From positions 1 to 64,000 of the forward strand of contig JABFRV010000029.1 of assembly GCA_013140975.1 (NCBI GenBank): a stretch of 64,000 nt of DNA, in the 5' to 3' direction. Source of the stretch: Saprospiraceae bacterium. Lineage in GTDB: Bacteria; Bacteroidota; Bacteroidia; Chitinophagales; Saprospiraceae. The notes beneath the pieces were generated by a model. It did not search any database, had not been told where the DNA came from, and was given only the letters and a program-made list of their open reading frames with translations. Positions 1-64,000 of the stretch are shown in pieces; the stretch's first letter is position 1, and the number at the start of each line of letters is the position of its first letter. The position numbers were made by a program, and so were the translations under genes.

Positions 1-198
1 CTAGTAAGATACTCAGAATTAAAGTAAGTTTATTCATTGGATATTTTCTAATTATTTATAGAATTTTTATTACTTTATGTGAATTTGAATTATAGAATAA
101 TATTCATTTTACAAGTTGACAACCATTTCCTAACCTAACAGAATATGAATTTAAAAATTCTGTTTATTATTCTTTTACTAACTAACAACTAAATTAAT

Positions 199-1719
199 CT
201 ATTTCTTTAATACATTAAATCTCTCAGATTTTTCACCTTTTGCATCAATAAAATAAAAATTATAAACTCCACTATTCAAAAAATTAAGATTTAGATTTAT
301 ATGATCTTCTCTTATTTCAATATTATAAACTACCTTTCCAAAATTATCGCAGATTTGTAAAACTCTTTTTTCTCTTGATTTAAATTTTACGTTTAAGTGG
401 TCTTGTATAGGGTTAGGATAGAACTCTACCACATCATCACTTAAGAAATTTGAATTGTCAATACTATTAACTATTTTATCTTCTATTATTATTGTATCAG
501 CACAGTTACCATTGTAACATCCATTCTTATCAAGTGTTAAAAACCAAACATTAGGATTTTTTTCCGTCGGGTAATGGTCTGGGAAAGTATCTGTAATAAC
601 GCCTGTAAAAAGAAAGTTTGAATTTATCTTATCAATTGCAACATTTGTAATAATATGATTAATATGTTTAAATCTAGAATCTATAATTATTTTATTCCAG
701 ATTATCTTCCCATCTTTCGAAATTCTTGCAACCCACGCTGGGCTAATGTTTTTTATATCATAAGTATTAACTGTACCAAAAACAAGTAAGTCGTCATTCT
801 CCAATGTCTTTATCCCATAACATTCAATATCATACCAACCATTATATTCAAGCTTCCATTTAACTTCTCCATCAGCTGATATTAAAAATACTCCAATACC
901 TTCAATTGCATTAACTCCTTGCTTAAACTCGTTTTCAATAGGACTACAACAATAAAAATTACCATTTGGGCCATTACTTACATATGTAAGTCCAAATACA
1001 AGAGACTTCACAGTCCTTACTATTTTCAGCCAATCTAACTGCAACTCATTATTCAATTTTGTTAAATATATCAAGTTGCCTCCCCAAGCTCCTATTATGT
1101 AATTATTATTCGAATCTATAAGAATATTTCCACCATTAGTAATATATTTTGATTTTATTGTTACACTATCTATTTTTCTGAATTCCGAGTTAAGCCTTAA
1201 TATTTGGAAGTTTAAAGAAGGATCAGAAATATTTTCAATTTTGTTTAATAGTATATATGTGTTATTCTTGAAAAGCATACCCTGATGCCAAGAAAAATTT
1301 TCTGTTTCTAAATCTATTTGATCGATTAAATAGCCGTTAATATGGCAAATATTTATTCTTGTATAAGATTTTTCTCCCATTCGTGACATACCAGAAACAA
1401 TGATGCTATCACCACTTCTATGCATGTTAACATGCCCTGTTAATTGGGAGTGATAATCCGTGGAAAATTCCATTAATTTTTTCCAAACTACTTCACCATT
1501 AGGCCTTATTCTTAGCATGCAATTACAAAATTCTGATGGTACATCTTCATCAAGCTTACATCTAACAATTGCGCTGATTAATAAATCTCCATCAACCTCT
1601 ATACACCCTAATGCGTATTCTTTAGTTAAATTTCCAAATCCTATAGATTTTGAAACATTTTGTCCATTTGACGTAATTATGTTGAGTAAAAAAAAACTTA
1701 ATAAGTAATACTTCATCAT
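199..1719 (-). CDS. Secreted protein with T9SS C-terminal sorting domain, propeller-like body
   Basis: Predicted exported protein of 506 residues. An N-terminal hydrophobic signal (YYLLSFFLLNIITSNGQ) is followed by about 400 residues of beta-rich repeats of the kind seen in delta-60/beta-propeller proteins (recurring patterns such as 'GEVVWKK', 'GKIIWNK', 'GEVKWKLEYNG'). The last ~75 residues hold 'VEFYPNPIQDHLNVKF' and end in 'RFNVLKK', the form of a type A T9SS sorting domain, so the protein is probably carried across the outer membrane and anchored or released. Its start overlaps the end of the truncated ORF upstream by four bases (ATGA). The substrate or role cannot be told from the sequence. 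Confidence is high for a T9SS cargo and low for function. Confidence 0.85.
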   Translation of the reverse strand: MMKYYLLSFFLLNIITSNGQNVSKSIGFGNLTKEYALGCIEVDGDLLISAIVRCKLDEDVPSEFCNCMLRIRPNGEVVWKKLMEFSTDYHSQLTGHVNMHRSGDSIIVSGMSRMGEKSYTRINICHINGYLIDQIDLETENFSWHQGMLFKNNTYILLNKIENISDPSLNFQILRLNSEFRKIDSVTIKSKYITNGGNILIDSNNNYIIGAWGGNLIYLTKLNNELQLDWLKIVRTVKSLVFGLTYVSNGPNGNFYCCSPIENEFKQGVNAIEGIGVFLISADGEVKWKLEYNGWYDIECYGIKTLENDDLLVFGTVNTYDIKNISPAWVARISKDGKIIWNKIIIDSRFKHINHIITNVAIDKINSNFLFTGVITDTFPDHYPTEKNPNVWFLTLDKNGCYNGNCADTIIIEDKIVNSIDNSNFLSDDVVEFYPNPIQDHLNVKFKSREKRVLQICDNFGKVVYNIEIREDHINLNLNFLNSGVYNFYFIDAKGEKSERFNVLKK

Positions 1720-2261
1720 TTTAAATTATATATTAACCTCGACTGGATCTCATTTTTACTTTCAACAACAATTATCAATAGTTCTTTTGGAAGATAACTT
1801 AGTTCGATTTCATAAACTTCAGATGAAGTTTCTAATTCAAATCTTTTTCTTCCTAGAATATCAAAAATTGAAATATTTTTCTTTATTTTTTGAGGATCTT
1901 TTACAAGTATAACGTTTTGGCCATTAACTAGTTCAATTACTTTATAACCATTAATTTCCTTTTTTATTTGGGGCTCTAAGCTTTCCTCTAATGGAAGAGG
2001 ATCGTTAATCAATATATTATATTCCCTTAAAAGTATGCCTCTAGCAAATCCTCGATTAATACTATTACTATTTGCAATTTCCGTTAATAGAATTGAGTCC
2101 AAAGGAGTTATTGTTGGATTTGAATTCATAAAATCTATATTAAGCAATTGTATCTCTTTAAATTCTACAAATTCACTTGTATTTGGAATCAAGTCAATGT
2201 AAATTAGTGCTGAATCTAGTTGTTCGTGTATAAAATGATGTATCCGTCCTAGCAAGTGCAT
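1716..2261 (-). pseudogene. 3' remnant of a T9SS-type secreted protein gene, cut by the IS66 element
   Basis: An open frame of 181 codons whose first eight codons (MHLLGRIH) lie in the inverted repeat of the IS66 element. Host sequence begins at about 2239. What remains looks like the end of a longer protein. The final ~70 residues ('ISIFDILGRKRFELE' then a terminal 'SRLIYNLK') resemble a T9SS sorting-domain tail, but the preceding YPNP motif is not obvious and there is no signal peptide. The ORF ends in overlap with the next T9SS gene, so the two were probably co-transcribed before the insertion. It is unlikely to give an exported product now. Confidence 0.7.
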
Positions 2262-2264
2262 ATC
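2240..2264. repeat. IS66 terminal inverted repeat, left end
   Basis: Begins TGTATCCGTCCTAG and pairs with the reverse complement of 4525-4549, with 22 of 25 bases agreeing by eye. It marks the 3' side of the transposase gene. Confidence 0.8.
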
Positions 2265-2268
2265 AATT

Positions 2269-3774
2269 CTACGAGATAGCTTTTATCCAATTGTGTGGTA
2301 GCAAGTCATCAATTTGATTAATGGGATGATCATTAATTCTAAGGAATATGTCAAGCAACCACTCCATGGGATTAATATTATTTATTTTGCACGTTCCTAA
2401 TAGTGAATAAATCATTGCAGCACGCTGTGCACTTTCGTGGGATCCAGCAAATAAATAATTTTTACGACCTAAGGCAATTGGTCTTATTACATTTTCAACT
2501 AAGTTGTTGTCAATTTCAACTTGGCCTAGTTCGACATATTTTGTTAATTTGTCCCAGCGCTTGAGTGTATATGCAAATGCTTTTCCAATGGCACTGGTTG
2601 GTAATATTGAATTAACATTTTTTTCTAAATAATCTCTAATTTCATCCAAGATAGACTTGCTTTCTGATTGTCTTAAATTTTTTCTACTTTCTATATTCAT
2701 GTTTTCATCTCTGGCCCTTTGTTCAATCAGATAGAGTTTTCGAATCTTCTTTAAAACATATTCTGCTCGTTCTTTATCATTTTCTAACGCTTGTTCAAAA
2801 TATCTTCGTGTGTGAGCCCAGCAACTTACTATGTTTATTCCATTGATGTATTCTAATTGATCGTAAACTGCTTAGCCATCTACTTGGATAATTCCTCTAA
2901 ATGAACTTATATGATTATGTAAATGCTCACTGCTTCTTCCTTTTTGATATGAAAAAACAACTAAATTGTTTTGTGGATCCCTAGTAGCCCACATATATCC
3001 TAAATGAGTATTCCCTTTTTTCTCTTCAGTTTGTACTTTGTATGGACTCTCATCATTCTGTATATAATTACTGCTTAATGTTGTTTTGACTAAAGCATCA
3101 TATATCGGGGTTAATAATTCAACATACTGACTTACCCATTGACCAAAACTAGATTTAGAGAGATCCACATTGTGATTTCTTTTAAACATTGGTAGCTGTC
3201 TATACAAAGGCAAATGATCCATATATTTTTGTACGATCACATGAGACATCATTTGTGGGCCAGCAATACACTTATTTATAGGCCTTGAAGACATATCTGC
3301 AATAACGATCTTCTGAGTTATTGGATTGACATATTTAGGTCTTTCTGTTCTCCTAACAAACATCACACCTGGATTGTATTCCAATTCTTCGGTAACCAGT
3401 GTTCCAATAAACTTCATGTCTTCTGTTAGACCCTCTGGTTCAATTACAGTTGTAACTCGTTGCAAATGTGATGGCAATTCTTTACGTCCACCTTTTTTAC
3501 GAACCGTTTTTTGTTTTGTGATAACTATTTCTTCTGATAGATTTTCTAACTTATTTTCTTCTATTAATTCGACGTTTTGAGAAAATAATGTATTGGGTGG
3601 AAGAGGGGGTTCATTGCTAATAAATCGCTCTGATTTTTTTCCAAATATTACTCGTCTAAAATAATCTAATTCGTGCTTTAGCTTTTCATTTTCAATTTTA
3701 AATTCCGTGTTCTGCTTTAGTATTTCCTCAATACTGATTTCTATTTTTTGATTTGATATTTCTTGCTTTAACAC
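2269..3774 (-). pseudogene. tnpC: IS66 transposase (tnpC), interrupted by one in-frame stop codon
   Basis: The ORF track shows two pieces, 2872-3774 (N-terminal 300 codons) and 2269-2700 (C-terminal part). They are in the same frame, and translating through the gap gives one continuous IS66 transposase of about 501 codons broken only by TAA at 2872-2874. The N-terminal part has a coiled-coil region and 'FGKKSERF', then the zinc-finger/helix region and 'QNDESP', which holds the likely first catalytic Asp. The stop falls directly after 'IIQVDG', next to the second conserved Asp, where family members usually carry Tyr. Downstream 'SCWAHTRRYF' and 'NLVENVIRPIALGRKNYLFAGS' are typical IS66 motifs. 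A C-terminal reinitiation product would lack most of the active site. Confidence 0.9.
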
Positions 3775-3813
3775 AAAACAAATATCATCTTTATTTACAA
3801 TATGTCATAGTAA

Positions 3814-4200
3814 TTATGCATTTATTTTTTCAATGTTTGTATTTATTTTTTCACAGCCATGATATCTTTTTTTATACTTTATGCTTGATAGTTTTATTCC
3901 TTCCAAAATACACATCAATTGTGTCCATGTTATATTAATTTTTGATTGTGAAGATTCAGATTTACTGTTTTCAAAAGTACCTTTTTCTAGTCGTTTACTT
4001 AATATAACTAATCCACCTGAATCATACACTAACATTCTAATTTGATTATTTCTCTTGTTGAAAAAAATATAAACATCTCCATTGAATGGATTAGATTCCA
4101 TATTTGACTTGACCACACCACTTAATCCATTATATCCTTTCCTGAAGTCTACAATTCCACTATATACAAAATATCGATGACCACTTGTGAATGGTATCAT
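3814..4200 (-). CDS. tnpB: IS66 accessory protein TnpB
   Basis: A protein of 128 residues with the IS66 Orf2 signature: 'VDFRKGYNGLSGVV', 'NPFNGDVYIFFNKRNNQIRML' and 'DSGGLVILSKRLEKG'. In IS66 elements this small protein is needed for transposition although its exact activity is not known. It overlaps the end of the tnpA-like gene by four bases, as expected for translational coupling, and is intact here. The last 30 residues are Lys/Asn-rich. Confidence 0.9.
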   Translation of the reverse strand: MIPFTSGHRYFVYSGIVDFRKGYNGLSGVVKSNMESNPFNGDVYIFFNKRNNQIRMLVYDSGGLVILSKRLEKGTFENSKSESSQSKINITWTQLMCILEGIKLSSIKYKKRYHGCEKINTNIEKINA

Positions 4201-4481
4201 ATATGAATCAACATCCTGATTGTATCAATGGGAGCTTTAGACCCAATATGCAACTTGACACCATTTGGATATTCAACAATCAACTGCTCTGGTACATCTT
4301 GAATCGGTTCAGGTGAAATTGCTATAAATTGATCTTTTGATTTGGTTGCTCGCTTATCATGTTTTTGTTTCTCATAATAATATTTATGTACTGGGAGCTT
4401 AACCGATTCCAAACAATCCTTAAGTTTTAACCCACTTTCTTTTAATGCCTTCTGGATACTTTCAAACGAATATTTTTTCAT
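4197..4481 (-). CDS. tnpA: IS66 TnpA-like protein
   Basis: A 94-residue protein, first gene of the IS66 element. The C-terminal 'VEYPNGVKLHIGSKAPIDTI' is typical of the short TnpA-like protein of Bacteroidota IS66 elements, while the basic N-terminal half ('KKYSFESIQKALKESG') probably binds DNA. It starts about 70 bases inside the right inverted repeat, close behind the probable element promoter, and overlaps tnpB. Confidence 0.8.
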   Translation of the reverse strand: MKKYSFESIQKALKESGLKLKDCLESVKLPVHKYYYEKQKHDKRATKSKDQFIAISPEPIQDVPEQLIVEYPNGVKLHIGSKAPIDTIRMLIHI

Positions 4482-4524
4482 TTACTTTTTTTTGCAAATG
4501 TATCGTATACCTCATTCATGCACA

Positions 4525-4549
4525 ATATGCTGTTCCTAGGACGGATACA
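4525..4549. repeat. IS66 terminal inverted repeat, right end
   Basis: Ends CTAGGACGGATACA, the inverse of the left-end repeat. It marks the tnpA side of the element. Confidence 0.8.
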
Positions 4550-4643
4550 ATGAATTCAATATTCTCAAGTTCATAAATTCTTCGTCAGTTTCAAGTTCAA
4601 TATCAATAAATAAATTATTTTTTAAAGGATTAGGATAGTGTAA
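4550..4643 (-). pseudogene. Fragment of a T9SS sorting domain, cut at one side by the IS66 element
   Basis: On the minus strand, a stretch with no start codon reads 'HYPNPLKNNLFIDIELE' then 'DEEFMNLRILNS' and runs straight into the IS end. The YPNP motif and following beta-strand pattern are those of a T9SS C-terminal domain. It lies only 13 bases after the stop codon of the 598-codon gene and in a different frame from it, so it is the remnant of another gene. A stop codon lies just before it in its own frame. It is not expected to be translated into anything useful. Confidence 0.65.
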
Positions 4644-4656
4644 AAACTAAAAAACA

Positions 4657-6408
4657 CTACTCTTTTAATATAACAATCTTACCAATATCAAGTACTTTGC
4701 TAGTATTGAATATCTGATAAAAGTAAATTCCTGAAATTAGACTATTTATTTGTGCTAAAGTTTTTTCCTCTTCTATTAAACTTTTATACAGAATTTGACC
4801 TGATATATTAGATATAGTTAATTGTAATAGTTCAGAAATAGAATTATTTTTTCTAATAATTCTTATGGCATTTTTCTCATAATATACTGTAATATTATTA
4901 TTGATAGGATTTAGATCCTTACTTTTATTTGTCAATATTATATCTACAGATTTGCAGGTTTTATCAGAACCAAACTCATTCACTGCAGTTAGACAAACAT
5001 TATAATTTCCTGTGGTGTTATATATTTTATATGGAGACTTTTCACTTGAAAAAGAACCATCATCAAAACTCCAAGTGAATTGCTTAGGCTTATAATCACT
5101 CAAATTAACAAACCTCACCTTTCCATTATTCTGAGTATCAATTTCAAACCTAAATCGGGCCAAAGGAAATGAGTTAAGCCCTAGACTATCACATTCTGTT
5201 CCATCCGCAGGTCCTAATCTAATATATGGAATATTAGTTAAACCTCTTGCGTTATACGTTGGAATTCGTATTCCATCTCTTCTCCATCCAATTTGAGAAA
5301 TATCATCTTCATCTGGATAGTCTATTACACTAAGGCAATTCAAAGGGCCCGCAGAAGTCATATATATCTTTCCATCAGGTGCTAAATACATAAAGCCAAA
5401 AACACAAGCAAAAGGATCATCCACTTTAGCATTGGCACTATCAATTCTAATTAAATTATTTTCAAGATTTGAATCCGATGTATTAATTCTAAATAGTGAC
5501 CACGTAGTATTATAATACAAATATTTGTTATTTGAAGAAAATGCCAAGCCTGAAGTACCTCCCCAATCAGTTAACAAAGCAACCTTTTTATTCTGAATTT
5601 TGCCATTACATCGATCAAAGTCATATAAACTTAATATTCCACCTGTTTTAAATATTGAATAGAAATTGACAGATGCATAGACACTACCATCAGGACTAAA
5701 ACAAGTAGTTCCAGTCCCATTGCTCGCTGAAGGTAAATCCAATTTTTCACGATGATGCAAACTTATCTTGTTGTTTTCAATAATGTAAACCATTAAATCT
5801 GGTGAATACATTAAAGGAGCTATCAACCACCAATCTCGCCCATTAGCATGCCTTGTGGCAGTTAACATTCCGAAAGAATATCTGTTAGTATCCACATTTA
5901 GATCTTTGTGATGAATTTTTGTCGTAATGCCTTCTTTAGAGATTAGAGTAGATCTTAAAATATTCGGTCTTATTATTGTATCAGCCACTGGCTTATCAAA
6001 AAATGTATAAACTATATTATAATACGGTTCATTAGGAAGAATAATTATTTGTTGGGCCACGTTAAACCCAGTACTCGAATTCCAGAAATAGTTGTCTCTA
6101 TTTAATTCCTCCAATCCTGGGACTAATCGATGATCTTCACCCCAGACTCTGAATCCATCTGTATAATATATTAATTTTCCATCCGGATTAGAAATAAAAC
6201 TACTACTTCTTCTAAAATTTGCTTCTACCAAGAATTTCTTTAGACTCAATGTCTCATTGTCAAAAGAAAACAGAGATGTTCCAATCAAGGAATCACTTCC
6301 TGGATTGAAACTATCATAACCTGTAATAAAATTATAATCTTGTCTCTGAGAAAATGAAACACTATAAATAATAAGCATTAATACATATAAAAATTTATAG
6401 CGTTTCAT
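4657..6408 (-). CDS. Secreted PKD-domain protein with T9SS sorting domain
   Basis: I prefer the start at 6408 (MKRYKFLYVLMLIIYSVSFSQ, a good signal peptide) over the upstream ATG at 6453 of the ORF track. The first ~430 residues look like a beta-propeller of the type found in Bacteroidota surface proteins ('SFISNPDGKLIYYTDGFRVW', 'TTCFSPDGSVYASVNF', 'LAPDGKIYMTSAG'). A PKD domain follows ('FTWSFDDGSFSSEKSP', 'GNYNVCLTAVNEFGSD'). The C-terminus ('LLQLTISNISGQILYKSLIEE', 'LISGIYFYQIF') is a T9SS sorting-domain tail, with 'NPINNNITVYYEKN' in place of a clean YPNP. It is probably a cell-surface or released protein. Function is unknown. Confidence 0.85.
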   Translation of the reverse strand: MKRYKFLYVLMLIIYSVSFSQRQDYNFITGYDSFNPGSDSLIGTSLFSFDNETLSLKKFLVEANFRRSSSFISNPDGKLIYYTDGFRVWGEDHRLVPGLEELNRDNYFWNSSTGFNVAQQIIILPNEPYYNIVYTFFDKPVADTIIRPNILRSTLISKEGITTKIHHKDLNVDTNRYSFGMLTATRHANGRDWWLIAPLMYSPDLMVYIIENNKISLHHREKLDLPSASNGTGTTCFSPDGSVYASVNFYSIFKTGGILSLYDFDRCNGKIQNKKVALLTDWGGTSGLAFSSNNKYLYYNTTWSLFRINTSDSNLENNLIRIDSANAKVDDPFACVFGFMYLAPDGKIYMTSAGPLNCLSVIDYPDEDDISQIGWRRDGIRIPTYNARGLTNIPYIRLGPADGTECDSLGLNSFPLARFRFEIDTQNNGKVRFVNLSDYKPKQFTWSFDDGSFSSEKSPYKIYNTTGNYNVCLTAVNEFGSDKTCKSVDIILTNKSKDLNPINNNITVYYEKNAIRIIRKNNSISELLQLTISNISGQILYKSLIEEEKTLAQINSLISGIYFYQIFNTSKVLDIGKIVILKE

Positions 6409-6453
6409 TTTTACAAATTTATTGTTTAACAAATTTAACCACCTTAGAATCAT

Positions 6454-6939
6454 CGAGCCCTTTTACATTTTTAAAATATTTTTCAAAAAAATATAAAATG
6501 CAATAATATAAGTCTTTACAAATTACCACTTTAACTTAATTGACCCTATTAATTTAAATTTCGTCGTTTCTTATAACCAAATATCAACAACTAAATTTTT
6601 AGATCTAAATCTTGAAACTCAATTTTCAAATGTACTACAAGAATTTTTCAAAAGTGTTAAAATCTAAAAAATTCAGGGTTTCTACCTAGTAAATTCAAGG
6701 ATTACCCTTAGTGATAATTTAGTGTTACTAATCTTTTTTGATAAATAACCGAGTGAATAGTATTAATCCATTCATCTTATATGTTGAGCGATAAATCGAA
6801 ACATGTCAATCAATTACCTTAATTCTTAAAAAATATTTACAATGCATTCGTCCTGCAATTTATTTATACTGAATTACTTAGCCTTATAATCTTTTATTCA
6901 TAATAAATTGACCCTTGATCTTTAACTCCTGACTCTTGA
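6454..6939. other. AT-rich intergenic region without a recognisable gene
   Basis: About 490 bases, very AT-rich, with no open frame of interest. It separates the T9SS genes from the comM-gltX operon, both on the minus strand, so it should hold the promoter for the PKD gene and the terminator of the housekeeping operon. No clear hairpin plus T-run was found. Near the right end a short direct similarity (ttgacccttgatc / ctgactcttgatc) is seen. Confidence 0.5.
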
Positions 6940-8496
6940 TCAACCTGCCCATCCTTCTCGATCCAGACTTCTGAAATGAATTGCTTCTGCGAGATGTTCG
7001 ATTTTTATGTCATCCGAGTTTGCAAGATCAGCAATTGTACGTGAAACTTTTAGTATGCGATCATACGCACGCGCAGACAATTGCAATTTATTCATTGCGG
7101 TTTTTAGAAGAGTAATTCCAGCTGAATTTATTTGGCAGATTTCCTGAATCATGTTGCTTTGCATCATTGCATTGCTGTGTACTCCTTCTACTTCTAAGAA
7201 TCTTTCTTTTTGTTTTTCTCTTGCTATAAGTACGCGTTGACGTATGCATTCTGATTTCTCAGACTCATGTTCATTCACCAGAAGTTCATCGGAAGAAACA
7301 GGTGTTACTTCAACATGTAAATCAATTCTATCCAACAAAGGTCCGCTAATTCTAGACAAATATTTTTTTACAATACCGGGACCACAGACACATTCTTTAT
7401 CCGGATGATTATAGAATCCACAAGGACATGGATTCATAGATGCAATTAACATGAAGCTGCTTGGATAATCAATACTGTGCTTTGCTCTCGAGATTGTAAC
7501 TTTTCTTTCCTCCATTGGTTGGCGCAATACTTCAAGAACCGTTCTTTTGAATTCAGGTAGCTCATCCAAAAACAATACACCATTATGCGCTAGAGAAATT
7601 TCTCCGGGAGATGGATTACTTCCTCCGCCTACCAATGCAACATCACTAATTGTGTGATGAGGAGATCTAAATGGTCGAATAGAAACCAAACCTGAATTAC
7701 CTGGAAGAATTCCTGCAACAGAATGAATCTTCGTGGTTTCTAATGCTTCATTTAATGATAGCGGTGGAAGAATACCCGGAAGTCTTTGTGCAAGCATTGT
7801 TTTACCTGCGCCGGGAGGTCCTATTAAAATTACATTATGTCCACCTGCCGCAGCAATTTCCAATGCACGTTTTATATTCCCTTGTCCTTTGACTTCAGAA
7901 AAATCTTTATCATATTTTTTTTGCTTGAATGCAAATTCTTCTCTTGTATCAAATTCAACCGGGCTAATTTCTAAATCGCCTTGAATGAAATCCACCGCTT
8001 CTTCCAGATTCTCAACACCAATTACATCAATCTCACTTACAATTGCTGCTTCTAATGAATTGGCTTTAGGGACAATAATTCCTTTGTATTTTTCTTTGCG
8101 AGCTTGTATAGCAACTGGTAAAACTCCTTTCACTGGACGTAGACTTCCATCTAATGATAGCTCACCTAGAATTATATAGTCTTTTAGTTTGTCGCCATTA
8201 ATCTGCTTTGTTGCAGACATAATTGTCAGAGCAATTGGCAGATCGAAACAAGATCCTTCCTTTCTTAAATCAGCCGGAGCAAGATTGATAACCAACTTCA
8301 GTCTGGGAAATTCATAACCAATATTCTTAATTGCGGCTTCAATTCTGTGTTGACCTTCTTTTACCGCATTGTCGGGTAGTCCGACAAGAAAATAATTTAT
8401 TTTACCTGCTGCAACAGTTCCTCCTGCGTTGACTTCTACAGTAATTGTGCGCGCATCTACGCCATGCACGGCTGCTGAAAATGATTTGACTAACAT
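6940..8496 (-). CDS. comM: YifB/ComM-family Mg-chelatase-like AAA+ ATPase
   Basis: A 518-residue protein of normal length for the YifB/ComM family. It has the N-terminal Lon-protease-like fold region ('GLPDNAVKEGQHRIEAAIKN', 'GELSLDGSLRPVKGVLP'), then a Walker A 'GPPGAGKTMLAQRLPG', Walker B-type 'GVLFLDELPEF', and the Mg-chelatase C-terminal part with 'MNPCPCGFYNHP' and 'RISGPLLDRIDLHVE'. ComM is a hexameric helicase that promotes branch migration during integration of transformed DNA in other bacteria. A role in natural transformation here is inference. It is the last gene of an apparent operon with the beta-CASP hydrolase and gltX, 33 bases after the former. Confidence 0.93.
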   Translation of the reverse strand: MLVKSFSAAVHGVDARTITVEVNAGGTVAAGKINYFLVGLPDNAVKEGQHRIEAAIKNIGYEFPRLKLVINLAPADLRKEGSCFDLPIALTIMSATKQINGDKLKDYIILGELSLDGSLRPVKGVLPVAIQARKEKYKGIIVPKANSLEAAIVSEIDVIGVENLEEAVDFIQGDLEISPVEFDTREEFAFKQKKYDKDFSEVKGQGNIKRALEIAAAGGHNVILIGPPGAGKTMLAQRLPGILPPLSLNEALETTKIHSVAGILPGNSGLVSIRPFRSPHHTISDVALVGGGSNPSPGEISLAHNGVLFLDELPEFKRTVLEVLRQPMEERKVTISRAKHSIDYPSSFMLIASMNPCPCGFYNHPDKECVCGPGIVKKYLSRISGPLLDRIDLHVEVTPVSSDELLVNEHESEKSECIRQRVLIAREKQKERFLEVEGVHSNAMMQSNMIQEICQINSAGITLLKTAMNKLQLSARAYDRILKVSRTIADLANSDDIKIEHLAEAIHFRSLDREGWAG

Positions 8497-8529
8497 AGTT
8501 GGGTGAAATTTTAGTGTCTCTCTTTAGGT

Positions 8530-9948
8530 TTATATTCTTACTTCTTCTCCAATTTTAGGCATATTAATATTGTTAAATCCATTGTCCATTAAAAATTCTC
8601 TGTACACAGGCATAACTTTTGCTTCGCCATGAACCAGAAATATTTGTTGTGCCGTGTTCTTCTGATTGCTTAAGAAATCCAACATCTCATTCTGGTCACC
8701 ATGCGCCGAAAAAGAATCCAGAATTTCTATTCTCGCTTTCACTTGTTTTAGTTCGCCAAACATTTTTATTTGCTTCGCGCCATTGCGCAGAATTCCTCCC
8801 GGTGTTTCAGGAGAACAGTAACCGACAAATAAAATTGTATTGCGTGCATTTTCTATATTATTTGCAACATGATGTTTAATTCTTCCTGCATTCATCATTC
8901 CTGAAGCTGAAATTATTACAGCCGGTTCTTTTGATTCGTTTAATGCTTTTGATTCACTAACATCATGAATATATCTGAGACTATTGAATCCAAAAGGATC
9001 CTCATTTTTCAATAAATATTGATGCAATTCATAATCAAAACATTCAGGGTGTGCTCTGAATATTTCAGTAGCGTTCACAGAAAGTGGGCTATCTACATAG
9101 ACTTTTATTTTAGGCAATTTGTTTTCATGAACAAGTTGATCTAATTTATGAACAATCTCCTGTGTCCTTCCAACACTAAATGCCGGAATAATAACCTTAC
9201 CTTTTTGTTTTACGCAAGTTTCAGAAATAATATTTAGAAAGCGTTGCGTTTCATCCGGTTTCTCAAGATGCAATTTATCACCATAGGTAGATTCTGTAAT
9301 AATGATATCTGATGGTAACATGGGGTGAGGGTCTTTGAGTATTGGTCGATTTGGTCTGCCAATATCTCCGCTAAAACCCAATCGCAGATCATCCGTACCT
9401 CTTTTAATTCTCAGGTTTACACTCGCTGATCCTAAGATATGTCCTGTATCTGTAAATAAGACATGTATTCCATCTTCGATCTTATTCAATTGGTCATAAG
9501 AAATAGAAATAAAGAGATCAACTGCATTTACAACATCTTGTGCGTTGTATAACACTTCTCTTTTTACTCCTTTGTATGCCGGATTTTTTTTCTTCTTATC
9601 TCCCAGTCTTTCATTATAATATTGCACGTCACGTTCCATGATATGAGCAGTATCCATCATCATGATAGCAGCAAGATCACGCGTAGCATGTGTACTTATA
9701 ATCTTTCCTTTGAATCCATGTTTGACAAGCATAGGAACTCTTCCACAATGATCGATGTGAGCATGTGAAAGTATCAACATGTCAATTTCCTTAGGATTGA
9801 AAATAAAGCTATTATTCAGAGCATCTATATTAACGATGTCGCCCTGGAACAATCCACAATCCAAAAGAATCTTATATCCGTCATCCAGAGTGATTAAATG
9901 CGAACTTCCTGTCACTTCTTGCGCAGCACCGCAAAATTGAATCTTCAT
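8530..9948 (-). CDS. Metallo-beta-lactamase/beta-CASP family RNA-processing hydrolase
   Basis: A 472-residue protein with the MBL motif 'SHAHIDHCGRVP', 'DTGHILGSASV' and 'SGDIGRPNRPIL', then the beta-CASP and RNA-specificity parts ('ITESTYGDKLH', 'VIISASGMMNAGRI', 'DSFSAHGDQNEM', C-terminal 'FLVHGE'). The family resembles CPSF73/Ysh1-type nucleases and binds two zinc ions through these His and Asp residues. It probably cuts RNA, but the bacterial members of this subgroup have no settled role. The start ATG overlaps the gltX stop by one base (TAATG), implying coupled translation. Confidence 0.9.
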   Translation of the reverse strand: MKIQFCGAAQEVTGSSHLITLDDGYKILLDCGLFQGDIVNIDALNNSFIFNPKEIDMLILSHAHIDHCGRVPMLVKHGFKGKIISTHATRDLAAIMMMDTAHIMERDVQYYNERLGDKKKKNPAYKGVKREVLYNAQDVVNAVDLFISISYDQLNKIEDGIHVLFTDTGHILGSASVNLRIKRGTDDLRLGFSGDIGRPNRPILKDPHPMLPSDIIITESTYGDKLHLEKPDETQRFLNIISETCVKQKGKVIIPAFSVGRTQEIVHKLDQLVHENKLPKIKVYVDSPLSVNATEIFRAHPECFDYELHQYLLKNEDPFGFNSLRYIHDVSESKALNESKEPAVIISASGMMNAGRIKHHVANNIENARNTILFVGYCSPETPGGILRNGAKQIKMFGELKQVKARIEILDSFSAHGDQNEMLDFLSNQKNTAQQIFLVHGEAKVMPVYREFLMDNGFNNINMPKIGEEVRI

Positions 9949-11486
9949 TACTTAGCCGTTTTTAATTTTTCTAAATTCTTTTCTATTCTTTCCAAAAGGT
10001 CTTCTCGTTTCAATGCAAGTATCATATTATAAATATCGGGGCCCATAGGAGTGCCGGATAGCATTACACGGAGTGAAGGTAATACTTCTCCCATCTTAAG
10101 TGATTCTTTTTCCATAAAATTTTTAAGGACGGGTTCTAATCGTTCTTTGGTCCAGTTATCGAGATTTTTTAAATCTTCTATGAGCCTTAGGTATTTTTCA
10201 TAAGCGTCATTATTCCATTTCTTTTCTACAAAATCCTTGTTTAAATCAAATTGATCGGTAACAATATATTTTGCCTGAGAGTAAAATTCTGTAAGTAGAT
10301 GAACCCTTTCTTTGTATAAAGAATATATGATGTTAATTTGAGTTTCATTCGGATCAAGATTCTGTTCTTTATATAATTTAAGAATTTCACGCTTTATAAT
10401 TTCAGGATCTGATTTTTGAATGTATTGCGCATTAAACCATTTGGCTTTATCAAAATCAAATCTTGCTCCGCCTTTACCAATTTGTTCTAGCGAAAAATTT
10501 TGAATCATTTCATGTAATGAAAATAATTCTTGTTCAGTACCTGAATTCCATCCCAATAAGGCTAAAAAATTTAGAACTGCTTCCGGTAAAAATCCAAATT
10601 CTCTAAATCCAGGAAAGTAATCATTATCTTTTTTCCAGTCAATTGGAAACACCGGAAATCCAAATTCGGCACCATCTCTTTTAGAAAGTTTTCCCTTTCC
10701 ATTGGGTTTCAAAATCAATGGAAGATGAGCAAATTCAGGCATTTCCGCCTCCCATCCAAAATATCTATACAATAAAACATGGTGCGCAGTACTTGATAAC
10801 CACTCTTCACCTCTCACTACATGGGAAATCTTCATTAAACGATCATCAACAACATTTGCCAGGTGATATGTTGGAAGTCCATCTGACTTAATTAATACCT
10901 TATCATCTAATTCTTCCGATTGAAAACTAACCTCTCCACGTATAATGTCTTTTATCTGTACCTTTTCATTAACCGGAACACAAAGTCTGATTACATAAGG
11001 TTTGCCGCTTTGCAAATAGTTTTCAGTATCTTCTTTTGAAAAAGTCAAACTGTTTTTCATTTTCAGTCTTGACTTATAATCATACTTGGGCATCGTATTC
11101 GCTTCAGTTGCAAGTTCTGCTCTCATTTTTTCCAATTCTTCAGGAGTGTCAAAAGCGTAGTATGCATATCCCTTATTAATCAAGTTCTGAACATTTTCCT
11201 TATAGATTGCTGTACGCTCTGATTGTCTGTATGGACCATAGGGTCCATCAAATCCAACTCCCTCATCGGGAACAAGACCTGCCCATATTAAAGAATCTAT
11301 AATATATTTCTCAGCACCTTCAACAAACCTTGTCTGATCTGTATCCTCAATTCTTAAAATAAATTTACCTCCTAATTTCTTAGCGAGAAGGTAATTATAC
11401 AAAGCTGTACGAAGCCCTCCGATATGTAAGGCTCCTGTTGGACTTGGGGCGAATCTTAAGCGAATCTCCTGATTCATATAATTCAA
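9948..11486 (-). CDS. gltX: Glutamyl-tRNA synthetase
   Basis: A class I aminoacyl-tRNA synthetase of 512 residues that charges tRNA-Glu with glutamate. The class I HIGH-type motif is 'FAPSPTGALHIGG' at residues ~12-24, and the KMSKS-type motif is 'KLSKRDG' at ~270. 'RIEDTDQTRF' and 'GEEWLSSTAHH' are also characteristic. The C-terminal ~170 residues form the anticodon-binding helical domain. The start MNYMNQEIRL leaves two possible Met codons, three apart. It heads an operon with the beta-CASP hydrolase and comM, with a TACTTTTG promoter element upstream. Confidence 0.97.
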   Translation of the reverse strand: MNYMNQEIRLRFAPSPTGALHIGGLRTALYNYLLAKKLGGKFILRIEDTDQTRFVEGAEKYIIDSLIWAGLVPDEGVGFDGPYGPYRQSERTAIYKENVQNLINKGYAYYAFDTPEELEKMRAELATEANTMPKYDYKSRLKMKNSLTFSKEDTENYLQSGKPYVIRLCVPVNEKVQIKDIIRGEVSFQSEELDDKVLIKSDGLPTYHLANVVDDRLMKISHVVRGEEWLSSTAHHVLLYRYFGWEAEMPEFAHLPLILKPNGKGKLSKRDGAEFGFPVFPIDWKKDNDYFPGFREFGFLPEAVLNFLALLGWNSGTEQELFSLHEMIQNFSLEQIGKGGARFDFDKAKWFNAQYIQKSDPEIIKREILKLYKEQNLDPNETQINIIYSLYKERVHLLTEFYSQAKYIVTDQFDLNKDFVEKKWNNDAYEKYLRLIEDLKNLDNWTKERLEPVLKNFMEKESLKMGEVLPSLRVMLSGTPMGPDIYNMILALKREDLLERIEKNLEKLKTAK

Positions 11487-11540
11487 TTTACTGCGGAGGA
11501 TTTTTATAAATATTATTCAATCTTCCTTATTTTTAAGGCT

Positions 11541-11548
11541 CAAAAGTA
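11541..11548 (-). promoter_or_regulatory. Bacteroidota-type -7 promoter element for gltX operon
   Basis: On the minus strand TACTTTTG fits the Bacteroidota -7 consensus TAnnTTTG and lies about 55 bases before the gltX start, inside the 87-bp divergent spacer shared with the deacetylase gene. No convincing -33 TTTG was identified. Confidence 0.5.
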
Positions 11549-11573
11549 CCAATCTTAGTCCACAATCTGCTTC

Positions 11574-12221
11574 ATGTACTTCAGCTTTACTCCAAAGTTT
11601 ATTCAACAGCTAATGCCTCAACTCATTTGGAGATTGCCTAATAGTGGAAAAACAATCTTTTTAACCTTTGACGATGGCCCTATCCCTGAAGTAACCCCTT
11701 GGGTGCTGGATCAATTGGAAAAATATAAGGCCAAAGCCAGTTTTTTCTGTGTTGGAGAAAACATAGAACGAAATCCGGATATCTATCAAATGATTCTGAA
11801 TAGCTCACATACGGTTTGCAATCATACGCATAATCATCTATCAGGCTGGTCCACCTGCACGAAAGATTATATTGATAATGTCGATAAGGCTTCACAATTT
11901 ATATCCAGTTCTTTTTTTCGACCGCCTTATGGAAGACTTACTCCTGCTAAATTTAAAGCTTTAAAGGAAAAATATCAAATCGTGATGTGGGATGTATTGA
12001 GTGGAGATTTTGACCCTTATATTTCGCCTGAAGATTGCTTAAATAATGTCATAAGGAATGCACAATCCGGATCAATCATCGTATTTCATGATAGTATTAA
12101 ATCCCAGAAGAACCTTGAATATACTCTGCCACGTATGTTGGAATATTTTAGTGCTTTGAATTATAACTTTGAGAATTTAGAATTTGCACTTTCAGGAAAG
12201 TTAAGCACTGTAATTGAATAA
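11574..12221 (+). CDS. Polysaccharide deacetylase (NodB homology) family protein
   Basis: A 215-residue carbohydrate esterase family 4 protein. The NodB motifs are present in order: 'LTFDDGPIPEVTP' (catalytic and metal-binding Asp pair), 'FFCVGENIERNP', 'NHTHNHLSGW' (H-x3-H metal ligands), 'FFRPPYGRLTP', 'VMWDVLSGDFDP' and 'GSIIVFHDS'. The family removes N-acetyl groups from polysaccharides such as peptidoglycan or chitin-like polymers in a zinc-dependent way. No clear signal peptide is visible, so it may act in the cytoplasm or at the inner membrane. It is transcribed alone, divergent from gltX, and followed by a hairpin. Confidence 0.92.
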   Translation: MYFSFTPKFIQQLMPQLIWRLPNSGKTIFLTFDDGPIPEVTPWVLDQLEKYKAKASFFCVGENIERNPDIYQMILNSSHTVCNHTHNHLSGWSTCTKDYIDNVDKASQFISSSFFRPPYGRLTPAKFKALKEKYQIVMWDVLSGDFDPYISPEDCLNNVIRNAQSGSIIVFHDSIKSQKNLEYTLPRMLEYFSALNYNFENLEFALSGKLSTVIE

Positions 12222-12231
12222 TATTTAATTC

Positions 12232-12257
12232 GCTTTTGAATTATTTCAAAGCTTTTT
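12232..12257 (+). terminator. Probable rho-independent terminator after the deacetylase gene
   Basis: gcttttgaa / ttcaaagc forms a short stem with a one-base bulge and a loop of about four, followed by five T residues. It lies 11 bases after the stop codon. Confidence 0.5.
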
Positions 12258-12330
12258 AATTCTAAAATTATAGAGATTGAATTCCTTAGCCGCCTGACAC
12301 AATTGGTTAACAGATATTCATTTCTTAATT

Positions 12331-13194
12331 TTAGTTCAATACTCCAAATTTTCCGTTTTGAAAATCCTGAAAGGCTTCCTGAAGTTCTTGTTTAGTATTC
12401 ATTACAAACGGGCCATAAGCCGCGATAGGTTCGTTAATCGGTTCAACACTAATAATAAGAATAATAGCATTCTCTTTCGCTAGGATATTTATCCTTCCTT
12501 CTTCATTATTAAACAATACAAATTGGTCTTTTGATACTTCGGAAGCTTGATTTACAATAATAGAACCTTCAACAACAACCATACAAGTATTGTGATGGGA
12601 ATAAGGGATAATCTCGCATGAATCGTTTTTATCAACATAAGCATTCATAAGAAGTGCAGGGGTAAAACTTGATGCTGGTCCTTGAACGCCATCATACTCT
12701 CCTGCGATAATTTCAACGAAAGAATGTTCGCTGATACTAACTTTCTTAATACTCTCTTTATCTAGGTTCTGATACTTAGGTTCGCTCATTTTATATTTCG
12801 CAGGAAGATTTAGCCATAACTGAACCATTTGAAAGTCTCCTCCTTTTTTGCTAAATTCTTTCTCATGATATTCTTTATGTAGAATACCTGAAGCTGCAGT
12901 CATCCATTGAACTTCTCCTTCACCAATAATCCCGGAATTTCCTTTGCTATCATGATGCGCAATTTTTCCTTTATACGCAATCGTGATTGTTTCAAATCCT
13001 CGATGAGGATGAACATCTACTCCTCTTGGATTATCCGTAGGTGGAAAATAATGTTTAGAGTTGTAATCCATCATAATTATAGGATTCATTCTTTCCATAC
13101 TTACTGCTCCCGGAATAAAATTATGAACCCTGAATCCATCACCAACCATATGGAAGGGAGGCGCTGAAATAATTTTTTCAATACTTCTATACAT
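12331..13194 (-). CDS. Pirin family protein (cupin)
   Basis: A 287-residue protein with the pirin N-terminal cupin motifs: 'GVDVHPHRGFETITIAYKGKIAHHDS' region (metal-binding His pair) and 'ASGILHKEYHEKE' (further His and Glu ligands), followed by 'QMVQLWLNLP'. The second cupin half is present ('IVVEGSIIVN'). Family members bind a metal ion and some have quercetinase activity or act as regulators. The role here is not known. It stands alone, convergent with the deacetylase gene, and upstream lies a tandem repeat tract. Confidence 0.92.
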   Translation of the reverse strand: MYRSIEKIISAPPFHMVGDGFRVHNFIPGAVSMERMNPIIMMDYNSKHYFPPTDNPRGVDVHPHRGFETITIAYKGKIAHHDSKGNSGIIGEGEVQWMTAASGILHKEYHEKEFSKKGGDFQMVQLWLNLPAKYKMSEPKYQNLDKESIKKVSISEHSFVEIIAGEYDGVQGPASSFTPALLMNAYVDKNDSCEIIPYSHHNTCMVVVEGSIIVNQASEVSKDQFVLFNNEEGRINILAKENAIILIISVEPINEPIAAYGPFVMNTKQELQEAFQDFQNGKFGVLN

Positions 13195-13233
13195 TTTATT
13201 TTATTGTAACAGAGTGTTTAAATTATTGTTTAG

Positions 13234-13355
13234 TTGACAGGTGTACAAGTTGACGGGTAGATGGGTAGATGGGTTGACAAGTTGACAAGTTGACGGTTGA
13301 CGGTTGACGGTTGACGGTTGACGGTTGACGGTTGACGGTTGACGGTTGACGGTTG
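13234..13355. repeat. GTTGAC-based tandem repeat tract
   Basis: Nine perfect head-to-tail copies of the heptamer GTTGACG run from 13289 to 13351. They are preceded by two 8-base variants GTTGACAA (13273-13288) and further spaced GTTGAC words and GGTAGAT words back to about 13234. The tract sits in the 281-bp spacer between the pirin gene and the large barrel gene. Such short-word arrays mutate by slippage, and its copy number may differ between strains. Confidence 0.9.
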
Positions 13356-13475
13356 TTTGATTTATACTCTTTTTAGGTTTAGATAAAAATAATTTCTTCT
13401 AAAATACTTTAATAAATCAAATAAATTGTAGTCACTTGTATTCGACCTTTTTCGTATCTCGTAATTCGTAATTGA

Positions 13476-16400
13476 TTAGAAGTTTGCTCTCAAACTTGCT
13501 CTTCCTGTGTTTAATGGAATTTGACCAGAGGCTTTTCGTAGTGAATAAGAGAATTGTGCAAACATAATTGAAGATAATCTCCAATCTATAATAAATTCGC
13601 CGGTAAAATTATTTCCATCTTTTAGTCCGTCTAACATTACGTATTCAATGGCAGATCCTGCTTGCCCGGTGTAATTTATATTTATATACCTGAATTCTAA
13701 TCTTCCGGAAAATTTCTTGCTAAAACTGAGTTGGCTTTTTTGAAAAAACTCGGCTATTTCCGATGATTCCAGTCTTTGCAATAATTCTTCTGACTTTTTA
13801 TATTTAGAGCCTATTTGAATCCTGACATCACGAGTGATTCTAAATACTGCAGAAAGTTCCGCGGGTGTAGATTGAATTTTATAATTTTGTAAAGCATAGA
13901 ATTCAGTATTTCTCTTGTCTTCCTGAATGCCTGTTGAAAATAAAAAATCCAATCGATTCTTAATTGTCAACCTTGCCTTTCCCATCAAGTCTTTGCGGTC
14001 ACGGGATTCAATTCCTGAAATTAATAAAATTTTATTTGCATTTTCGGTGAATTGAAGTGAAAATTCATATTTAGGATTTGCGCGATTAAAGAAGACTTGT
14101 TGGTTTAATCCTTTTTGAAATGCAATTATATTGCTATTATTCGCTTGTACTGAGAAAGGATTTATTTTTTCTAAAGCGGTGCTGTTAGGTGTAATCTTGT
14201 TGCTCAATCTTATTATTGATTCATAGGATATTTTGGAAAGCGGAGATTTTGTTTCTTTTTTATAAAACTTTCCGAAATCAATATTAAATACAGAATTGAA
14301 TGCACTTTGATATGTTTGAAAATATTCTGAATTAAACAATTGAATCTTTACATATCTAGCTGTATCAATATCCGGTGCAAAAACATATTCTCCGCTTTGC
14401 CTAATTCCATCTTTATTAAAATCAATAAATATATAGTCACCATCTCCAGGCCTTCTTTCTTCGTATACAAATTCTACTCTTGGTTCTGCACCAGATTGTA
14501 AGGAATAAATATTTTTTATCCTTATTGCATTTTTTAAAATAGAAATACTGTGATCCAATTGGCCCAAAAAATAATATTGTCCAATACTATCCTGCAATGA
14601 TTTTCTTGAGTACTCTATATTTCGTACCGTAAAGTCCAGACGCCAATTTCCTGATTTTGTATTCTGTATAATTCCGTTTATTCCAAATTCATCAGAAATA
14701 CTAAATGCTTCAAATTCCTTTTGTGTTGGCATGTTATCATTCCTTCTTCTCCAATCCAGTTGAAAAGAACGATTTTCGCTTTTTTGAAATCTAACAAATG
14801 ATGAATATACTGTAAAATCAAAACTGGAAGAATAAAGGCTATCAATCACTGAATTCTTTCTTGCATTCTTCTCTTGTTCATACCCAGCCCCCAAGGTAAA
14901 GTATCGCAATACCTGTCTTTCATACTTTATTCCGGGTCTCATAAAAGTTGATGATTGTGGATTCTGTTTGGATTGAAGAAAATCAAACTTTACATTTAAT
15001 TCTGATAGTGAATCTTTTCTATTCAGTCCCACTAAATACTTATTGCCTGTATAAATGTTTTGTCTGTTAAAGTGATTGAATTGAAATTCGGATTTTATTT
15101 TTTTGCCAATATTTGTTTCCGAACGAACTGTCAATAATTGATCATTAAATCCTGTCTGAGATTCAATATTCCAGTCACGATTGAATTCTGCATTTCGGTA
15201 TGGATTTAATGCAAAAAATCTTTTGTTATTATATTCATAGGATGCTGAGTTCTTGAATATCGCTTTATTCCATTTTATCACCGGCAATCCTGCGTGTAAG
15301 ATTCCTGCATAACCAAGATTGTCCTCATCATTAATCTCAGACAATCTGTTTTTATCAAGATTGGAAATTGTCGATTCCATCCATAGGTAAGGTTTATTTT
15401 CCAATGGTGATTTATATTTAATTCCAATGGATAATAGTTGATGATTTCGAGGAGCTACCAGAATACGGTATGGAGCATAAGTTCCCAAGGGAACTCCGCT
15501 TATTGGGTCTACTCCGACCCATTTATAAACTCTGCCATTTACATTGCTTTGGACCAATTGGTATTCTCCTTTATTGAATCCAATTTCAGTAAAAATTATT
15601 TGCAGTGAATTAGAATCGGATTTTTCAAGATGAACGAAGTATTGCTTTGTTACAGTATTTCCCATAATTGTAACATTGGTATCTTTAGCAATGTAATAGA
15701 CTCTGTCAGGTCTATAACTTGTTCCGGCTCTGCTAACTCTCGAACTAGTAGCAGCATCAGGAACATCACCACTTTGACTCAATACCAATTGTTCTAAAGA
15801 GTCTAAATCATTATTCACTGAGGGTTTTTTACTATCATTTTCCTGGTAGTAATTCAAATAGGAATTCCAATCACCTTTTTGAACATTTAATTTATAGGTC
15901 ATTAGCGAGCGTAAATAGTTTTGATCCGTGTATTCAAATTCAACTATCAATCGCATCTGATCTGTGACCAATCTTCTGGCAGTAAATCTAAGTTCTGCGA
16001 GATTGTAATCCATTATGTAATCTGCATCATCTCCTCTTGACATTAAAACTCCGTCCAGAAATACTTTTTCACTTCCTGCAAGTAGAATGATAAAATTTTC
16101 TCCATCTCTTCCCCTCAATCTATAGGGTCCCTGATTGGCATTCACAATGGGTATTGTCATCCTGTTGAATTTTCCCTTCGAAATACCGACTGAAGCAGAA
16201 TGTGTTAGTTCTGCTCCTTTAAAGTTATGAGCCTGTGTAACCAGACCACCTAAAGATTTTTTAAAGTAGTTTTGAAAATACCCTTGCGGTTTTTGCAAAT
16301 CAAAATCTCCAATGACCAGGCTTGTTTTATTTTTTTTTAACTCGAGATAAAGCCGGTCAAATTCCTGGATCTGGCGGGTATTTCCTTCCGGTTGAATTGG

Positions 16401-16952
16401 AATTTGGTTATCTGTTATCGCCCCTGTAATTTTGAGACCATCCCCAAGATCTCCAATAAGCTGAAGGTTCAAAGCTGAATTTAAAATTAAGGATTGATTG
16501 TTGCCTACGCTTAGTCCACGAGTATAATTCCCAGAATATTCTACACCGGACTTTTCCCACCAATCCTGATTTTTAAATTGCTTATTGAGCAAAGAATACT
16601 CGGGTGGTATCGGCTGATGATGTTCTACTGAGTCAAATGTGAAAAAATAGCTGTTCACTTCAAACGGAAATGACCTGTAAGTAAGCCAAAAACTATCCTT
16701 AATTATTGAAGTATCAATAAGCAAGGTGGTGTTAACCAGCTTATATGCAGAGCTATCAAATTCCTTTCCGGTTGTTCTGTCAACAAGCTTTAATGTCTTT
16801 TGAGCAATCCAAAAGCTATCTCCTAGTTGATGGCTTGGTTCAGCGGATATTAACCTATTAATTATGTTCCCGGTCTGGGCATTTGTAATACCTAGAAACA
16901 GGACCATATTAAGCCCAAAAATTACTTTATTAAATAGTTGAAAATGAGACAT
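13476..16952 (-). CDS. Very large predicted outer-membrane beta-barrel protein, unknown family
   Basis: A 1158-residue protein with an N-terminal hydrophobic signal (FGLNMVLFLGITNAQ). The first ~200 residues resemble a secretin-like or carbohydrate-free periplasmic part. 'IIDNQIPIQPEGNTRQIQEFDR'-type text with 'LYLELKKNKTSLVIGDFDL' then leads into a long region of alternating beta-strands ('YSGNYTRGLSVGN', 'LRFTARRLVTDQMRLIVEFEYTDQ'). The protein ends with an aromatic residue in a strand ('GRASLRANF'), as outer-membrane barrels do. A segment near the centre ('YIFIDFNKDGIRQSGEYVFAPD') looks calcium-binding. It resembles the general style of very large Bacteroidota barrels but I cannot assign a family. 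It is probably monocistronic, with a promoter element 13 bases upstream. Confidence 0.8.
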   Translation of the reverse strand: MSHFQLFNKVIFGLNMVLFLGITNAQTGNIINRLISAEPSHQLGDSFWIAQKTLKLVDRTTGKEFDSSAYKLVNTTLLIDTSIIKDSFWLTYRSFPFEVNSYFFTFDSVEHHQPIPPEYSLLNKQFKNQDWWEKSGVEYSGNYTRGLSVGNNQSLILNSALNLQLIGDLGDGLKITGAITDNQIPIQPEGNTRQIQEFDRLYLELKKNKTSLVIGDFDLQKPQGYFQNYFKKSLGGLVTQAHNFKGAELTHSASVGISKGKFNRMTIPIVNANQGPYRLRGRDGENFIILLAGSEKVFLDGVLMSRGDDADYIMDYNLAELRFTARRLVTDQMRLIVEFEYTDQNYLRSLMTYKLNVQKGDWNSYLNYYQENDSKKPSVNNDLDSLEQLVLSQSGDVPDAATSSRVSRAGTSYRPDRVYYIAKDTNVTIMGNTVTKQYFVHLEKSDSNSLQIIFTEIGFNKGEYQLVQSNVNGRVYKWVGVDPISGVPLGTYAPYRILVAPRNHQLLSIGIKYKSPLENKPYLWMESTISNLDKNRLSEINDEDNLGYAGILHAGLPVIKWNKAIFKNSASYEYNNKRFFALNPYRNAEFNRDWNIESQTGFNDQLLTVRSETNIGKKIKSEFQFNHFNRQNIYTGNKYLVGLNRKDSLSELNVKFDFLQSKQNPQSSTFMRPGIKYERQVLRYFTLGAGYEQEKNARKNSVIDSLYSSSFDFTVYSSFVRFQKSENRSFQLDWRRRNDNMPTQKEFEAFSISDEFGINGIIQNTKSGNWRLDFTVRNIEYSRKSLQDSIGQYYFLGQLDHSISILKNAIRIKNIYSLQSGAEPRVEFVYEERRPGDGDYIFIDFNKDGIRQSGEYVFAPDIDTARYVKIQLFNSEYFQTYQSAFNSVFNIDFGKFYKKETKSPLSKISYESIIRLSNKITPNSTALEKINPFSVQANNSNIIAFQKGLNQQVFFNRANPKYEFSLQFTENANKILLISGIESRDRKDLMGKARLTIKNRLDFLFSTGIQEDKRNTEFYALQNYKIQSTPAELSAVFRITRDVRIQIGSKYKKSEELLQRLESSEIAEFFQKSQLSFSKKFSGRLEFRYININYTGQAGSAIEYVMLDGLKDGNNFTGEFIIDWRLSSIMFAQFSYSLRKASGQIPLNTGRASLRANF

Positions 16953-16964
16953 TTAAATCTACTA

Positions 16965-16972
16965 CAAAGCTA
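16965..16972 (-). promoter_or_regulatory. Bacteroidota -7 promoter element for the large barrel gene
   Basis: Minus-strand TAGCTTTG matches TAnnTTTG and ends 13 bases before the ATG at 16952, implying a very short leader. Confidence 0.5.
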
Positions 16973-17042
16973 ACATATAAAAATATTATATTAAAAATAA
17001 ATTTAATATGTTAAATATGATTTTTATTCGGAATCATTCACT

Positions 17043-17050
17043 TATCTTTG
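17043..17050 (+). promoter_or_regulatory. Bacteroidota -7 promoter element for the Omp28-like gene
   Basis: TATCTTTG matches TAnnTTTG, followed by CAAAGC. It lies 21 bases before the ATG at 17071, giving a leader of roughly 15 bases. Confidence 0.6.
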
Positions 17051-17070
17051 CAAAGCTACAATAGTATAAT

Positions 17071-18066
17071 ATGAAGAAATTTTTACTTATAGTTTTATTC
17101 GCCGTCAGTCTGGTTATCTCTAACGGTCAAGCCAAGAGATATATTTTTATGGAGCATGTCACAAATTCTAATTGTGGTTCTTGTGCTGCTTCAAATCCTA
17201 ATTATTATAATGTTATAAAACCTTACCAAGGTAATTACCATCATCTAACTATTCATCCAAAGTTTCCTTATGTATCTTGTGTATTTTATCAAGCAAATAA
17301 GCCTGAGCAAGATGAAAGAGTTGCATTCCTTGGAGTGTCCAGCACTCCTACCGTTATCGTAAATGGATTAATTAAAAAATCGGCTTCCGGAATTACTAAG
17401 GCTATACTTGATGCAGAAATGGCAAAAACTTCACCTATTGAAGTTATTGTGAAAGAAACTGGTACTACATCAAGATCTGTTACTGTTGAAGTAAAAACTG
17501 TTGGTACAAAGCCGGCAGGTACTTATAAAGTTGTTGCTGCAATTGCTGAAAAAGAAAGAAATCAAACTACATCTAATGGCGAGAAAGTTCATTATGATGT
17601 ATTCAGAAAATTCTTAACTGCTGCTACCGGTGATGCGATTACTTTGGCTGATAATGGCTCTTCTGTTAATCTTAATTATAACTATACAGTTAACTCAGCT
17701 TGGGTAGAATCAGAAACCTATTTATTGGTTTGGGTTCAAGATGTTACAACAAAGGAAGTTTTAAATTCAGGAAATAAATTTGATGTTATTTCTAAGACTG
17801 AAGATTTAGTTCCTTCCGATGTAAAGATTCTTTACAATCCAGTACGAACTAACTTAAGCGTACAATTAAATAAAAACCTTGATGGTGGAAATTATTTGAT
17901 TATGAATATTATGGGTCAGATTGTTTCTCAAGGCATTATAAACACCAATAATAATAAATTGGAAGTTCCAGTTGCTCATTACGAAAGCGGAATGTATTTC
18001 TTACGAATTGAGTCAAATCGTCAGAAGATTACAAAGCGATGGATTAAGGAATCTTATAACCCATAG
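17071..18066 (+). CDS. Omp28-related thioredoxin-like secreted protein with T9SS sorting domain
   Basis: A 331-residue exported protein with signal peptide (FLLIVLFAVSLVISNGQA). Residues ~25-130 look like the Omp28-related/thioredoxin-like fold. 'EHVTNSNCGSCAASNP' gives a CxxC pair and 'GVSSTPTVIVNG' gives the cis-Pro loop of a thioredoxin fold. A beta-sandwich-like middle follows, and the C-terminus ('VKILYNPVRTNLSVQLN', 'IMGQIVSQGI', 'SGMYFLRIESNRQKITKRWIKE') is a T9SS sorting domain with YNP in place of YPNP. It may be a surface redox or adhesion protein. It is a single gene with a promoter and terminator of its own. Confidence 0.85.
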   Translation: MKKFLLIVLFAVSLVISNGQAKRYIFMEHVTNSNCGSCAASNPNYYNVIKPYQGNYHHLTIHPKFPYVSCVFYQANKPEQDERVAFLGVSSTPTVIVNGLIKKSASGITKAILDAEMAKTSPIEVIVKETGTTSRSVTVEVKTVGTKPAGTYKVVAAIAEKERNQTTSNGEKVHYDVFRKFLTAATGDAITLADNGSSVNLNYNYTVNSAWVESETYLLVWVQDVTTKEVLNSGNKFDVISKTEDLVPSDVKILYNPVRTNLSVQLNKNLDGGNYLIMNIMGQIVSQGIINTNNNKLEVPVAHYESGMYFLRIESNRQKITKRWIKESYNP

Positions 18067-18090
18067 AATTTTATTTAACTAAGATATATT

Positions 18091-18120
18091 AAAGCCTCGA
18101 TTTTTATCGGGGCTTTTTTT
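18091..18120 (+). terminator. Rho-independent terminator after the Omp28-like gene
   Basis: AAAGCCTCGAT and ATCGGGGCTTT form an 11-bp stem with one G-U pair and a TTTT loop, followed by a run of T. It is 25 bases after the stop codon. Confidence 0.85.
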
Positions 18121-18204
18121 ATTGTAGATTATAACTAAATCTAATTTGCTCTATTCTTTTAAAGAACTATAACAAGGTGGATATATATTTTAATAAAAAT
18201 TATT

Positions 18205-18337
18205 GTTGTCCGATTAATGATAATAATAAATTGAACCTCAATAAAATGCGTTATGCAACCCCATGCTTCAGCGTGGGGTTGAAAATGCTCGTTCCAAAAG
18301 GGCTTTAGCCCTGACTAGCAAAAATTAGTCGGACAAC
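18205..18337. repeat. 133-bp palindromic miniature element (MITE/REP-like)
   Basis: The outer ends are inverted repeats: GTTGTCCGATTAAT at 18205-18218 against ATTAGTCGGACAAC at 18324-18337 (13 of 14 pair). Inside are two hairpins: CAACCCCA...TGGGGTTG (18256-18281, loop with GCT/AGC inner pairing) and AGGGCTTTAGCCCT (18299-18312). No ORF is present. The inner hairpins resemble palindromic intergenic repeats that REP-type (RAYT) transposases act on, and the outer repeats look like MITE ends. It fills most of the 335-bp gap between the Omp28-like gene and prfA. Confidence 0.75.
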
Positions 18338-18401
18338 TGTGAATAAAAATATTTATCCCATTGAAATCATACATAATAAATATAATCTATAGATTACATT
18401 T

Positions 18402-19469
18402 TTACTCACCCTTCATCTTCTCCATATTTTCCGCAATGCGAAGTGCTTCAAGAATGTCTTCGATATTACCATTCATAATGTCGGTAAGATTATATGAAGT
18501 ATAATTTATCCGATGATCAGTCATTCTATTCTGCGGATAATTGTAAGTTCGAATCTTATCTGAACGGTCACCAGATCCAACCAATGATTTTCTTGCAGCA
18601 GCAACAGTAGATTCGTAAGCAGCTACCTGCGTGTCCTTAATTTTTTGAATTAGCCTTCCCATTGCAATCTCACGATTCTTGTGTTGGGAACGGCTATCAG
18701 TACTTTCCGCAACTATACCTGTGGGAAGGTGAGTAAATCGTACACCGGATTCGGTTTTATTGACGTGCTGACCTCCCGCTCCACTGGAACGAAAGGTATC
18801 TACTCTAAGATCTGCTTTATTTACATCGATGTCTTCCAATTCCATCTTGGGCATAACAACAACAGTCGCTGCTGAAGTATGTATACGACCGGAAGCCTCT
18901 GTGTCCGGAACCCGTTGAACACGATGAGCACCGGATTCAAACTTCATTTTTCCATATACATCTGTTCCTGTAACATCAAGAACAATCTTACTAAAACCAC
19001 CGACAGAACCCGGACTTTCTAGTACAACTTCATGAGTCCATCCTTGCGTATCAAAAAAACGTGTATACATTCTAAACAGATCACCGGCAAATATGCTCGC
19101 CTCGTCACCCCCTGTTCCCGATCTGATTTCAAAAATCACATCCTTACTATCTTCAGGATCTTTAGGAACCAACTGGACCTTTAACTTATCTTCAAGAGCT
19201 ACAATTTTTTCATTTATATCGCTGATTTCGATTTCAGCAAACTCTTTCATTTCAGCGTCACCTCCCACCAACATTTCCCTGGTAGACTCCAAACTGGCGT
19301 TCAGTTTTTTGAGTTCTAAATAAGAGCTGACTACAGCTTCTAAATCTTTATACTCCTTGCTGATTTTCTTATATTCTGACAGGTTGGAAAGTACTTCAGG
19401 GTTAGCCAGTCTCTCTTCCAGAAACTGGAACCTATCATATACGGCCTCTAATTTTTTTAATAAATCCAT
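18402..19469 (-). CDS. prfA: Peptide chain release factor 1
   Basis: A 355-residue class I release factor that ends translation at UAA and UAG. It carries 'EIRSGTGGDEASIFAGDL' (domain 2 start), the GGQ motif in 'SSGAGGQHVNKTESGVRF' that triggers peptidyl-tRNA hydrolysis, and 'GDRSDKIRTYNYPQNRMTDHRI' at the C-terminal side. The PAT-like codon-recognition part lies before the GGQ ('HRVQRVPDTEASGRIHTSAA'). It is alone, with a clear promoter and an unusually good Shine-Dalgarno sequence (AGGAGGAGA) upstream. Confidence 0.97.
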   Translation of the reverse strand: MDLLKKLEAVYDRFQFLEERLANPEVLSNLSEYKKISKEYKDLEAVVSSYLELKKLNASLESTREMLVGGDAEMKEFAEIEISDINEKIVALEDKLKVQLVPKDPEDSKDVIFEIRSGTGGDEASIFAGDLFRMYTRFFDTQGWTHEVVLESPGSVGGFSKIVLDVTGTDVYGKMKFESGAHRVQRVPDTEASGRIHTSAATVVVMPKMELEDIDVNKADLRVDTFRSSGAGGQHVNKTESGVRFTHLPTGIVAESTDSRSQHKNREIAMGRLIQKIKDTQVAAYESTVAAARKSLVGSGDRSDKIRTYNYPQNRMTDHRINYTSYNLTDIMNGNIEDILEALRIAENMEKMKGE

Positions 19470-19475
19470 CCTTGT

Positions 19476-19527
19476 CTCTCCTCCTAAAGGGATGCAAAGC
19501 TAAAAAAATAAGTCAGACAGGCTCAAA
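19476..19527 (-). promoter_or_regulatory. Promoter and strong ribosome binding site of prfA
   Basis: On the minus strand, TTTG at 19527-19524, then 21 bases, then TAGCTTTG (19502-19495), match the Bacteroidota -33/-7 pattern. TTTAGGAGGAGAG follows just before the ATG. A strong AGGAGG Shine-Dalgarno is uncommon in this phylum. Confidence 0.65.
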
Positions 19528-19628
19528 GTTAATTACGAGGTAATTGCATAATTACAGGTCAATTTAACTACCTAATTAAGAAAGTTATAGTGGTTAATTT
19601 CTTCGTCTTATTTATTTTAATAGTAATC

Positions 19629-20966
19629 TTATTTACTCCACTGTAGACGTATCACTGCTTCTCCAACTAATTTACCCTGAGAAACTCCTGTTTCATTGGC
19701 TTCGCGAAAATGAATTCCGCCATACAATCTTGAATTGGCAGCTTCTAATGCCATCTGATCGAAAGAAGAAAATGACCGTGCAGTTCCATTTATATCAGTC
19801 CTGGAAACATGTGTTCTATCAATAAAGGCATATGTGTTTCCAAATTTGTTACTCATTATTGCAGAAAACGCTCCGGATTGTGAAGAATGGCCACTTGTAA
19901 ATTCAGGAAATGGTGGTGTTGCTAAAAGTGGTTGCCAATTGGGATCTATATTCTGATGAATGTAACTAACAGGTCTTAATAAATTAAACGTGTATTTACA
20001 TTTCCAACAACTTATAAATGCATCTGCTAAAGCCATTCCTGCTTTTGCATACATTTCTGCAGCTACGCTTAAATTGACTCTTTCTTTTTGTAAAATTTGC
20101 GACAAGATAGAAATACTATGTCCCGGAGGAGTTCCACCCAATAATCCTGCATCATCACTCCAATATCTTGCAATAAGCTTTTGTTCATCTGATGCATTTT
20201 TTACTGTATTATATACTTCTTCCGCTTGCTTAAAGAATGTGGAAGATTTGTCCGTAGAGAATTTTATATTTAGTATCGGTTGTGAAGCTGAAACATCATT
20301 TGTTACAAAGCTTCTATTGTCTCCCCAATACGGTTGTAAGGGTATTTTTTGCGATGAGGTTGGAACCCATAAACCAGGTCCAACAGGAACATTATAGTTG
20401 CTTGGAAAATTATGTAAATAACCCTCATGTCCACCGTCCGTTTTCGACCACTGAAAAATTTCATTGGCTATTGCTTTTCCAAATGCAACAGAACGATCTA
20501 TAACATCTTGTGATTCACCAACCTCATAAATTCCTAAGTTAGTTCTTTCGAGTTGCTCAATCAACTGCTTCATACTATCCGGAGCATTAGCATATAATAA
20601 TCTTGTAATTTCTGCCAAAGAAGCGTTGGCGCTGATCTGCCATTCGTAATCTTTTCCAGCTTCAACTTTGGTTGCTAAGGTATTTAATCCATTAAGTTGA
20701 CCTTCTAATGAATGATAATTCAACATGCCCGGATTAACGGATTGATATAAGCATACACCGCTATATCCCAAAGCTCTGGACGCTACAGGTGGAGAAAATC
20801 CTGGACAGGTTCTAATCAATCCTCTTTGTAGTTCAAACCATTTTGTTGCAACCTGATCTGAATATGAAGATGTACTACGATCAATCTTAACTTCATCTTC
20901 CGTACAAGAATTGATTGTAAATGAGAGTATTATACATAGTGGGAGAATATATATAAAATTTTTCAT
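19629..20966 (-). CDS. Vanadium-dependent haloperoxidase/PAP2-type lipoprotein
   Basis: A 445-residue protein with a lipoprotein signal (ILPLCIILSFTINSC, Cys ~21). The C-terminal half carries the PAP2/vanadium chloroperoxidase active-site pattern: 'LRPVSYI' (Arg), 'PFPEFTSGHSSQSGAFSAI' (PxxxSGH with the catalytic His), then 'RLYGGIHFREANETG' (Arg and His of the third motif). Haloperoxidases of this fold oxidise halides with peroxide, while PAP2 relatives are acid phosphatases. The sequence alone does not decide between them. It is probably anchored to a membrane on the periplasmic or outer face. It lies after the TonB receptor operon on the same strand, with a 33-bp gap, so it may be co-transcribed. 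Confidence 0.85.
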   Translation of the reverse strand: MKNFIYILPLCIILSFTINSCTEDEVKIDRSTSSYSDQVATKWFELQRGLIRTCPGFSPPVASRALGYSGVCLYQSVNPGMLNYHSLEGQLNGLNTLATKVEAGKDYEWQISANASLAEITRLLYANAPDSMKQLIEQLERTNLGIYEVGESQDVIDRSVAFGKAIANEIFQWSKTDGGHEGYLHNFPSNYNVPVGPGLWVPTSSQKIPLQPYWGDNRSFVTNDVSASQPILNIKFSTDKSSTFFKQAEEVYNTVKNASDEQKLIARYWSDDAGLLGGTPPGHSISILSQILQKERVNLSVAAEMYAKAGMALADAFISCWKCKYTFNLLRPVSYIHQNIDPNWQPLLATPPFPEFTSGHSSQSGAFSAIMSNKFGNTYAFIDRTHVSRTDINGTARSFSSFDQMALEAANSRLYGGIHFREANETGVSQGKLVGEAVIRLQWSK

Positions 20967-20999
20967 AAGGAATTATATTTAATTACGCTAAAGATACAA

Positions 21000-23294
21000 C
21001 TAGAAACTAAATTTTAACTGAATCCCGGCATTAATACCATCTGCATCGCTATAATATCGCAAACGGTTTAAATAATCCCTGTACCTGGTATTCATAATAT
21101 TGTTGGCATAAATCAAAACGTTAGCTGACTGTCCCAAAAATCTGCAATCAAATTTGGTTTTGCAATTGATCAGAAAATATTCATCTGGAACTTCTACAAA
21201 ATCCTGTGAAAGCTGAACCCTGTTTTTGGAGTTATACTGAAATCCAATTTCCGAAATCCAATTTCTGATATTTTTCAACTTACTGATGTTGTACTGAAGA
21301 CTTGTTGAAAGGTTATGAGATGGCACATTTACCAATGGCAAATTATTCACTTTATCATTTGCAATTATAAATGACCCAATAAAATTTGAAGACCAGTTCT
21401 TATTTATTTCATATCGACCTGTCAGGTCAGCTCCATAAATTTCTGCATTCGTCTGCTTATAGTTGAAAACCGGAAAAGCGCCTCTAATAGTAAGTCTATA
21501 CTCATCTGCCGCCTGCAAAAAAATATAATTCCTAAAATAATTATAATATAAATTACTTTCCAATGAAATCCGTTCCATAAAGTTTACTTGATGGCTAAGA
21601 ATTGCTTTAAGAGAAGTTTCTGTATTCAAATTCTCGTTTCCTTCTTCTAATCCTGCAACTGATTGATGAAGGCCATTGCTGAATAATTCATTAATTTCCG
21701 GAGAGCGCTGCACATACCCAACATTTAATTTTAAAAGATTCTGTTTATTCAATTCTGAACTGAATCCAACAGATCCGGAAAAATTTAAAAAGCATAAATC
21801 TCTTTCAATAAGCGTTGAAGAATTTTGTCTTGAATAATATTTAACTTTATGCGACACATAATCAGATCTTAGCCCTATATCATATTTTATCTTTCCATGC
21901 TCAAGAACACTTTGCATAAAAACTCCTTGTGTAAAAGAACCATAGTCCGGAATTAAAGGATAGATTCCTGTTCCCGGAAGATTATAATTGTAATTATACT
22001 TTGATTGTGCACCAACATGAAATCTATATTTCTTATACGAAAACTTATCTTTGAACTCTACATTGTACGATTGTATAAATAATGATAAAGAGGCTTGATT
22101 TTTTCGAATGCTTCTTCTTACATCATATTCAAGACGATGATTCAATTGTGCAGATGTATTGAATTCCAAATAGTGGTTTTTGGCTTCTTTGTTCCAGGTA
22201 TATTTCGTTAAAACATGATGAACGCTTTGATAAGGATTTTGAATATCATAGTTAAAATTATCCAATGTAAAAAATGGTTCGCTTCTTTTTAAAGCATGCT
22301 GAAGATCCGTTAAATTTCCAATATGTGAACCCCTCAGTATGCCAAGCTTAGCGTTGTAATAACTGCAATAAAACTTATCAGAGCGAGATTGTTCGTTTCT
22401 TGTCAAATAAGCACTGGCGTTGTATTCTCTATTTCCTGTATTTGTTAAATAATAAGAAGGAGATTTTCTATCGCCTCCAATTTTTATTCCTCCATTTAGT
22501 CTCCATCTAAAACGAGAATGTGCTTTCTCAATTCTTGTATGTTGCATCCATTGTCTTCCATTCGACTCATAATTAGCAAGTGCTATTCCATGTAAATGCG
22601 GATCATTTGCTATCGCAGATGGTTCTAGAAGCACAAGTGCTCCTTGAACATTTCCTCCATATGAAATTGCTTCCGTTCCTTTTATTACAGATATTTTTTC
22701 AAATGACAATGCACTCATTTCAGGTGCATGATCAATGCCCCATTGTTGCCCTGCCTGTAGAACCCCATTATTATAAATTCCTATTCTGTTTCCACTTAAA
22801 CCATGAATGATGGGCTTAGATATTGAATTCCCATTTTTAATTGCAGACACACCTGAAATTGTTGTCAACAAATTCCCTAAGGTAGTTCCGGCATTATCTA
22901 AGATGGTAGATTCTTTTATGCTACTTTGGGTTTGTGAAGACTTAATATTTTTGGAATCAGTAACTTTTACTTCTTCTAGATCATGATTATGATGCTCCAT
23001 GAATATGGTTATTGAAGTATCATTTTGTAATTCAAGAAATATTCTTTTAGGATCGCAAAAAGCGTGATAAACAATCAGGTGATACTCCTTTCTGCATAAA
23101 TTATCAAGAATACAAATACCTTCCCCGTTCGTTCTTTGAAGAAGATTTAATTCTTCAACATATATTTCTGCCAATTCGAGAGGCTCATTATCATGAGGAT
23201 CAATAACCGTTATTTGAGTCTGGATATCACACTTTTGACAAAATATAATATCCAGCTCAAATAACAGAAATAATATTACGAGAATTGATTTCAA
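21000..23294 (-). CDS. TonB-dependent receptor, probably for metal uptake
   Basis: A 764-residue outer-membrane receptor. A signal peptide is followed by a carboxypeptidase-like regulatory domain ('ITVIDPHDNEPLELAEIYVEEL') and a His-rich linker ('EHHNHDLEEVKVTDS'). The plug domain has 'STILDNAGTTLGNLLTTISGVSAIKNG' and 'GNRIGIYNNGVLQAGQQWGIDHAPE', and the barrel extends to the terminal 'GINAGIQLKFSF'. The His-rich linker and the 'QWGxDHAPE' plug motif resemble zinc/metal-type receptors (ZnuD-like). It is preceded by a small lipoprotein and a His/Cys-rich protein in one operon, which strengthens the metal link. The specific metal is inferred, not shown. Confidence 0.88.
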   Translation of the reverse strand: MKSILVILFLLFELDIIFCQKCDIQTQITVIDPHDNEPLELAEIYVEELNLLQRTNGEGICILDNLCRKEYHLIVYHAFCDPKRIFLELQNDTSITIFMEHHNHDLEEVKVTDSKNIKSSQTQSSIKESTILDNAGTTLGNLLTTISGVSAIKNGNSISKPIIHGLSGNRIGIYNNGVLQAGQQWGIDHAPEMSALSFEKISVIKGTEAISYGGNVQGALVLLEPSAIANDPHLHGIALANYESNGRQWMQHTRIEKAHSRFRWRLNGGIKIGGDRKSPSYYLTNTGNREYNASAYLTRNEQSRSDKFYCSYYNAKLGILRGSHIGNLTDLQHALKRSEPFFTLDNFNYDIQNPYQSVHHVLTKYTWNKEAKNHYLEFNTSAQLNHRLEYDVRRSIRKNQASLSLFIQSYNVEFKDKFSYKKYRFHVGAQSKYNYNYNLPGTGIYPLIPDYGSFTQGVFMQSVLEHGKIKYDIGLRSDYVSHKVKYYSRQNSSTLIERDLCFLNFSGSVGFSSELNKQNLLKLNVGYVQRSPEINELFSNGLHQSVAGLEEGNENLNTETSLKAILSHQVNFMERISLESNLYYNYFRNYIFLQAADEYRLTIRGAFPVFNYKQTNAEIYGADLTGRYEINKNWSSNFIGSFIIANDKVNNLPLVNVPSHNLSTSLQYNISKLKNIRNWISEIGFQYNSKNRVQLSQDFVEVPDEYFLINCKTKFDCRFLGQSANVLIYANNIMNTRYRDYLNRLRYYSDADGINAGIQLKFSF

Positions 23295-23298
23295 GATC

Positions 23299-23838
23299 TT
23301 AAATAACTTCTAGAACAAAACTTACTTCAACATCAGTTTCACCACCGGCATTATCAATCTTTCCATCTGAAACTCCTGAAGCATTTTTATCCGGAACATG
23401 TCTCAGAATAACCTTAAGAGTGTGTGATCCTTTTTGTAGTGGAGTAATTTCTGTGTTCAATCCTAATGGTTTTCCATTGGAATCAAAATCCTTATATTCT
23501 ATCTTCATGCTAGGATTACTAATATAAAAGATCTGATGATCTTCGTCTTCTTCTTTGACTTCGGCAGAAATATCTTCTCCGGGAACTACTGATTCATTAC
23601 TTAATTTTAAAATTCCTGTATAAGTTGCTCCAAAGCTTAATTTGCCTTGAACAGTTATAACCGGATTCTGGCCACCATCGCCATCTTTATCACTAAACTT
23701 CATTATTACAATTTCTCCTTTGGAATTTGATAATGTATATTCTACATCTGTAATTAATTCTTCTTCATTATTATCAGAAGGATCACATGATGCTAAAAAC
23801 AATAGAGCTATTATATAAATATATACGAATTTTTTCAT
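23299..23838 (-). CDS. Small acidic lipoprotein next to the TonB receptor
   Basis: A 179-residue protein with a lipoprotein signal (YIYIIALLFLASC, Cys ~18), then an acidic stretch 'DPSDNNEEELI' and a beta-rich body containing 'SDKDGDGGQNP' (Ca-binding-like Asp cluster), 'EVKEEDEDHQIFYIS' and 'DGKIDNAGGETDVEVSF'. It resembles the small lipoproteins often found beside metal TonB receptors in Flavobacteria-type operons (annotated as type 1 periplasmic-binding-fold proteins). It may bind metal ions at the cell surface. It ends four bases before the receptor start. Confidence 0.75.
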   Translation of the reverse strand: MKKFVYIYIIALLFLASCDPSDNNEEELITDVEYTLSNSKGEIVIMKFSDKDGDGGQNPVITVQGKLSFGATYTGILKLSNESVVPGEDISAEVKEEDEDHQIFYISNPSMKIEYKDFDSNGKPLGLNTEITPLQKGSHTLKVILRHVPDKNASGVSDGKIDNAGGETDVEVSFVLEVI

Positions 23839-23912
23839 TGCTAATTAATTTTATTAAATAATAAATTATGGTGTACGAATTGTACACTTCTTAAACTCTC
23901 ACTTACAATAAA

Positions 23913-24308
23913 TCAAGCAATGAATAGAGGTGGCCCTCTTGGAAATGTGAAATGAATTTCAATGAGTAATAAACTCGCTACATGAAGTTTGATCTTGTCA
24001 TTGAAATAATTAAGGTTTAAATGTTCATTTAAATTCGTGAAAATAAATTCAACAGAAACATACTCGTTGCAAAACTTACAAGTATCTTCCTCGTCTCCTA
24101 AATGTCCTTTATGCTGACAACCTGCCTCCTTGTCATTATGATAGATTGCCCGATGACATGGGTCTGATTCTTGAAGATCGGTATGTTGAACAACACTGTG
24201 ATGATGCTTATGGTTGCTTTTAATTATGGCATAGAAAGAATGCAATCCGACAATGACACAAAGTAATATGCCAAGGAAGTTACGAATGGTTTTCTTTCTG
24301 AGTATCAC
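23913..24308 (-). CDS. Small His/Cys-rich membrane-anchored protein, first gene of metal-uptake operon
   Basis: A 131-residue protein with one N-terminal hydrophobic segment (FLGILLCVIVGLHSFYAII), then a His-rich stretch 'KSNHKHHHSVVQHTD', two Cys/His clusters ('DPCHRAIYHNDKEAGCQHKGH' region, 'DTCKFCNEY'), and a C-terminus 'FTFPRGPPLFIA'. The many His and Cys residues strongly suggest metal binding. The 'RGPP' end is shared by small proteins in similar operons. It starts with GTG within ATGTGA, and the predicted promoter element ends only four bases upstream, so the message may be leaderless. No Met codon lies in the first 60 residues to give another start. Confidence 0.7.
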   Translation of the reverse strand: MILRKKTIRNFLGILLCVIVGLHSFYAIIKSNHKHHHSVVQHTDLQESDPCHRAIYHNDKEAGCQHKGHLGDEEDTCKFCNEYVSVEFIFTNLNEHLNLNYFNDKIKLHVASLLLIEIHFTFPRGPPLFIA

Positions 24309-24312
24309 ATTG

Positions 24313-24320
24313 CAAATCTA
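24313..24320 (-). promoter_or_regulatory. -7 promoter element for the metal-uptake operon
   Basis: Minus-strand TAGATTTG matches TAnnTTTG and lies four bases before the GTG start at 24308. A metal-responsive repressor site would be expected here but I could not recognise one. Confidence 0.5.
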
Positions 24321-24430
24321 CTAAAAATAATCGAATTCTTTGCAGCATTCAGTTCAATTCTAGTCGATTCAAAAAATGACTAAAATGATTAAGGATTCCT
24401 TTTTGAACTAAAAGATGAAAAAATAAGACA

Positions 24431-24967
24431 TTAAAACTTATTCTTCCACATCATACTTTCCACCGGAAAAGCCACTCGGCTATTGTATTTGGCGTTGGGT
24501 TTCTTATTGTAATAGTTTTCTATATCTCCTTCGACCTTAAAGTAAATTAATTGCCCAATTGGCATACCGGGATAAATTCTTACAGGCTGCACACAACTAA
24601 TTTCGAGTGTCCAGTAATTACAAAATCCAACGTCACCCTTGCCCGCTGTGGCATGAATGTCTATTCCTAATCTGCCCACACTGGATTTTCCTTCCAGAAA
24701 AGGTACAGTACTATGTGTTTCTGTATATTCTTCAGTTACTCCCAGATATAATGTTCCGGGTTGTATCACAAATCCTTCATCCGGTATAGAAAAATAATCA
24801 ATTCTATTATGCTTCTTTGCATCCAGCTCTCTGTCCATATACACCGCTAGGGTTTTTCCTAAATGTACATCGTAAGAATTCGTCCCCAGACATTCTAAAC
24901 GGAATGGTTCAACAACAATCTTCTTTTCTTCGATTGCTTGTAAAATTTCTTTATCGCTTAATATCAT
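24431..24967 (-). CDS. dcd: dCTP deaminase
   Basis: A 178-residue enzyme that deaminates dCTP to dUTP in thymidine nucleotide synthesis. Motifs 'GTNSYDVHLGKTLAVY', 'PFLEGKSSVGRLGIDIHATAG' and 'GFCNYWTLEISC' match the trimeric dCTP deaminase/dUTPase fold, and the Glu of 'TLEIS' corresponds to the catalytic residue. 'GMPIGQLIYFKVEG' and the C-terminal 'YNSRVAFPV' are as in Bacteroidota homologues. Its start overlaps the stop of the WD40 gene by four bases. Confidence 0.93.
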   Translation of the reverse strand: MILSDKEILQAIEEKKIVVEPFRLECLGTNSYDVHLGKTLAVYMDRELDAKKHNRIDYFSIPDEGFVIQPGTLYLGVTEEYTETHSTVPFLEGKSSVGRLGIDIHATAGKGDVGFCNYWTLEISCVQPVRIYPGMPIGQLIYFKVEGDIENYYNKKPNAKYNSRVAFPVESMMWKNKF

Positions 24968-25863
24968 ACTTCAATCTTCCAGGCCTTAATGGTTCTGTCA
25001 TCGGAGGCCGAAAGTAAGACATTTGTAGAATCCAGCCAAAGTAATTTATTTACTGAAGCCATATGTGCTTTATTTTCAGCATTTGAAATTGAATACAATA
25101 AATTAAAAGAATCAATATCCCACAGTCGGATCGTTCTATCCCGGCTGGCAGTAACAAATATATTCGTATCCGGAATTCTCAACATGTCATTTATTGTGAA
25201 TCTATGTGCATTTAATGGTTCCTGCACTTGTAATAAATCATTGATGTCAAGCATATGTAACCGAGCATCCATAGTGCCAGCAATGACTAAATTCTTATCG
25301 GGGTTTTCTAGAAGTGAAAAAATAGTTCTAGAGCCTTCAATCTGTACTTGTTGCTCAACGTCATTTATAGAATTCATTGTATAAATCTTGCCGCCCTGTC
25401 CGCCAATAATAAAACACTTTTTAGTTTGACTATATATAATACATCTCAATCCTGAAGATGACAACTTCATTGTTTGGATACTATCCGCTTTGTTTTTTCC
25501 AAAAGAACTTACGCTTCCATCTCCGCTTACTACAAATAATTGATCTTCGTGTAAGCACATGTCATATATAGCTTTACGATGTACTAAAATATTTCTTGCA
25601 GGTGTTTCTCTATTTTGATTAATTATGTAAACACTTCCATTATCTGCGCCGCAAAAAAGATTCCCAAATTCTTTATCAAAACATAAAGAAAAAACATGAT
25701 TTGGGATTTCTGCAATTACTTTTCCATGCTCTTCGTGAATATTCCATTTTACAATTTTTCCATCTCCTCCTGCGCTAATAAATTCTTCAGAATTATAATA
25801 ATTACAAAGTGCGTAAACTGAACCTTCGTGTCCCTTAAATTCTTTATATAATTTTATATACAA
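24964..25863 (-). CDS. WD40-repeat beta-propeller protein
   Basis: A 299-residue cytoplasmic protein with about six or seven WD40 repeats. Clear units are 'FKGHEGSVYALCNYYNSEEFISAGGDGKIVKWN', 'VSGDGSVSSFGKN', 'LNAHRFTINDMLRI...TASRDRTIRLWDIDS' and 'LSASDDRTIKAWKIEV' (shown in parts). No signal peptide is seen. WD40 propellers are scaffolds for protein contacts. The partner is unknown. It lies between nitroreductase and dcd in a close operon (8-bp gap upstream, four-base overlap downstream). Confidence 0.88.
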   Translation of the reverse strand: MYIKLYKEFKGHEGSVYALCNYYNSEEFISAGGDGKIVKWNIHEEHGKVIAEIPNHVFSLCFDKEFGNLFCGADNGSVYIINQNRETPARNILVHRKAIYDMCLHEDQLFVVSGDGSVSSFGKNKADSIQTMKLSSSGLRCIIYSQTKKCFIIGGQGGKIYTMNSINDVEQQVQIEGSRTIFSLLENPDKNLVIAGTMDARLHMLDINDLLQVQEPLNAHRFTINDMLRIPDTNIFVTASRDRTIRLWDIDSFNLLYSISNAENKAHMASVNKLLWLDSTNVLLSASDDRTIKAWKIEV

Positions 25864-25871
25864 TTTTATTC

Positions 25872-26540
25872 TTATCTATACCAACTTGTAAATTGATCCA
25901 AACTTTTTCTTTGTATATCTGGAACTTCAACATTATCCGCTGGGTATCCAATTGGAATTAACAAAAAAGCTTTTTCATTCTCGGGTCTTTTCAATATTTC
26001 TTGCAGAAAATTCATAGGGCTTGGTGTGTGAGTTAAAGAAACAAGTCCTGCATTGTGTATAGCTGCTAATAACATTCCACATGCAAGGCCTACGGATTCT
26101 TGAACATAATAATTTTTTTTCCTTAATCCATTTTCTTCATCATAGGGTTTTCTAAATACTACAATTAATGCAGGAGCTATTTCCAAAAATTCTTTTTTCC
26201 AATCAGTTCCCAGATAGCTTAAATCTTCAAGCCATTCTTCCGGCATTCCACCATGATACGCTTTGTATTCTTCTTCTTCAGCAGCAATTCTGATTTGCTT
26301 TTTAATTTCCGGATTACTGACAACACAAAAAAACCAAGGCTGCTTATTTGCCCCGGAAGGAGCTGAATTTGCTGTAAGTAAAATACTTTGTATAATTTCT
26401 GTTGGAATTTCTTTTGAGGAAAATTCACGCACAGATCTTCTTTGATTCATTAACTCAAAAAAACTCTTTGATCTGCTAATCATTTCATCCTCTTCAAAAC
26501 GAAGAGCCGTGTAAGGTTTGGTTTTGTAATTGCCTATCAT
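25872..26540 (-). CDS. Nitroreductase family FMN-dependent oxidoreductase
   Basis: A 222-residue protein with the nitroreductase signature 'NQRRSVREFSSKEIPTEII' and 'TANSAPSGANKQPWFFCVV' (FMN phosphate and ring contacts), then 'QESVGLACGMLLAAIHNAGL' and C-terminal 'LIPIGYPADNVEVPD'. Such enzymes use NAD(P)H to reduce nitro groups, quinones or flavins. The subclass resembles iodotyrosine-deiodinase-like members ('SLTHTPSPMNFLQEIL'), but the substrate is not known. It overlaps the SDR gene by four bases. Confidence 0.9.
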   Translation of the reverse strand: MIGNYKTKPYTALRFEEDEMISRSKSFFELMNQRRSVREFSSKEIPTEIIQSILLTANSAPSGANKQPWFFCVVSNPEIKKQIRIAAEEEEYKAYHGGMPEEWLEDLSYLGTDWKKEFLEIAPALIVVFRKPYDEENGLRKKNYYVQESVGLACGMLLAAIHNAGLVSLTHTPSPMNFLQEILKRPENEKAFLLIPIGYPADNVEVPDIQRKSLDQFTSWYR

Positions 26541-27247
26541 AAATCTCCTAGTTGTGGTCGCATTATAATTTCTTCAACAACAGCTGCTGGACTCATACGC
26601 ACACACGATATAATTGCTTCGGCTACATCTTCTGCTTGCATGATTCTGGAATCAGGTATAGTTGCTCCTTTCCACGAGTCTGACCAGGTTGCGCCCGGAT
26701 AAACAGTAGTAACTTTAATACTATCATTTAATAATTCTTGTCGAAGACAACGACTAAAACCATTCATAGCAAATTTACTAATGCAATATAAGCTTCCTCC
26801 TTTATAAGGATCTAATCCCGCTATACTACAGATATTAAAAATAGATGCTGCCTGGCTCTTTCTTAACTTAGGAAGTAGTGAATTGGTAAGATAGAATGCA
26901 GAATACAGATTTGCATTCATTAGTTTTTCTAGTAAACCTTCTTCAGAATGAATGATATTTCCCGGAAGATACACGCCGGCGTTATTTACAAGGATATCAA
27001 GCTCTTTGCATTCTTTATAAATAAATTCGGATAAAGTTTCAATTCCCCTCTTTTTAGATAAATCTGCTTCACAACATAATATTTTAACTGAGGGATTTAT
27101 TCCTAATAATTCTGCCCTTACCGATTCTAATTCTATAATATTCCGTGAATTTAGAATTAAATGAATTCCATTCTGGACAAATTTTCTAGCGATAGCAAAT
27201 CCTATTCCCTTACTTGAACCTGTGACTAAAGCATACATACCTTGCAA
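26537..27247 (-). CDS. Short-chain dehydrogenase/reductase (SDR)
   Basis: A 236-residue NAD(P)-dependent oxidoreductase of the classical SDR type. Cofactor binding is 'VTGSSKGIGFAIARKF' (TGxxxGxG) near the N-terminus and 'NNAGVYLPG' follows. The catalytic Ser lies in 'FNICSIAGLD' and the Tyr/Lys pair in 'YCISKFAM'. 'VTTVYPGATWSDSW' holds the usual PG after the active site. The nearest named relatives are FabG-like reductases, but the substrate is unknown. Length is normal. Confidence 0.92.
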   Translation of the reverse strand: MQGMYALVTGSSKGIGFAIARKFVQNGIHLILNSRNIIELESVRAELLGINPSVKILCCEADLSKKRGIETLSEFIYKECKELDILVNNAGVYLPGNIIHSEEGLLEKLMNANLYSAFYLTNSLLPKLRKSQAASIFNICSIAGLDPYKGGSLYCISKFAMNGFSRCLRQELLNDSIKVTTVYPGATWSDSWKGATIPDSRIMQAEDVAEAIISCVRMSPAAVVEEIIMRPQLGDL

Positions 27248-27292
27248 TAATTTATATAATCAGTTGCTAAGGTAAGCTGTAATACGAATTTG

Positions 27293-28654
27293 TTAGTTGA
27301 TAATTGTTCTGGTTTTGTCAGCCCTCGTATCTAAATCAACACTGCCATTTTCTAATCTGAGAACTCCTCTAGGACATACTGCTGAACATATTCCACAACC
27401 AACACAACTTGCCCTAACAATATCCTGTCCTCTTTGTGCATAAGCTTTAACATCTATGCCCATTTCACAATAAGTGCTACAATTGCCACAAGAAATACAC
27501 TGTCCACCGTTGGTCGTAATTCTAAATTTAGATTTCTTTCTTTGAAAAATTCCCAGAACCGCAGCCATTGGACAACCAAATCTACACCAGACTCTGCTCC
27601 CCATTAATGGATAAAATCCAACACCAATCACTCCTGAAAATGCAGCTCCAATAAAAAATCCATACCATTGGCTTAATTTGTAACTATTCAAAAATAATAA
27701 TTCAGCTTTTCCTGTAAATCTTGTGTATAAGACCATAGCGGTCATTATTACTACAAATACAAGAACAGAATGTATCATCCATCTTTCTATTTTCCATGCT
27801 TTCGTAGACTTATCGGATAATTGTCTATAAGGGTCACCTGCTGTTTCAGCCAATCCTCCGCATCCACATACCCAGGAACAATACCATCTCTTGCCATAAA
27901 AATAAGTTAGTACAGGTGTAAATATTACTACGCTTGCAATTCCCCAAAAAAGTATAAATAGTCCAAATGTTCCGTTACTCAGCATTTCATCAATATGCCA
28001 GCTATAGAAAAAATAATAATTCAATGGCCAGATATTTTTAAAATCATTGAATGGCAAGTTTAAACTTATCAATATCTCAGGTAATAAAAAAGCAATGACT
28101 GTCTGAAAAAAAATAATTGAAATGGTTCTTATTATCTGATACCGATTATGACGATATTTATAAATAAACTTTATCCCTAATAATAGTATGATAAACGTAT
28201 AAAGTGTTCCATATACAAACCATTGGCTCGCTGGTTTTCCTTTCAATGCTATGCTTAATGGATCAAATAGCTTAACAATTCCTAGGTTATTGCCTGATTC
28301 AGAATGGCCTAAATATTGTGGAAACCAATACAATACTACATAGAAAGCTGTTAGAATAATTCCCATAACCCAAGCCCATGTTCCACGATTACTCATTGAG
28401 TTGTGCCACACTCCATTATTCTTAATGCCTAATGATGAATGATTATATTTATTGTGTGAATAAATTACTGAACCAATTGCAATTATTCCAAGACTTGAAT
28501 AAAGTATTAAGGACGGATTTTCTTGTAAAGATCCAGTCCAAAATAGTAGTTGTAAGAATATTCCCAATCCAACCAAGACAAGACTAAGTTTTTCAATTTT
28601 ATTTAATTGAGAAGTTTCATGATGAGAGCTTATTGACAAGGATTCAAGTGACAT
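27293..28654 (-). CDS. Membrane 4Fe-4S electron-transfer protein (NapH/CcoG-like)
   Basis: A 453-residue protein with about eight hydrophobic segments in the first 350 residues. Two membrane-edge cysteine motifs typical of the NapH/FixG/NosR-type polyferredoxins are seen, 'WYCSWVCGCGGLAE' and 'VWCRFGCPMAAVLG'. They are followed by two C-terminal ferredoxin-type clusters, 'CISCGNCSTYCEMG' and 'CVGCGICSAVCPRG'. It probably moves electrons between the quinone pool and a partner. The FAD oxidoreductase gene begins 11 bases upstream in the same operon, so this pair may form one redox unit. Confidence 0.85.
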   Translation of the reverse strand: MSLESLSISSHHETSQLNKIEKLSLVLVGLGIFLQLLFWTGSLQENPSLILYSSLGIIAIGSVIYSHNKYNHSSLGIKNNGVWHNSMSNRGTWAWVMGIILTAFYVVLYWFPQYLGHSESGNNLGIVKLFDPLSIALKGKPASQWFVYGTLYTFIILLLGIKFIYKYRHNRYQIIRTISIIFFQTVIAFLLPEILISLNLPFNDFKNIWPLNYYFFYSWHIDEMLSNGTFGLFILFWGIASVVIFTPVLTYFYGKRWYCSWVCGCGGLAETAGDPYRQLSDKSTKAWKIERWMIHSVLVFVVIMTAMVLYTRFTGKAELLFLNSYKLSQWYGFFIGAAFSGVIGVGFYPLMGSRVWCRFGCPMAAVLGIFQRKKSKFRITTNGGQCISCGNCSTYCEMGIDVKAYAQRGQDIVRASCVGCGICSAVCPRGVLRLENGSVDLDTRADKTRTIIN

Positions 28655-28665
28655 GTAATGAATAT

Positions 28666-29997
28666 TTAAGAGTTGAGAAACTGTAATGCAGAGTCCAGGT
28701 TTCGTGTCTTCTTTAATTGAAGAATTTTATTAAATCTTTGATTATACATATGGCAAATCTCGCTTTCATATTCGTTAAAAAATTCCGGATCAAAATTGGC
28801 CAGACTTAAATTTTCTATTACTTTTTCTAACTTCGTTTCATCCTTAATCCATTTTTCACACACTTCATGACGGTATCTTACTCCCATTAGATTAAATCCT
28901 AATATTTTTTCTGTTTCTTTGTTGTATACTAATCTGATAGAATGTAGTCCATTCTTATGCTCCCAATATAAAGATTCTGTCTTTTCATCTTTCGTAGGAA
29001 CATATCCATACACCTGATACTCAATATCAAAAAACTTAGCTGAATTAAACCATATCCCCGGATCGTACGTTTTCTTATTTCCGCAAATCGTCGAAGCTAC
29101 TGTTTGTCCCATTATTCTACCCGTATACCAAATCGCTTCAATATTTCTCCTTCCTGCATTAGGAGTTCTTAATTCCGCACAATCGCCTATTGCATATACA
29201 TCAACAACATTTGTTTCTAAATAATTATTAACTAGAATTCCTATTGCAGTTTCTATCTCAGAGTTTTTAACAAATTCAATATTTGGGCTTACTCCCACTG
29301 TAATGCCTACAAATTGACAATCTATTATTTGTTCTGATTTCGCTATAACACATTCAACTTTATTCTCTCCTTTTATTTCTTTTAATTCTTCACCAAGTCT
29401 CAGATCAATTCCTTGAATTCTAATATGCCTGTTTATCATTTCTGACTCTTCTGCAGGAAGAATATTGCTCCAAAAACTATGTTCTCTTACCAGAAAACTT
29501 ACTGGAATTTTTCTGCTATGAAACATTTCTGCCATTTCTATCCCAATCAATCCTCCACCAACAATAACTGCGCGTTGAATTCCGTCCACAGTTCTTGATT
29601 CCATTGACTCCAGATCTTGCAAATGATATAATCCCTGTACCCCATTAAGATCTTGTCCCGGCCAACCAAAGAAATTCGATTTTGAACCAGTAGCCAATAT
29701 CAATTTGTCATATCTAATTTCATTCCCAGACTGAACATAAATCTTTTTATGGTCGGGTTCAATTTTAATTACCCTATCTTTTAATATTGAAATTCTATTT
29801 TTCTGCCAAAAATTATCTTCATACAATTTGGTATGCTCCCACTTCATATGTCCCATATATACATACATGAGAGCAGTCCTAGAATATGGATACTCTGACT
29901 CTGAAGAGATCATGAGAATCTCGTGATCTGAATTTTTCCGTATAAAACGAGCAGCATTCGTACCTGCAATCCCATTTCCTATGATTACTATTTTCAT
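28666..29997 (-). CDS. NAD(P)/FAD-dependent oxidoreductase (NirB/rubredoxin-reductase-like)
   Basis: A 443-residue flavoprotein with two Rossmann motifs: 'IIGNGIAGTNAARFIRK' at the N-terminus for FAD and 'VIVGGGLIGIEMAEMFHSR' near residue 150 for NAD(P)H. 'LATGSKSNFFGWPG' and 'VYAIGDCAELRTP' (FAD ribityl contact) complete the class. A C-terminal ~110-residue extension without known motif follows. No iron-sulfur ligand set is seen in it, so it would pass electrons to a partner, most likely the membrane 4Fe-4S protein encoded immediately after. Confidence 0.88.
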   Translation of the reverse strand: MKIVIIGNGIAGTNAARFIRKNSDHEILMISSESEYPYSRTALMYVYMGHMKWEHTKLYEDNFWQKNRISILKDRVIKIEPDHKKIYVQSGNEIRYDKLILATGSKSNFFGWPGQDLNGVQGLYHLQDLESMESRTVDGIQRAVIVGGGLIGIEMAEMFHSRKIPVSFLVREHSFWSNILPAEESEMINRHIRIQGIDLRLGEELKEIKGENKVECVIAKSEQIIDCQFVGITVGVSPNIEFVKNSEIETAIGILVNNYLETNVVDVYAIGDCAELRTPNAGRRNIEAIWYTGRIMGQTVASTICGNKKTYDPGIWFNSAKFFDIEYQVYGYVPTKDEKTESLYWEHKNGLHSIRLVYNKETEKILGFNLMGVRYRHEVCEKWIKDETKLEKVIENLSLANFDPEFFNEYESEICHMYNQRFNKILQLKKTRNLDSALQFLNS

Positions 29998-30027
29998 TTA
30001 CGGGTTATTGCTGAATTTATCATGGTT

Positions 30028-30035
30028 CAAATATA
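30028..30035 (-). promoter_or_regulatory. -7 promoter element for the FAD oxidoreductase operon
   Basis: Minus-strand TATATTTG matches TAnnTTTG, about 30 bases before the ATG at 29997. A partial inverted repeat around ATGATTTCATGCATCAT overlaps the region upstream of it. Confidence 0.5.
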
Positions 30036-30126
30036 ATGATTTCATGCATCATTAAAGATTTTCTTTAAGAAAGCTTCTTCTGCTCATTAGATAATTTGAT
30101 CTCAATGAAGATTCAAATTCTTATGA

Positions 30127-31257
30127 CTATTTAAGCCATTGATGAAAATTAGATTTATGAATTACTTGGGTAGTTACAGGGCTATATGTTTTAATAAAAT
30201 GTGTGTTAAATCTCGATTTGTCACTATTATATTTAAATTCATATGCATGAATGTTTCCTTGAGATTCTTCAATATAATCAATTTCTGATTGATCTTTAGT
30301 TCTCCAGAAAAATGTATTAGCTCTTATATTATTATATGATAAGTACTTTTTTCTTTCACTCATAAGAAAATTTTCCCATAGCGCACCCACATCATTTCTT
30401 AATTCAATAATATTAAAATTATTAATAACGGAATTTCTAATGCCATTATCATAAAAATAAATTTTTCTGCTCTTGTTTAATTCTGTCCGAATATTTCTAC
30501 GAAAACATTGAATCCGAAACACAATAAAACAACTCTCTAAGATTTGAATGTATTTTTCTACTGTAGCTGAGCTTAGACCGGTTATTTGTGCTAATTCATG
30601 GTAAGAAACCAGATTGCCTATTTGCAAGGCAATCGCTTGTAATAATTTTACAAGCTTGTCTGACTTCAGTAATTTCTCAATGTTTAAAATATCTTTAAAC
30701 ATATAACTGTCTGCTAGCAAATTTAATTTCTTTTCTTTTTTGTTGTTGGTACTTACAATTTCAGGATAATATCCATAGATCAGTCGTTGTTCCAATAATG
30801 ATAATTCTTTTAACAATCCATGATGCTTTACCATTTCTGACCATGATAATGGGTATAAAATATGTTCCCATTTTCTTCCTGTTAATGGCTCGTTGATATC
30901 ATTTTTCAATTCAAAAGATGATGATCCAGTAACTATTATAGAGCAAGTTGAAATATTATCTACTATTTGTTTTATGATAAGACCAATATTATTAAATCTT
31001 TGCGCTTCATCGATGATTAATAGGTCATGATTGCCTATAAGTTCTGATAATTCTGCTAATGAAATTGAATCTAATAAGGTTCTAATACCCTGATCATCTC
31101 CATTCCATTGTAGTACTTTTCTTGTTTCTAATTCTGGAAGATTCTTAACTAATGTTGATTTTCCCACCTGTCTTGTGCCTAGAATAATAATAGCCTTTCC
31201 GTCATCGAGCTCAGCTCGAATTTCGGACAGTAAGAATCGATCTACAATTTCTTTCAT
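30127..31257 (-). CDS. AAA_14/DUF4143 family ATPase
   Basis: A 376-residue protein with Walker A 'ILGTRQVGKSTLVKNL' near residue 26, a Walker B-like 'DLLIIDEAQRF' and a sensor-like 'IIVTGSSSFEL', typical of the AAA_14 family. The C-terminal DUF4143 part has the winged-helix-like 'YHELAQITGLSSATVEKYIQILE' and a PD-(D/E)xK-like end ('FFWRTKDQSEIDYIEE', 'AYEFKYNSDKSR'). These proteins are common and variable in Bacteroidota. Their role is unsettled and they often behave like accessory genes. It is transcribed alone from a promoter with a palindrome and three 32-bp repeats upstream. Confidence 0.9.
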   Translation of the reverse strand: MKEIVDRFLLSEIRAELDDGKAIIILGTRQVGKSTLVKNLPELETRKVLQWNGDDQGIRTLLDSISLAELSELIGNHDLLIIDEAQRFNNIGLIIKQIVDNISTCSIIVTGSSSFELKNDINEPLTGRKWEHILYPLSWSEMVKHHGLLKELSLLEQRLIYGYYPEIVSTNNKKEKKLNLLADSYMFKDILNIEKLLKSDKLVKLLQAIALQIGNLVSYHELAQITGLSSATVEKYIQILESCFIVFRIQCFRRNIRTELNKSRKIYFYDNGIRNSVINNFNIIELRNDVGALWENFLMSERKKYLSYNNIRANTFFWRTKDQSEIDYIEESQGNIHAYEFKYNSDKSRFNTHFIKTYSPVTTQVIHKSNFHQWLK

Positions 31258-31265
31258 TATTGGCT

Positions 31266-31303
31266 CAAAAATATCACAATTCTACCGAAAATTGATCAAT
31301 TTT
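31266..31303 (-). promoter_or_regulatory. Promoter and candidate operator of the AAA_14 ATPase gene
   Basis: Minus-strand TATTTTTG (31273-31266) matches TAnnTTTG eight bases before the ATG. A perfect 16-bp palindrome AAAATTGATCAATTTT (31288-31303) covers the place of the -33 element and could be an operator. The repressor is not known. Confidence 0.45.
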
Positions 31304-31304
31304 T

Positions 31305-31392
31305 AAAAAAGTGGCGATAAATTTAATATTGATTTAAAAAAAGTGGCGATAAATTTAATATTGATTTAAAAAAAGTGGCGATAAATTTAATA
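31305..31392. repeat. Three direct repeats of 32 bp upstream of the AAA_14 gene
   Basis: The word GTGGCGATAAATTTAAT begins at 31311, 31343 and 31375, giving an exact 32-base period. The first two units are complete and essentially identical, and the third breaks off after about 18 bases. An A-run precedes each. The array lies just outside the palindrome and promoter. Confidence 0.9.
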
Positions 31393-31465
31393 ATATCATA
31401 TCAAGCCTATAGATTCAATCATGAATCGATAAAAACATTAACATAAATAGTTAATAATCAACTAA

Positions 31466-32887
31466 TTATTGATTCGGTTTTTTCTTATGAAACCACTTTT
31501 TCTTTTTATTGGAAGGTGGTTGGCCAGGTTCACTAGGAGGAATATCCTTTCTTTCATCATCATTTATCCTCTCATTTTGTTTAGGCGCTTGGTTGTCGCG
31601 ATTCTCTGGGGGACGCTGTGGTGGTCTGTTTTCTCTATTGTCAGGTCTGCCTTGTTGATTTCTATTTGTTCCCTGTTGAGGACTATTGCTTTGAGGAGGA
31701 CGATTTTGCTGATTTGGTTGATTTTGCTGATTGGTTATTTCAGCACCTTGCATTTGATTCGGATTCTTTTTCTTCTTTTTCTTTTTCTTACGTTTCTCTA
31801 TCGGTAATTCAAATGCGCCGGTTACATCAACAAATTCATCTTCAGGTTTTGTCTCAATATGATTCTCTTCTACAGCAATAATATCATCAGGCATCTGCCC
31901 TTTATCATTCATTGCTTTTATTCTTCTAACTTCTTCGGGAGAAATAGGCATTACTATACTTCTTCCTTTATTAGGCTCGTATAAATAATAGAGAACTCCT
32001 TTAAAAATATCAACCTTAACAAGATTTGCAGTACCATTTCTCGCTCTTAGAACTTCTACGTCATTAGGATATTTCTCAAGTTCCTCAATATACATATCGA
32101 GTTCATAATTCAGGCAGCATTTTAATCTTCCACACTGTCCGCTTAATTTAGATTGGTTGATTGCTATATTCTGATATCGCGCTGCATTCGTACTTACGGA
32201 TTTAAAATCTGTCAACCAGGTTGAACAACATAATTCACGTCCGCAAGATCCAATACCTCCTATGCGTGCTGATTCTTGCCTTGAACCAATCTGACGCATT
32301 TCAATTTTTATTTTAAATTCTTTAGCGTAGGATTTTACCAACTCGCGAAAATCCACCCATCCATCAGCAGTATAAAAAAAAGTTGCTTTCTTTTGGTCAG
32401 CCTGATATTCGACATCGCCAATTTTCATATCCAAGCTAAGGTTTCTTGCAATTACTCTCGCTTTAATAAGAGAAGGTTTTTCCAAGTTCCTGGATTCTGT
32501 CATCCGTTCAATATCTCTATGATTGGCTTTACGTAGAATTTCTCCGGCAATTCTATCTTCCTTGAAATTCTTCTTTTTCATTTGAAGCCTAACGAGTTCT
32601 CCCATAAGAGAAACGCGTCCAACATCCCAGTTTCCGTTGCCAAGATCAAGAACTACCAGATCTCCTGTAGTATACTGATAGTGTTCATGTACTTTAAAAA
32701 ATGTCTTACGGGCTCCATTCTTAAAACTCACCTCTGCGAAGTGAAACTGGTTGGGATCTTCAAGATCCAATACAGTTAGCCAATCGTATGTATTCAACTT
32801 GTTACAGCCTCCACTACTACAGTGTCCTTTATCGCCACAGCCCGTTGGAGTACCATTCTTTCCGGTACTACACCCTGAACATCCCAT
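31466..32887 (-). CDS. ricT: PSP1 domain protein, RicT/YaaT-like
   Basis: A 473-residue protein. A Cys-rich N-terminus ('GCSGCSTGKNGTPTGCGDKGHCSSGGC') is followed by the PSP1 domain ('FHFAEVSFKNGARKTFF' to about residue 280) with conserved cysteines in 'GSCGRELCCSTWL' and 'GQCGRLKCCLNYE', as in RicT of Bacillus, part of an iron-sulfur complex that affects RNA processing. The last ~130 residues are low complexity: a long Lys run (8 or more) then Gln/Asn/Pro-rich sequence and a basic end. The tail may bind RNA or be disordered. It follows holB with an 18-base gap, the usual order in Bacteroidota. Confidence 0.88.
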   Translation of the reverse strand: MGCSGCSTGKNGTPTGCGDKGHCSSGGCNKLNTYDWLTVLDLEDPNQFHFAEVSFKNGARKTFFKVHEHYQYTTGDLVVLDLGNGNWDVGRVSLMGELVRLQMKKKNFKEDRIAGEILRKANHRDIERMTESRNLEKPSLIKARVIARNLSLDMKIGDVEYQADQKKATFFYTADGWVDFRELVKSYAKEFKIKIEMRQIGSRQESARIGGIGSCGRELCCSTWLTDFKSVSTNAARYQNIAINQSKLSGQCGRLKCCLNYELDMYIEELEKYPNDVEVLRARNGTANLVKVDIFKGVLYYLYEPNKGRSIVMPISPEEVRRIKAMNDKGQMPDDIIAVEENHIETKPEDEFVDVTGAFELPIEKRKKKKKKKKNPNQMQGAEITNQQNQPNQQNRPPQSNSPQQGTNRNQQGRPDNRENRPPQRPPENRDNQAPKQNERINDDERKDIPPSEPGQPPSNKKKKWFHKKKPNQ

Positions 32888-32905
32888 GTCCTTTATATTT
32901 TAAAA

Positions 32906-34054
32906 TCAACCCCTCCGAAGATAAGTTGACAGCTTTATCAAAAAATCAAGGAGCAAGATACGAATATTTGCATTTCTCTGAATGGCAAAACTGCTTTCAT
33001 CAAGAAGGTACACGATTTTCTCAATAGAATCGGGGTTTAATTGTGTGGAAATCTTTGAAGCATAGGAAATGAGTTCATTTCCCGAAATGGCAGTAGGACT
33101 ATATGGCAATCGTAAACATAGATCCAAAAGTGTATTTAAAAAGCTAAAAAACTGTTTGATTTCATCCCGATTTAAGGCTGTAATTTTTTCGATCCAGGCC
33201 ATATATCCCAAAGGATCTTTCACATATGCTGCTTTAAACATTTGCTGAATTAGTTCCATATGCTTAATGCCCTCTTCCTCTATCCAATTCAGACACATGG
33301 ACACATTTCCACCGCTAGCCAAGGCATATTCCTCCGCTTTCGGCTTGGCAAGTTTATACTTATCCATTAAAAATTCTGTCAGGTACTTTTCTTCAACAGG
33401 ACCCAATTGATACTCTTGGGTCCTGGATTTAACGGTTGATAATAATGCTTTAGAATCCTCAGAGAGTAAGATAAGGTATGAGTTTCCAGGCGGCTCTTCC
33501 AACAACTTTAAGAGTATATTAGATTCTTTTCCCAGATACTCCGGAAGCCAGATCAACATTACACTGCAATCTGATTCAAAAGGCTTAAAAGCCATTCTCT
33601 CAATGATACTTTTCGCTTCTGCTGCAGTGATATTCGCTTGTTTATTCTCAGCGTCTGAATCTTTCAACCAGTTCTGAACATTCAAGTATGGATTCTTTAT
33701 TACCGAGTTTCTAAAATCCTGATAAAAGTCAACACAAACCGCACCTGCTCCAATCGTAGGAAAGCTATAATTAAGATCGGGATGAATCATATGACTTACC
33801 TTATAACATGATTGGCAAGTTCCACATGGCTTATTTTCATCCTTACAAAGCAGCATTTGTGCCAGATGCAAGCCAATTAATAATTGTCCTGACCCAGCCG
33901 GTCCTGAAATAAGACTGCAATGTGGAAAATTTCCTTCTTTCACTACCTTATGTAATAATTGCAGAACGCGATCCTGAGATAATATCTTATCAGACCAAAG
34001 ATTCTTTGGATGTCGAATTTCCGGAACAACTAATTCTTCTTCTGCGAAAAGCAT
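32906..34054 (-). CDS. holB: DNA polymerase III subunit delta'
   Basis: A 382-residue clamp-loader subunit. The N-terminal AAA+ fold has 'CSLISGPAGSGQLLIGLHLAQ', a Walker A region in which the usual Lys is Gln, then zinc-binding cysteines 'CGTCQSCYKV', 'HPDLNYSFP', and the hallmark 'LLKLLEEPPGNSYLILLSED' and 'TVKSRTQEYQL' (SRC-like motif). Loss of ATP binding is normal for delta' in other bacteria. The C-terminal part is the collar helical domain. Its start is only four bases after a -7 promoter element. Confidence 0.92.
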   Translation of the reverse strand: MLFAEEELVVPEIRHPKNLWSDKILSQDRVLQLLHKVVKEGNFPHCSLISGPAGSGQLLIGLHLAQMLLCKDENKPCGTCQSCYKVSHMIHPDLNYSFPTIGAGAVCVDFYQDFRNSVIKNPYLNVQNWLKDSDAENKQANITAAEAKSIIERMAFKPFESDCSVMLIWLPEYLGKESNILLKLLEEPPGNSYLILLSEDSKALLSTVKSRTQEYQLGPVEEKYLTEFLMDKYKLAKPKAEEYALASGGNVSMCLNWIEEEGIKHMELIQQMFKAAYVKDPLGYMAWIEKITALNRDEIKQFFSFLNTLLDLCLRLPYSPTAISGNELISYASKISTQLNPDSIEKIVYLLDESSFAIQRNANIRILLLDFLIKLSTYLRRG

Positions 34055-34058
34055 GGAG

Positions 34059-34066
34059 CAAATATA
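34059..34066 (-). promoter_or_regulatory. -7 promoter element for holB-ricT, close to the start codon
   Basis: Minus-strand TATATTTG matches TAnnTTTG and is followed by CTCC then the ATG at 34054. Transcription would start at or within a few bases of the initiation codon, so the message would be leaderless or nearly so. Confidence 0.55.
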
Positions 34067-34110
34067 AAGCTCTGAAGCTAAAAAGCTCTGAAGCTCTAAT
34101 TAAAGTTACA

Positions 34111-34130
34111 AATGTTATTAAAGCTATAAA
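34111..34130. repeat. 20-bp direct repeat, left boundary of the accessory region
   Basis: AATGTTATTAAAGCTATAAA, identical to 48938-48957. Around it is a degenerate array of short words (AAAGCT, CTATAAA, ACTAAAGC) from about 34066 to 34146, between holB and the duplicated genes. Confidence 0.8.
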
Positions 34131-34162
34131 TGCTATAAACTACTAAAGCAGGGGAGACAAGT

Positions 34163-36466
34163 CTATAGTTGCATATTTTAAAAATTATATCTCTTGAATA
34201 CTTATTCAATTTAATTCAAACTTATAATTTTTAAAATGCTTAATAAAATTGTTAACTTGCTCTTTATCAGATTCATTTTCAATAAGACACTTATCTAGAT
34301 TATTCAAAATTATTTTGACATTTTCTTTATTTAAGTCTACATAACGAATAAAATGATTAAATTTTTTTAAATTACAATTATTTAAATGCCTTATTGCAAG
34401 TTCAGTTAAAAATTCAGGTCCATGTTTAAAACTCTTTAATACTCCTGTAGCAATCCAATCTGAGATATTACTTTCATTAACCGAAGCAATATAAATAGAT
34501 TCAAAAAGACTATTATTAGCAGTTTTAATAAGAATATTAGCTATTGGATAGTTAAGCTTATAGGTATTAAAGTTTTCAATAATCGCTTCTTGTAATATAG
34601 AAGAATCAATAATCTGTATATCTGTGCGACCTAAGTAGTTTAAATGACTGTAAATGAATCCTGATAACTCATTACTTAAGCAATCTGATTTTTGCTCTTT
34701 AAATTTTTTAATGTCATTATAAATTTCATTAGAATAGTTAATGTATTCGTCTTGGAGTAATTCAATAATAAGCTGTCTTTGAAAAGTTTGATCAATTTTT
34801 AATTTTTCATTTAAACCCCAAATAGCCATTATGCTATCATACTTGATGCTATTTAGAGTATAGCAGTCAAATTGACCTTGATTAATGCTAGTATCATAAT
34901 TGTTACTATTAATTTTTCTTTTTTTTAGTTTCTTTGATTCTAAATGACACGAAGAAGCAAGATAAAAATCTTTAAGTAAATTATACTCATCTGAATTTAT
35001 AGCATGTTCAACAATTGTTTGCTTAAGAAAATACTTATAAAATTCTTCAACCAGCTTTTTATGCTCTTCATATTTGGTTGTCATACTTCCGAATCTAGTA
35101 TCCCAAGTCGAATCAAAATATAGTCTATAATCATAATAAATTCTATAAATAGAATCAAGTTTTTCAAATTGATTATTGATTCTCCAATTCTTTAATATTC
35201 TCTTTGAATTATTTATGCTTACGGGTAAGTTTATTCCAATAATTTTTCCATCTTTGCTTATGTCGCTACCATTAATTATTACTCCTTTCTGCGAAGGTGA
35301 ACGAAATGTATCTAAAATTGACTTTTCATAAGAGACAATAGGTTTATTTCCAAATATATAGTACTTAAGACTATCTACGTCTTGGCAAAATAAAATGCTA
35401 TTTTGCAGAATTAAAGTGATTATAATTTTAATCTTGTATTTTAATTTTTCTTCCATTGGTAACCTTCTATTTTTTTTGATGGATCATATGACCAATCATA
35501 GTCGTTAAGTATATGTTTGTCTTTATAACTTTTCTTTCTACATTCTTCTTCTTCATATTTAGTTCTAACATTTTCACCACTCAAATTAAGAAATTTATAC
35601 TTATCATTATAAATACCAGCTTTTATCTTTTCATCAAAACCATATGACTTATTACTAATTTCAAAAGTATCGGGGAAGTAATCATCATCCATGTCATATT
35701 CATTATCATAACCATTTGGCCAAAGTAAATAATAAACATTTGTGTGATACATTTCATGAAGCAATGTACTTGTAAATGCTTCAATAGCATCAATATTTAC
35801 TAAGCCTCCGCCAATAGGAGGTTGCAGTTCACTTTTTGTGTAACCATTAACATTTCCAATAATAATCTTTCTGGTATTGTCATGATCTATTCCCACTCTT
35901 TGCCACCTATTATCTGTTGTTTTTAAACCAGTACCTTCTGTAACTATTGTAACAACATGACTGTGCGCACCTGCGGAAATTGTATTCTTACTAGTAGGGT
36001 ATTGAAAGTCTCCGGTATTAGAGAACTCTATTGGAATAGTAGCACTTGACTTTGTGCTATTCCATGTAAATCCTACTTGAGGAAAGGGATTAATTGTTGC
36101 TAGTAAAATAGGTTCGGTATTATTTAATCCTTTTGATAAAGCTGCATTTTTCCAATAATAAAACCAATTGGGTACAGAATTATCATGAATATTATTATCA
36201 TATCTTCTGAAGAATACTTTCATTGTTTTAGTTGGGTTAGGTGCTGGGTCAGTACTTAGAACAACATCAGTACCTCGCTCTAACTTTACAACTCCATAAG
36301 TATCTCCAAAATCATTGTTATTTGTTGGTAGCTTATTAGCAGGGATGAATGCTTTTCCTTTCTGAGCCCAGATATTTGGTATTAATGGTTTTAGATCCCA
36401 ATAATTATCAGAGCCACCACCTCCTAATTTCCAAGTCATATTATTAAATGGTGGTTGACCCAGTGC
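34163..36466. repeat. Tandem duplication, copy A (about 2.3 kb)
   Basis: Matches 36489-38792 at a constant offset of 2326 bases. No difference was seen in the stretches compared, and the encoded 416-residue proteins are identical. Between the copies, 36467-36488 is only partly similar to 38793-38814 (about 14 of 22 bases). Confidence 0.9.
34206..35456 (-). CDS. Exported 416-residue protein of unknown family, copy A
   Basis: The N-terminal segment 'YKIKIIITLILQNSILFCQ' is a likely signal peptide. The rest has no domain that I recognise. The first third includes 'SPSQKGVIINGSDISKDGKIIGINLPV', the rest is mostly helical and Asn/Ile/Lys-rich ('FKEQKSDCLSNELSGFIYSHLNYLG', 'ATGVLKSFKHGPEFLTELAIRHLNNC'), and the final 100 residues look like helical repeats. 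It starts inside the last codons of the protease-like gene upstream (16-base overlap), so the two are translated together. An identical copy lies at 36532-37782. Confidence 0.75.
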   Translation of the reverse strand: MEEKLKYKIKIIITLILQNSILFCQDVDSLKYYIFGNKPIVSYEKSILDTFRSPSQKGVIINGSDISKDGKIIGINLPVSINNSKRILKNWRINNQFEKLDSIYRIYYDYRLYFDSTWDTRFGSMTTKYEEHKKLVEEFYKYFLKQTIVEHAINSDEYNLLKDFYLASSCHLESKKLKKRKINSNNYDTSINQGQFDCYTLNSIKYDSIMAIWGLNEKLKIDQTFQRQLIIELLQDEYINYSNEIYNDIKKFKEQKSDCLSNELSGFIYSHLNYLGRTDIQIIDSSILQEAIIENFNTYKLNYPIANILIKTANNSLFESIYIASVNESNISDWIATGVLKSFKHGPEFLTELAIRHLNNCNLKKFNHFIRYVDLNKENVKIILNNLDKCLIENESDKEQVNNFIKHFKNYKFELN

Positions 36467-36535
36467 TTTGCAAGATGTTTCTTCTGCACTATAGTTGCAT
36501 ATTTTAAAAATTATATCTCTTGAATACTTATTCAA
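35441..36535 (-). pseudogene. Putative secreted zinc protease, copy A, truncated at the N-terminus
   Basis: Residues from 'ALGQPPFNN' to the end are identical to the full-length copy at 37767-39029, including 'LLHEMYHTN'. The first ~78 residues of that copy, with the signal peptide, are missing. In their place are 18 codons read from the tail of the neighbouring duplicate ('NKYSRDIIFKICNYSAEETSC'). The only start in the track is TTG at 36535, overlapping the stop of the 416-codon gene as TTGA. Without a signal peptide the product could not be exported, so I call it a broken copy although the HExxH domain is whole. Confidence 0.7.
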
Positions 36536-38792
36536 TTTAATTCAAACTTATAATTTTTAAAATGCTTAATAAAATTGTTAACTTGCTCTTTATCAGATTC
36601 ATTTTCAATAAGACACTTATCTAGATTATTCAAAATTATTTTGACATTTTCTTTATTTAAGTCTACATAACGAATAAAATGATTAAATTTTTTTAAATTA
36701 CAATTATTTAAATGCCTTATTGCAAGTTCAGTTAAAAATTCAGGTCCATGTTTAAAACTCTTTAATACTCCTGTAGCAATCCAATCTGAGATATTACTTT
36801 CATTAACCGAAGCAATATAAATAGATTCAAAAAGACTATTATTAGCAGTTTTAATAAGAATATTAGCTATTGGATAGTTAAGCTTATAGGTATTAAAGTT
36901 TTCAATAATCGCTTCTTGTAATATAGAAGAATCAATAATCTGTATATCTGTGCGACCTAAGTAGTTTAAATGACTGTAAATGAATCCTGATAACTCATTA
37001 CTTAAGCAATCTGATTTTTGCTCTTTAAATTTTTTAATGTCATTATAAATTTCATTAGAATAGTTAATGTATTCGTCTTGGAGTAATTCAATAATAAGCT
37101 GTCTTTGAAAAGTTTGATCAATTTTTAATTTTTCATTTAAACCCCAAATAGCCATTATGCTATCATACTTGATGCTATTTAGAGTATAGCAGTCAAATTG
37201 ACCTTGATTAATGCTAGTATCATAATTGTTACTATTAATTTTTCTTTTTTTTAGTTTCTTTGATTCTAAATGACACGAAGAAGCAAGATAAAAATCTTTA
37301 AGTAAATTATACTCATCTGAATTTATAGCATGTTCAACAATTGTTTGCTTAAGAAAATACTTATAAAATTCTTCAACCAGCTTTTTATGCTCTTCATATT
37401 TGGTTGTCATACTTCCGAATCTAGTATCCCAAGTCGAATCAAAATATAGTCTATAATCATAATAAATTCTATAAATAGAATCAAGTTTTTCAAATTGATT
37501 ATTGATTCTCCAATTCTTTAATATTCTCTTTGAATTATTTATGCTTACGGGTAAGTTTATTCCAATAATTTTTCCATCTTTGCTTATGTCGCTACCATTA
37601 ATTATTACTCCTTTCTGCGAAGGTGAACGAAATGTATCTAAAATTGACTTTTCATAAGAGACAATAGGTTTATTTCCAAATATATAGTACTTAAGACTAT
37701 CTACGTCTTGGCAAAATAAAATGCTATTTTGCAGAATTAAAGTGATTATAATTTTAATCTTGTATTTTAATTTTTCTTCCATTGGTAACCTTCTATTTTT
37801 TTTGATGGATCATATGACCAATCATAGTCGTTAAGTATATGTTTGTCTTTATAACTTTTCTTTCTACATTCTTCTTCTTCATATTTAGTTCTAACATTTT
37901 CACCACTCAAATTAAGAAATTTATACTTATCATTATAAATACCAGCTTTTATCTTTTCATCAAAACCATATGACTTATTACTAATTTCAAAAGTATCGGG
38001 GAAGTAATCATCATCCATGTCATATTCATTATCATAACCATTTGGCCAAAGTAAATAATAAACATTTGTGTGATACATTTCATGAAGCAATGTACTTGTA
38101 AATGCTTCAATAGCATCAATATTTACTAAGCCTCCGCCAATAGGAGGTTGCAGTTCACTTTTTGTGTAACCATTAACATTTCCAATAATAATCTTTCTGG
38201 TATTGTCATGATCTATTCCCACTCTTTGCCACCTATTATCTGTTGTTTTTAAACCAGTACCTTCTGTAACTATTGTAACAACATGACTGTGCGCACCTGC
38301 GGAAATTGTATTCTTACTAGTAGGGTATTGAAAGTCTCCGGTATTAGAGAACTCTATTGGAATAGTAGCACTTGACTTTGTGCTATTCCATGTAAATCCT
38401 ACTTGAGGAAAGGGATTAATTGTTGCTAGTAAAATAGGTTCGGTATTATTTAATCCTTTTGATAAAGCTGCATTTTTCCAATAATAAAACCAATTGGGTA
38501 CAGAATTATCATGAATATTATTATCATATCTTCTGAAGAATACTTTCATTGTTTTAGTTGGGTTAGGTGCTGGGTCAGTACTTAGAACAACATCAGTACC
38601 TCGCTCTAACTTTACAACTCCATAAGTATCTCCAAAATCATTGTTATTTGTTGGTAGCTTATTAGCAGGGATGAATGCTTTTCCTTTCTGAGCCCAGATA
38701 TTTGGTATTAATGGTTTTAGATCCCAATAATTATCAGAGCCACCACCTCCTAATTTCCAAGTCATATTATTAAATGGTGGTTGACCCAGTGC
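36489..38792. repeat. Tandem duplication, copy B (about 2.3 kb)
   Basis: Second copy of 34163-36466. It carries the tail of the complete protease-like gene and the whole second 416-codon gene. Confidence 0.9.
36532..37782 (-). CDS. Exported 416-residue protein of unknown family, copy B
   Basis: Identical in translation to 34206-35456: likely signal peptide in the first ~25 residues, then a mainly helical body without a recognised domain. This copy directly follows the complete protease-like gene, which it overlaps by 16 bases, so it is probably the original one. The constant pairing of the two genes suggests that this protein works with the protease, for instance as inhibitor, chaperone or substrate. 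That is inference only. Confidence 0.78.
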   Translation of the reverse strand: MEEKLKYKIKIIITLILQNSILFCQDVDSLKYYIFGNKPIVSYEKSILDTFRSPSQKGVIINGSDISKDGKIIGINLPVSINNSKRILKNWRINNQFEKLDSIYRIYYDYRLYFDSTWDTRFGSMTTKYEEHKKLVEEFYKYFLKQTIVEHAINSDEYNLLKDFYLASSCHLESKKLKKRKINSNNYDTSINQGQFDCYTLNSIKYDSIMAIWGLNEKLKIDQTFQRQLIIELLQDEYINYSNEIYNDIKKFKEQKSDCLSNELSGFIYSHLNYLGRTDIQIIDSSILQEAIIENFNTYKLNYPIANILIKTANNSLFESIYIASVNESNISDWIATGVLKSFKHGPEFLTELAIRHLNNCNLKKFNHFIRYVDLNKENVKIILNNLDKCLIENESDKEQVNNFIKHFKNYKFELN

Positions 38793-39029
38793 CTTATAAG
38801 ATATTTCCTCAGTTACTACAGCATTAGTAACAGGATCAGTACCACTTACTACTACTTTCCATTTTTTAGAACTCTTAAAGTCATCAATTACTAATTGATT
38901 CACACACTCCACATTCAAGCCATTCCCTCCGGGTGGCCCAGGGTTATTATCCTGTACTTGTGAATGAATGGAGTTTAGCATAAATGCATTTAAGAGTAGA
39001 AACGAAATTGATTGATTTATAATTCTCAT
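37767..39029 (-). CDS. Putative secreted zinc metalloprotease (HExxH), full-length copy
   Basis: A 420-residue protein with signal peptide (SISFLLLNAFMLNSIHSQ), a Pro/Gly-rich stretch 'NNPGPPGGNG' and a beta-rich middle. 'AFTSTLLHEMYHTNVYYLL' (residues ~310-327) carries the HExxH zinc-protease motif at 316-320. A Glu/Asp-rich segment follows ('DNEYDMDDDYFPDTFE'), and it could supply the third zinc ligand, perhaps Glu348, though this is a guess. No T9SS sorting domain is seen at the end ('KKIEGYQWKKN'), so the protein may stay in the periplasm or leave by another route. It starts eight bases after the SprB-like gene and is probably in its operon. No family was recognised. Confidence 0.72.
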   Translation of the reverse strand: MRIINQSISFLLLNAFMLNSIHSQVQDNNPGPPGGNGLNVECVNQLVIDDFKSSKKWKVVVSGTDPVTNAVVTEEISYKALGQPPFNNMTWKLGGGGSDNYWDLKPLIPNIWAQKGKAFIPANKLPTNNNDFGDTYGVVKLERGTDVVLSTDPAPNPTKTMKVFFRRYDNNIHDNSVPNWFYYWKNAALSKGLNNTEPILLATINPFPQVGFTWNSTKSSATIPIEFSNTGDFQYPTSKNTISAGAHSHVVTIVTEGTGLKTTDNRWQRVGIDHDNTRKIIIGNVNGYTKSELQPPIGGGLVNIDAIEAFTSTLLHEMYHTNVYYLLWPNGYDNEYDMDDDYFPDTFEISNKSYGFDEKIKAGIYNDKYKFLNLSGENVRTKYEEEECRKKSYKDKHILNDYDWSYDPSKKIEGYQWKKN

Positions 39030-39037
39030 ATATTGGA

Positions 39038-42000
39038 TTATTTTTTAATGATTTTATAAACTCCAATGACCTCTTCTGATGACTTAACAGTTATGAAGTA
39101 CATACCTTGACTCAAATCCTTCAAGTTACACTCTTTGACACTTCTACCTTTTTGCACATTTACGTCTTTATAAGTCTTCATCACCTTACCTGTAGGGTCG
39201 TGAATGATATAATCTATAATCTGTAAGTCAGTTGAGGTAAATATGAAATTGACATTGTCTTGAGTTGGGTTGGGATACATACCCTCAATAGCTAAATTTC
39301 TTGTTATTCTAGATGATATATCTGGGTACTTAATCTGGTTACCACTTGTCCTTGGGTCTATTATAAATACAGTTGCATTGCAATCATAATCAATTCCGTT
39401 TACAGAATTTCCATTAAATTGAATATTGGGTCCATTAAAGGTCGTTAATAGTCCAAACTTATTATCGGTAGAAACAACTCCATCAATGAGATTATCTGAT
39501 CCTTGGCCCGTTGATTGAAGATAGCTGATTAAATTATTTTGAACATTATACCTTATCATAAAAATATCTTTCAATTCAGAACTCATTGAATTGTTTACAC
39601 TTATATTCATGTCACCTTTGAATGTACCAGAAAGGTAATAATCAGCATTTAATTCGTCTGGCACAATAGATTTAACTTCTAAAGATTGTGAACTTGTTAT
39701 GGTATTAATAAATCCAATGGCAGGGTTTTGAATATCAAAAATACTTGCATAATTGATTGAATCATCCAGTGAAGAATAATTCACAATTGCTTTATGATAT
39801 CCTAATTGAGCAGAATAGATTGAATTAATAGTACCATTAACAGGAATAGAGCTTGTTGTCCAAGTGCTATTCGAGCTGTTAAATGAAATTATATCTATAG
39901 CAGGAATAGTTGATGTATTATTAGTAGATATAACTGTCAAACCACTATTGGATTTTACTATTTTCGCATCTGAAGGAATTGAGTTCATCGGCAAATCTAA
40001 AGGACTTCCTGTTAGATTATTATTGAGGTTTACAATTTTTAAACTAACTCCTAGATTGCCTGTACCATTATCATATGGATAATTACTAATTAATAAGTCT
40101 GCAGATCCATTAGGATTCATCAAAACATCAAATAACTTAGTATAAGAATCATTGAATAACAATGAAGAATTAACAAATATTCCATTCCCATCAAAATCAA
40201 TCTTAATGACATTCGGATCGTCATTATTAAGCAAGATACTGCTTCCAATACCTTCAAGTTTAGTTGCATTAGCCAATAAAGAGAATCCTGTTCCTTGTTG
40301 TATTAGGTCAATAATATTGAATTCCCAATCATGCGCATCTGGAATATTAACTTGTGTGTGACGCGAATTAACAAATATTCCATTCTGATCATAAAATGAC
40401 ATTTTAATAGCTTTTCCATTAAATCCAAATGATACAAATGCATTTAAGTTATTTAAATAATGGAATTTGGTTGGGCAGTCTTTTAGACCTGGAGGCTCCA
40501 GGCAATTTGGCGCATTAGGATTTTCACATTTGGCATAAGGAACTACTTTCTCTTTATAAAGGTCATGATGATAAGTCAGTGTTTGAGAATTTTCAGGATA
40601 TCCCCAACATTCATGTGTTTCCTTACATTTTCCTTCTTTATCGTCATAACAATATTTTAAATCTGAAATATAGGCTTCTATTTCAAAATGTGTATCAAAC
40701 CCACCATTATAAATATACTTTCTTTGATAAGTTCCACACATTTTATTTTTATAAGTAGGCCAAAATGAAATAATAGCGTTGTAGATATCACTAAAGTTAG
40801 TCTTAAATATAATTGGGTCATCTATTCTTTCTTCAAAGGTTAAATTAACTTGAGGGCAATTTACTCTAACCCAGTCACCCCTAGATCTGTAAATTTTTTT
40901 ATCACCATTAGGGCTTTGAAATACACAAACGCTACCTTCAATACATTCATTGCTTTCTTTATCATGTATTGTAACCTTATGAATATCACCTTGCAAATTT
41001 TCAGTAGTATTTCCACAGGTATAACTTAGTGTACATTCTATTTTTTTAAAATCTTCTGTAAGTTCAGCAGGCTGTGAAAATTGAAATTTACCATCACAAT
41101 AAAATTCTTGCTTACAAGCAGGTGGAGTGCTTACTATTTTAGATGAAAGCCGTGGAAAAACATTAAAGTAGTGCCTAGATACACAGCCGGCGCCATCTGT
41201 TAATACTACATATGGCAGCTGAAAAGGATTGTTTATTCTATAAGCAGTAAACTTAAATTTAAATATGCCTTTATTTTTTTCCTCAGAATCTAAGCCATTT
41301 GAAGTATAACAATCCATACTAAATGGCGGAATCATATCAGAACCATGTACTTTAAAAGTAATTATCATTTCATCACGATTCCAGCAATATGTATTACCGC
41401 TTACGTCGACATTATAATTGCTATTTATACAATCTCTTAATTTTAATGTTATACTTTTACAGTCAGAAGAATAACAAGTATAGTCTCCTGGTGCCAAATT
41501 TTCTAAGAATCTCCCTTCGTTCTTAAATCCGTTAGGTCCAGCCCATGTATAAGAGCATGTAGTTTCTCCGGTCATAATAATTTTACCATTATTCTCTCCA
41601 CTACTAGGATGAAATATGAGAGGTAATTTTGTACAATAACTTCCTGTCTTATACGGGCAACATGTTTGTTTTATTTGGATTTTTTGAGAGCACCCATTAT
41701 TATCCGTTACTGTAACATAAATTGGATTACTGTTGTTAACTTGAAGATATTTTTCATTGCTAGTTGTTCCATCAGGCCATATATATGTAAAAGGCCCATC
41801 ACTATTTTCATGCAATATTACGTGATTATAATTTATGCTTCCAACTAAACATTCCTGTTGTACATTTACTTTAGGCAAAATATCAACATATCTACATAAG
41901 TATTTATACTTTGTCCCACAATAAATATTCACACAATACTCACCTGAAGAATTTATTTCAATTGACCTTTCGTTAGAGCCGTTTCCTGACCATGAAAAAT

Positions 42001-43966
42001 TACAGAATTCATGACCTGTAATAGTTAATTTCGTTTTACCCCCATTTACGGAACAGTTAGCTTCGATTTTAAGATCATTTTCTTCAGTAGTTGCTGGGAT
42101 GATAATTTGCTCACGAGCGCAACATTCTCCACAATAAATATATAAATAATATATTCCTTCAGTTAAACTTCTTAAAGTAAGTGGAAAAGTGCTATTTCTT
42201 TTTTCACCTTTAAGAAATACATTATTGCATTCAATAGAGGAAGAGTTACTTGTTAAGAGATAGTAATAATCAGTTAACTTTTCCGTGCATAAATTCTTAA
42301 TATAAATAACAGCTTCACCTTCACCACCATAGGTTTCCCTGTTATCTGCAACTCTAATATCTACGTTAATATCTTGACTGCTATAAATTTGATTCACATT
42401 TAAATTTTCTATTTCCGGGCACAAAGTATTACTTATCTTATATTTACCAACTGCGGCGTTAAAATAATGTTTACCTTTCGATAAAGATAATACATCACTT
42501 TTATTGAATCCATTTCCAGAAATGGTTATTTTGGCATCTTCCCTTAGTAGATCAACAATTAACGAACCATCTGTAAAATTGCAGGATGCATCTATTGAAC
42601 TGGCTGATAAATTATTCCCTTTTGAATCTCCAATAAAAAAGGATAAACTTTCACTACAATCAATATTATCAGTATAATATACTATTGAATATAAACCTAC
42701 CTTATTAAAGAATAATCTTTTTTCATTAGGGTTAACACTTCCATTGTATTGTAGATTGCCCAATACATCTTTAATAAAGTAATTAATTACTTTAGTATAA
42801 TTATTGGCAATTTCATAAATTCCACTTTTATTATAATCTTTTCCACATGTTCCCTTTTCCAATATAGTTAATGTAAGCTTACCTTTAATTGGCTCTCTTT
42901 TGTCGATTATGTTCACTGTTATTAATTCTTGACAATAAGTTGATAAATTAGTTACTTCTATCAAATATGTTCCAGGACTGAAAAAGTCAATAGTTTTGGA
43001 AGTACTTCTTCCTGGCTCTTCTTCTTTTTTAACGAGTATCCTATAATCCTCAGTTTTAAAATAATGAATGTTTAACTCTAGAGTAACGGATGCACAAAAT
43101 AAATCAAGGTTTACTAAGCCATTTGGAGAGGCAACTAGATCGCAATTTTTTATTATTTCGAAACACTTTTTATTAATTATTCTATTAGAACAACAGAATA
43201 TATCTACACAATAAGAACCAGGCAATAGTGATGAAGGACTCTTCTTTGAGCTAATATATCCATTGTTGCCAGTCCAAAAGTATTTTAAATTTGGATTATC
43301 AACATTCTCGAGAGTTATAGCCCCTTTATCACTATTACTTATATAATTTTTAATAGAATACAAGAATTCAAAATTACACTTATAACTTTGATCTACATCA
43401 ACATCGAAACATCCACTTTTTCTACATCCGTTTACATCATAGATAGTTACACAATACGTACCTTTAGATAACATATTAATAGATCCTTGATTTGAGCCAT
43501 TTGACCAGTTAAATGAATATGGTGGATTCCCACCTGTGATATATTCTAATTCTAGGCTACCATCATTAGTAGAAGAACAATTAACTGGATGTATTAAATA
43601 ATCAAAATCTAAAGTATTTATTTCTTCAAATATTTCTGCAAGCCGTTCAACATAACATGCATGATCAAAATATATTACGACTTTGTACTTACCATATTTT
43701 AAGAAGTTTATTGGAAACGAATTATGTGTCATTATAATCGTTCCACTTGTTCCGTCTTCATGGGTAAAAGATACCTCATAAGGCAAGGGATAAGGCATTT
43801 CATTTGGAGGGACTGTGCCTCCTCTTGAAAATGTAATATTTATGCTCCCATTTTCGCTTCCTGAACACTCGTTACTTGTTAACAAGTCCAAATTCCAATT
43901 CACTTGTGAAAAAGAGCTCATACTGGTAAATAATATAATTAAAAATGCGCTAAGAAGATTCTTCAT
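39038..43966 (-). CDS. Giant SprB-like T9SS surface protein
   Basis: A 1642-residue secreted protein with signal peptide (LLSAFLIILFTSMSSFSQ). Residues ~128-195 are a SprB-type repeat ('NDGSLELEYITGGNPPYSFNWSNGS', 'GTYCVTIYDVNGCRKSG'), with weaker related units further on ('YIWPDGTTSNEKYLQVNN', 'VTVTDNNGCSQKI', 'SYTWAGPNGFKNEGRFL'). Many of these are unusually Cys-rich ('YCVDIFCCSN', 'EYCVNIYCG'). A Cys-rich central domain (~1030-1200) is followed by a propeller-like stretch with many Asn/Ser. The T9SS domain starts at 'EGMYPNPTQDNVNF' and ends 'SEEVIGVYKIIKK'. SprB itself is a gliding adhesin, but adhesin or matrix function here is inference. Confidence 0.85.
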   Translation of the reverse strand: MKNLLSAFLIILFTSMSSFSQVNWNLDLLTSNECSGSENGSINITFSRGGTVPPNEMPYPLPYEVSFTHEDGTSGTIIMTHNSFPINFLKYGKYKVVIYFDHACYVERLAEIFEEINTLDFDYLIHPVNCSSTNDGSLELEYITGGNPPYSFNWSNGSNQGSINMLSKGTYCVTIYDVNGCRKSGCFDVDVDQSYKCNFEFLYSIKNYISNSDKGAITLENVDNPNLKYFWTGNNGYISSKKSPSSLLPGSYCVDIFCCSNRIINKKCFEIIKNCDLVASPNGLVNLDLFCASVTLELNIHYFKTEDYRILVKKEEEPGRSTSKTIDFFSPGTYLIEVTNLSTYCQELITVNIIDKREPIKGKLTLTILEKGTCGKDYNKSGIYEIANNYTKVINYFIKDVLGNLQYNGSVNPNEKRLFFNKVGLYSIVYYTDNIDCSESLSFFIGDSKGNNLSASSIDASCNFTDGSLIVDLLREDAKITISGNGFNKSDVLSLSKGKHYFNAAVGKYKISNTLCPEIENLNVNQIYSSQDINVDIRVADNRETYGGEGEAVIYIKNLCTEKLTDYYYLLTSNSSSIECNNVFLKGEKRNSTFPLTLRSLTEGIYYLYIYCGECCAREQIIIPATTEENDLKIEANCSVNGGKTKLTITGHEFCNFSWSGNGSNERSIEINSSGEYCVNIYCGTKYKYLCRYVDILPKVNVQQECLVGSINYNHVILHENSDGPFTYIWPDGTTSNEKYLQVNNSNPIYVTVTDNNGCSQKIQIKQTCCPYKTGSYCTKLPLIFHPSSGENNGKIIMTGETTCSYTWAGPNGFKNEGRFLENLAPGDYTCYSSDCKSITLKLRDCINSNYNVDVSGNTYCWNRDEMIITFKVHGSDMIPPFSMDCYTSNGLDSEEKNKGIFKFKFTAYRINNPFQLPYVVLTDGAGCVSRHYFNVFPRLSSKIVSTPPACKQEFYCDGKFQFSQPAELTEDFKKIECTLSYTCGNTTENLQGDIHKVTIHDKESNECIEGSVCVFQSPNGDKKIYRSRGDWVRVNCPQVNLTFEERIDDPIIFKTNFSDIYNAIISFWPTYKNKMCGTYQRKYIYNGGFDTHFEIEAYISDLKYCYDDKEGKCKETHECWGYPENSQTLTYHHDLYKEKVVPYAKCENPNAPNCLEPPGLKDCPTKFHYLNNLNAFVSFGFNGKAIKMSFYDQNGIFVNSRHTQVNIPDAHDWEFNIIDLIQQGTGFSLLANATKLEGIGSSILLNNDDPNVIKIDFDGNGIFVNSSLLFNDSYTKLFDVLMNPNGSADLLISNYPYDNGTGNLGVSLKIVNLNNNLTGSPLDLPMNSIPSDAKIVKSNSGLTVISTNNTSTIPAIDIISFNSSNSTWTTSSIPVNGTINSIYSAQLGYHKAIVNYSSLDDSINYASIFDIQNPAIGFINTITSSQSLEVKSIVPDELNADYYLSGTFKGDMNISVNNSMSSELKDIFMIRYNVQNNLISYLQSTGQGSDNLIDGVVSTDNKFGLLTTFNGPNIQFNGNSVNGIDYDCNATVFIIDPRTSGNQIKYPDISSRITRNLAIEGMYPNPTQDNVNFIFTSTDLQIIDYIIHDPTGKVMKTYKDVNVQKGRSVKECNLKDLSQGMYFITVKSSEEVIGVYKIIKK

Positions 43967-44390
43967 AATTATTAATAGTTTTAATATACTTACACTAGTT
44001 ATTATCTTTTTATATACTTTGACCTTATCATTAACAGATACCTTTATTGCAGATACATCTATACATCATAGGAGAATGCAAATAAAGAAGAACATTATAT
44101 TTTTAATACTCGAATTATTTACATATTTCTATAAAAATTAATCTCGTAATATTATTCACGATTATCAATTGCATATAAAACTTTCCTACTAACGCGGTAT
44201 TTTTTCATACGAGCGCTAAATATTTCAACCAAAATCAATGAATTTACAGAATAAGTACCCAATAATATCAAGATAGTAAAGTTGAATAATTTAACTTGAT
44301 TATATCTTTATAAGTTTAAATTCTATAATATTAATATAAATTTTCTAAACAATTATTTGGAAAAATAAAAATTACTATCTTGCGCTCACT
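43967..44390. other. Divergent intergenic region between the SprB-like gene and the AraC-type regulator
   Basis: About 424 bases, very AT-rich, without a real gene (the + ORF of 108 codons at 43815-44141 is mostly the antisense of the SprB-like gene). It must hold two divergent promoters, and the regulator gene next to it makes it a good place for its binding sites. No clear palindrome was recognised. Confidence 0.45.
44356..44382 (+). promoter_or_regulatory. Possible promoter of the AraC-type regulator gene
   Basis: TTTG at 44356-44359 and TATCTTG at 44376-44382 approximate the Bacteroidota -33/-7 pair, with one base short of the -7 consensus. The -7-like element ends eight bases before the ATG. 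Confidence 0.35.
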
Positions 44391-44954
44391 ATGAAAACTA
44401 TTACACCACTTATTATTAATCCTTTTAATAATCCTTTATTTGCTCTGGATCCTCAAATAGGCATATCAAAAGACATTAATTCTACCTACTTGCTTTGCTC
44501 TACATATTTTAGTAGCAATCCTTCCATCTTCAGATTACATTCTACATTGACTAAATTTTATTCAAATTATAATTCACTTATAAGGAGTCATTTGATCATT
44601 AATAATTTAATTCTATTTGTGTCAGAATTTATTGGAAATGAAAGACTTATTACTCTTAATGATATAAGCAAAAATATTTGTATTAGTGAAATACACTTAT
44701 ACAAAACTGTTCGTAAGGAATTAGGAATCAGTCCTAGAATACTATTACAAGATTATTATGTATCACAAATAATCATCTTATATATATCGTATGGGCTATC
44801 AATCAAAGAAATAACTGAAAAGCTTGGATTTCAGGAAACATCAAGTCTTTGTCATTTCTTTAAGCGTAAATCAGGATACACAATAAGTGCGCTTAAAAAA
44901 ATACAAAACAATGATTTAAACAGTTTTTCCAAAGTTTCAAACAACTTACACTAA
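44391..44954 (+). CDS. AraC-family transcriptional regulator
   Basis: A 187-residue protein. The last ~95 residues form the AraC-type double helix-turn-helix: 'ITLNDISKNICISEIHLYKTVRKELGISPR' (first HTH) and 'LSIKEITEKLGFQETSSLCHFFKRKSGYT' (second HTH, with the typical GFxxxSxFxRxFK pattern). The N-terminal ~90 residues have no cupin-like sensor that I recognise and are shorter than in standard AraC proteins. It lies between the two divergent exported-protein operons and is the obvious candidate to control them. Confidence 0.88.
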   Translation: MKTITPLIINPFNNPLFALDPQIGISKDINSTYLLCSTYFSSNPSIFRLHSTLTKFYSNYNSLIRSHLIINNLILFVSEFIGNERLITLNDISKNICISEIHLYKTVRKELGISPRILLQDYYVSQIIILYISYGLSIKEITEKLGFQETSSLCHFFKRKSGYTISALKKIQNNDLNSFSKVSNNLH

Positions 44955-44966
44955 ATATGATCATAG

Positions 44967-44974
44967 TACTTTTG
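44967..44974 (+). promoter_or_regulatory. -7 promoter element for the T9SS-hydrolase-propeller operon
   Basis: TACTTTTG matches TAnnTTTG, 35 bases before the ATG at 45010 and after the stop of the regulator gene. The operon may therefore be transcribed apart from the regulator. Confidence 0.5.
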
Positions 44975-45009
44975 TCTTGATATTATTAAAACACTAAATT
45001 TTTTATCTT

Positions 45010-46026
45010 ATGAGAAAGTCCATTTACATTTTTTTACTTTTATTTTATGATGTAGCAATTTCGCAATTTCCAGAAAAACCGGTTGAGTTTCTTGAACACC
45101 TTCATTACTTTGAAGAGCATCGTGAAATTACTATGAAAGATAATACAACAGATTTAACAATTATGGATAAAGGTGCTGTTGCTCCTAAATCCAGTACTTC
45201 TATTGTAGATCTTTATTTGCTTCGAAATGGATATATTTTAAAATTTGAAAAGATGATTTCAAATTCTCAAGATCAATCCTATTTTAACAATATTGCTTAT
45301 ATTGTTACTGATGAAAATAAAGTGACTACTTACAATGCTCAAAAAAAATTAATCAACGAAGTTTCACTTAAGTCCATTGATCCTGGATATACTCCTCAAA
45401 AAGCAAGAACCTTATTGAAGCCAAGAATTGAATTCAATGATGAGACTATTGATCATGTTAAAAAAGAAGGTCTTGAAATTCAAAGTCTTAGTAACAATGT
45501 CTGGAAGATTTATAATTCTGACTTGATAATATACTACAATTTACAGGCTCAGTCTATAATTACCCAGGAAGTTGAATCTGGTAAAATTACTTCAACTCAT
45601 TTTAATAAGTATATTGAAATTATCGAAAATGAATTTTTTGATGGTGTTGATCAGATTTCAATTCCACTTACTGTTCGTAGTGGTGAGGTATTAAATAATT
45701 ACAAGGTTAACAATAGATCTGAATTTACATTTATCCGCAATTCGCCTTTAAAAGGAAGATCGAATGTAAAATACAATTCTAGTTCTAAAAAAGATGAAAA
45801 GGGATTTATTTATCCTAATATCGCTTTTAATGAAATTCGGATACAAAATTATGGTTTGCATAAATTTGAATTTTATAGTATAACATCTATAGATTCAAAA
45901 ATGAGTAAAATAAATCAGAAAATTAAGTCAGAAGTAATAGATGTAAGTGATTTAATGCCCGGTGTTTACATTATTCGACTTTATAATAAACAGGGAATAA
46001 AAAAAGAAAAATTTATAAAAATCTAA
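45010..46026 (+). CDS. Secreted protein with T9SS sorting domain
   Basis: A 338-residue protein with signal peptide (KSIYIFLLLFYDVAISQ). The middle has no recognised domain: 'LDHVKKEGLEIQS' type Lys-rich beta segments, and 'VDLYLLRNGYILKFEKMI'. The last ~75 residues ('IYPNIAFNEIRIQNYGLHKFEFYS', 'LMPGVYIIRLYNKQGIKKEKFIKI', in parts) form a T9SS sorting domain with YPNIA in place of YPNP. It is followed by the alpha/beta hydrolase with an 11-base gap, so the two are co-expressed. Its function is unknown. Confidence 0.8.
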   Translation: MRKSIYIFLLLFYDVAISQFPEKPVEFLEHLHYFEEHREITMKDNTTDLTIMDKGAVAPKSSTSIVDLYLLRNGYILKFEKMISNSQDQSYFNNIAYIVTDENKVTTYNAQKKLINEVSLKSIDPGYTPQKARTLLKPRIEFNDETIDHVKKEGLEIQSLSNNVWKIYNSDLIIYYNLQAQSIITQEVESGKITSTHFNKYIEIIENEFFDGVDQISIPLTVRSGEVLNNYKVNNRSEFTFIRNSPLKGRSNVKYNSSSKKDEKGFIYPNIAFNEIRIQNYGLHKFEFYSITSIDSKMSKINQKIKSEVIDVSDLMPGVYIIRLYNKQGIKKEKFIKI

Positions 46027-46037
46027 ATCTTAACATT

Positions 46038-47504
46038 ATGAAAATTTATTTAATTTTATTATCTTTGATTTGTGTAAATATTAGAAGCTTTTCTCAGCCT
46101 GGTTCTGGAAGCATGAATATTAATGGAAATTCTTTAACAGGTTATGGTTCTCCCTCTGGTCCAACTAATGTTGCCGATGATCGAAGAGTGTTTTGGATTC
46201 ATGGGCTTGGAGGAGATCCCCTAACAACTTGGAATAAAGCAGCTGCAGAATATCAATCCACTCACAGAATAAGAAATACTTTTCCTGCCTATACACAGAC
46301 AGGATTGAAAGGTGGAGCACAAAATGTCTTAGAAATTATGAATCAGACATTAAAAGGAACCAGTCCAACAAAAGAACCTATTGCAGTCTGCCATAGTCAA
46401 GGTGGTGTGGTTGCAAGAGCTGTACTTTACGAATCAGAAGTTGTTCTAAAAGAACAATCTCCTATTCGAGGCATAGCAACATTTGATTCTCCTCACGGTG
46501 GTGCCTTAATAATTGACAATATTGATAACATTTTACAAATGGTTGAAGAGGGCTGCTCAAAATTAATAGAAGGACCGGTTGTAGAATTTGTTCAATCTAA
46601 ATTTTTACTAGATCTTTTCGTTAATGCTGAAGACATAGCAAGAAAAGTTGGTGGATTAGCTTGTCCGGTTGCAGAAAAGGCTCTAGGAATTGCATTTAAA
46701 GAATTGAAAAGCCCGATAGGCAAAGATTATAGTCATACGAACCCATCAGAATATTTTTCTAAATTAGGACACTTAACCTTTCCGCACATTTCTAAAGTCG
46801 CATTTGCAGGTTATGAAGAAGAGCCGGTTTTATTCAGACAAATGTTTTGGTTATTAAACTCACCGGAGAGTGTACCCGCTTTTACGGCTAACGAAGATCA
46901 TGAATTCGTTGATAAATTTAATACGTTAACAAATACTTATTATTCCAAATATAAGTCTAAAATTGCAAGAATAGAAATTTATAACAATATAGCTTGTTCT
47001 TTACATCCTTTCTGTTTGATAGATAAGATAATTAAAACGAATAAATTTAGAAGAGAGGCTAACGCATATTTAAATGGTTACAATTGGTTAACAACTCTTA
47101 ATCAAAATTGGAAAGTAATGATAGGAGCAGGAGAATATAGAAACACTGAAATAGGAGAGTGTTCATGCTCGCAATACACTTATGATGGTAACTTTGTTAC
47201 AGAATATTTTATAGATGGTATTTGCAACTCTGGGTTTGACGAGTGCAGGTCAAATTCTTATCCTGAAAATTTTATATATTGCGACTGTAAATCCTTAGGT
47301 CATCAAATATTTTATTATGATATTGAGCCAAGTGATGCTGTTGTTCCTGTAAGTTCTCAATATGCATTCCCTGGAGTAGAACATAAGGTTAAACTAGATA
47401 AAAGCAATCACCAACAATGTCGAAATGATAGAAATACTAAAGAAGCATTGGATAACTTATTTTTGGGTAACTATGGATTAACCTTCGAAGCTAAACGCAG
47501 ATAA
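46038..47504 (+). CDS. Exported alpha/beta hydrolase (lipase/esterase-like)
   Basis: A 488-residue protein with signal peptide (IYLILLSLICVNIRSFSQ). Residues ~53-59 'WIHGLGGDP' are the oxyanion-loop motif of lipases, and 'AVCHSQGGVVARAV' holds the nucleophile elbow with Ser ~120 (H-S-Q-G, PGAP1/lipase-like). 'EPSDAVVPVSSQYAFPGVEH' with a later 'KSNHQQCRND' gives the likely catalytic Asp and His. The late part is Cys-rich ('GECSCSQYTYD', 'YCDCKSLGH'), probably disulfide-bonded outside the cytoplasm. It likely cleaves an ester or lipid, substrate unknown. No T9SS tail is seen. Confidence 0.82.
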   Translation: MKIYLILLSLICVNIRSFSQPGSGSMNINGNSLTGYGSPSGPTNVADDRRVFWIHGLGGDPLTTWNKAAAEYQSTHRIRNTFPAYTQTGLKGGAQNVLEIMNQTLKGTSPTKEPIAVCHSQGGVVARAVLYESEVVLKEQSPIRGIATFDSPHGGALIIDNIDNILQMVEEGCSKLIEGPVVEFVQSKFLLDLFVNAEDIARKVGGLACPVAEKALGIAFKELKSPIGKDYSHTNPSEYFSKLGHLTFPHISKVAFAGYEEEPVLFRQMFWLLNSPESVPAFTANEDHEFVDKFNTLTNTYYSKYKSKIARIEIYNNIACSLHPFCLIDKIIKTNKFRREANAYLNGYNWLTTLNQNWKVMIGAGEYRNTEIGECSCSQYTYDGNFVTEYFIDGICNSGFDECRSNSYPENFIYCDCKSLGHQIFYYDIEPSDAVVPVSSQYAFPGVEHKVKLDKSNHQQCRNDRNTKEALDNLFLGNYGLTFEAKRR

Positions 47505-47512
47505 TATTGATT

Positions 47513-48790
47513 ATGAAAAATATCATGCTATTTTTAATGTTGATTATAATTTCTTGTCATAAATATAATCCAGATACAGTAGATCCGCCAGATCCTCCCA
47601 AGCAAAAGGATACTCTTCAGGTTGTTTGGTATTCTTACGTTAGAGATAATTCAGATACCGTATCGAGATTTTGTTTAAAACCGGTTTTCTTCAATAATTT
47701 CGTAATTACTTCTTCCTTTAATATACCAGGTCCTGAAAAAGAACAATTTCATTGTTTCAATAAAAAAACAGGAGAAAGAGAATGGATTTGGCAAGACTAT
47801 TTTGATAGGGGATTTGGTAGCAGGATCAATTTTAGAGATCATATCAGGTATATTGATCCCAGTGGTTCTTTTCTTCTAGCTGAAGCTTACTCTTTCTATA
47901 ATATTGACCTAAATACCGGCAAGACAATTAATTCCCTCAACTTTTATCCTTATATCGATGCATTGCAAGGTGGCACATTAGACGTAACCTATTATAAAGA
48001 TGGTTTTCTGGCATCCTATGGCTTCAATGATATTCCCAATACTGACTCTTCCATATTATATCAAATTGATAAAAACAATATGGATATTCGTGAAATATTA
48101 AAAATTAAAAATTCAGGTGAGTATTATCCTTTCATTCAAAATACTTACCTACATGTTAGACCTAATAATGATACTTTCCTGATTGGATCTTTTGGCTGGC
48201 TAAAAATAAAGCATTCAGAAGAAAAATACGATTTATTCTGTTATAATTTAACGAAGAAGGAATTTGTATGGAAAAAAGATAGCTTTAGCAAACAACTCAA
48301 TAATAACTTATATCTTCAAGACGGAAAATTGTACTGTGTTGCGTATAATGATTTTTATTCAATTGAAATTGAGACTGGCGATATTATTTGGAAGGGTGGG
48401 CCTTCCTTCACCGACGAAGGTTTTTTTCTAGATCCATTAACAATTGCCGAAGGAAAAATATTTGCAAAAACTACTTTAGGTCATATGTTTTGCGTAGATC
48501 AAAATACAGGATCAGTTATCTGGTCTAATAAAAAACATGAAGAATCTGGAGCTGCTAGCCTAGGTCAAAACTCAAAAATTGAATATTACAAAGGAAAAAT
48601 TTACTTTTCCGATAATACTATGCGAATCTTAGATGCATCGAATGGTTCATTATTACACAAATATAATTCTCCTAAATCTGTGCCTCAATATCCTGAAAAT
48701 TATATTGAAGGTATTACTATCGATCCTGAATCAGAATTAATGTACTTTACAGATGGATACCATTTGATTTGCGCTAAAATTCCGAAGTAA
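47513..48790 (+). CDS. PQQ-like beta-propeller lipoprotein
   Basis: A lipoprotein of about 425 residues. I prefer the ATG at 47513 to the TTG at 47507 in the track. The signal 'NIMLFLMLIIISCHK' puts the lipid-modified Cys near residue 15, followed by a Pro/Asp-rich linker 'DPPDPPKQKD'. The body has repeated propeller strands typical of PQQ-like/quinoprotein-fold proteins ('NKKTGEREWIW', 'DINIETGDIIWKGG'-like 'EIETGDIIWKGG', 'DQNTGSVIWSNKK', 'LDASNGSLLHKYN'). PQQ itself is not implied. It follows the hydrolase within about eight bases and ends the operon before a hairpin terminator. Confidence 0.83.
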   Translation: MKNIMLFLMLIIISCHKYNPDTVDPPDPPKQKDTLQVVWYSYVRDNSDTVSRFCLKPVFFNNFVITSSFNIPGPEKEQFHCFNKKTGEREWIWQDYFDRGFGSRINFRDHIRYIDPSGSFLLAEAYSFYNIDLNTGKTINSLNFYPYIDALQGGTLDVTYYKDGFLASYGFNDIPNTDSSILYQIDKNNMDIREILKIKNSGEYYPFIQNTYLHVRPNNDTFLIGSFGWLKIKHSEEKYDLFCYNLTKKEFVWKKDSFSKQLNNNLYLQDGKLYCVAYNDFYSIEIETGDIIWKGGPSFTDEGFFLDPLTIAEGKIFAKTTLGHMFCVDQNTGSVIWSNKKHEESGAASLGQNSKIEYYKGKIYFSDNTMRILDASNGSLLHKYNSPKSVPQYPENYIEGITIDPESELMYFTDGYHLICAKIPK

Positions 48791-48832
48791 AAGCCAATAC
48801 ACCAGATATTAATGTTAGTAATTATTTGTAGT

Positions 48833-48875
48833 TAATGCCTAGATTTATGTTAAAAGAAAAGTTCTCTAGGCATTA
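48833..48875 (+). terminator. Hairpin terminator after the plus-strand accessory operon
   Basis: TAATGCCTAGA at 48833-48843 pairs perfectly with TCTAGGCATTA at 48865-48875, with a 21-base loop, followed by TTTTGTTCTTTTC. It lies about 40 bases after the propeller gene. Confidence 0.7.
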
Positions 48876-48937
48876 TTTTGTTCTTTTCAATTTCACTATT
48901 GAATAGAAGTTCTTATGTCGCACGAATTAATGATAGT

Positions 48938-48957
48938 AATGTTATTAAAGCTATAAA
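48938..48957. repeat. 20-bp direct repeat, right boundary of the accessory region
   Basis: AATGTTATTAAAGCTATAAA, the same sequence and orientation as 34111-34130, within a further array of similar words up to about 48990. Confidence 0.8.
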
Positions 48958-49269
48958 AGGTATTAATGCCACTAAAGCTAAAAAAGGTATTTGATTATGG
49001 TCGATAGTCATTAGCAGGTCAACTTTTGATCAAGTACTGCTGTCAAGATTCATTGATAACAGAAGTTTTTATAGTGTCTGTTATTTCGTTGAGAGGGAAA
49101 CCTTGATAAAGATTACTTGCTGTTGATTCTTATTTGCTAATATTTTTGATATTTCTGATACCGAATTTCAATTTTTAATTTTCAATTTTTAATTGATACT
49201 GCGCTTCTTAAAGTTCAAATTCTATTAAATCTATAAATGCAATTTAAATTTATTGCCAATAAGTGTTTT

Positions 49270-50628
49270 CTACTTAATCAAATTCACAAGAAGATTTGGT
49301 GCTATCCCTGCAATGATTGTTCCAATACATAGTGCTGCAAGTATTCCGGCATAAGGATACTCTATTCTCCAGGTTTTAATATCCTTGGAATAAGAAAACA
49401 TTTGATTAATAAGTCTGAAATAATAGTATAGTGATAGCACCGCAAAAATTAAAGCGAAAATTACCAGTGCTATATTTCCAACGTGGGCAGCATTATTTAA
49501 TACAAATAATTTAGCCATGAAACCTGCAGTTAATGGGCCTCCTCCTAATGATATTAATGCAATACTCATAACTATCGCCAAGAAAGGATTATTATAATAT
49601 AATCCTTTAAATGCGGAATGGTTATCATTAAATGATATTTCTTCTACAAAATGTACAGCCAGAAAACAAACCAACGACGCAGCAGCATATGCAATAAGAT
49701 AGAAGATGATTGGCCATGTATTCTCTGCCTGTAAATTTAAAAATCCTATTAATATAAACCCTGCTTGCGCAATTCCTGAATACGCCAACATTCTCTTTAC
49801 GCTTTGCTGCTGTAATGCCATTATATTAGCTACAACAATACTTGCCAAAGCGACCAGGCTAATCAACCAATAAAGCCATTCTGACATATGAATTCCACAA
49901 GAAGAAATAAATTGATAAAGTGCTCCAAAACCTGAGACCTTTACAATCGTTGCCATCGTTGCTGTAAAGATGGTAGGTGTTCCTTGATAAACATCAGGAG
50001 CCCAAAAATGAAATGGAACCAAGGCAATCTTAAATGCAAGACCGGCAAAAATGAGCAAGTAACTGAGATTTAATAACAATGAATTTTGCAAGATTTCAGC
50101 ATCTAATCTAAATGAAGACGTACATGCATAATACAATGCAATGCCAAACAATAATATAGCACTCGCGAAAGCACCAAGAATAAAATATTTTAAACTTGCT
50201 TCACTTGAACTCGCACGACGTCTATCCGCTCCTGCAAGTATGTACATTGCTATGGAAAGAATTTCAATTCCAAGAAACAATACCATGAAGTCTTTATAAC
50301 TTACCATCATTATTCCTCCAATCAATGAGTAGATTAATAGTCCAGAAAAATCTGCCATCTCTTCTGAGCCCCTTCTTCTAAATTCATTAATAAATGGAAG
50401 AATACAACAAGCAATTGCTAATATTACTATACTGAATATTCTCGATGCTCCTTTGACATCCATCATATTCATAAACCATTCATCCCACAATGTCTGCTGT
50501 GTCATATAACATAACATCGCAAGAGCAACACCGATCACTGAAACAGGTAAAATTAAATCTCTGTTCTTCGAAAATCCAAGGAACAAAACCAAGGTTGCAA
50601 AAAATGTCAGAATTACGATAGAAAGCAT
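49270..50628 (-). CDS. nuoN: NADH-quinone oxidoreductase subunit N
   Basis: A 452-residue antiporter-like membrane subunit of complex I, with about 13-14 hydrophobic segments. Characteristic sequence includes 'VLFLGIEILSIAMYILAGADRRRASSSEASLKYFILGAFASA' (in parts), 'VPFHFWAPDVYQGTP' with the Lys/His of the proton path, 'KRMLAYSGIAQAGFILIGF' and 'LSLGGGPLTAGFMAKLFVL'-like 'GGGPLTAGFMAKLF'. It is the last gene of the nuo operon, two bases after nuoM. Confidence 0.95.
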   Translation of the reverse strand: MLSIVILTFFATLVLFLGFSKNRDLILPVSVIGVALAMLCYMTQQTLWDEWFMNMMDVKGASRIFSIVILAIACCILPFINEFRRRGSEEMADFSGLLIYSLIGGIMMVSYKDFMVLFLGIEILSIAMYILAGADRRRASSSEASLKYFILGAFASAILLFGIALYYACTSSFRLDAEILQNSLLLNLSYLLIFAGLAFKIALVPFHFWAPDVYQGTPTIFTATMATIVKVSGFGALYQFISSCGIHMSEWLYWLISLVALASIVVANIMALQQQSVKRMLAYSGIAQAGFILIGFLNLQAENTWPIIFYLIAYAAASLVCFLAVHFVEEISFNDNHSAFKGLYYNNPFLAIVMSIALISLGGGPLTAGFMAKLFVLNNAAHVGNIALVIFALIFAVLSLYYYFRLINQMFSYSKDIKTWRIEYPYAGILAALCIGTIIAGIAPNLLVNLIK

Positions 50629-50629
50629 A

Positions 50630-52084
50630 TTATTGTAACTTTGATTTTATTTGTACAAATGAACTTACTGCCTGATCCGCTAAGTCAAGCCAACTCGCAG
50701 GAAAAAATCCTAAAGCAATAACCAATATTGAAAGTATAATTAATGCATATTCTTCATTTAAGGTAATTGGACTCCAGTTACTATTTGTTGAATTTGCTTC
50801 GCCAAACATAGATTTTTGATAAAATCTAAATGTATAGATCGCTCCAAGAATAATACTCAATCCGGCTAATAATGCAAATATCAATTTAACACCCGTAAGT
50901 CCTAAGAGAATATCAAATTCTCCAATAAACCCACTTGTCAAAGGAAGCCCTACAGCACCCAGACAAAGAACAAAAAAGTATGTCGCTAATCTTGGTTGAG
51001 AACTTGCGATTCCACTACTTCCATAGATACTTGAACTATTTGTTCTAAACATGATTGAATCTACAACCATAAATAATCCTGCTGCCACCAATCCATGAGA
51101 AAGCATTTGAAATAACGATCCTTGTAAACCTGACAGACTTGCCGTAAATATTCCGGCTGCTATCATTCCCATATGTGATAATGAAGAATAAGCAAGTAAT
51201 CGCGTCATTGAAGATTGTCTCCACGCAATTAATGCAGCATACAATATTCCAATTATGCAAAGTACAATTAGTGGAGTCTGATATTGATGTATTGCATCTT
51301 CAACAACATTAAAAAATCGCAATAATCCAAATACACCCATTTTTGAAAGAACAGCAGCAATTATAATAATAGCAGGTCTGTCTCCTTCAGAATACAAATC
51401 CGCCTGCCAAGTGTGAAATGGAAATAATGGAGATTTAATAGCAAAGGCAATAAATAATCCTGCTAAAATCCAGGTTTGAGACTTCAAGCTTAATTCTATA
51501 TCATAGAGCATTGACCAATCAGATGGAATTCCAATAGTAGCTAGTGAACGAAGGTAAATTATAGCAGCAAGCATTAGAAAGCTACCGAAAACAGTATAGA
51601 TAAAAAATTTAAACAATGCTCTATTTCTGTCTGCACCACCATACATCAATACCATAAAATAAAATGGTAGTAGTGCTAACTCAAAAAACACGTAGAATGT
51701 AAGATCATTTTGCGCACTAAAAAAACCGATCAACGCACTTAAACCGGTCATCATTAATACATAATAAGACTTTCTTCTATAATTGCTATACTTGATAGAG
51801 GCGAGAATTCCTACAGGAACAACTAATGTTGACAATAAAATCATAAATAGTCCTAACGAGTCCAGCCCAAAATGTAGATCCACATTTATTCCCGGTATCC
51901 ATGGCATGGAAAATTCATTCTCAATCTTCTTACTTGAATCAAATTGACTTAGAAAGAAAATAAAAAAGAATAGAGTTGATCCTGCGCCTGCTAATGCAAT
52001 ACCGGAAGACCATTTTTTATTAAGCAATGAAATCAGCAAGCCAAATACAAGGGGTAATAATATCAGATATAAAATCGAAATCAT
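50630..52084 (-). CDS. nuoM: NADH-quinone oxidoreductase subunit M
   Basis: A 484-residue antiporter-like subunit of complex I with about 14 membrane spans. 'FYVFFELALLPFYFMVLMYGG' (conserved Glu of TM5), 'KSPLFPFHTWQADLYSEGDRP' and 'TRLLAYSSLSHMGMIAAGIF' are typical. It pumps protons together with NuoL and NuoN. It ends just before nuoN, with a six-base gap after nuoL. Confidence 0.95.
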   Translation of the reverse strand: MISILYLILLPLVFGLLISLLNKKWSSGIALAGAGSTLFFFIFFLSQFDSSKKIENEFSMPWIPGINVDLHFGLDSLGLFMILLSTLVVPVGILASIKYSNYRRKSYYVLMMTGLSALIGFFSAQNDLTFYVFFELALLPFYFMVLMYGGADRNRALFKFFIYTVFGSFLMLAAIIYLRSLATIGIPSDWSMLYDIELSLKSQTWILAGLFIAFAIKSPLFPFHTWQADLYSEGDRPAIIIIAAVLSKMGVFGLLRFFNVVEDAIHQYQTPLIVLCIIGILYAALIAWRQSSMTRLLAYSSLSHMGMIAAGIFTASLSGLQGSLFQMLSHGLVAAGLFMVVDSIMFRTNSSSIYGSSGIASSQPRLATYFFVLCLGAVGLPLTSGFIGEFDILLGLTGVKLIFALLAGLSIILGAIYTFRFYQKSMFGEANSTNSNWSPITLNEEYALIILSILVIALGFFPASWLDLADQAVSSFVQIKSKLQ

Positions 52085-52089
52085 GCTGA

Positions 52090-53979
52090 TTAAAATTTAA
52101 ATAAAAATAGTAAAGCAAAAGCCAAAAATCCAAGAAGTATAGAGATCATATACCAACTTATATTTCCTGACTGCAAGGGCTTTAATTCAAGACTTGCTTT
52201 CGTAACAATTGAACCCGGAATTCTAACAATTGCATCTACACCTTGTCTTTCAAATATGTTTTTAAACCAAGAACCAAGAGTTCTTAATGGTTTGGTAAAA
52301 ATCGCCGCATAAATTTCATCCAGATAATATTTATTCCACAGCAATCCTGAAAGTCCAGTATTTTCTTTTTCAAAATCTTCTTTGGTAACTGTAGTGTATT
52401 TCTTATATGTCAAAAATGCAATGATTGCCAGAACTACCAATGTTACACCCCACAGTGTGAATTCAAAAAAGTGGCTAACCTTATGCGTATGATCAACTAC
52501 ACTAAATTTTAAAAAATCTTTCACATAATGATGGTGTGAAATTATTTCCGGCATTCCGGCAAATCCACCAATAATTGACAAGAAAGCCAAAACAATCAAT
52601 GGAAATAATATTATCCATGGTGATTCATGAGCATGATCCCAAGTATGTGAATCTCCTCGATACTTTCCATGAAATGTTGAGAAGTAAAGTCGCAACATAT
52701 ACCATGCTGTAAAAACTGAAGCGAACGCAAGAACAATAAATCCGAGTGCATTCCAGCTATAAACAGATGCAAGTATTTCATCTTTAGAGAAAAATCCAGC
52801 TAAAGGAGGACAGCCTGCGATAGCTAATGTTCCAATAAGAAATACCAGGTGGGTTACTTTCATTTTCGACTTCAAGCCACCCATATTTTTAATATCCTGT
52901 TCGCCATGTAAGCCATGTATAACAGAACCTGCTGCAAGGAATAATAATGCCTTGAAAAATGCGTGCGTCATTACATGAAAAATTGCAGTAGAGTATGCGG
53001 CAACACCCAATGCAGAAGCCATATATCCCAATTGGCTAACAGTTGAATATGCCAATACTTTTTTAATATCGTTCTGTTTAAGGGCTATTGAAGCTGCAAC
53101 AATAGCAGTAACAACTCCCGTCCACATAATAACATTTAATGTAAATGGTGCGAGATTAAATAATAATGACATTCTTGCAACAAGATAAATTCCTGCTGTA
53201 ACCATAGTAGCAGCATGTATCAATGCTGAAACAGGTGTAGGTCCTGCCATCGCATCCGGCAACCAGGTGAACAATGGAATCTGTGCTGACTTTCCACAAA
53301 CACCTAAAAACAAAAGCAATGTTATTAATATAATACTTGGATCATTTTTAGATAGCTCACCAAAACTTTCCTGAATTTTTACAATTTCAACGGAGTTAAA
53401 TTTAATTGCCAGTAAGAAAATTCCCAGAATAAATCCAAGATCACCAATTCGATTCATTACGAATGCCTTTCTGGCTGCCTTATTATATTCCGGATTCTTA
53501 AACCAGAAACCAATTAATAAAAAAGAACATAATCCAACTCCTTCCCATCCTGCAAATAGTAATACCAGATTTGATCCGGTTACTAATAATATCATTGAAA
53601 ATAAAAACAGATTCAAGTACGCAAAAAATCTGCTAAAGCCGGGATCATCTTTCATGTATCCAATAGAGTATACATGTATCAAGGTTCCTACTCCTGTAAT
53701 AATAAATAACATTAATAAGGTAAGGTGATCCAGATATACTGAAAAATTAACGGGGTTGCTTAAGCCTATACTAAACCAATTATAAATAACAATATTCTTG
53801 GCCTCCAATAAAGGAACAGTAAAATAAATTAAACTTGTTGCAATGAATCCTAAAATCGGACCAACACATGCAATGAAACCACTTGTACTTTTAGATAATT
53901 TGGAACCAAAAATTCCATTGATAAGAAAACCCAACAATGTTGGCCATAGAATAAGATGAATTAGTCCTTCTGCGCTCAT
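52090..53979 (-). CDS. nuoL: NADH-quinone oxidoreductase subunit L
   Basis: A 629-residue antiporter-like subunit with the long C-terminal lateral helix. Family motifs are 'VYSIGYMKDDPGFSRFFAYLNLF', 'LLFAGWEGVGLCSFLLIGFWF', 'DAMAGPTPVSALIHAATMVTAG' and 'KKVLAYSTVSQLGYM'. 'HVMTHAFFKALLFLAAGSVIH' is also seen. It ends in a hydrophobic anchor. It is the largest nuo subunit in this operon. Confidence 0.96.
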   Translation of the reverse strand: MSAEGLIHLILWPTLLGFLINGIFGSKLSKSTSGFIACVGPILGFIATSLIYFTVPLLEAKNIVIYNWFSIGLSNPVNFSVYLDHLTLLMLFIITGVGTLIHVYSIGYMKDDPGFSRFFAYLNLFLFSMILLVTGSNLVLLFAGWEGVGLCSFLLIGFWFKNPEYNKAARKAFVMNRIGDLGFILGIFLLAIKFNSVEIVKIQESFGELSKNDPSIILITLLLFLGVCGKSAQIPLFTWLPDAMAGPTPVSALIHAATMVTAGIYLVARMSLLFNLAPFTLNVIMWTGVVTAIVAASIALKQNDIKKVLAYSTVSQLGYMASALGVAAYSTAIFHVMTHAFFKALLFLAAGSVIHGLHGEQDIKNMGGLKSKMKVTHLVFLIGTLAIAGCPPLAGFFSKDEILASVYSWNALGFIVLAFASVFTAWYMLRLYFSTFHGKYRGDSHTWDHAHESPWIILFPLIVLAFLSIIGGFAGMPEIISHHHYVKDFLKFSVVDHTHKVSHFFEFTLWGVTLVVLAIIAFLTYKKYTTVTKEDFEKENTGLSGLLWNKYYLDEIYAAIFTKPLRTLGSWFKNIFERQGVDAIVRIPGSIVTKASLELKPLQSGNISWYMISILLGFLAFALLFLFKF

Positions 53980-53989
53980 TGAATTTTGA

Positions 53990-54322
53990 TTATCCTTTTA
54001 GTTTGTTAAATACATCTATATTAGTGGACTTCAGATTTTTATAAACCATTACAATTATAGCAAGTCCCACTGCTACTTCCGCAGCTGCTACAGCCATAGT
54101 AAAAAACACCATAATTTGTCCTCCCGGATTACCGTAGTAAGCCGATGTTGATGTCAACATTAAATTGGCAGCATTTAACATTATCTCAATACACATAAAT
54201 ACGATGATAATACTTTTCCTTGTCATTACACCAATGAGTCCAACAACGAATAATGCAGCACTTAATAATATGTAGTGCGTTAAAGGAATAGCTGAAAATA
54301 TTTCTGGTGCGGTAGATTCCAT
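53990..54322 (-). CDS. nuoK: NADH-quinone oxidoreductase subunit K
   Basis: A 110-residue protein with three membrane segments. 'FMCIEIMLNAANLMLTS' carries the conserved Glu of TM2, and 'VFFTMAVAAAEVAVGLAIIVMVYKNL' carries the second Glu of TM3. The sequence matches NuoK of complex I, which forms part of the proton channel near NuoJ and NuoN. Confidence 0.95.
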   Translation of the reverse strand: MESTAPEIFSAIPLTHYILLSAALFVVGLIGVMTRKSIIIVFMCIEIMLNAANLMLTSTSAYYGNPGGQIMVFFTMAVAAAEVAVGLAIIVMVYKNLKSTNIDVFNKLKG

Positions 54323-54329
54323 TTTTGAA

Positions 54330-54833
54330 TTATTCGTTTACAATTTTTTCTTTTCTGCTTAATAAAACAACTCCTGCCATTGCTATAAGAAACAATACCG
54401 AACTAATCTCCATTGGAAGAAGATACTCTTTATATAATACGTTTCCAAGATTTTCGACCAATCCAATTGAATGATTGGCATTTTCATTTTGCAAAAGGTT
54501 TGATTTTTGCAAAGCAGATATTACAATAAGAAAGAAACTTCCTCCTCCTACCAATGCAGCCAACCATGGTAAAAATCCTTTATAGGGTTCAACTTCCTTA
54601 TTTAAGTTTAAGAACATAACCACAAAAAGAAAAAGTACCATAATAGCACCTGCATATACAACGATATTTACCAATGCTAAAAATTGTGCATTGAGTAAAA
54701 CATAATGTGCAGAAATTAAAAAGAAAGTTGCGACTAAAAATAAGATACTCCGTATTGGATGCTTGCTTATAACTACCATGCAAGCACAAAGTATTGTGGC
54801 AATTGAGAGCGCGTAAAATATTTTATCTATCAT
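54330..54833 (-). CDS. nuoJ: NADH-quinone oxidoreductase subunit J
   Basis: A 167-residue protein with five hydrophobic segments. 'SAHYVLLNAQFLALVNIVVYAGAIMVLFLFVVMFLNL' (in parts) is the typical TM3 region with its pi-bulge, as in the complex I conformational relay. It overlaps nuoI by four bases and precedes nuoK with a seven-base gap. Confidence 0.95.
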   Translation of the reverse strand: MIDKIFYALSIATILCACMVVISKHPIRSILFLVATFFLISAHYVLLNAQFLALVNIVVYAGAIMVLFLFVVMFLNLNKEVEPYKGFLPWLAALVGGGSFFLIVISALQKSNLLQNENANHSIGLVENLGNVLYKEYLLPMEISSVLFLIAMAGVVLLSRKEKIVNE

Positions 54834-55342
54834 GCCTTAGCTTGTAAAAATGGTTCAACAAGTCGATCTTTTCCATATATGAAATCTTCACGTTCGTAAC
54901 TCGCAGGCGCCATCTTGTCATTTTGTAAGAAAATAGCTGCTTTAGGGCACGCCTCCTCACAAAGTCCACAAAAAATGCATCTCAACATATTGATTTCATA
55001 TACTGATGCATATTTCTCTTCTCTATAAAGTCCTTCTTCTCCTCTCTTTCTTTCTGAAGCAGTCATGCTTATTGCTTCTGCTGGACAAGCCAATGCACAT
55101 AGACCACAAGCAGTACATCTTTCTGCACCCTTTTCATCTCTTTTTAAAATATGAAGCCCTCTAAACACTTCACTCATTGGACGTTGCTCTTCCGGGTAGG
55201 ATATCGTTGCTTTCTTTTTAAACAAATGAGATATGGTGATACTCATTCCTTTTAGAATAGCAGGAATATATATTTTTTCCATAAAAGTCATTGGCTTACG
55301 CTCCATGACTTTTATCCTATCTGTTAATTTTACTACACTCAT
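54830..55342 (-). CDS. nuoI: NADH-quinone oxidoreductase subunit I
   Basis: A 170-residue ferredoxin-type subunit with two 4Fe-4S motifs, 'CTACGLCALACP' and 'CIFCGLCEEACP', for clusters N6a and N6b that pass electrons towards quinone. 'TISYPEEQRPMSEVFRGLHIL' precedes the first motif, as in other NuoI proteins. Length and context fit. Confidence 0.96.
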   Translation of the reverse strand: MSVVKLTDRIKVMERKPMTFMEKIYIPAILKGMSITISHLFKKKATISYPEEQRPMSEVFRGLHILKRDEKGAERCTACGLCALACPAEAISMTASERKRGEEGLYREEKYASVYEINMLRCIFCGLCEEACPKAAIFLQNDKMAPASYEREDFIYGKDRLVEPFLQAKA

Positions 55343-55343
55343 A

Positions 55344-56366
55344 CTATAAACCCATTTTATATAAAATAACCGCGCCGGTAATCAATATATTAATTACCGC
55401 TAGAGGTATTAATATTCTCCAACCCAAATTCATTAATTGATCATATCTAAATCTTGGAAGAGTCCATCTCACCCACATAAAGAAAAATATGAAGAAAAAG
55501 ATTTTTCCAAACATTACACCAACACTTAAAGCTGTTTTTAGTATTCCCGGCTCCATAGAAGAAATTCCAGGAAAATGATATCCGCCAAAAAATAAAGTTG
55601 CCAATACAGCACTGCTGATAAACATATTTATATACTCAGCAAATAAATAAAAGCCAAGCTTCATAGAAGAAAACTCTGTGTGATACCCTCCCACTAATTC
55701 AGTCTCACACTCCGGTAAATCAAAAGGTGCGCGATTTGTCTCAGCAAATGCACATACCAGGAATATTAAAAAACCCAAAGGCTGATAAAATACATTCCAA
55801 TGCCAGCCTGCTTGTTGATCGACAATATCCTTAAGACTTAATGAAGAGCTCATCATAACCAATGCTATGATAGAAAGTCCCATTGCAAGTTCGTAACTAA
55901 TATTTTGTGACGCAGCACGAATTGCTCCCAATAAAGAAAATTTATTATTGGATGCCCAGCCGCCAATTAATATACCATATACTCCAAGCGATACAACACC
56001 AAAGATGTATAATAATCCTACATTAATATCTGTTGCCTGAAGAGAAAATGGCTTCCCATCTACTATAATATCCGGACCAAAAGGAATAACTGCACTTGTC
56101 ATAAGAGCAGTAATCATAAAAAATCCCGGGCCCATTAGAAATAACCATCGATCTGCTTTCATCGGAATAAATTCTTCTTTAAAGAATAGCTTTACTCCAT
56201 CAGCCAAAGGTTGTAATAATCCAAAGGGTCCAGCTCTGTTGGGTCCTAATCTGTCTTGTAGAAATGCTGCAATTTTTCTTTCTGCATATGTAGAATACAT
56301 TGCAATAAAAAGTGATAATCCAAATATCACCGAAATGAAAATGATTTTAAGAATTATCCAACTCAT
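55344..56366 (-). CDS. nuoH: NADH-quinone oxidoreductase subunit H
   Basis: A 340-residue protein with about eight hydrophobic helices. It forms the quinone chamber together with NuoB and NuoD. 'AERKIAAFLQDRLGPNRAGPFGLLQPLADGVKLFFKEE' (in parts) is the family signature of the N-terminal loops, and 'ETNRAPFDLPECETELVGGYHTEFSS' (in parts) is the conserved Glu-rich loop. It overlaps nuoG by four bases. Confidence 0.96.
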   Translation of the reverse strand: MSWIILKIIFISVIFGLSLFIAMYSTYAERKIAAFLQDRLGPNRAGPFGLLQPLADGVKLFFKEEFIPMKADRWLFLMGPGFFMITALMTSAVIPFGPDIIVDGKPFSLQATDINVGLLYIFGVVSLGVYGILIGGWASNNKFSLLGAIRAASQNISYELAMGLSIIALVMMSSSLSLKDIVDQQAGWHWNVFYQPLGFLIFLVCAFAETNRAPFDLPECETELVGGYHTEFSSMKLGFYLFAEYINMFISSAVLATLFFGGYHFPGISSMEPGILKTALSVGVMFGKIFFFIFFFMWVRWTLPRFRYDQLMNLGWRILIPLAVINILITGAVILYKMGL

Positions 56367-57328
56367 TCTGATACAAATTTTGCGTCTACATTTACTGCAG
56401 GAGAATGATCAAGGACTTTATACTTATTGGTTGTGATTACTGAATCATTATCCATTTCGTAAGGTTCTCCAATTGTCCAGTCGTTCATATTCTTATGTTC
56501 GAATCTACAGTTATTACAAATAAAATCAAGAACCTCCCCAAATTTATTTTTCCTAGCAGTAACACGAATTACATCATTATTTTTTACCCAGGCAACTGCT
56601 TCACCTTTACACTTATCACATTCCCGATGTGCATAAAAAGGTTTGGAGAACCATACTCTCTGTTTAAATCTATATTTCTTATCTGTTAAGGCTCCGACAG
56701 GACAGACATCAATAATATTTCCAGAAAAATCATTGTCTATAGCATTCTGAATATACGTGCTAATTTCAGAAACATCACCTCTGTTTATAACACCATGCAC
56801 TCTTTTATTGGTTAGTTGATCAGCAGTATAAACACATCGATAACATAAAATACAACGTGTCATGTGAAGCTGAATATTCTCACCTAAATCTATTTTATCA
56901 AATTCTCTTCTTCCTTCTTCGTAACGTGTTGATTCAGTTCCATGCTTGTAAGAAAGATTCTGAAGATCGCATTCACCTGCCTGATCACAGACCGGACAAT
57001 CCAAAGGATGGTTAATTAATAAAAATTCTACAACTCCTTTTCTTGCTTCTAAAACTTCCGGAGATGTCTCATTTTCAATAACCATTCCATGCTCAACTCT
57101 TGTCAGACAACTTGCTACTAATTTAGGCATCGGTCTCGGATTGGCTTCACTTCCCTGTGTAACTTTTACCAAACATACACGACACTTACCTCCTGTTTCT
57201 TTCAATGGAGTATAATAACACATTGCAGGAGGATAATTTTCTCCTATCATACGAGCTGCTTGAAGGATAGTTGTGCCCGGAGGAACTTCGATACTTTTTC
57301 CGTCTATTGTGACTTTTAAGTTATTCAT
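56363..57328 (-). CDS. nuoG: NADH-quinone oxidoreductase subunit G, short form
   Basis: A 321-residue iron-sulfur subunit of complex I, lacking the long C-terminal molybdopterin-like region of E. coli NuoG (about 900 residues). It keeps the 2Fe-2S ferredoxin domain ('PPAMCYYTPLKETGGKCRVCLVKV') with cluster N1b, then 'NHPLDCPVCDQAGECDLQN' for N5 with its His ligand, and 'CILCYRCVYTADQL' and 'DVCPVGALTDK' for N4. Cysteines 'HRECDKCKGEAV' and 'FICNNCRFE' follow near the C-terminus. Short NuoG proteins are usual in Bacteroidota, so I do not call it truncated. The four-helix-bundle gene lies just upstream. Confidence 0.93.
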   Translation of the reverse strand: MNNLKVTIDGKSIEVPPGTTILQAARMIGENYPPAMCYYTPLKETGGKCRVCLVKVTQGSEANPRPMPKLVASCLTRVEHGMVIENETSPEVLEARKGVVEFLLINHPLDCPVCDQAGECDLQNLSYKHGTESTRYEEGRREFDKIDLGENIQLHMTRCILCYRCVYTADQLTNKRVHGVINRGDVSEISTYIQNAIDNDFSGNIIDVCPVGALTDKKYRFKQRVWFSKPFYAHRECDKCKGEAVAWVKNNDVIRVTARKNKFGEVLDFICNNCRFEHKNMNDWTIGEPYEMDNDSVITTNKYKVLDHSPAVNVDAKFVSE

Positions 57329-57330
57329 AT

Positions 57331-57356
57331 TAGTTTTTAGGTATTAGGACTTAGGG
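57331..57356. repeat. TTAGG-rich repeat next to the four-helix-bundle gene
   Basis: A short region of repeated words (TTAGTTTTTAGG, TATTAGG, ACTTAGG, GGTTAG) between the nuoG start and the end of the four-helix-bundle gene. It is the inverse of the CTAAC words at the other side of that gene (57721-57796). Confidence 0.6.
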
Positions 57357-57713
57357 GTTAGATTTTAAATTTAATGACTTTCTCAAACCACTAATAATTT
57401 TTGAAATTTCATTTGATTTTTCAATTAAGTTATCTCTTTTTGTTAAATCAATATATTTTAATTTACTTGCTAGATACAACATCGATCTTGTCTCACTACA
57501 TGATCCAGAAGCAATAAAAAGAAACCTGTTAAATTCTTTAGTAGAAGATCTATCGTAACCTTCTGCAATATTATTTGAAATTGACACTACTGCTTTAAGG
57601 ATTTGATCTTTAAAACCATAATCTTTGGATTTATTAAAAATTTCATAAAGCTCAACTGCAAAGTCTTGCGCCTTTTGCCAAGCAATGATATCTTTAAATC
57701 TTTTAAAACTCAT
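57351..57713 (-). CDS. Four-helix-bundle protein (S23/intervening-sequence family)
   Basis: A 120-residue protein of the TIGR02436/S23 family: 'SFKRFKDIIAWQKAQDFAVELYEIF' with the conserved W-x-K-A, 'VVSISNNIAEGYDRSSTKEFNRFLFIASGSCSETRSML' (in parts), and 'KSNEISKIISGLRKSL'. Relatives are encoded in rRNA intervening sequences and as Avd of diversity-generating retroelements. The function of stand-alone members is not known. Its place inside the nuo operon, between nuoF and nuoG, with repeat tracts on both sides, looks like an insertion. Neither a reverse transcriptase nor rRNA is near. Confidence 0.85.
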   Translation of the reverse strand: MSFKRFKDIIAWQKAQDFAVELYEIFNKSKDYGFKDQILKAVVSISNNIAEGYDRSSTKEFNRFLFIASGSCSETRSMLYLASKLKYIDLTKRDNLIEKSNEISKIISGLRKSLNLKSNP

Positions 57714-57720
57714 ATAGTAC

Positions 57721-57796
57721 TAATTTCTAGTCTCTAACTTCTATCTTCTAACTCTAACCTCTAATTTCTAAACTCTAACTTCTAGCCTCTAACTTC
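57721..57796. repeat. Degenerate CTAACTT repeat tract between nuoF and the four-helix-bundle gene
   Basis: About ten imperfect copies of words such as CTAACTTCTA, CTCTAACCT and CTAATTTCT fill the whole 76-base gap. Together with the inverse TTAGG words at 57331-57356 it flanks the inserted gene. Confidence 0.8.
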
Positions 57797-59131
57797 TTAA
57801 TGTACCAATTCCATCGATCTATGTAAATGTCTCTTACAACAGGACTCAGGATTCCGAACATGTTCTTCAAACTCATGTCGGAAATGTCTTATCGCACTTG
57901 CGACCGGCCATGCAGCTGCTTCACCTAATGGACAGATTGTTTTTCCTTCTATTTTTTTAGCAATATCTACAAGAAGATCTATGTCAGACATCTTTCCATG
58001 TCCATATTCTATACGATGTAAAACTTTTTCCATCCATCCTGTTCCTTCCCTGCAAGGACTACATTGTCCACACGATTCGTGATGATAGAATCTTGTAAAA
58101 TTCCAGAGATTTCTTACTATACACTGATCTTCATCATAAACTATGAAGCCTCCCGATCCCAACATAGTTCCACTTACAAATCCACCATCACTTAATGATT
58201 CATAAGTCATCAATCTGGGTTCTCCATTGATTGTTCTTAAAATTAATTCCGCAGGTAGTATTGGAACGGATGATCCTCCAGCAACAACAGCCTTTAGTTT
58301 TTTACCATTCGGAATTCCTCCACAATATTGATCACTATAAATAAAATCTTCGACGGTTACGCCCAATTCGATTTCATATACTCCGGGCTTATTAATATTT
58401 CCGCATGCAGAAATTAATTTTGTTCCTGTGCTCTTACCTACACCTATCGCAGCATATGCTTCTCCTCCATTATTTACAATCCAAGGAACATCAGCAATTG
58501 TCTCCACATTATTTACAACTGTTGGACATCCATATAATCCCCATACTGCCGGAAACGGAGGCTTGTTTCTTGGATTCCCACGCTTACCTTCCAATGATTC
58601 AAGCAATGCTGTTTCTTCACCACATATATACGCTCCACCTCCAGGATGTACATAAAGATCCAATGAATAATTAGATCCAAGAATATTATTTCCCAGATAT
58701 CCAGCCTTATAAGATTCCTGAATTGCTTTCTCAAGAATTTGAATGACATTCATCATTTCACCACGTACATAGATATAAGATGTGCGAGCACCTAATGCAT
58801 AAGAAGATGTAATCATACCTTCTATTAATGCATGGGGAATATGTTGCATCAAGTATCTGTCCTTAAATGTTCCGGGTTCAGATTCATCTGCATTACATAC
58901 AAGGTATCTCGGTTTTTCAGATTTTTTATCCAGGAAAGACCATTTCATCCCTGTTGGAAATCCTGCCCCGCCACGTCCTCTTAATCCGGATTTTTTTACT
59001 TCTTCGGTAACTTCATCCGGAGACATAGAGAAAGCTTTTTTCAAAGACTGATATCCTCCATGTGCAACATAAGTTTCCAAAGTATGTATACCCGGCACAT
59101 TGATATGTTGAAGTAATATTTTTTTAGACAT
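57797..59131 (-). CDS. nuoF: NADH-quinone oxidoreductase subunit F
   Basis: A 444-residue subunit that binds NADH, FMN and 4Fe-4S cluster N3. 'GLRGRGGAGFPTGMKWSF' (FMN), 'LVCNADESEPGTFKDR' (NADH/FMN), 'GAYICGEETALLESLEGKRG' and the cluster motif 'ESCGQCSPCREGTGWM' with a later 'TICPLGEAA' are all present. It overlaps nuoE by eight bases. With NuoE and NuoG it makes up the electron input module. Confidence 0.97.
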   Translation of the reverse strand: MSKKILLQHINVPGIHTLETYVAHGGYQSLKKAFSMSPDEVTEEVKKSGLRGRGGAGFPTGMKWSFLDKKSEKPRYLVCNADESEPGTFKDRYLMQHIPHALIEGMITSSYALGARTSYIYVRGEMMNVIQILEKAIQESYKAGYLGNNILGSNYSLDLYVHPGGGAYICGEETALLESLEGKRGNPRNKPPFPAVWGLYGCPTVVNNVETIADVPWIVNNGGEAYAAIGVGKSTGTKLISACGNINKPGVYEIELGVTVEDFIYSDQYCGGIPNGKKLKAVVAGGSSVPILPAELILRTINGEPRLMTYESLSDGGFVSGTMLGSGGFIVYDEDQCIVRNLWNFTRFYHHESCGQCSPCREGTGWMEKVLHRIEYGHGKMSDIDLLVDIAKKIEGKTICPLGEAAAWPVASAIRHFRHEFEEHVRNPESCCKRHLHRSMELVH

Positions 59132-59627
59132 CTTTCAGTCCTTTTATTTTTAATTCTTCTATTAAGTCATCAAATTTCTTCTTTGTCATATTCTCCTGAT
59201 AAATATACTCAGGTCCAATTTGTAAAACAGGTCCTGTTCCACAAGCTGCAAGACATTCAACGGTCTTTAAAGTTATTAATCCGTCTTCCGTTGTCTCGCC
59301 AACTTTAATATTGAGTTTTTCTTCCATATACTGAACAAATTCTTCAGCACCTACTGTGCAACATGGCCCGGTTCGACAAACTTCGATAACAAACTTCCCA
59401 ACTTTTTTAACATGAAACATTGTATAAAAAGTAGCTACTTCATATACTTCAATCGGTTGTATATCCAAAACTTCAGCTACCTCGTCCATTGCTTGTACAG
59501 GTAACCATCCTTGCTCTGCTTGTGCAAGATGCAAAGCAGGAAGTAATGCAGATTTTTGTCTGTCGTCAGGATAACGAGATTTTAATTTTGTAATCTCTTG
59601 AATTGTATTTGAACTTAGTATTGACAT
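59124..59627 (-). CDS. nuoE: NADH-quinone oxidoreductase subunit E
   Basis: A 167-residue thioredoxin-like 2Fe-2S subunit (cluster N1a). The four Cys ligands are in 'VCRTGPCCTVGAEE' (C-x4-C) and 'VECLAACGTGPVLQ' (C-x3-C). The N-terminal helical part has 'DRQKSALLPALHLAQAEQGWL', typical of the family. The start is 71 bases after nuoD. Confidence 0.95.
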   Translation of the reverse strand: MSILSSNTIQEITKLKSRYPDDRQKSALLPALHLAQAEQGWLPVQAMDEVAEVLDIQPIEVYEVATFYTMFHVKKVGKFVIEVCRTGPCCTVGAEEFVQYMEEKLNIKVGETTEDGLITLKTVECLAACGTGPVLQIGPEYIYQENMTKKKFDDLIEELKIKGLKDV

Positions 59628-59698
59628 TTTAATTTAGTCGTGCGTCGCGAGTTAATTATTATTTACTTTTATTTTCAATTGTCTTATGAAGTCATTAA

Positions 59699-60925
59699 TT
59701 ATGCATCTAATTCTCCTGCTATTACATTCATACTACTCATAACTACAATAGCATCTGATAACATTTGTCCTTGAACCATTTCCGGAAATGCTTGATAATA
59801 AATAAAACATGGCCTTCTGAAATGCAATCTGTAAGGACTTCTTCCGCCATCACTAATTAAATAAAATCCTAACTCTCCATTAGCTCCTTCAACTGCTTTG
59901 TAAACTTCTCCAACCGGAGCTTCAATCTCACCCATAATAATTTTAAAGTGATAAATCAATGCTTCCATATTGCGATAAACTTCTTGCTTGGGAGGAAGAT
60001 AATATTTATCTTCATCGGCATGAAAAACACCCGGTTCGCATGCTTCAATTTTCTTTATGGCTTGTTCGATTAGTGAAAGACTCTGCCAGATTTCTTCGTT
60101 ACGAACAACATAGCGATCATATGTATCGCCTGTTGTACCTACCGGTATATCAAATTTAAATTCTTCATAAGAACAATATGGAGAATGTGATCTAATATCA
60201 TAATCGATTCCTGCTGCTCGAAGATTGGGTCCTGTAAAACCATAATTTAATGCACGTTCCACACTTATTGGACCGGTACCTATAGTTCTGTCCATGAAAA
60301 TTCTGTTCCTTGTCAACAGGTTTTCAAATTCTCTCCAGACCTTAGGAAATTCTACAAGAAACTTTTTGGTTAATTCAAATACTTTTGGAGAAAAGTCTCT
60401 TTCAAATCCTCCAATTCTACCCATATTCGTTGTTAATCTAGCGCCACAGATTTCTTCATATATCTCATAAATCTTTTCACGATATTGATAGACATATGTA
60501 AATCCTGTCAATGCCCCGGTATCAACACCTAATATACTATTACAAATTAAATGATCTGCAACTCTAGCAAGTTCCATTACCATAACACGCATATAGTCAA
60601 CTCGTTTAGGAACTTCTATGTTAAGAAGTTTCTCAACAGTCAGATACCATCCCGTATTATTTATTGGAGCTGAACAATAGTTTAATCTATCAGTGAGAGG
60701 TGTAATTTGATAAAATGGTCTTCTTTCAGCAATTTTTTCAAACGCCCGATGAATATATCCTATCGTTTGTTCTCCACTTATAATTCTTTCTCCATCCATC
60801 TTCAACACATTCTGAAAAATTCCATGTGTTGCCGGATGGGTTGGACCAAGATTAAGTATGCTATATGGAATCTCCGGCATATCCGGATTCAAAAATTCTG
60901 CTTTATATTCTAAATTGGTATGCAT
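59699..60925 (-). CDS. nuoD: NADH-quinone oxidoreductase subunit D
   Basis: A 408-residue subunit of the 49-kDa type, separate from NuoC. 'NLGPTHPATHGIFQNVLKMDGE' and 'GYIHRAFEKIAERRPFYQITPLTDRLNY' (in parts) line the quinone site, with the conserved HPATHG loop. The end 'YYQAFPEMVQGQMLSDAIVVMSSMNVIAGELDA' (in parts) is the family C-terminus. The nickel-ligand cysteines of hydrogenases are absent, as expected. Confidence 0.96.
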   Translation of the reverse strand: MHTNLEYKAEFLNPDMPEIPYSILNLGPTHPATHGIFQNVLKMDGERIISGEQTIGYIHRAFEKIAERRPFYQITPLTDRLNYCSAPINNTGWYLTVEKLLNIEVPKRVDYMRVMVMELARVADHLICNSILGVDTGALTGFTYVYQYREKIYEIYEEICGARLTTNMGRIGGFERDFSPKVFELTKKFLVEFPKVWREFENLLTRNRIFMDRTIGTGPISVERALNYGFTGPNLRAAGIDYDIRSHSPYCSYEEFKFDIPVGTTGDTYDRYVVRNEEIWQSLSLIEQAIKKIEACEPGVFHADEDKYYLPPKQEVYRNMEALIYHFKIIMGEIEAPVGEVYKAVEGANGELGFYLISDGGRSPYRLHFRRPCFIYYQAFPEMVQGQMLSDAIVVMSSMNVIAGELDA

Positions 60926-60930
60926 TTTTT

Positions 60931-61434
60931 TTATCTTCCAAAATGAAAATCTGCTTTGTCTTCACGAAATGGATCTTCTAGTGGAAATTCTTTTCTCATT
61001 GGAAAATCAACCATTTCGTCCATGTTCAATATTCTCCTTAAGTCCGGATGACCTAAAAAATTTATTCCGTAAAAATCATATGTTTCTCGTTCCATCCAAT
61101 TGGCTGCAGCATAAATACCAGTTATACTTGGCACGTCTGGTTTTTCAATGGGCACAAAAACTTTTAAACGCAATAAAATTTTATATTGTAAACTTTGCAA
61201 ATGATACACAACTCCTAATTCTTTTCCTTTATTTTCAGGATAGTGTATACCACATAGGTCAATCAGATTTGATATTTTAAATTCTAAATCTTTAAAAAGA
61301 AGATTCATCGTTTTATACAGTTGATGAACGGGAATTTCAGCTTGAATTACATTATATCTATCAACTTCAAACAGAACTTCACTTCCTGTTTTTGATTGTA
61401 AAAATTGTATAATTTCTTCGTTTGAAAATTTCAT
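60931..61434 (-). CDS. nuoC: NADH-quinone oxidoreductase subunit C
   Basis: A 167-residue subunit of the 30-kDa type. 'ERETYDFYGINFLGHPDLRRILNMDE' and 'RKEFPLEDPFREDKADFHFGR' are the conserved C-terminal sequences. 'VFVPIEKPDVPSITGIY' is also typical. It forms the peripheral-arm contact with NuoD and ends six bases before it. Confidence 0.94.
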   Translation of the reverse strand: MKFSNEEIIQFLQSKTGSEVLFEVDRYNVIQAEIPVHQLYKTMNLLFKDLEFKISNLIDLCGIHYPENKGKELGVVYHLQSLQYKILLRLKVFVPIEKPDVPSITGIYAAANWMERETYDFYGINFLGHPDLRRILNMDEMVDFPMRKEFPLEDPFREDKADFHFGR

Positions 61435-61435
61435 T

Positions 61436-61981
61436 TTACTTAATCATGTATTCTTCCATCAATTTCTTATACTCTTCAGAATTTCTTCTTCTTACGCTTT
61501 CTTTTCCAATAAGATCTTGAATTCTCATTACCCCATCTATGATTTGCTCAGGTCTTGGTGGGCAGCCGGGAACATACACATCTACTGGAATAATTCGATC
61601 TATTCCCTGAAGAACTGAATACGTATCAAAAATTCCACCACTACTCGCACAAGCACCTACTGCAATGACCCATCTTGGTTCAGCCATTTGTTCATAAACA
61701 TGCCTAAGAACAGGTCCCATTTTTTTGGCAATTGTCCCCATGACCATTAATAAATCAGCCTGGCGTGGTGTAAAGCTTAATCTTTCTGAGCCAAATCTGG
61801 CTAAATCGTAATGAGAGGCCATGGTAGCCATAAACTCAATTCCACAACAAGAAGTCGCAAATGGAAGGGGCCAAATGCTGTTTTTCCGGGCTAAGCCCAC
61901 TACACTATCCAAAGAGGTCGCAAAAAATCCCTGTCCCTCTATTCCGGGAGGCGTTTCTGCCATTTTTATCTGGGAACTCAT
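61436..61981 (-). CDS. nuoB: NADH-quinone oxidoreductase subunit B
   Basis: A 181-residue subunit with the 4Fe-4S cluster N2 ligands 'PFATSCCGIEFMA', 'VGACASSGGIFD' and 'PGCPPRPEQIIDG'. It passes electrons to quinone next to NuoD. The N-terminus is 'SSQIKMAETPPGIEGQGFF', and the start lies 29 bases after nuoA. Confidence 0.97.
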   Translation of the reverse strand: MSSQIKMAETPPGIEGQGFFATSLDSVVGLARKNSIWPLPFATSCCGIEFMATMASHYDLARFGSERLSFTPRQADLLMVMGTIAKKMGPVLRHVYEQMAEPRWVIAVGACASSGGIFDTYSVLQGIDRIIPVDVYVPGCPPRPEQIIDGVMRIQDLIGKESVRRRNSEEYKKLMEEYMIK

Positions 61982-62010
61982 TTATTTAATTTATATTGTT
62001 ATAGCATTTA

Positions 62011-62400
62011 TTAATCATTATCTTCTCTAGTCTCCCAGTTTAATACTCCTTTTCGAATGACATAGAAAAATCCTGCCATAAGTAATGTAAGGAAAACCAG
62101 TATCTCAATAAATCCAAACCAACCCAATGACTTAAAGTTAACAGCCCAGGGATATAAAAATATGATTTCCACGTCAAATAATACGAAAAGGATAGCCGTC
62201 ATAAAGTACTTGACTGAGAAGGGATTACGAGCGTTTCCAACGCTGTCTAACCCACATTCAAACGTATCATCATGCCTTTTTCCCGACGCCTTAGGGCCAA
62301 GAAAATGTGTTGCCAATAACGTCACGACAACAAACCCCGCAGCCACTAAAAACTGTAATAAAATTGGGATGTAATTAAATGGTATATGCTGTTCAGCCAC
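62011..62400 (-). CDS. nuoA: NADH-quinone oxidoreductase subunit A
   Basis: A 129-residue protein with three hydrophobic helices, first gene of the nuo operon. 'DDTFECGLDSVGNARNPFSVKYFMTAILFVLFDVEIIFLYPWA' (in parts) is the family signature with the conserved Cys loop and the Asp/Glu pair. The start codon is GTG (GTGGCTGAACAG), preceded by a promoter element 19 bases upstream. Confidence 0.95.
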   Translation of the reverse strand: MAEQHIPFNYIPILLQFLVAAGFVVVTLLATHFLGPKASGKRHDDTFECGLDSVGNARNPFSVKYFMTAILFVLFDVEIIFLYPWAVNFKSLGWFGFIEILVFLTLLMAGFFYVIRKGVLNWETREDND

Positions 62401-62418
62401 CTGTTTAGATTTTCACCG

Positions 62419-62426
62419 CAAATATA
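62419..62426 (-). promoter_or_regulatory. -7 promoter element of the nuo operon
   Basis: Minus-strand TATATTTG matches TAnnTTTG, and transcription from it would give a leader of about 12 bases before nuoA. No clear -33 TTTG was found at the usual distance. Confidence 0.55.
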
Positions 62427-62643
62427 AGCCTACAAAACCTATATATATAATATAGTAAAAACTTATAATTCACTTTTAAAAATTATAATTAATCAAGAGT
62501 TTATGCATATACAATTTTTATATATAAATATTTGGTTTTAAATTTGGTATTTACTCCTTAATCAATCAAATAAGCCATTTCATCAATTATTAAAAATTAA
62601 GAAGACTATCATGATGACTTTTGTGGCTCAATAATTAATTCAT

Positions 62644-64000
62644 ATGCCAAAGGTCCCAATTCTCAAGATTTTTCTACTTTTCGTCCTGTTTAATCTTGTC
62701 GATCAAATTTCTTCTCAGGAATTAAACCTCTCTGGTCTTATTCTTGATGCCAAAACCAAACAAGGAATAGAAGAGGTTATAGTAACAAATAAGAATTCAA
62801 ATCAACGAACTACTTCTAATACTCTTGGTGAATTTATTCTTCCTTTTGATGGTGTATTTCCCATTTCAATTGAAATTTCTTTAATCGGATTTACAACCCA
62901 AGAACTACTCATCAATTCCAATGAAAAAATTATTGTAGAATTGGTCGAAAAATCACAGGAATTAGAAGAGGTGATAATCGTTAGTGGATATAACAATATT
63001 CAAAAGAAAAGAGACTTTACAGGCTCTGTATCGAATATCAGCTCCAAACAATTTTTAGTAAGACCTTCATCAAGTTTTGATCAGCTTCTTGGAGGAATGG
63101 CAGCAGGAGTTGATGTTATTCAGCCCAGCAATATTCTTAACAATACACCGGTAATGAGAATACGAGGTATAAACTCAATTACTTCAGGAATATTTCCACT
63201 CATTGTAATTGATGGTGTTCCACTTTTTACCGGAGCCATCGGAGGAATAATTGCTAATAATCCTCTGTCTGATATTAATCCTAATGATATTCAATCTATT
63301 GATGTATTAAAGGATGCTTCTTCGGCTTCAATATTTGGATCAAGGGCATCTAATGGTGTAATGGTTGTAACAACGAAGAAAGGTAAAAAAGGTCGTGTTA
63401 AAGTAAATTACAATGCATGGATTAGCAGAAGCACCCCATTTAATCTTCCTGAGCTTCTTAATGCAGAGCAATATGTAATGATCAAGAATGAAGCAATGAA
63501 AAATTCCGGTCGCGAACCGGGTTATAAATTAATGTATAATGCGGATAGCAGTATTGTGAATACAAATTGGTATGATGTAGCATACAGACCCGGCTACTCA
63601 CATGCTCATCATTTAAGTTTTGCAGGAGCGAATAATTCAACCAACTATTACTTTTCCTTTGGTTACGATAATCAAAATAGTTTTATTAAAACGAACAATT
63701 TTGAAAGATACAGCACTAGACTAAATATTGAAAATCAGGTAAACAAGTATTTAAAAGCAGGCGCACATATCGCTTATTCCAATGGATTTAATACTGGTCC
63801 TATGACAGGAGCAGTTCCAAGTAATACTTTGTCCTCTTCAGCTTATAATTCTCAATATATACTTAATGAACCATTGGCAAGAATGACATATGTCTTGCCA
63901 ACTAACGTTCCATTAAAAAAAGCAGATGGATCTTACAGTATTCAAAATGGTCAAAGTGTTGGCTATGGGTTAAATAATCCTTCAACAATTGGAACTATTA
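62644..64000 (+). CDS. SusC/RagA-family TonB-linked outer-membrane protein, cut by the window end
   Basis: A frame open from ATG at 62644 to the end of the window, absent from the ORF track because it has no stop here (about 452 codons seen of an expected ~1000). A signal peptide (ILKIFLLFVLFNLVDQISSQ) is followed by a carboxypeptidase-like regulatory domain ('NLSGLILDAKTKQGIEEVIVTN', in parts). The plug has 'ITSGIFPLIVIDGVP', 'DIQSIDVLKDASSASIFGSRASNGVMVVTTKKG' (in parts), the SusC/RagA signature, after which the barrel begins. It takes up large nutrients through TonB. A SusD-like partner would be expected next, outside the window. Confidence 0.93.
   Translation, partial: MPKVPILKIFLLFVLFNLVDQISSQELNLSGLILDAKTKQGIEEVIVTNKNSNQRTTSNTLGEFILPFDGVFPISIEISLIGFTTQELLINSNEKIIVELVEKSQELEEVIIVSGYNNIQKKRDFTGSVSNISSKQFLVRPSSSFDQLLGGMAAGVDVIQPSNILNNTPVMRIRGINSITSGIFPLIVIDGVPLFTGAIGGIIANNPLSDINPNDIQSIDVLKDASSASIFGSRASNGVMVVTTKKGKKGRVKVNYNAWISRSTPFNLPELLNAEQYVMIKNEAMKNSGREPGYKLMYNADSSIVNTNWYDVAYRPGYSHAHHLSFAGANNSTNYYFSFGYDNQNSFIKTNNFERYSTRLNIENQVNKYLKAGAHIAYSNGFNTGPMTGAVPSNTLSSSAYNSQYILNEPLARMTYVLPTNVPLKKADGSYSIQNGQSVGYGLNNPSTIGTI

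Follow-up and report, generated by a model that had tools for sequence, protein, structure and literature searches.

The 420-aa exported protein encoded in the window (the whole analysed stretch of DNA, 64,000 nucleotides) is, judging from its sequence, probably a zinc enzyme of a widespread, unnamed family. It has an HExxH motif within a conserved motif set and a signal-like N-terminus, and it is paired with a second protein that also begins with a signal-like segment; in Bacteroidota, the pair recurrently has a T9SS-type protein as its neighbour. The reading that we tentatively prefer takes the enzyme for an exported metalloprotease and its dedicated, likewise exported partner for an inhibitor-type protein; in Bacteroidota the two would be tied to T9SS surface proteins and possibly form an effector-immunity pair. 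Spread over about a dozen phyla and without a Pfam, NCBIfam or solved-structure name, the family is a useful addition to the secreted metalloenzymes.

The three-gene run and its tandem repeat

All three genes of the run (Table 1) are co-directional. The 1642-aa gene is separated by 8 bp from the HExxH gene, which in turn overlaps the 416-aa gene by 16 bp; these ORF coordinates agree with the tight spacing described in the first-pass annotation, as does its description of the giant protein as a Cys-rich T9SS protein. In particular, the sorting tail is of T9SS type A (PF18962, 37.6 bits against a cut-off of 27; TIGR04183, 35.3 against 23), and the protein contains 56 cysteines in 1642 residues, nearly all at residues 100-1200. 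The label "SprB-like giant" holds in that the SprB repeats exceed the cut-off, barely (28.5 vs 28), but it singles out nothing special in a genome that contains about two dozen SprB-repeat ORFs. Signal peptides were called by eye.

Table 1. Coordinates of the genes and repeat units of the three-gene run in the window
Feature	Position	Strand	Description
1642-aa exported protein	39038..43966	-	SprB repeats; Cys-rich first 1200 residues; T9SS type A sorting domain 1563-1642
420-aa exported HExxH protein	37767..39029	-	hydrophobic signal-like N-terminal segment
416-aa exported partner	36532..37782	-	predicted all-helical (low confidence)
HExxH gene copy, truncated	35441..36535	-	364-aa ORF, TTG start, without signal peptide
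416-aa partner gene, identical second copy	34206..35456	-	
Exact tandem repeat, copy 1	36489..38792		2,304 bp, period 2,326
Exact tandem repeat, copy 2	34163..36466		2,304 bp
Junction island	36467..36488		22 nt; 14/22 identical to parental 38793-38814

The exact repeat spans the entire 416-aa gene but takes in the HExxH gene only from about codon 80 (residues ~80-420). The second HExxH copy therefore has neither the signal peptide nor the first 79 or so residues, and is probably not exported, and the 416-aa gene alone has been duplicated whole. This weakens the argument of the first-pass annotation that the two genes form a fixed pair since they were duplicated together: one segment of DNA was copied, with the second enzyme gene cut short, so that joint duplication by itself is no proof of a functional pair, and the claim of a pair rests on other genomes. 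By its sequence, the junction island is probably what is left of an older copy that had diverged before it was homogenised; 39 of 63,978 window positions match as well or better. Alternatively, the exact repeat may be an assembly error.

Divergent from the giant gene, a run on the plus strand (44391-48790) comprises an AraC-type regulator and three further genes, encoding a 338-aa protein with a weak T9SS tail, a PGAP1/palmitoyl-thioesterase-like hydrolase and a PQQ-type beta-propeller.

Only one other such enzyme locus (C5) is present in the genome. Its set comprises the genes for a 612-aa HExxH protein and a 583-aa exported protein, which overlap, together with that for a SprB-repeat protein of 907 aa with a sorting tail under the cut-off. 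The HExxH proteins of the window and C5 are related (BLASTP E 2e-09), and no relation between the two partners is detectable by BLAST.

Distribution of the family and gene order around it

Profiles were needed to find relatives of the HExxH protein, a single-sequence search of 60 nearer relatives having given no match outside its own genome. Over 298 genomes of the same taxonomic family, a two-sequence profile added three genomes (4/298 including its own), none of the same-genus genomes searched has the HExxH family, and the 60 nearer relatives together with samples of the order and class yielded almost nothing new. One scan of a species-representative collection returned 42 loci, of which seven carry a Saprospiraceae or Bacteroidota label and the others come from about a dozen phyla; as lone exported proteins, members of the family are widespread in environmental bacteria. 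In a tree built from 40 sequences, all seven rows of Bacteroidota group together (97/84) on long branches, with end branches of 1.4-4.1 against a median of 0.39.

In Bacteroidota, the partner gene overlaps the enzyme gene or follows it within 10 bp at seven of eight loci (window, C5, L058, L059, L060, L062 and L077); the exception, L099, has no partner, and its enzyme gene is itself split between frames. A gene with a T9SS tail and/or SprB repeats is adjacent at seven of nine loci (window, C5, L059, L060, L061, L062 and L099), where the L060 neighbour is a fragment with SprB repeats, a small gene intervenes at L061, the flanks of L058 and L077 are incomplete, and L058 and L061 come from one assembly. 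Co-occurrence of the two smaller genes elsewhere was a check that the first-pass annotation had proposed; both this pair and its neighbour of T9SS type are found again in other genomes. Since at least 150 T9SS-tail matches occur in this 4-Mb genome, we roughly estimate the chance of such a neighbour at 10-20% per gene, and the adjacency at seven of nine loci is by this estimate above chance, although the loci are related and not independent.

These figures bear on a simpler reading, namely an ordinary secreted or periplasmic protease, housekeeping or nutritional, that has a self-protection partner and a T9SS neighbour of the kind that readily arises by chance. The many lone exported members in environmental bacteria and the plentiful T9SS-tail genes are what such a protease would lead one to expect, but the adjacency exceeds the base rate, with the reservation about related loci just made, and in Bacteroidota the family occurs patchily and on unusually long branches, which likewise speaks against it; we consider this reading unlikely.

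The same adjacency could also reflect maturation, with the enzyme and a helical chaperone or adaptor trimming or assembling the adjacent T9SS repeat protein in the periplasm, which all three proteins cross, or at the surface. Such a role would account for the tight linkage at the seven loci, but it is improbable on three counts: the neighbouring T9SS proteins have little in common past SprB-type repeats, which are above the cut-off in only some of the seven, with the exception of one close pair; the genome contains just two such enzyme loci against its many T9SS-tail matches; and the Desulfobacterota and Nitrospirota enzymes mostly stand alone, without such a neighbour.

Outside Bacteroidota, no T9SS-type neighbour was seen in the stretches examined, so that the enzyme's biology does not always involve the surface protein, which the first-pass annotation had built into its account of the protease. 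A different arrangement is found at four loci; in the tree, their rows are placed basal to the stand-alone ones and form no clade of their own. At L063 (Chloroflexota) and L069 (Pontiellaceae, Kiritimatiellota), a HEAT-repeat gene lies directly downstream, with gaps of -1 and +2 bp, respectively; at L074 (Acidobacteriota) and L098 (Armatimonadota), the HEAT-repeat ORF downstream, as called, shares 34 and 116 bp with the enzyme gene, or lies at about -4 and +20 bp from likelier internal starts (chosen by eye).

Several loci contain further features. At L099 (880-2151), the split HExxH gene, possibly a decaying copy or a sequencing error, is directly followed by a 1446-aa T9SS-tail gene. At L060, the gene directly upstream of the HExxH gene (411-1358) encodes an exported protein of 315 aa with a HEAT match under the cut-off; the HExxH gene has a downstream helical partner too. 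At L037 (G000:C125, 30-6042), two exported genes (558 and 217 aa), neither with a Pfam match over the cut-off, lie in front of a SprB-repeat gene (1214 aa, 64 Cys, T9SS tail); the layout is that of the window set, but no homology of the two to the window pair is detectable. In Planctomycetota, one HExxH family member (L093, 5014-8295) combines ankyrin repeats and a PPC domain in a single protein.

The HExxH protein and its partner

The motif of the 420-aa protein is HEMYH at residues 316-320 (H316, E317 and H320), where the first-pass annotation had placed it. Also present are PNWFYYW at 178-184, E385, DW at 403-404 and a calcium-type motif, D337-x-D339-x-D341-xxx-D345-xx-E348. In an alignment of 28 relatives over about eleven phyla, from which the C5 paralogue was left out, HExxH is kept in 28/28, and is therefore no chance motif. 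The invariant residues of this alignment include PNW..YW, H316, E317, H320, D339, D341, E348, E385, D403 and W404; as motifs, HExxH, PNWxxYW, DxDxD..PDxxE, E385 and DW are invariant or nearly so. The C5 paralogue keeps HExxH but has YQH where the others have YEE, and thus apparently lacks E385 unless it is misaligned.

As the first-pass annotation had stated, neither the 420-aa nor the 416-aa protein belongs to a recognised family: nothing scores above the cut-off in Pfam, NCBIfam or PADLOC, and no Pfam or NCBIfam model covers the members of the HExxH family. The 420-aa protein has no sequence match in the PDB, where no solved relative was found, and our literature searches found no description of the family. 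Two assignments were tried and rejected. Membership in Aspzincin M35 (PF14521) fails in that 27/28 members have no match at E <= 0.01, the remaining, distant member (L063) reaches 23.5 bits, under the cut-off of 30, and a profile comparison aligns no more than 15 columns around HExxH with a probability of 16%. A role in anti-phage defence was dropped, there being no PADLOC match at E <= 0.01.

Aspzincin matches do occur at two other loci. The 742-aa protein of L120 (G593, 928-3156, minus strand) has an HELTH-containing N-terminal region together with an Aspzincin M35 match. On the minus strand of L122 (G000:C113, 670-3102), a gene for a protein with a Gly/Ser-rich linker and a C-terminal Aspzincin M35 domain, a 123-aa gene and a short second Aspzincin form a run that resembles a toxin locus with an orphan module.

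The structure model of the HExxH protein is of low to moderate confidence (mean pLDDT 58, pTM 0.63). It places HExxH on a helix (307-327) and E385 on a later one (379-394), the order expected of HExxH + Glu enzymes. E385, invariant in the 28-sequence alignment although apparently different in the C5 paralogue, is a candidate third metal ligand. A Foldseek search of this model (pLDDT 58) against the PDB had no hit at E <= 0.001, and the 50 best matches include no zincin; the Ig-like matches, none with E <= 0.001, were set aside. Thus, of the zincin-like fold with an HExxH helix foreseen in the first-pass annotation, the helix is predicted and a fold match was not obtained with this model. It is very unlikely that the protein is no enzyme and that HExxH is structural in a calcium-binding surface or adhesive protein, since the weak PDB profile matches of the family, which cover the short DxDxD..PDxxE motif only, a TSP3 repeat above the cut-off in one member and weak scores, far under the cut-offs, of one member with cohesion and gliding models are outweighed by the invariance of HExxH and a downstream Glu across 28 diverged sequences, which would be difficult to account for if these residues had no metal-site function.

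The partners begin with signal-like segments, as called by eye, and at the seven Bacteroidota loci that have one the partner is rich in helix. In terms of identity, those of Bacteroidota are more diverged still than their enzymes (18-23% to the window partner vs 24-33% for the enzymes of the same loci), and the partner alignment consists of six very diverged sequences. With a profile built for the partner, hits outside the known loci were weak; many fell in the N-terminal signal region, some contained stops, and they were not used. The partner was not accepted as a HEAT protein: neither the window partner nor the other Bacteroidota partners match a HEAT profile, and hhalign of the window-type partner against the HEAT partners gave a probability of 0.1%, i.e. 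no detectable link. The model of the 416-aa protein is all-helical but unreliable (pLDDT 44.5, pTM 0.30); it gave no fold match, and such a search is meaningless at pLDDT 44.

Proposed role and comparison with known systems

In the preferred reading, that of a metalloprotease with an inhibitor-type partner, the 420-aa protein would leave the cytoplasm by the Sec route and act as a calcium-binding zinc metalloprotease from a family not yet described. The 416-aa protein, exported and helical, would be dedicated to it as a partner, most likely inhibiting it in the periplasm (as an immunity-type guard) and so keeping it off the envelope proteins of the producer. In Bacteroidota, the pair is attached to genes of T9SS-exported repeat proteins, probably so that the enzyme can act outside the cell or at contact with a neighbour. 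Zinc binding, proteolysis, inhibition, the route out of the cell and the antagonistic role are what we infer here, just as the first-pass annotation had suggested processing, defence or attack at the cell surface from context. The fast evolution, the diverged partners and the patchy presence are as expected for conflict genes, although fast evolution could equally reflect relaxed constraint. Most relatives outside Bacteroidota lack a partner, so that an inhibitor would not be generally needed. Against this reading stand the failure to match a zincin fold with a model of low to moderate confidence, the unreliable partner model and its missing link to the HEAT partners, the apparent loss of E385 in the C5 paralogue, and the HExxH protein itself, which has no T9SS tail. 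That the locus is, in full, a T9SS-linked antagonistic cassette, with a new zinc/calcium metalloprotease effector, an exported helical-solenoid immunity protein, delivery along with T9SS repeat proteins or display on them and a HEAT-guarded parallel in other phyla, seems to us rather doubtful.

SprB of Flavobacterium johnsoniae is a gliding adhesin. The 1642-aa protein shares SprB repeats and T9SS export with it; unlike SprB, it is 1642 aa long, its tail is of type A and its SprB repeats are confined to two stretches, and it is one of about two dozen SprB-repeat ORFs in its genome. With Aspzincin M35, the enzyme has HExxH in common, but the invariant acidic residues differ.

Two published systems provide precedents, which make an effector-immunity pair plausible by analogy and are no evidence for the window locus itself. 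The first is Tox-MPTase with HEAT/ankyrin immunity, from a catalogue that lists HExxH domains as toxins and HEAT and ankyrin proteins as immunity proteins (PMC3482391); the HEAT-repeat genes directly downstream of the enzyme in four other lineages count in favour of the preferred reading in this light. Here, too, an HExxH protein lies beside a partner predicted to be all-helical; unlike Tox-MPTase, it is stand-alone and exported, and the likeness is to the catalogue entry.

The second is the TANFOR polymorphic toxins of Bacteroidetes, found beside SprB/CTD T9SS substrates (PMC7073777). An NCBIfam scan of the window and C5 proteins up to E 1 gave no match to the TANFOR domain (TIGR02542). TANFOR toxins have a swapped C-terminal toxin, whereas all members of the HExxH family have the same catalytic-type domain; in addition, the partner of the HExxH protein is itself exported, and the effector role is here only putative. 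The two systems are alike in that an exported putative effector lies beside a T9SS substrate with SprB repeats and a sorting tail and is followed by a small cognate gene, and a neighbouring SprB/CTD T9SS substrate was found at the window locus and six other loci. The idea of antagonistic effector-immunity pairs in T9SS loci was raised as speculation in the same work (PMC7073777), and the pairing of the HExxH protein with an exported helical partner and, in Bacteroidota, with T9SS surface proteins would be a direct test case for it.

Follow-up and report, generated by a model that had tools for sequence, protein, structure and literature searches.

How does a gene pair come to be repeated base for base, with a short stretch of altered sequence lodged exactly where the two copies meet? 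The question arises in the window, i.e. the whole 64,000-nucleotide stretch of a Saprospiraceae bacterium contig that was analysed. Positions 34163-36466 and 36489-38792 of the window form an exact maximal repeat (R) of 2304 bp with zero mismatches at an offset of 2326, and on both sides of R the similarity at this offset drops to background. The sequence-only reading had described two apparently identical copies at this offset, with identical 416-residue proteins, and this description holds to the base. The copies are adjacent and in the same direct orientation, as in a simple head-to-tail tandem duplication; judged against the present right-hand flank they do not abut, since 22 bp (J, 36467-36488) intervene between them. 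They would abut if the 5' end of the full-length gene had been replaced afterwards. The duplication is probably real, recent and partial.

The genes concerned lie on the minus strand in the order 1642-aa protein with a T9SS sorting domain (39038-43966), P1, Q1, the P2 frame, Q2 and holB (32906-34054), a DNA polymerase III delta'-like gene whose name was given from its sequence and not from a family search. P1 (37767-39029) encodes 420 aa with a signal-peptide-like start and an HExxH motif, of which H316, E317 and H320 are invariant across the four sequences compared, and P is a putative secreted zinc peptidase. Q1 (36532-37782) encodes 416 aa, also with a signal-peptide-like start, and shares 16 bp with the end of P1; Q is a putative secreted protein, predicted to be mostly helical by a structure model of low confidence (pLDDT 41). 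The corresponding model of P was not usable (pLDDT 28). There was no match to P in Pfam, NCBIfam or among the solved structures of the PDB, and for Q no family of Pfam or NCBIfam passed its cut-off. Each copy of R consists of the 3' part of P, the whole of Q and a 43-bp spacer after Q: copy 1 (36489-38792) holds these parts of P1 and Q1, and copy 2 (34163-36466) those of P2 and Q2. Q2 (34206-35456, 416 aa) is identical to Q1. P2 (35441-36535) is a 5'-truncated P, a 364-aa open frame that opens at a TTG and overlaps the end of Q1; it has no signal peptide and keeps HExxH. Lacking the signal peptide, P2 is probably non-functional, and the locus is likely to yield one secreted P and two copies of Q.

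On the minus strand J reads TGCAGAAGAAACATCTTGCAAA and the segment of P1 at 38793-38814 reads AACTGAGGAAATATCTTATAAG; the two align ungapped with 14 of 22 positions identical, 6 of the 8 differences are transitions, and J lines up in frame with precisely those 22 bp of P1 that adjoin R. The protein across the junction is SAEETSCKALGQ, as compared to VTEEISYKALGQ in P1. At the aligned position the other family members match J at 8-10 of 22 bases, so that P1 is the nearest to J of the four members compared. Against a background of 2.17 million 22-mers, taken from both strands of a sample of about 1.08 Mb of the genome, 0.055% (about 5e-4) reached at least 14 matches to this P1 segment, and only 0.0014% (1.4e-5, an empirical frequency) did so with a comparable excess of transitions; among the in-frame 22-mers of the window the 14-match rate is 0.25%. 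Given how rarely such a match occurs by chance, J probably represents this stretch of the gene in a diverged version, with the certainty of this homology limited by its length of 22 bp. The earlier observation that 36467-36488 carries a related but different sequence is thus borne out, and so is the view that plain slippage does not account for the patch.

The same numbers bear on another explanation, namely that the duplication was illegitimate, that J is a 22-bp filler left by end joining or template switching, and that its likeness to P is accidental. Bacterial duplications can be joined without homology (PMC4432121 and the Acinetobacter study cited there), and AT-rich sequence in the window yields unrelated matches to J at 15-16 of 22 positions. 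A filler would nevertheless have to reach 14 of 22 in the sole expected register and show the transition excess as well, and we consider this explanation improbable.

If J is homologous to P, it is natural to ask where it came from. The sequence-only reading had proposed that a third, diverged copy elsewhere in the genome might be the donor, and only half of this proposal survives: a diverged relative was probably involved, and none that could be the donor was found in the assembly. There is no third copy of P, Q or J in the assembly (3.97 Mb, 196 contigs). Besides the two copies, a protein search of the same genome returned only a distant paralog, on contig C5 and 35% identical in the part that matched; it was rejected as donor, as it matches J at only 8 of 22 bases at the aligned position. 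The whole-genome search for the junction sequence that had been suggested found a single match at up to 3 mismatches, which is J itself. Viral relatives of P and a viral copy of J were also searched for, and there were none; nor was an intact P allele carrying J found among the genomes searched, which included no conspecific. The failure to find a donor in the same genome is what one would expect if the donor was the allele of another strain, and the simplest source of J would be an allele of this gene that has diverged in some other strain.

The setting of the locus is that of a variable site. Between holB and a nuoN-type gene the window contains about 15.2 kb of accessory genes (34055-49269), while the two genes are separated by only about 100-180 bp in the congeners G008 and G003, and by about 1.3-1.5 kb in G004, G006 and G007. 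By comparison of these sequences the stretch appears to be an insertion between the nuoN-type gene and holB. P is absent from every congener searched and the nuoN-holB interval differs among them, which is why we regard the locus as variable. The relatives of P are rare and patchily distributed: of the other relatives searched, 2 have P, and among 399 genomes of the order there is 1 further case. Q gave only two marginal, partial matches, and the genes adjoining P in G043, G068 and L015 have no similarity to Q. Arrays of P and Q were accordingly not seen in relatives. Several short repeats were noted in the window. An AT-rich intergenic repeat of the ATTTATAGCTTTAATAACATT type occurs at 34093-34139 and 48920-48984 (81% identity between these two copies), close to either end of the accessory genes, with further copies on contigs C143, C116, C25 and C22. 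A 32-bp unit (TTTAAAAAAAGTGGCGATAAATTTAATATTGA) is present in three tandem copies between two genes at 31301-31396, and a 7-bp tandem repeat, GGTTGAC, at 13289-13355; a similar 7-bp repeat, GGTTAAT, is found at the start of contig C7 and at the end of contig C156.

We propose that the locus is a partial tandem duplication and that its junction is the record of a recombination in which a diverged allele of P took part, a reading that we hold to be about evenly balanced between right and wrong and that is the least demanding. In the likeliest route, incoming DNA would have carried a variant P-Q allele, with a P whose 5' part is of the VTEEISYKALGQ type. Its upstream side would have integrated by homology, and its other side through an illegitimate join where the spacer after Q ends. 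This would have pushed the 3' part of the old gene downstream, as a P2-Q2 module that lacks the 5' part of P and starts at J, and in J 22 bp of the former P would survive as a fossil. In a second route, a simple head-to-tail duplication of 2326 bp, with J plus R as its unit, would have come first, and the 5' end of P1 would later have been replaced by the allele of another strain. The two routes give the same product and are equivalent, and the data do not separate them.

Some points speak against the involvement of a variant allele. No intact P bearing J was found, and J is only 22 bp long. The weak spot is that the two alleles would have to differ at about one third of the bases of J while matching throughout the 2304 bp that follow; this calls for earlier mosaicism, for homogenisation at a later stage or for differences smoothed out during assembly. 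A process that homogenises tandem copies could explain the match, and contig C26 of the same assembly offers a comparison: two adjacent giant T9SS-type genes (10232-13901 and 16273-19981) share an identical tract of 2147 bp and differ by several percent on both sides of it, a pattern that reflects either a gene-conversion-like process or assembler smoothing. A third relative of these genes, 69% identical, is located at 889-3020 of the same contig. The C26 tract also lends some credit to a different history, in which an older, diverged and truncated P2-Q2 was overwritten by P1-Q1 except for the 22 bp next to its end. However, gene conversion is unlikely between sequences that differ as much as J and P1, and the boundaries of the tract would need to fall almost exactly at the edge of the module on one side and at its natural end on the other; we therefore regard conversion as rather unlikely.

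What the contig can say about the cell depends on how it was made. Among the contig ends sampled, exact overlaps of 127 bp were found in five distinct cases (the end pairs C30/C116, C12/C147 and C170/C130, plus two ends matching inside a contig), and several further ends overlap by 120-126 bp. Since contig ends overlap by exactly 127 bp, the assembly is a de Bruijn assembly of short reads with k=127, and such an assembly can cross a long exact tandem repeat as a loop. R would be one collapsed edge of the graph, crossed twice by way of a 22-bp loop, and the same contig would result from two, three or more tandem copies. The graph would also be compatible with a duplication present in part of the population, or with a chromosome accompanied by a circle of R plus J, and small differences between the copies may have been smoothed by the assembler. 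Hence that the copies are identical, and that there are two of them, is what the assembler gives and was not measured independently; "two identical copies" stands for at least one pass of the loop, and the cautious wording "apparently identical" of the sequence-only reading was apt.

From this it is a short step to the suspicion that the repeat is a product of the assembly, i.e. that the loop edge is rare, chimeric or derived from a co-occurring strain, and that the main genome has a single P-Q pair. A one-copy chromosome with an excised 2326-bp circle of R and J would yield the same graph. The case for it is that a 2304-bp exact repeat becomes a single edge at k=127, so that the contig does not tell how many copies there are, and that other contigs (C40 and C130) begin inside repeats. 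On the other hand, J together with some sequence on each side fits inside single 127-mers, and the R-J-R junction should therefore be present in the reads, although this speaks against a chimera only indirectly; the contig is free of N and the estimated contamination is 0.05%. On balance we think this suspicion unlikely to be correct, though less so than the other rival readings. As for the earlier suggestion that the assembly had joined two paralogs, a blunt joining of two contigs appears less likely than that reading allowed, because a junction within single k-mers should need spanning reads. Some other features of the assembly were recorded as well. Contig C130 carries at positions 1-4400 an array of 288-bp repeats at the contig end and a 710-bp exact repeat at offset 864, and contig C34 a repeat of about 670 bp (619-1287 and 2434-3101; 99% identical, 651 bp exact) that flanks a region of short ORFs resembling, by eye, RelE/ParE toxins. 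A 16S search of the genome returned none; as the control search also fails in 5 of 14 known genomes and contig C90 is N throughout, no weight was given to this.

Returning to recombination with a variant allele, it is instructive to compare the locus with systems already described. Events of this kind are ordinary and already known, and the locus is of interest chiefly for its mosaic junction, as an example, and for the limits of k=127 assembly; if real, the 22-bp patch would be the trace of a recombination between variants of different strains at a site that is variable. The transformation-induced merodiploids of Streptococcus pneumoniae are tandem duplications with a hybrid junction and integrated donor DNA (PMC3784515), and the present locus resembles them in being a tandem duplication with a hybrid junction sequence. 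They are mostly 100-900 kb in size with IS repeats at their ends, whereas the duplication here is 2.3 kb and no end repeat was found. The duplication of patAB, which is homology-independent, head-to-tail and without direct repeats at its ends (PMC4432121), is similar in orientation and in lacking such repeats; a homologous patch like J has, in contrast, not been described at the patAB junction. The third comparison is to the cdi loci of Acinetobacter, which contain orphan or displaced CdiA-CT/CdiI modules, some arisen via tandem duplication and others displaced by incoming DNA (PMC6336857). The differences are clear: P and Q have no recognisable toxin or immunity domains in Pfam or NCBIfam and no sequence relation to CDI, and the P-Q copies are identical while the cdi modules are different toxins. 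The likeness is one of architecture, as in both cases the 3' part of a gene is repeated together with its partner, without the 5' part, downstream of the full-length pair. One may speculate that P-Q pairs a polymorphic secreted peptidase with a partner that neutralises it, and that orphan modules are displaced as the locus evolves, in the manner of cdi and T6SS loci. We consider this a long shot; if it were true, J would mark a single step of such displacement, in a family of secreted peptidases and partners that has not been described.
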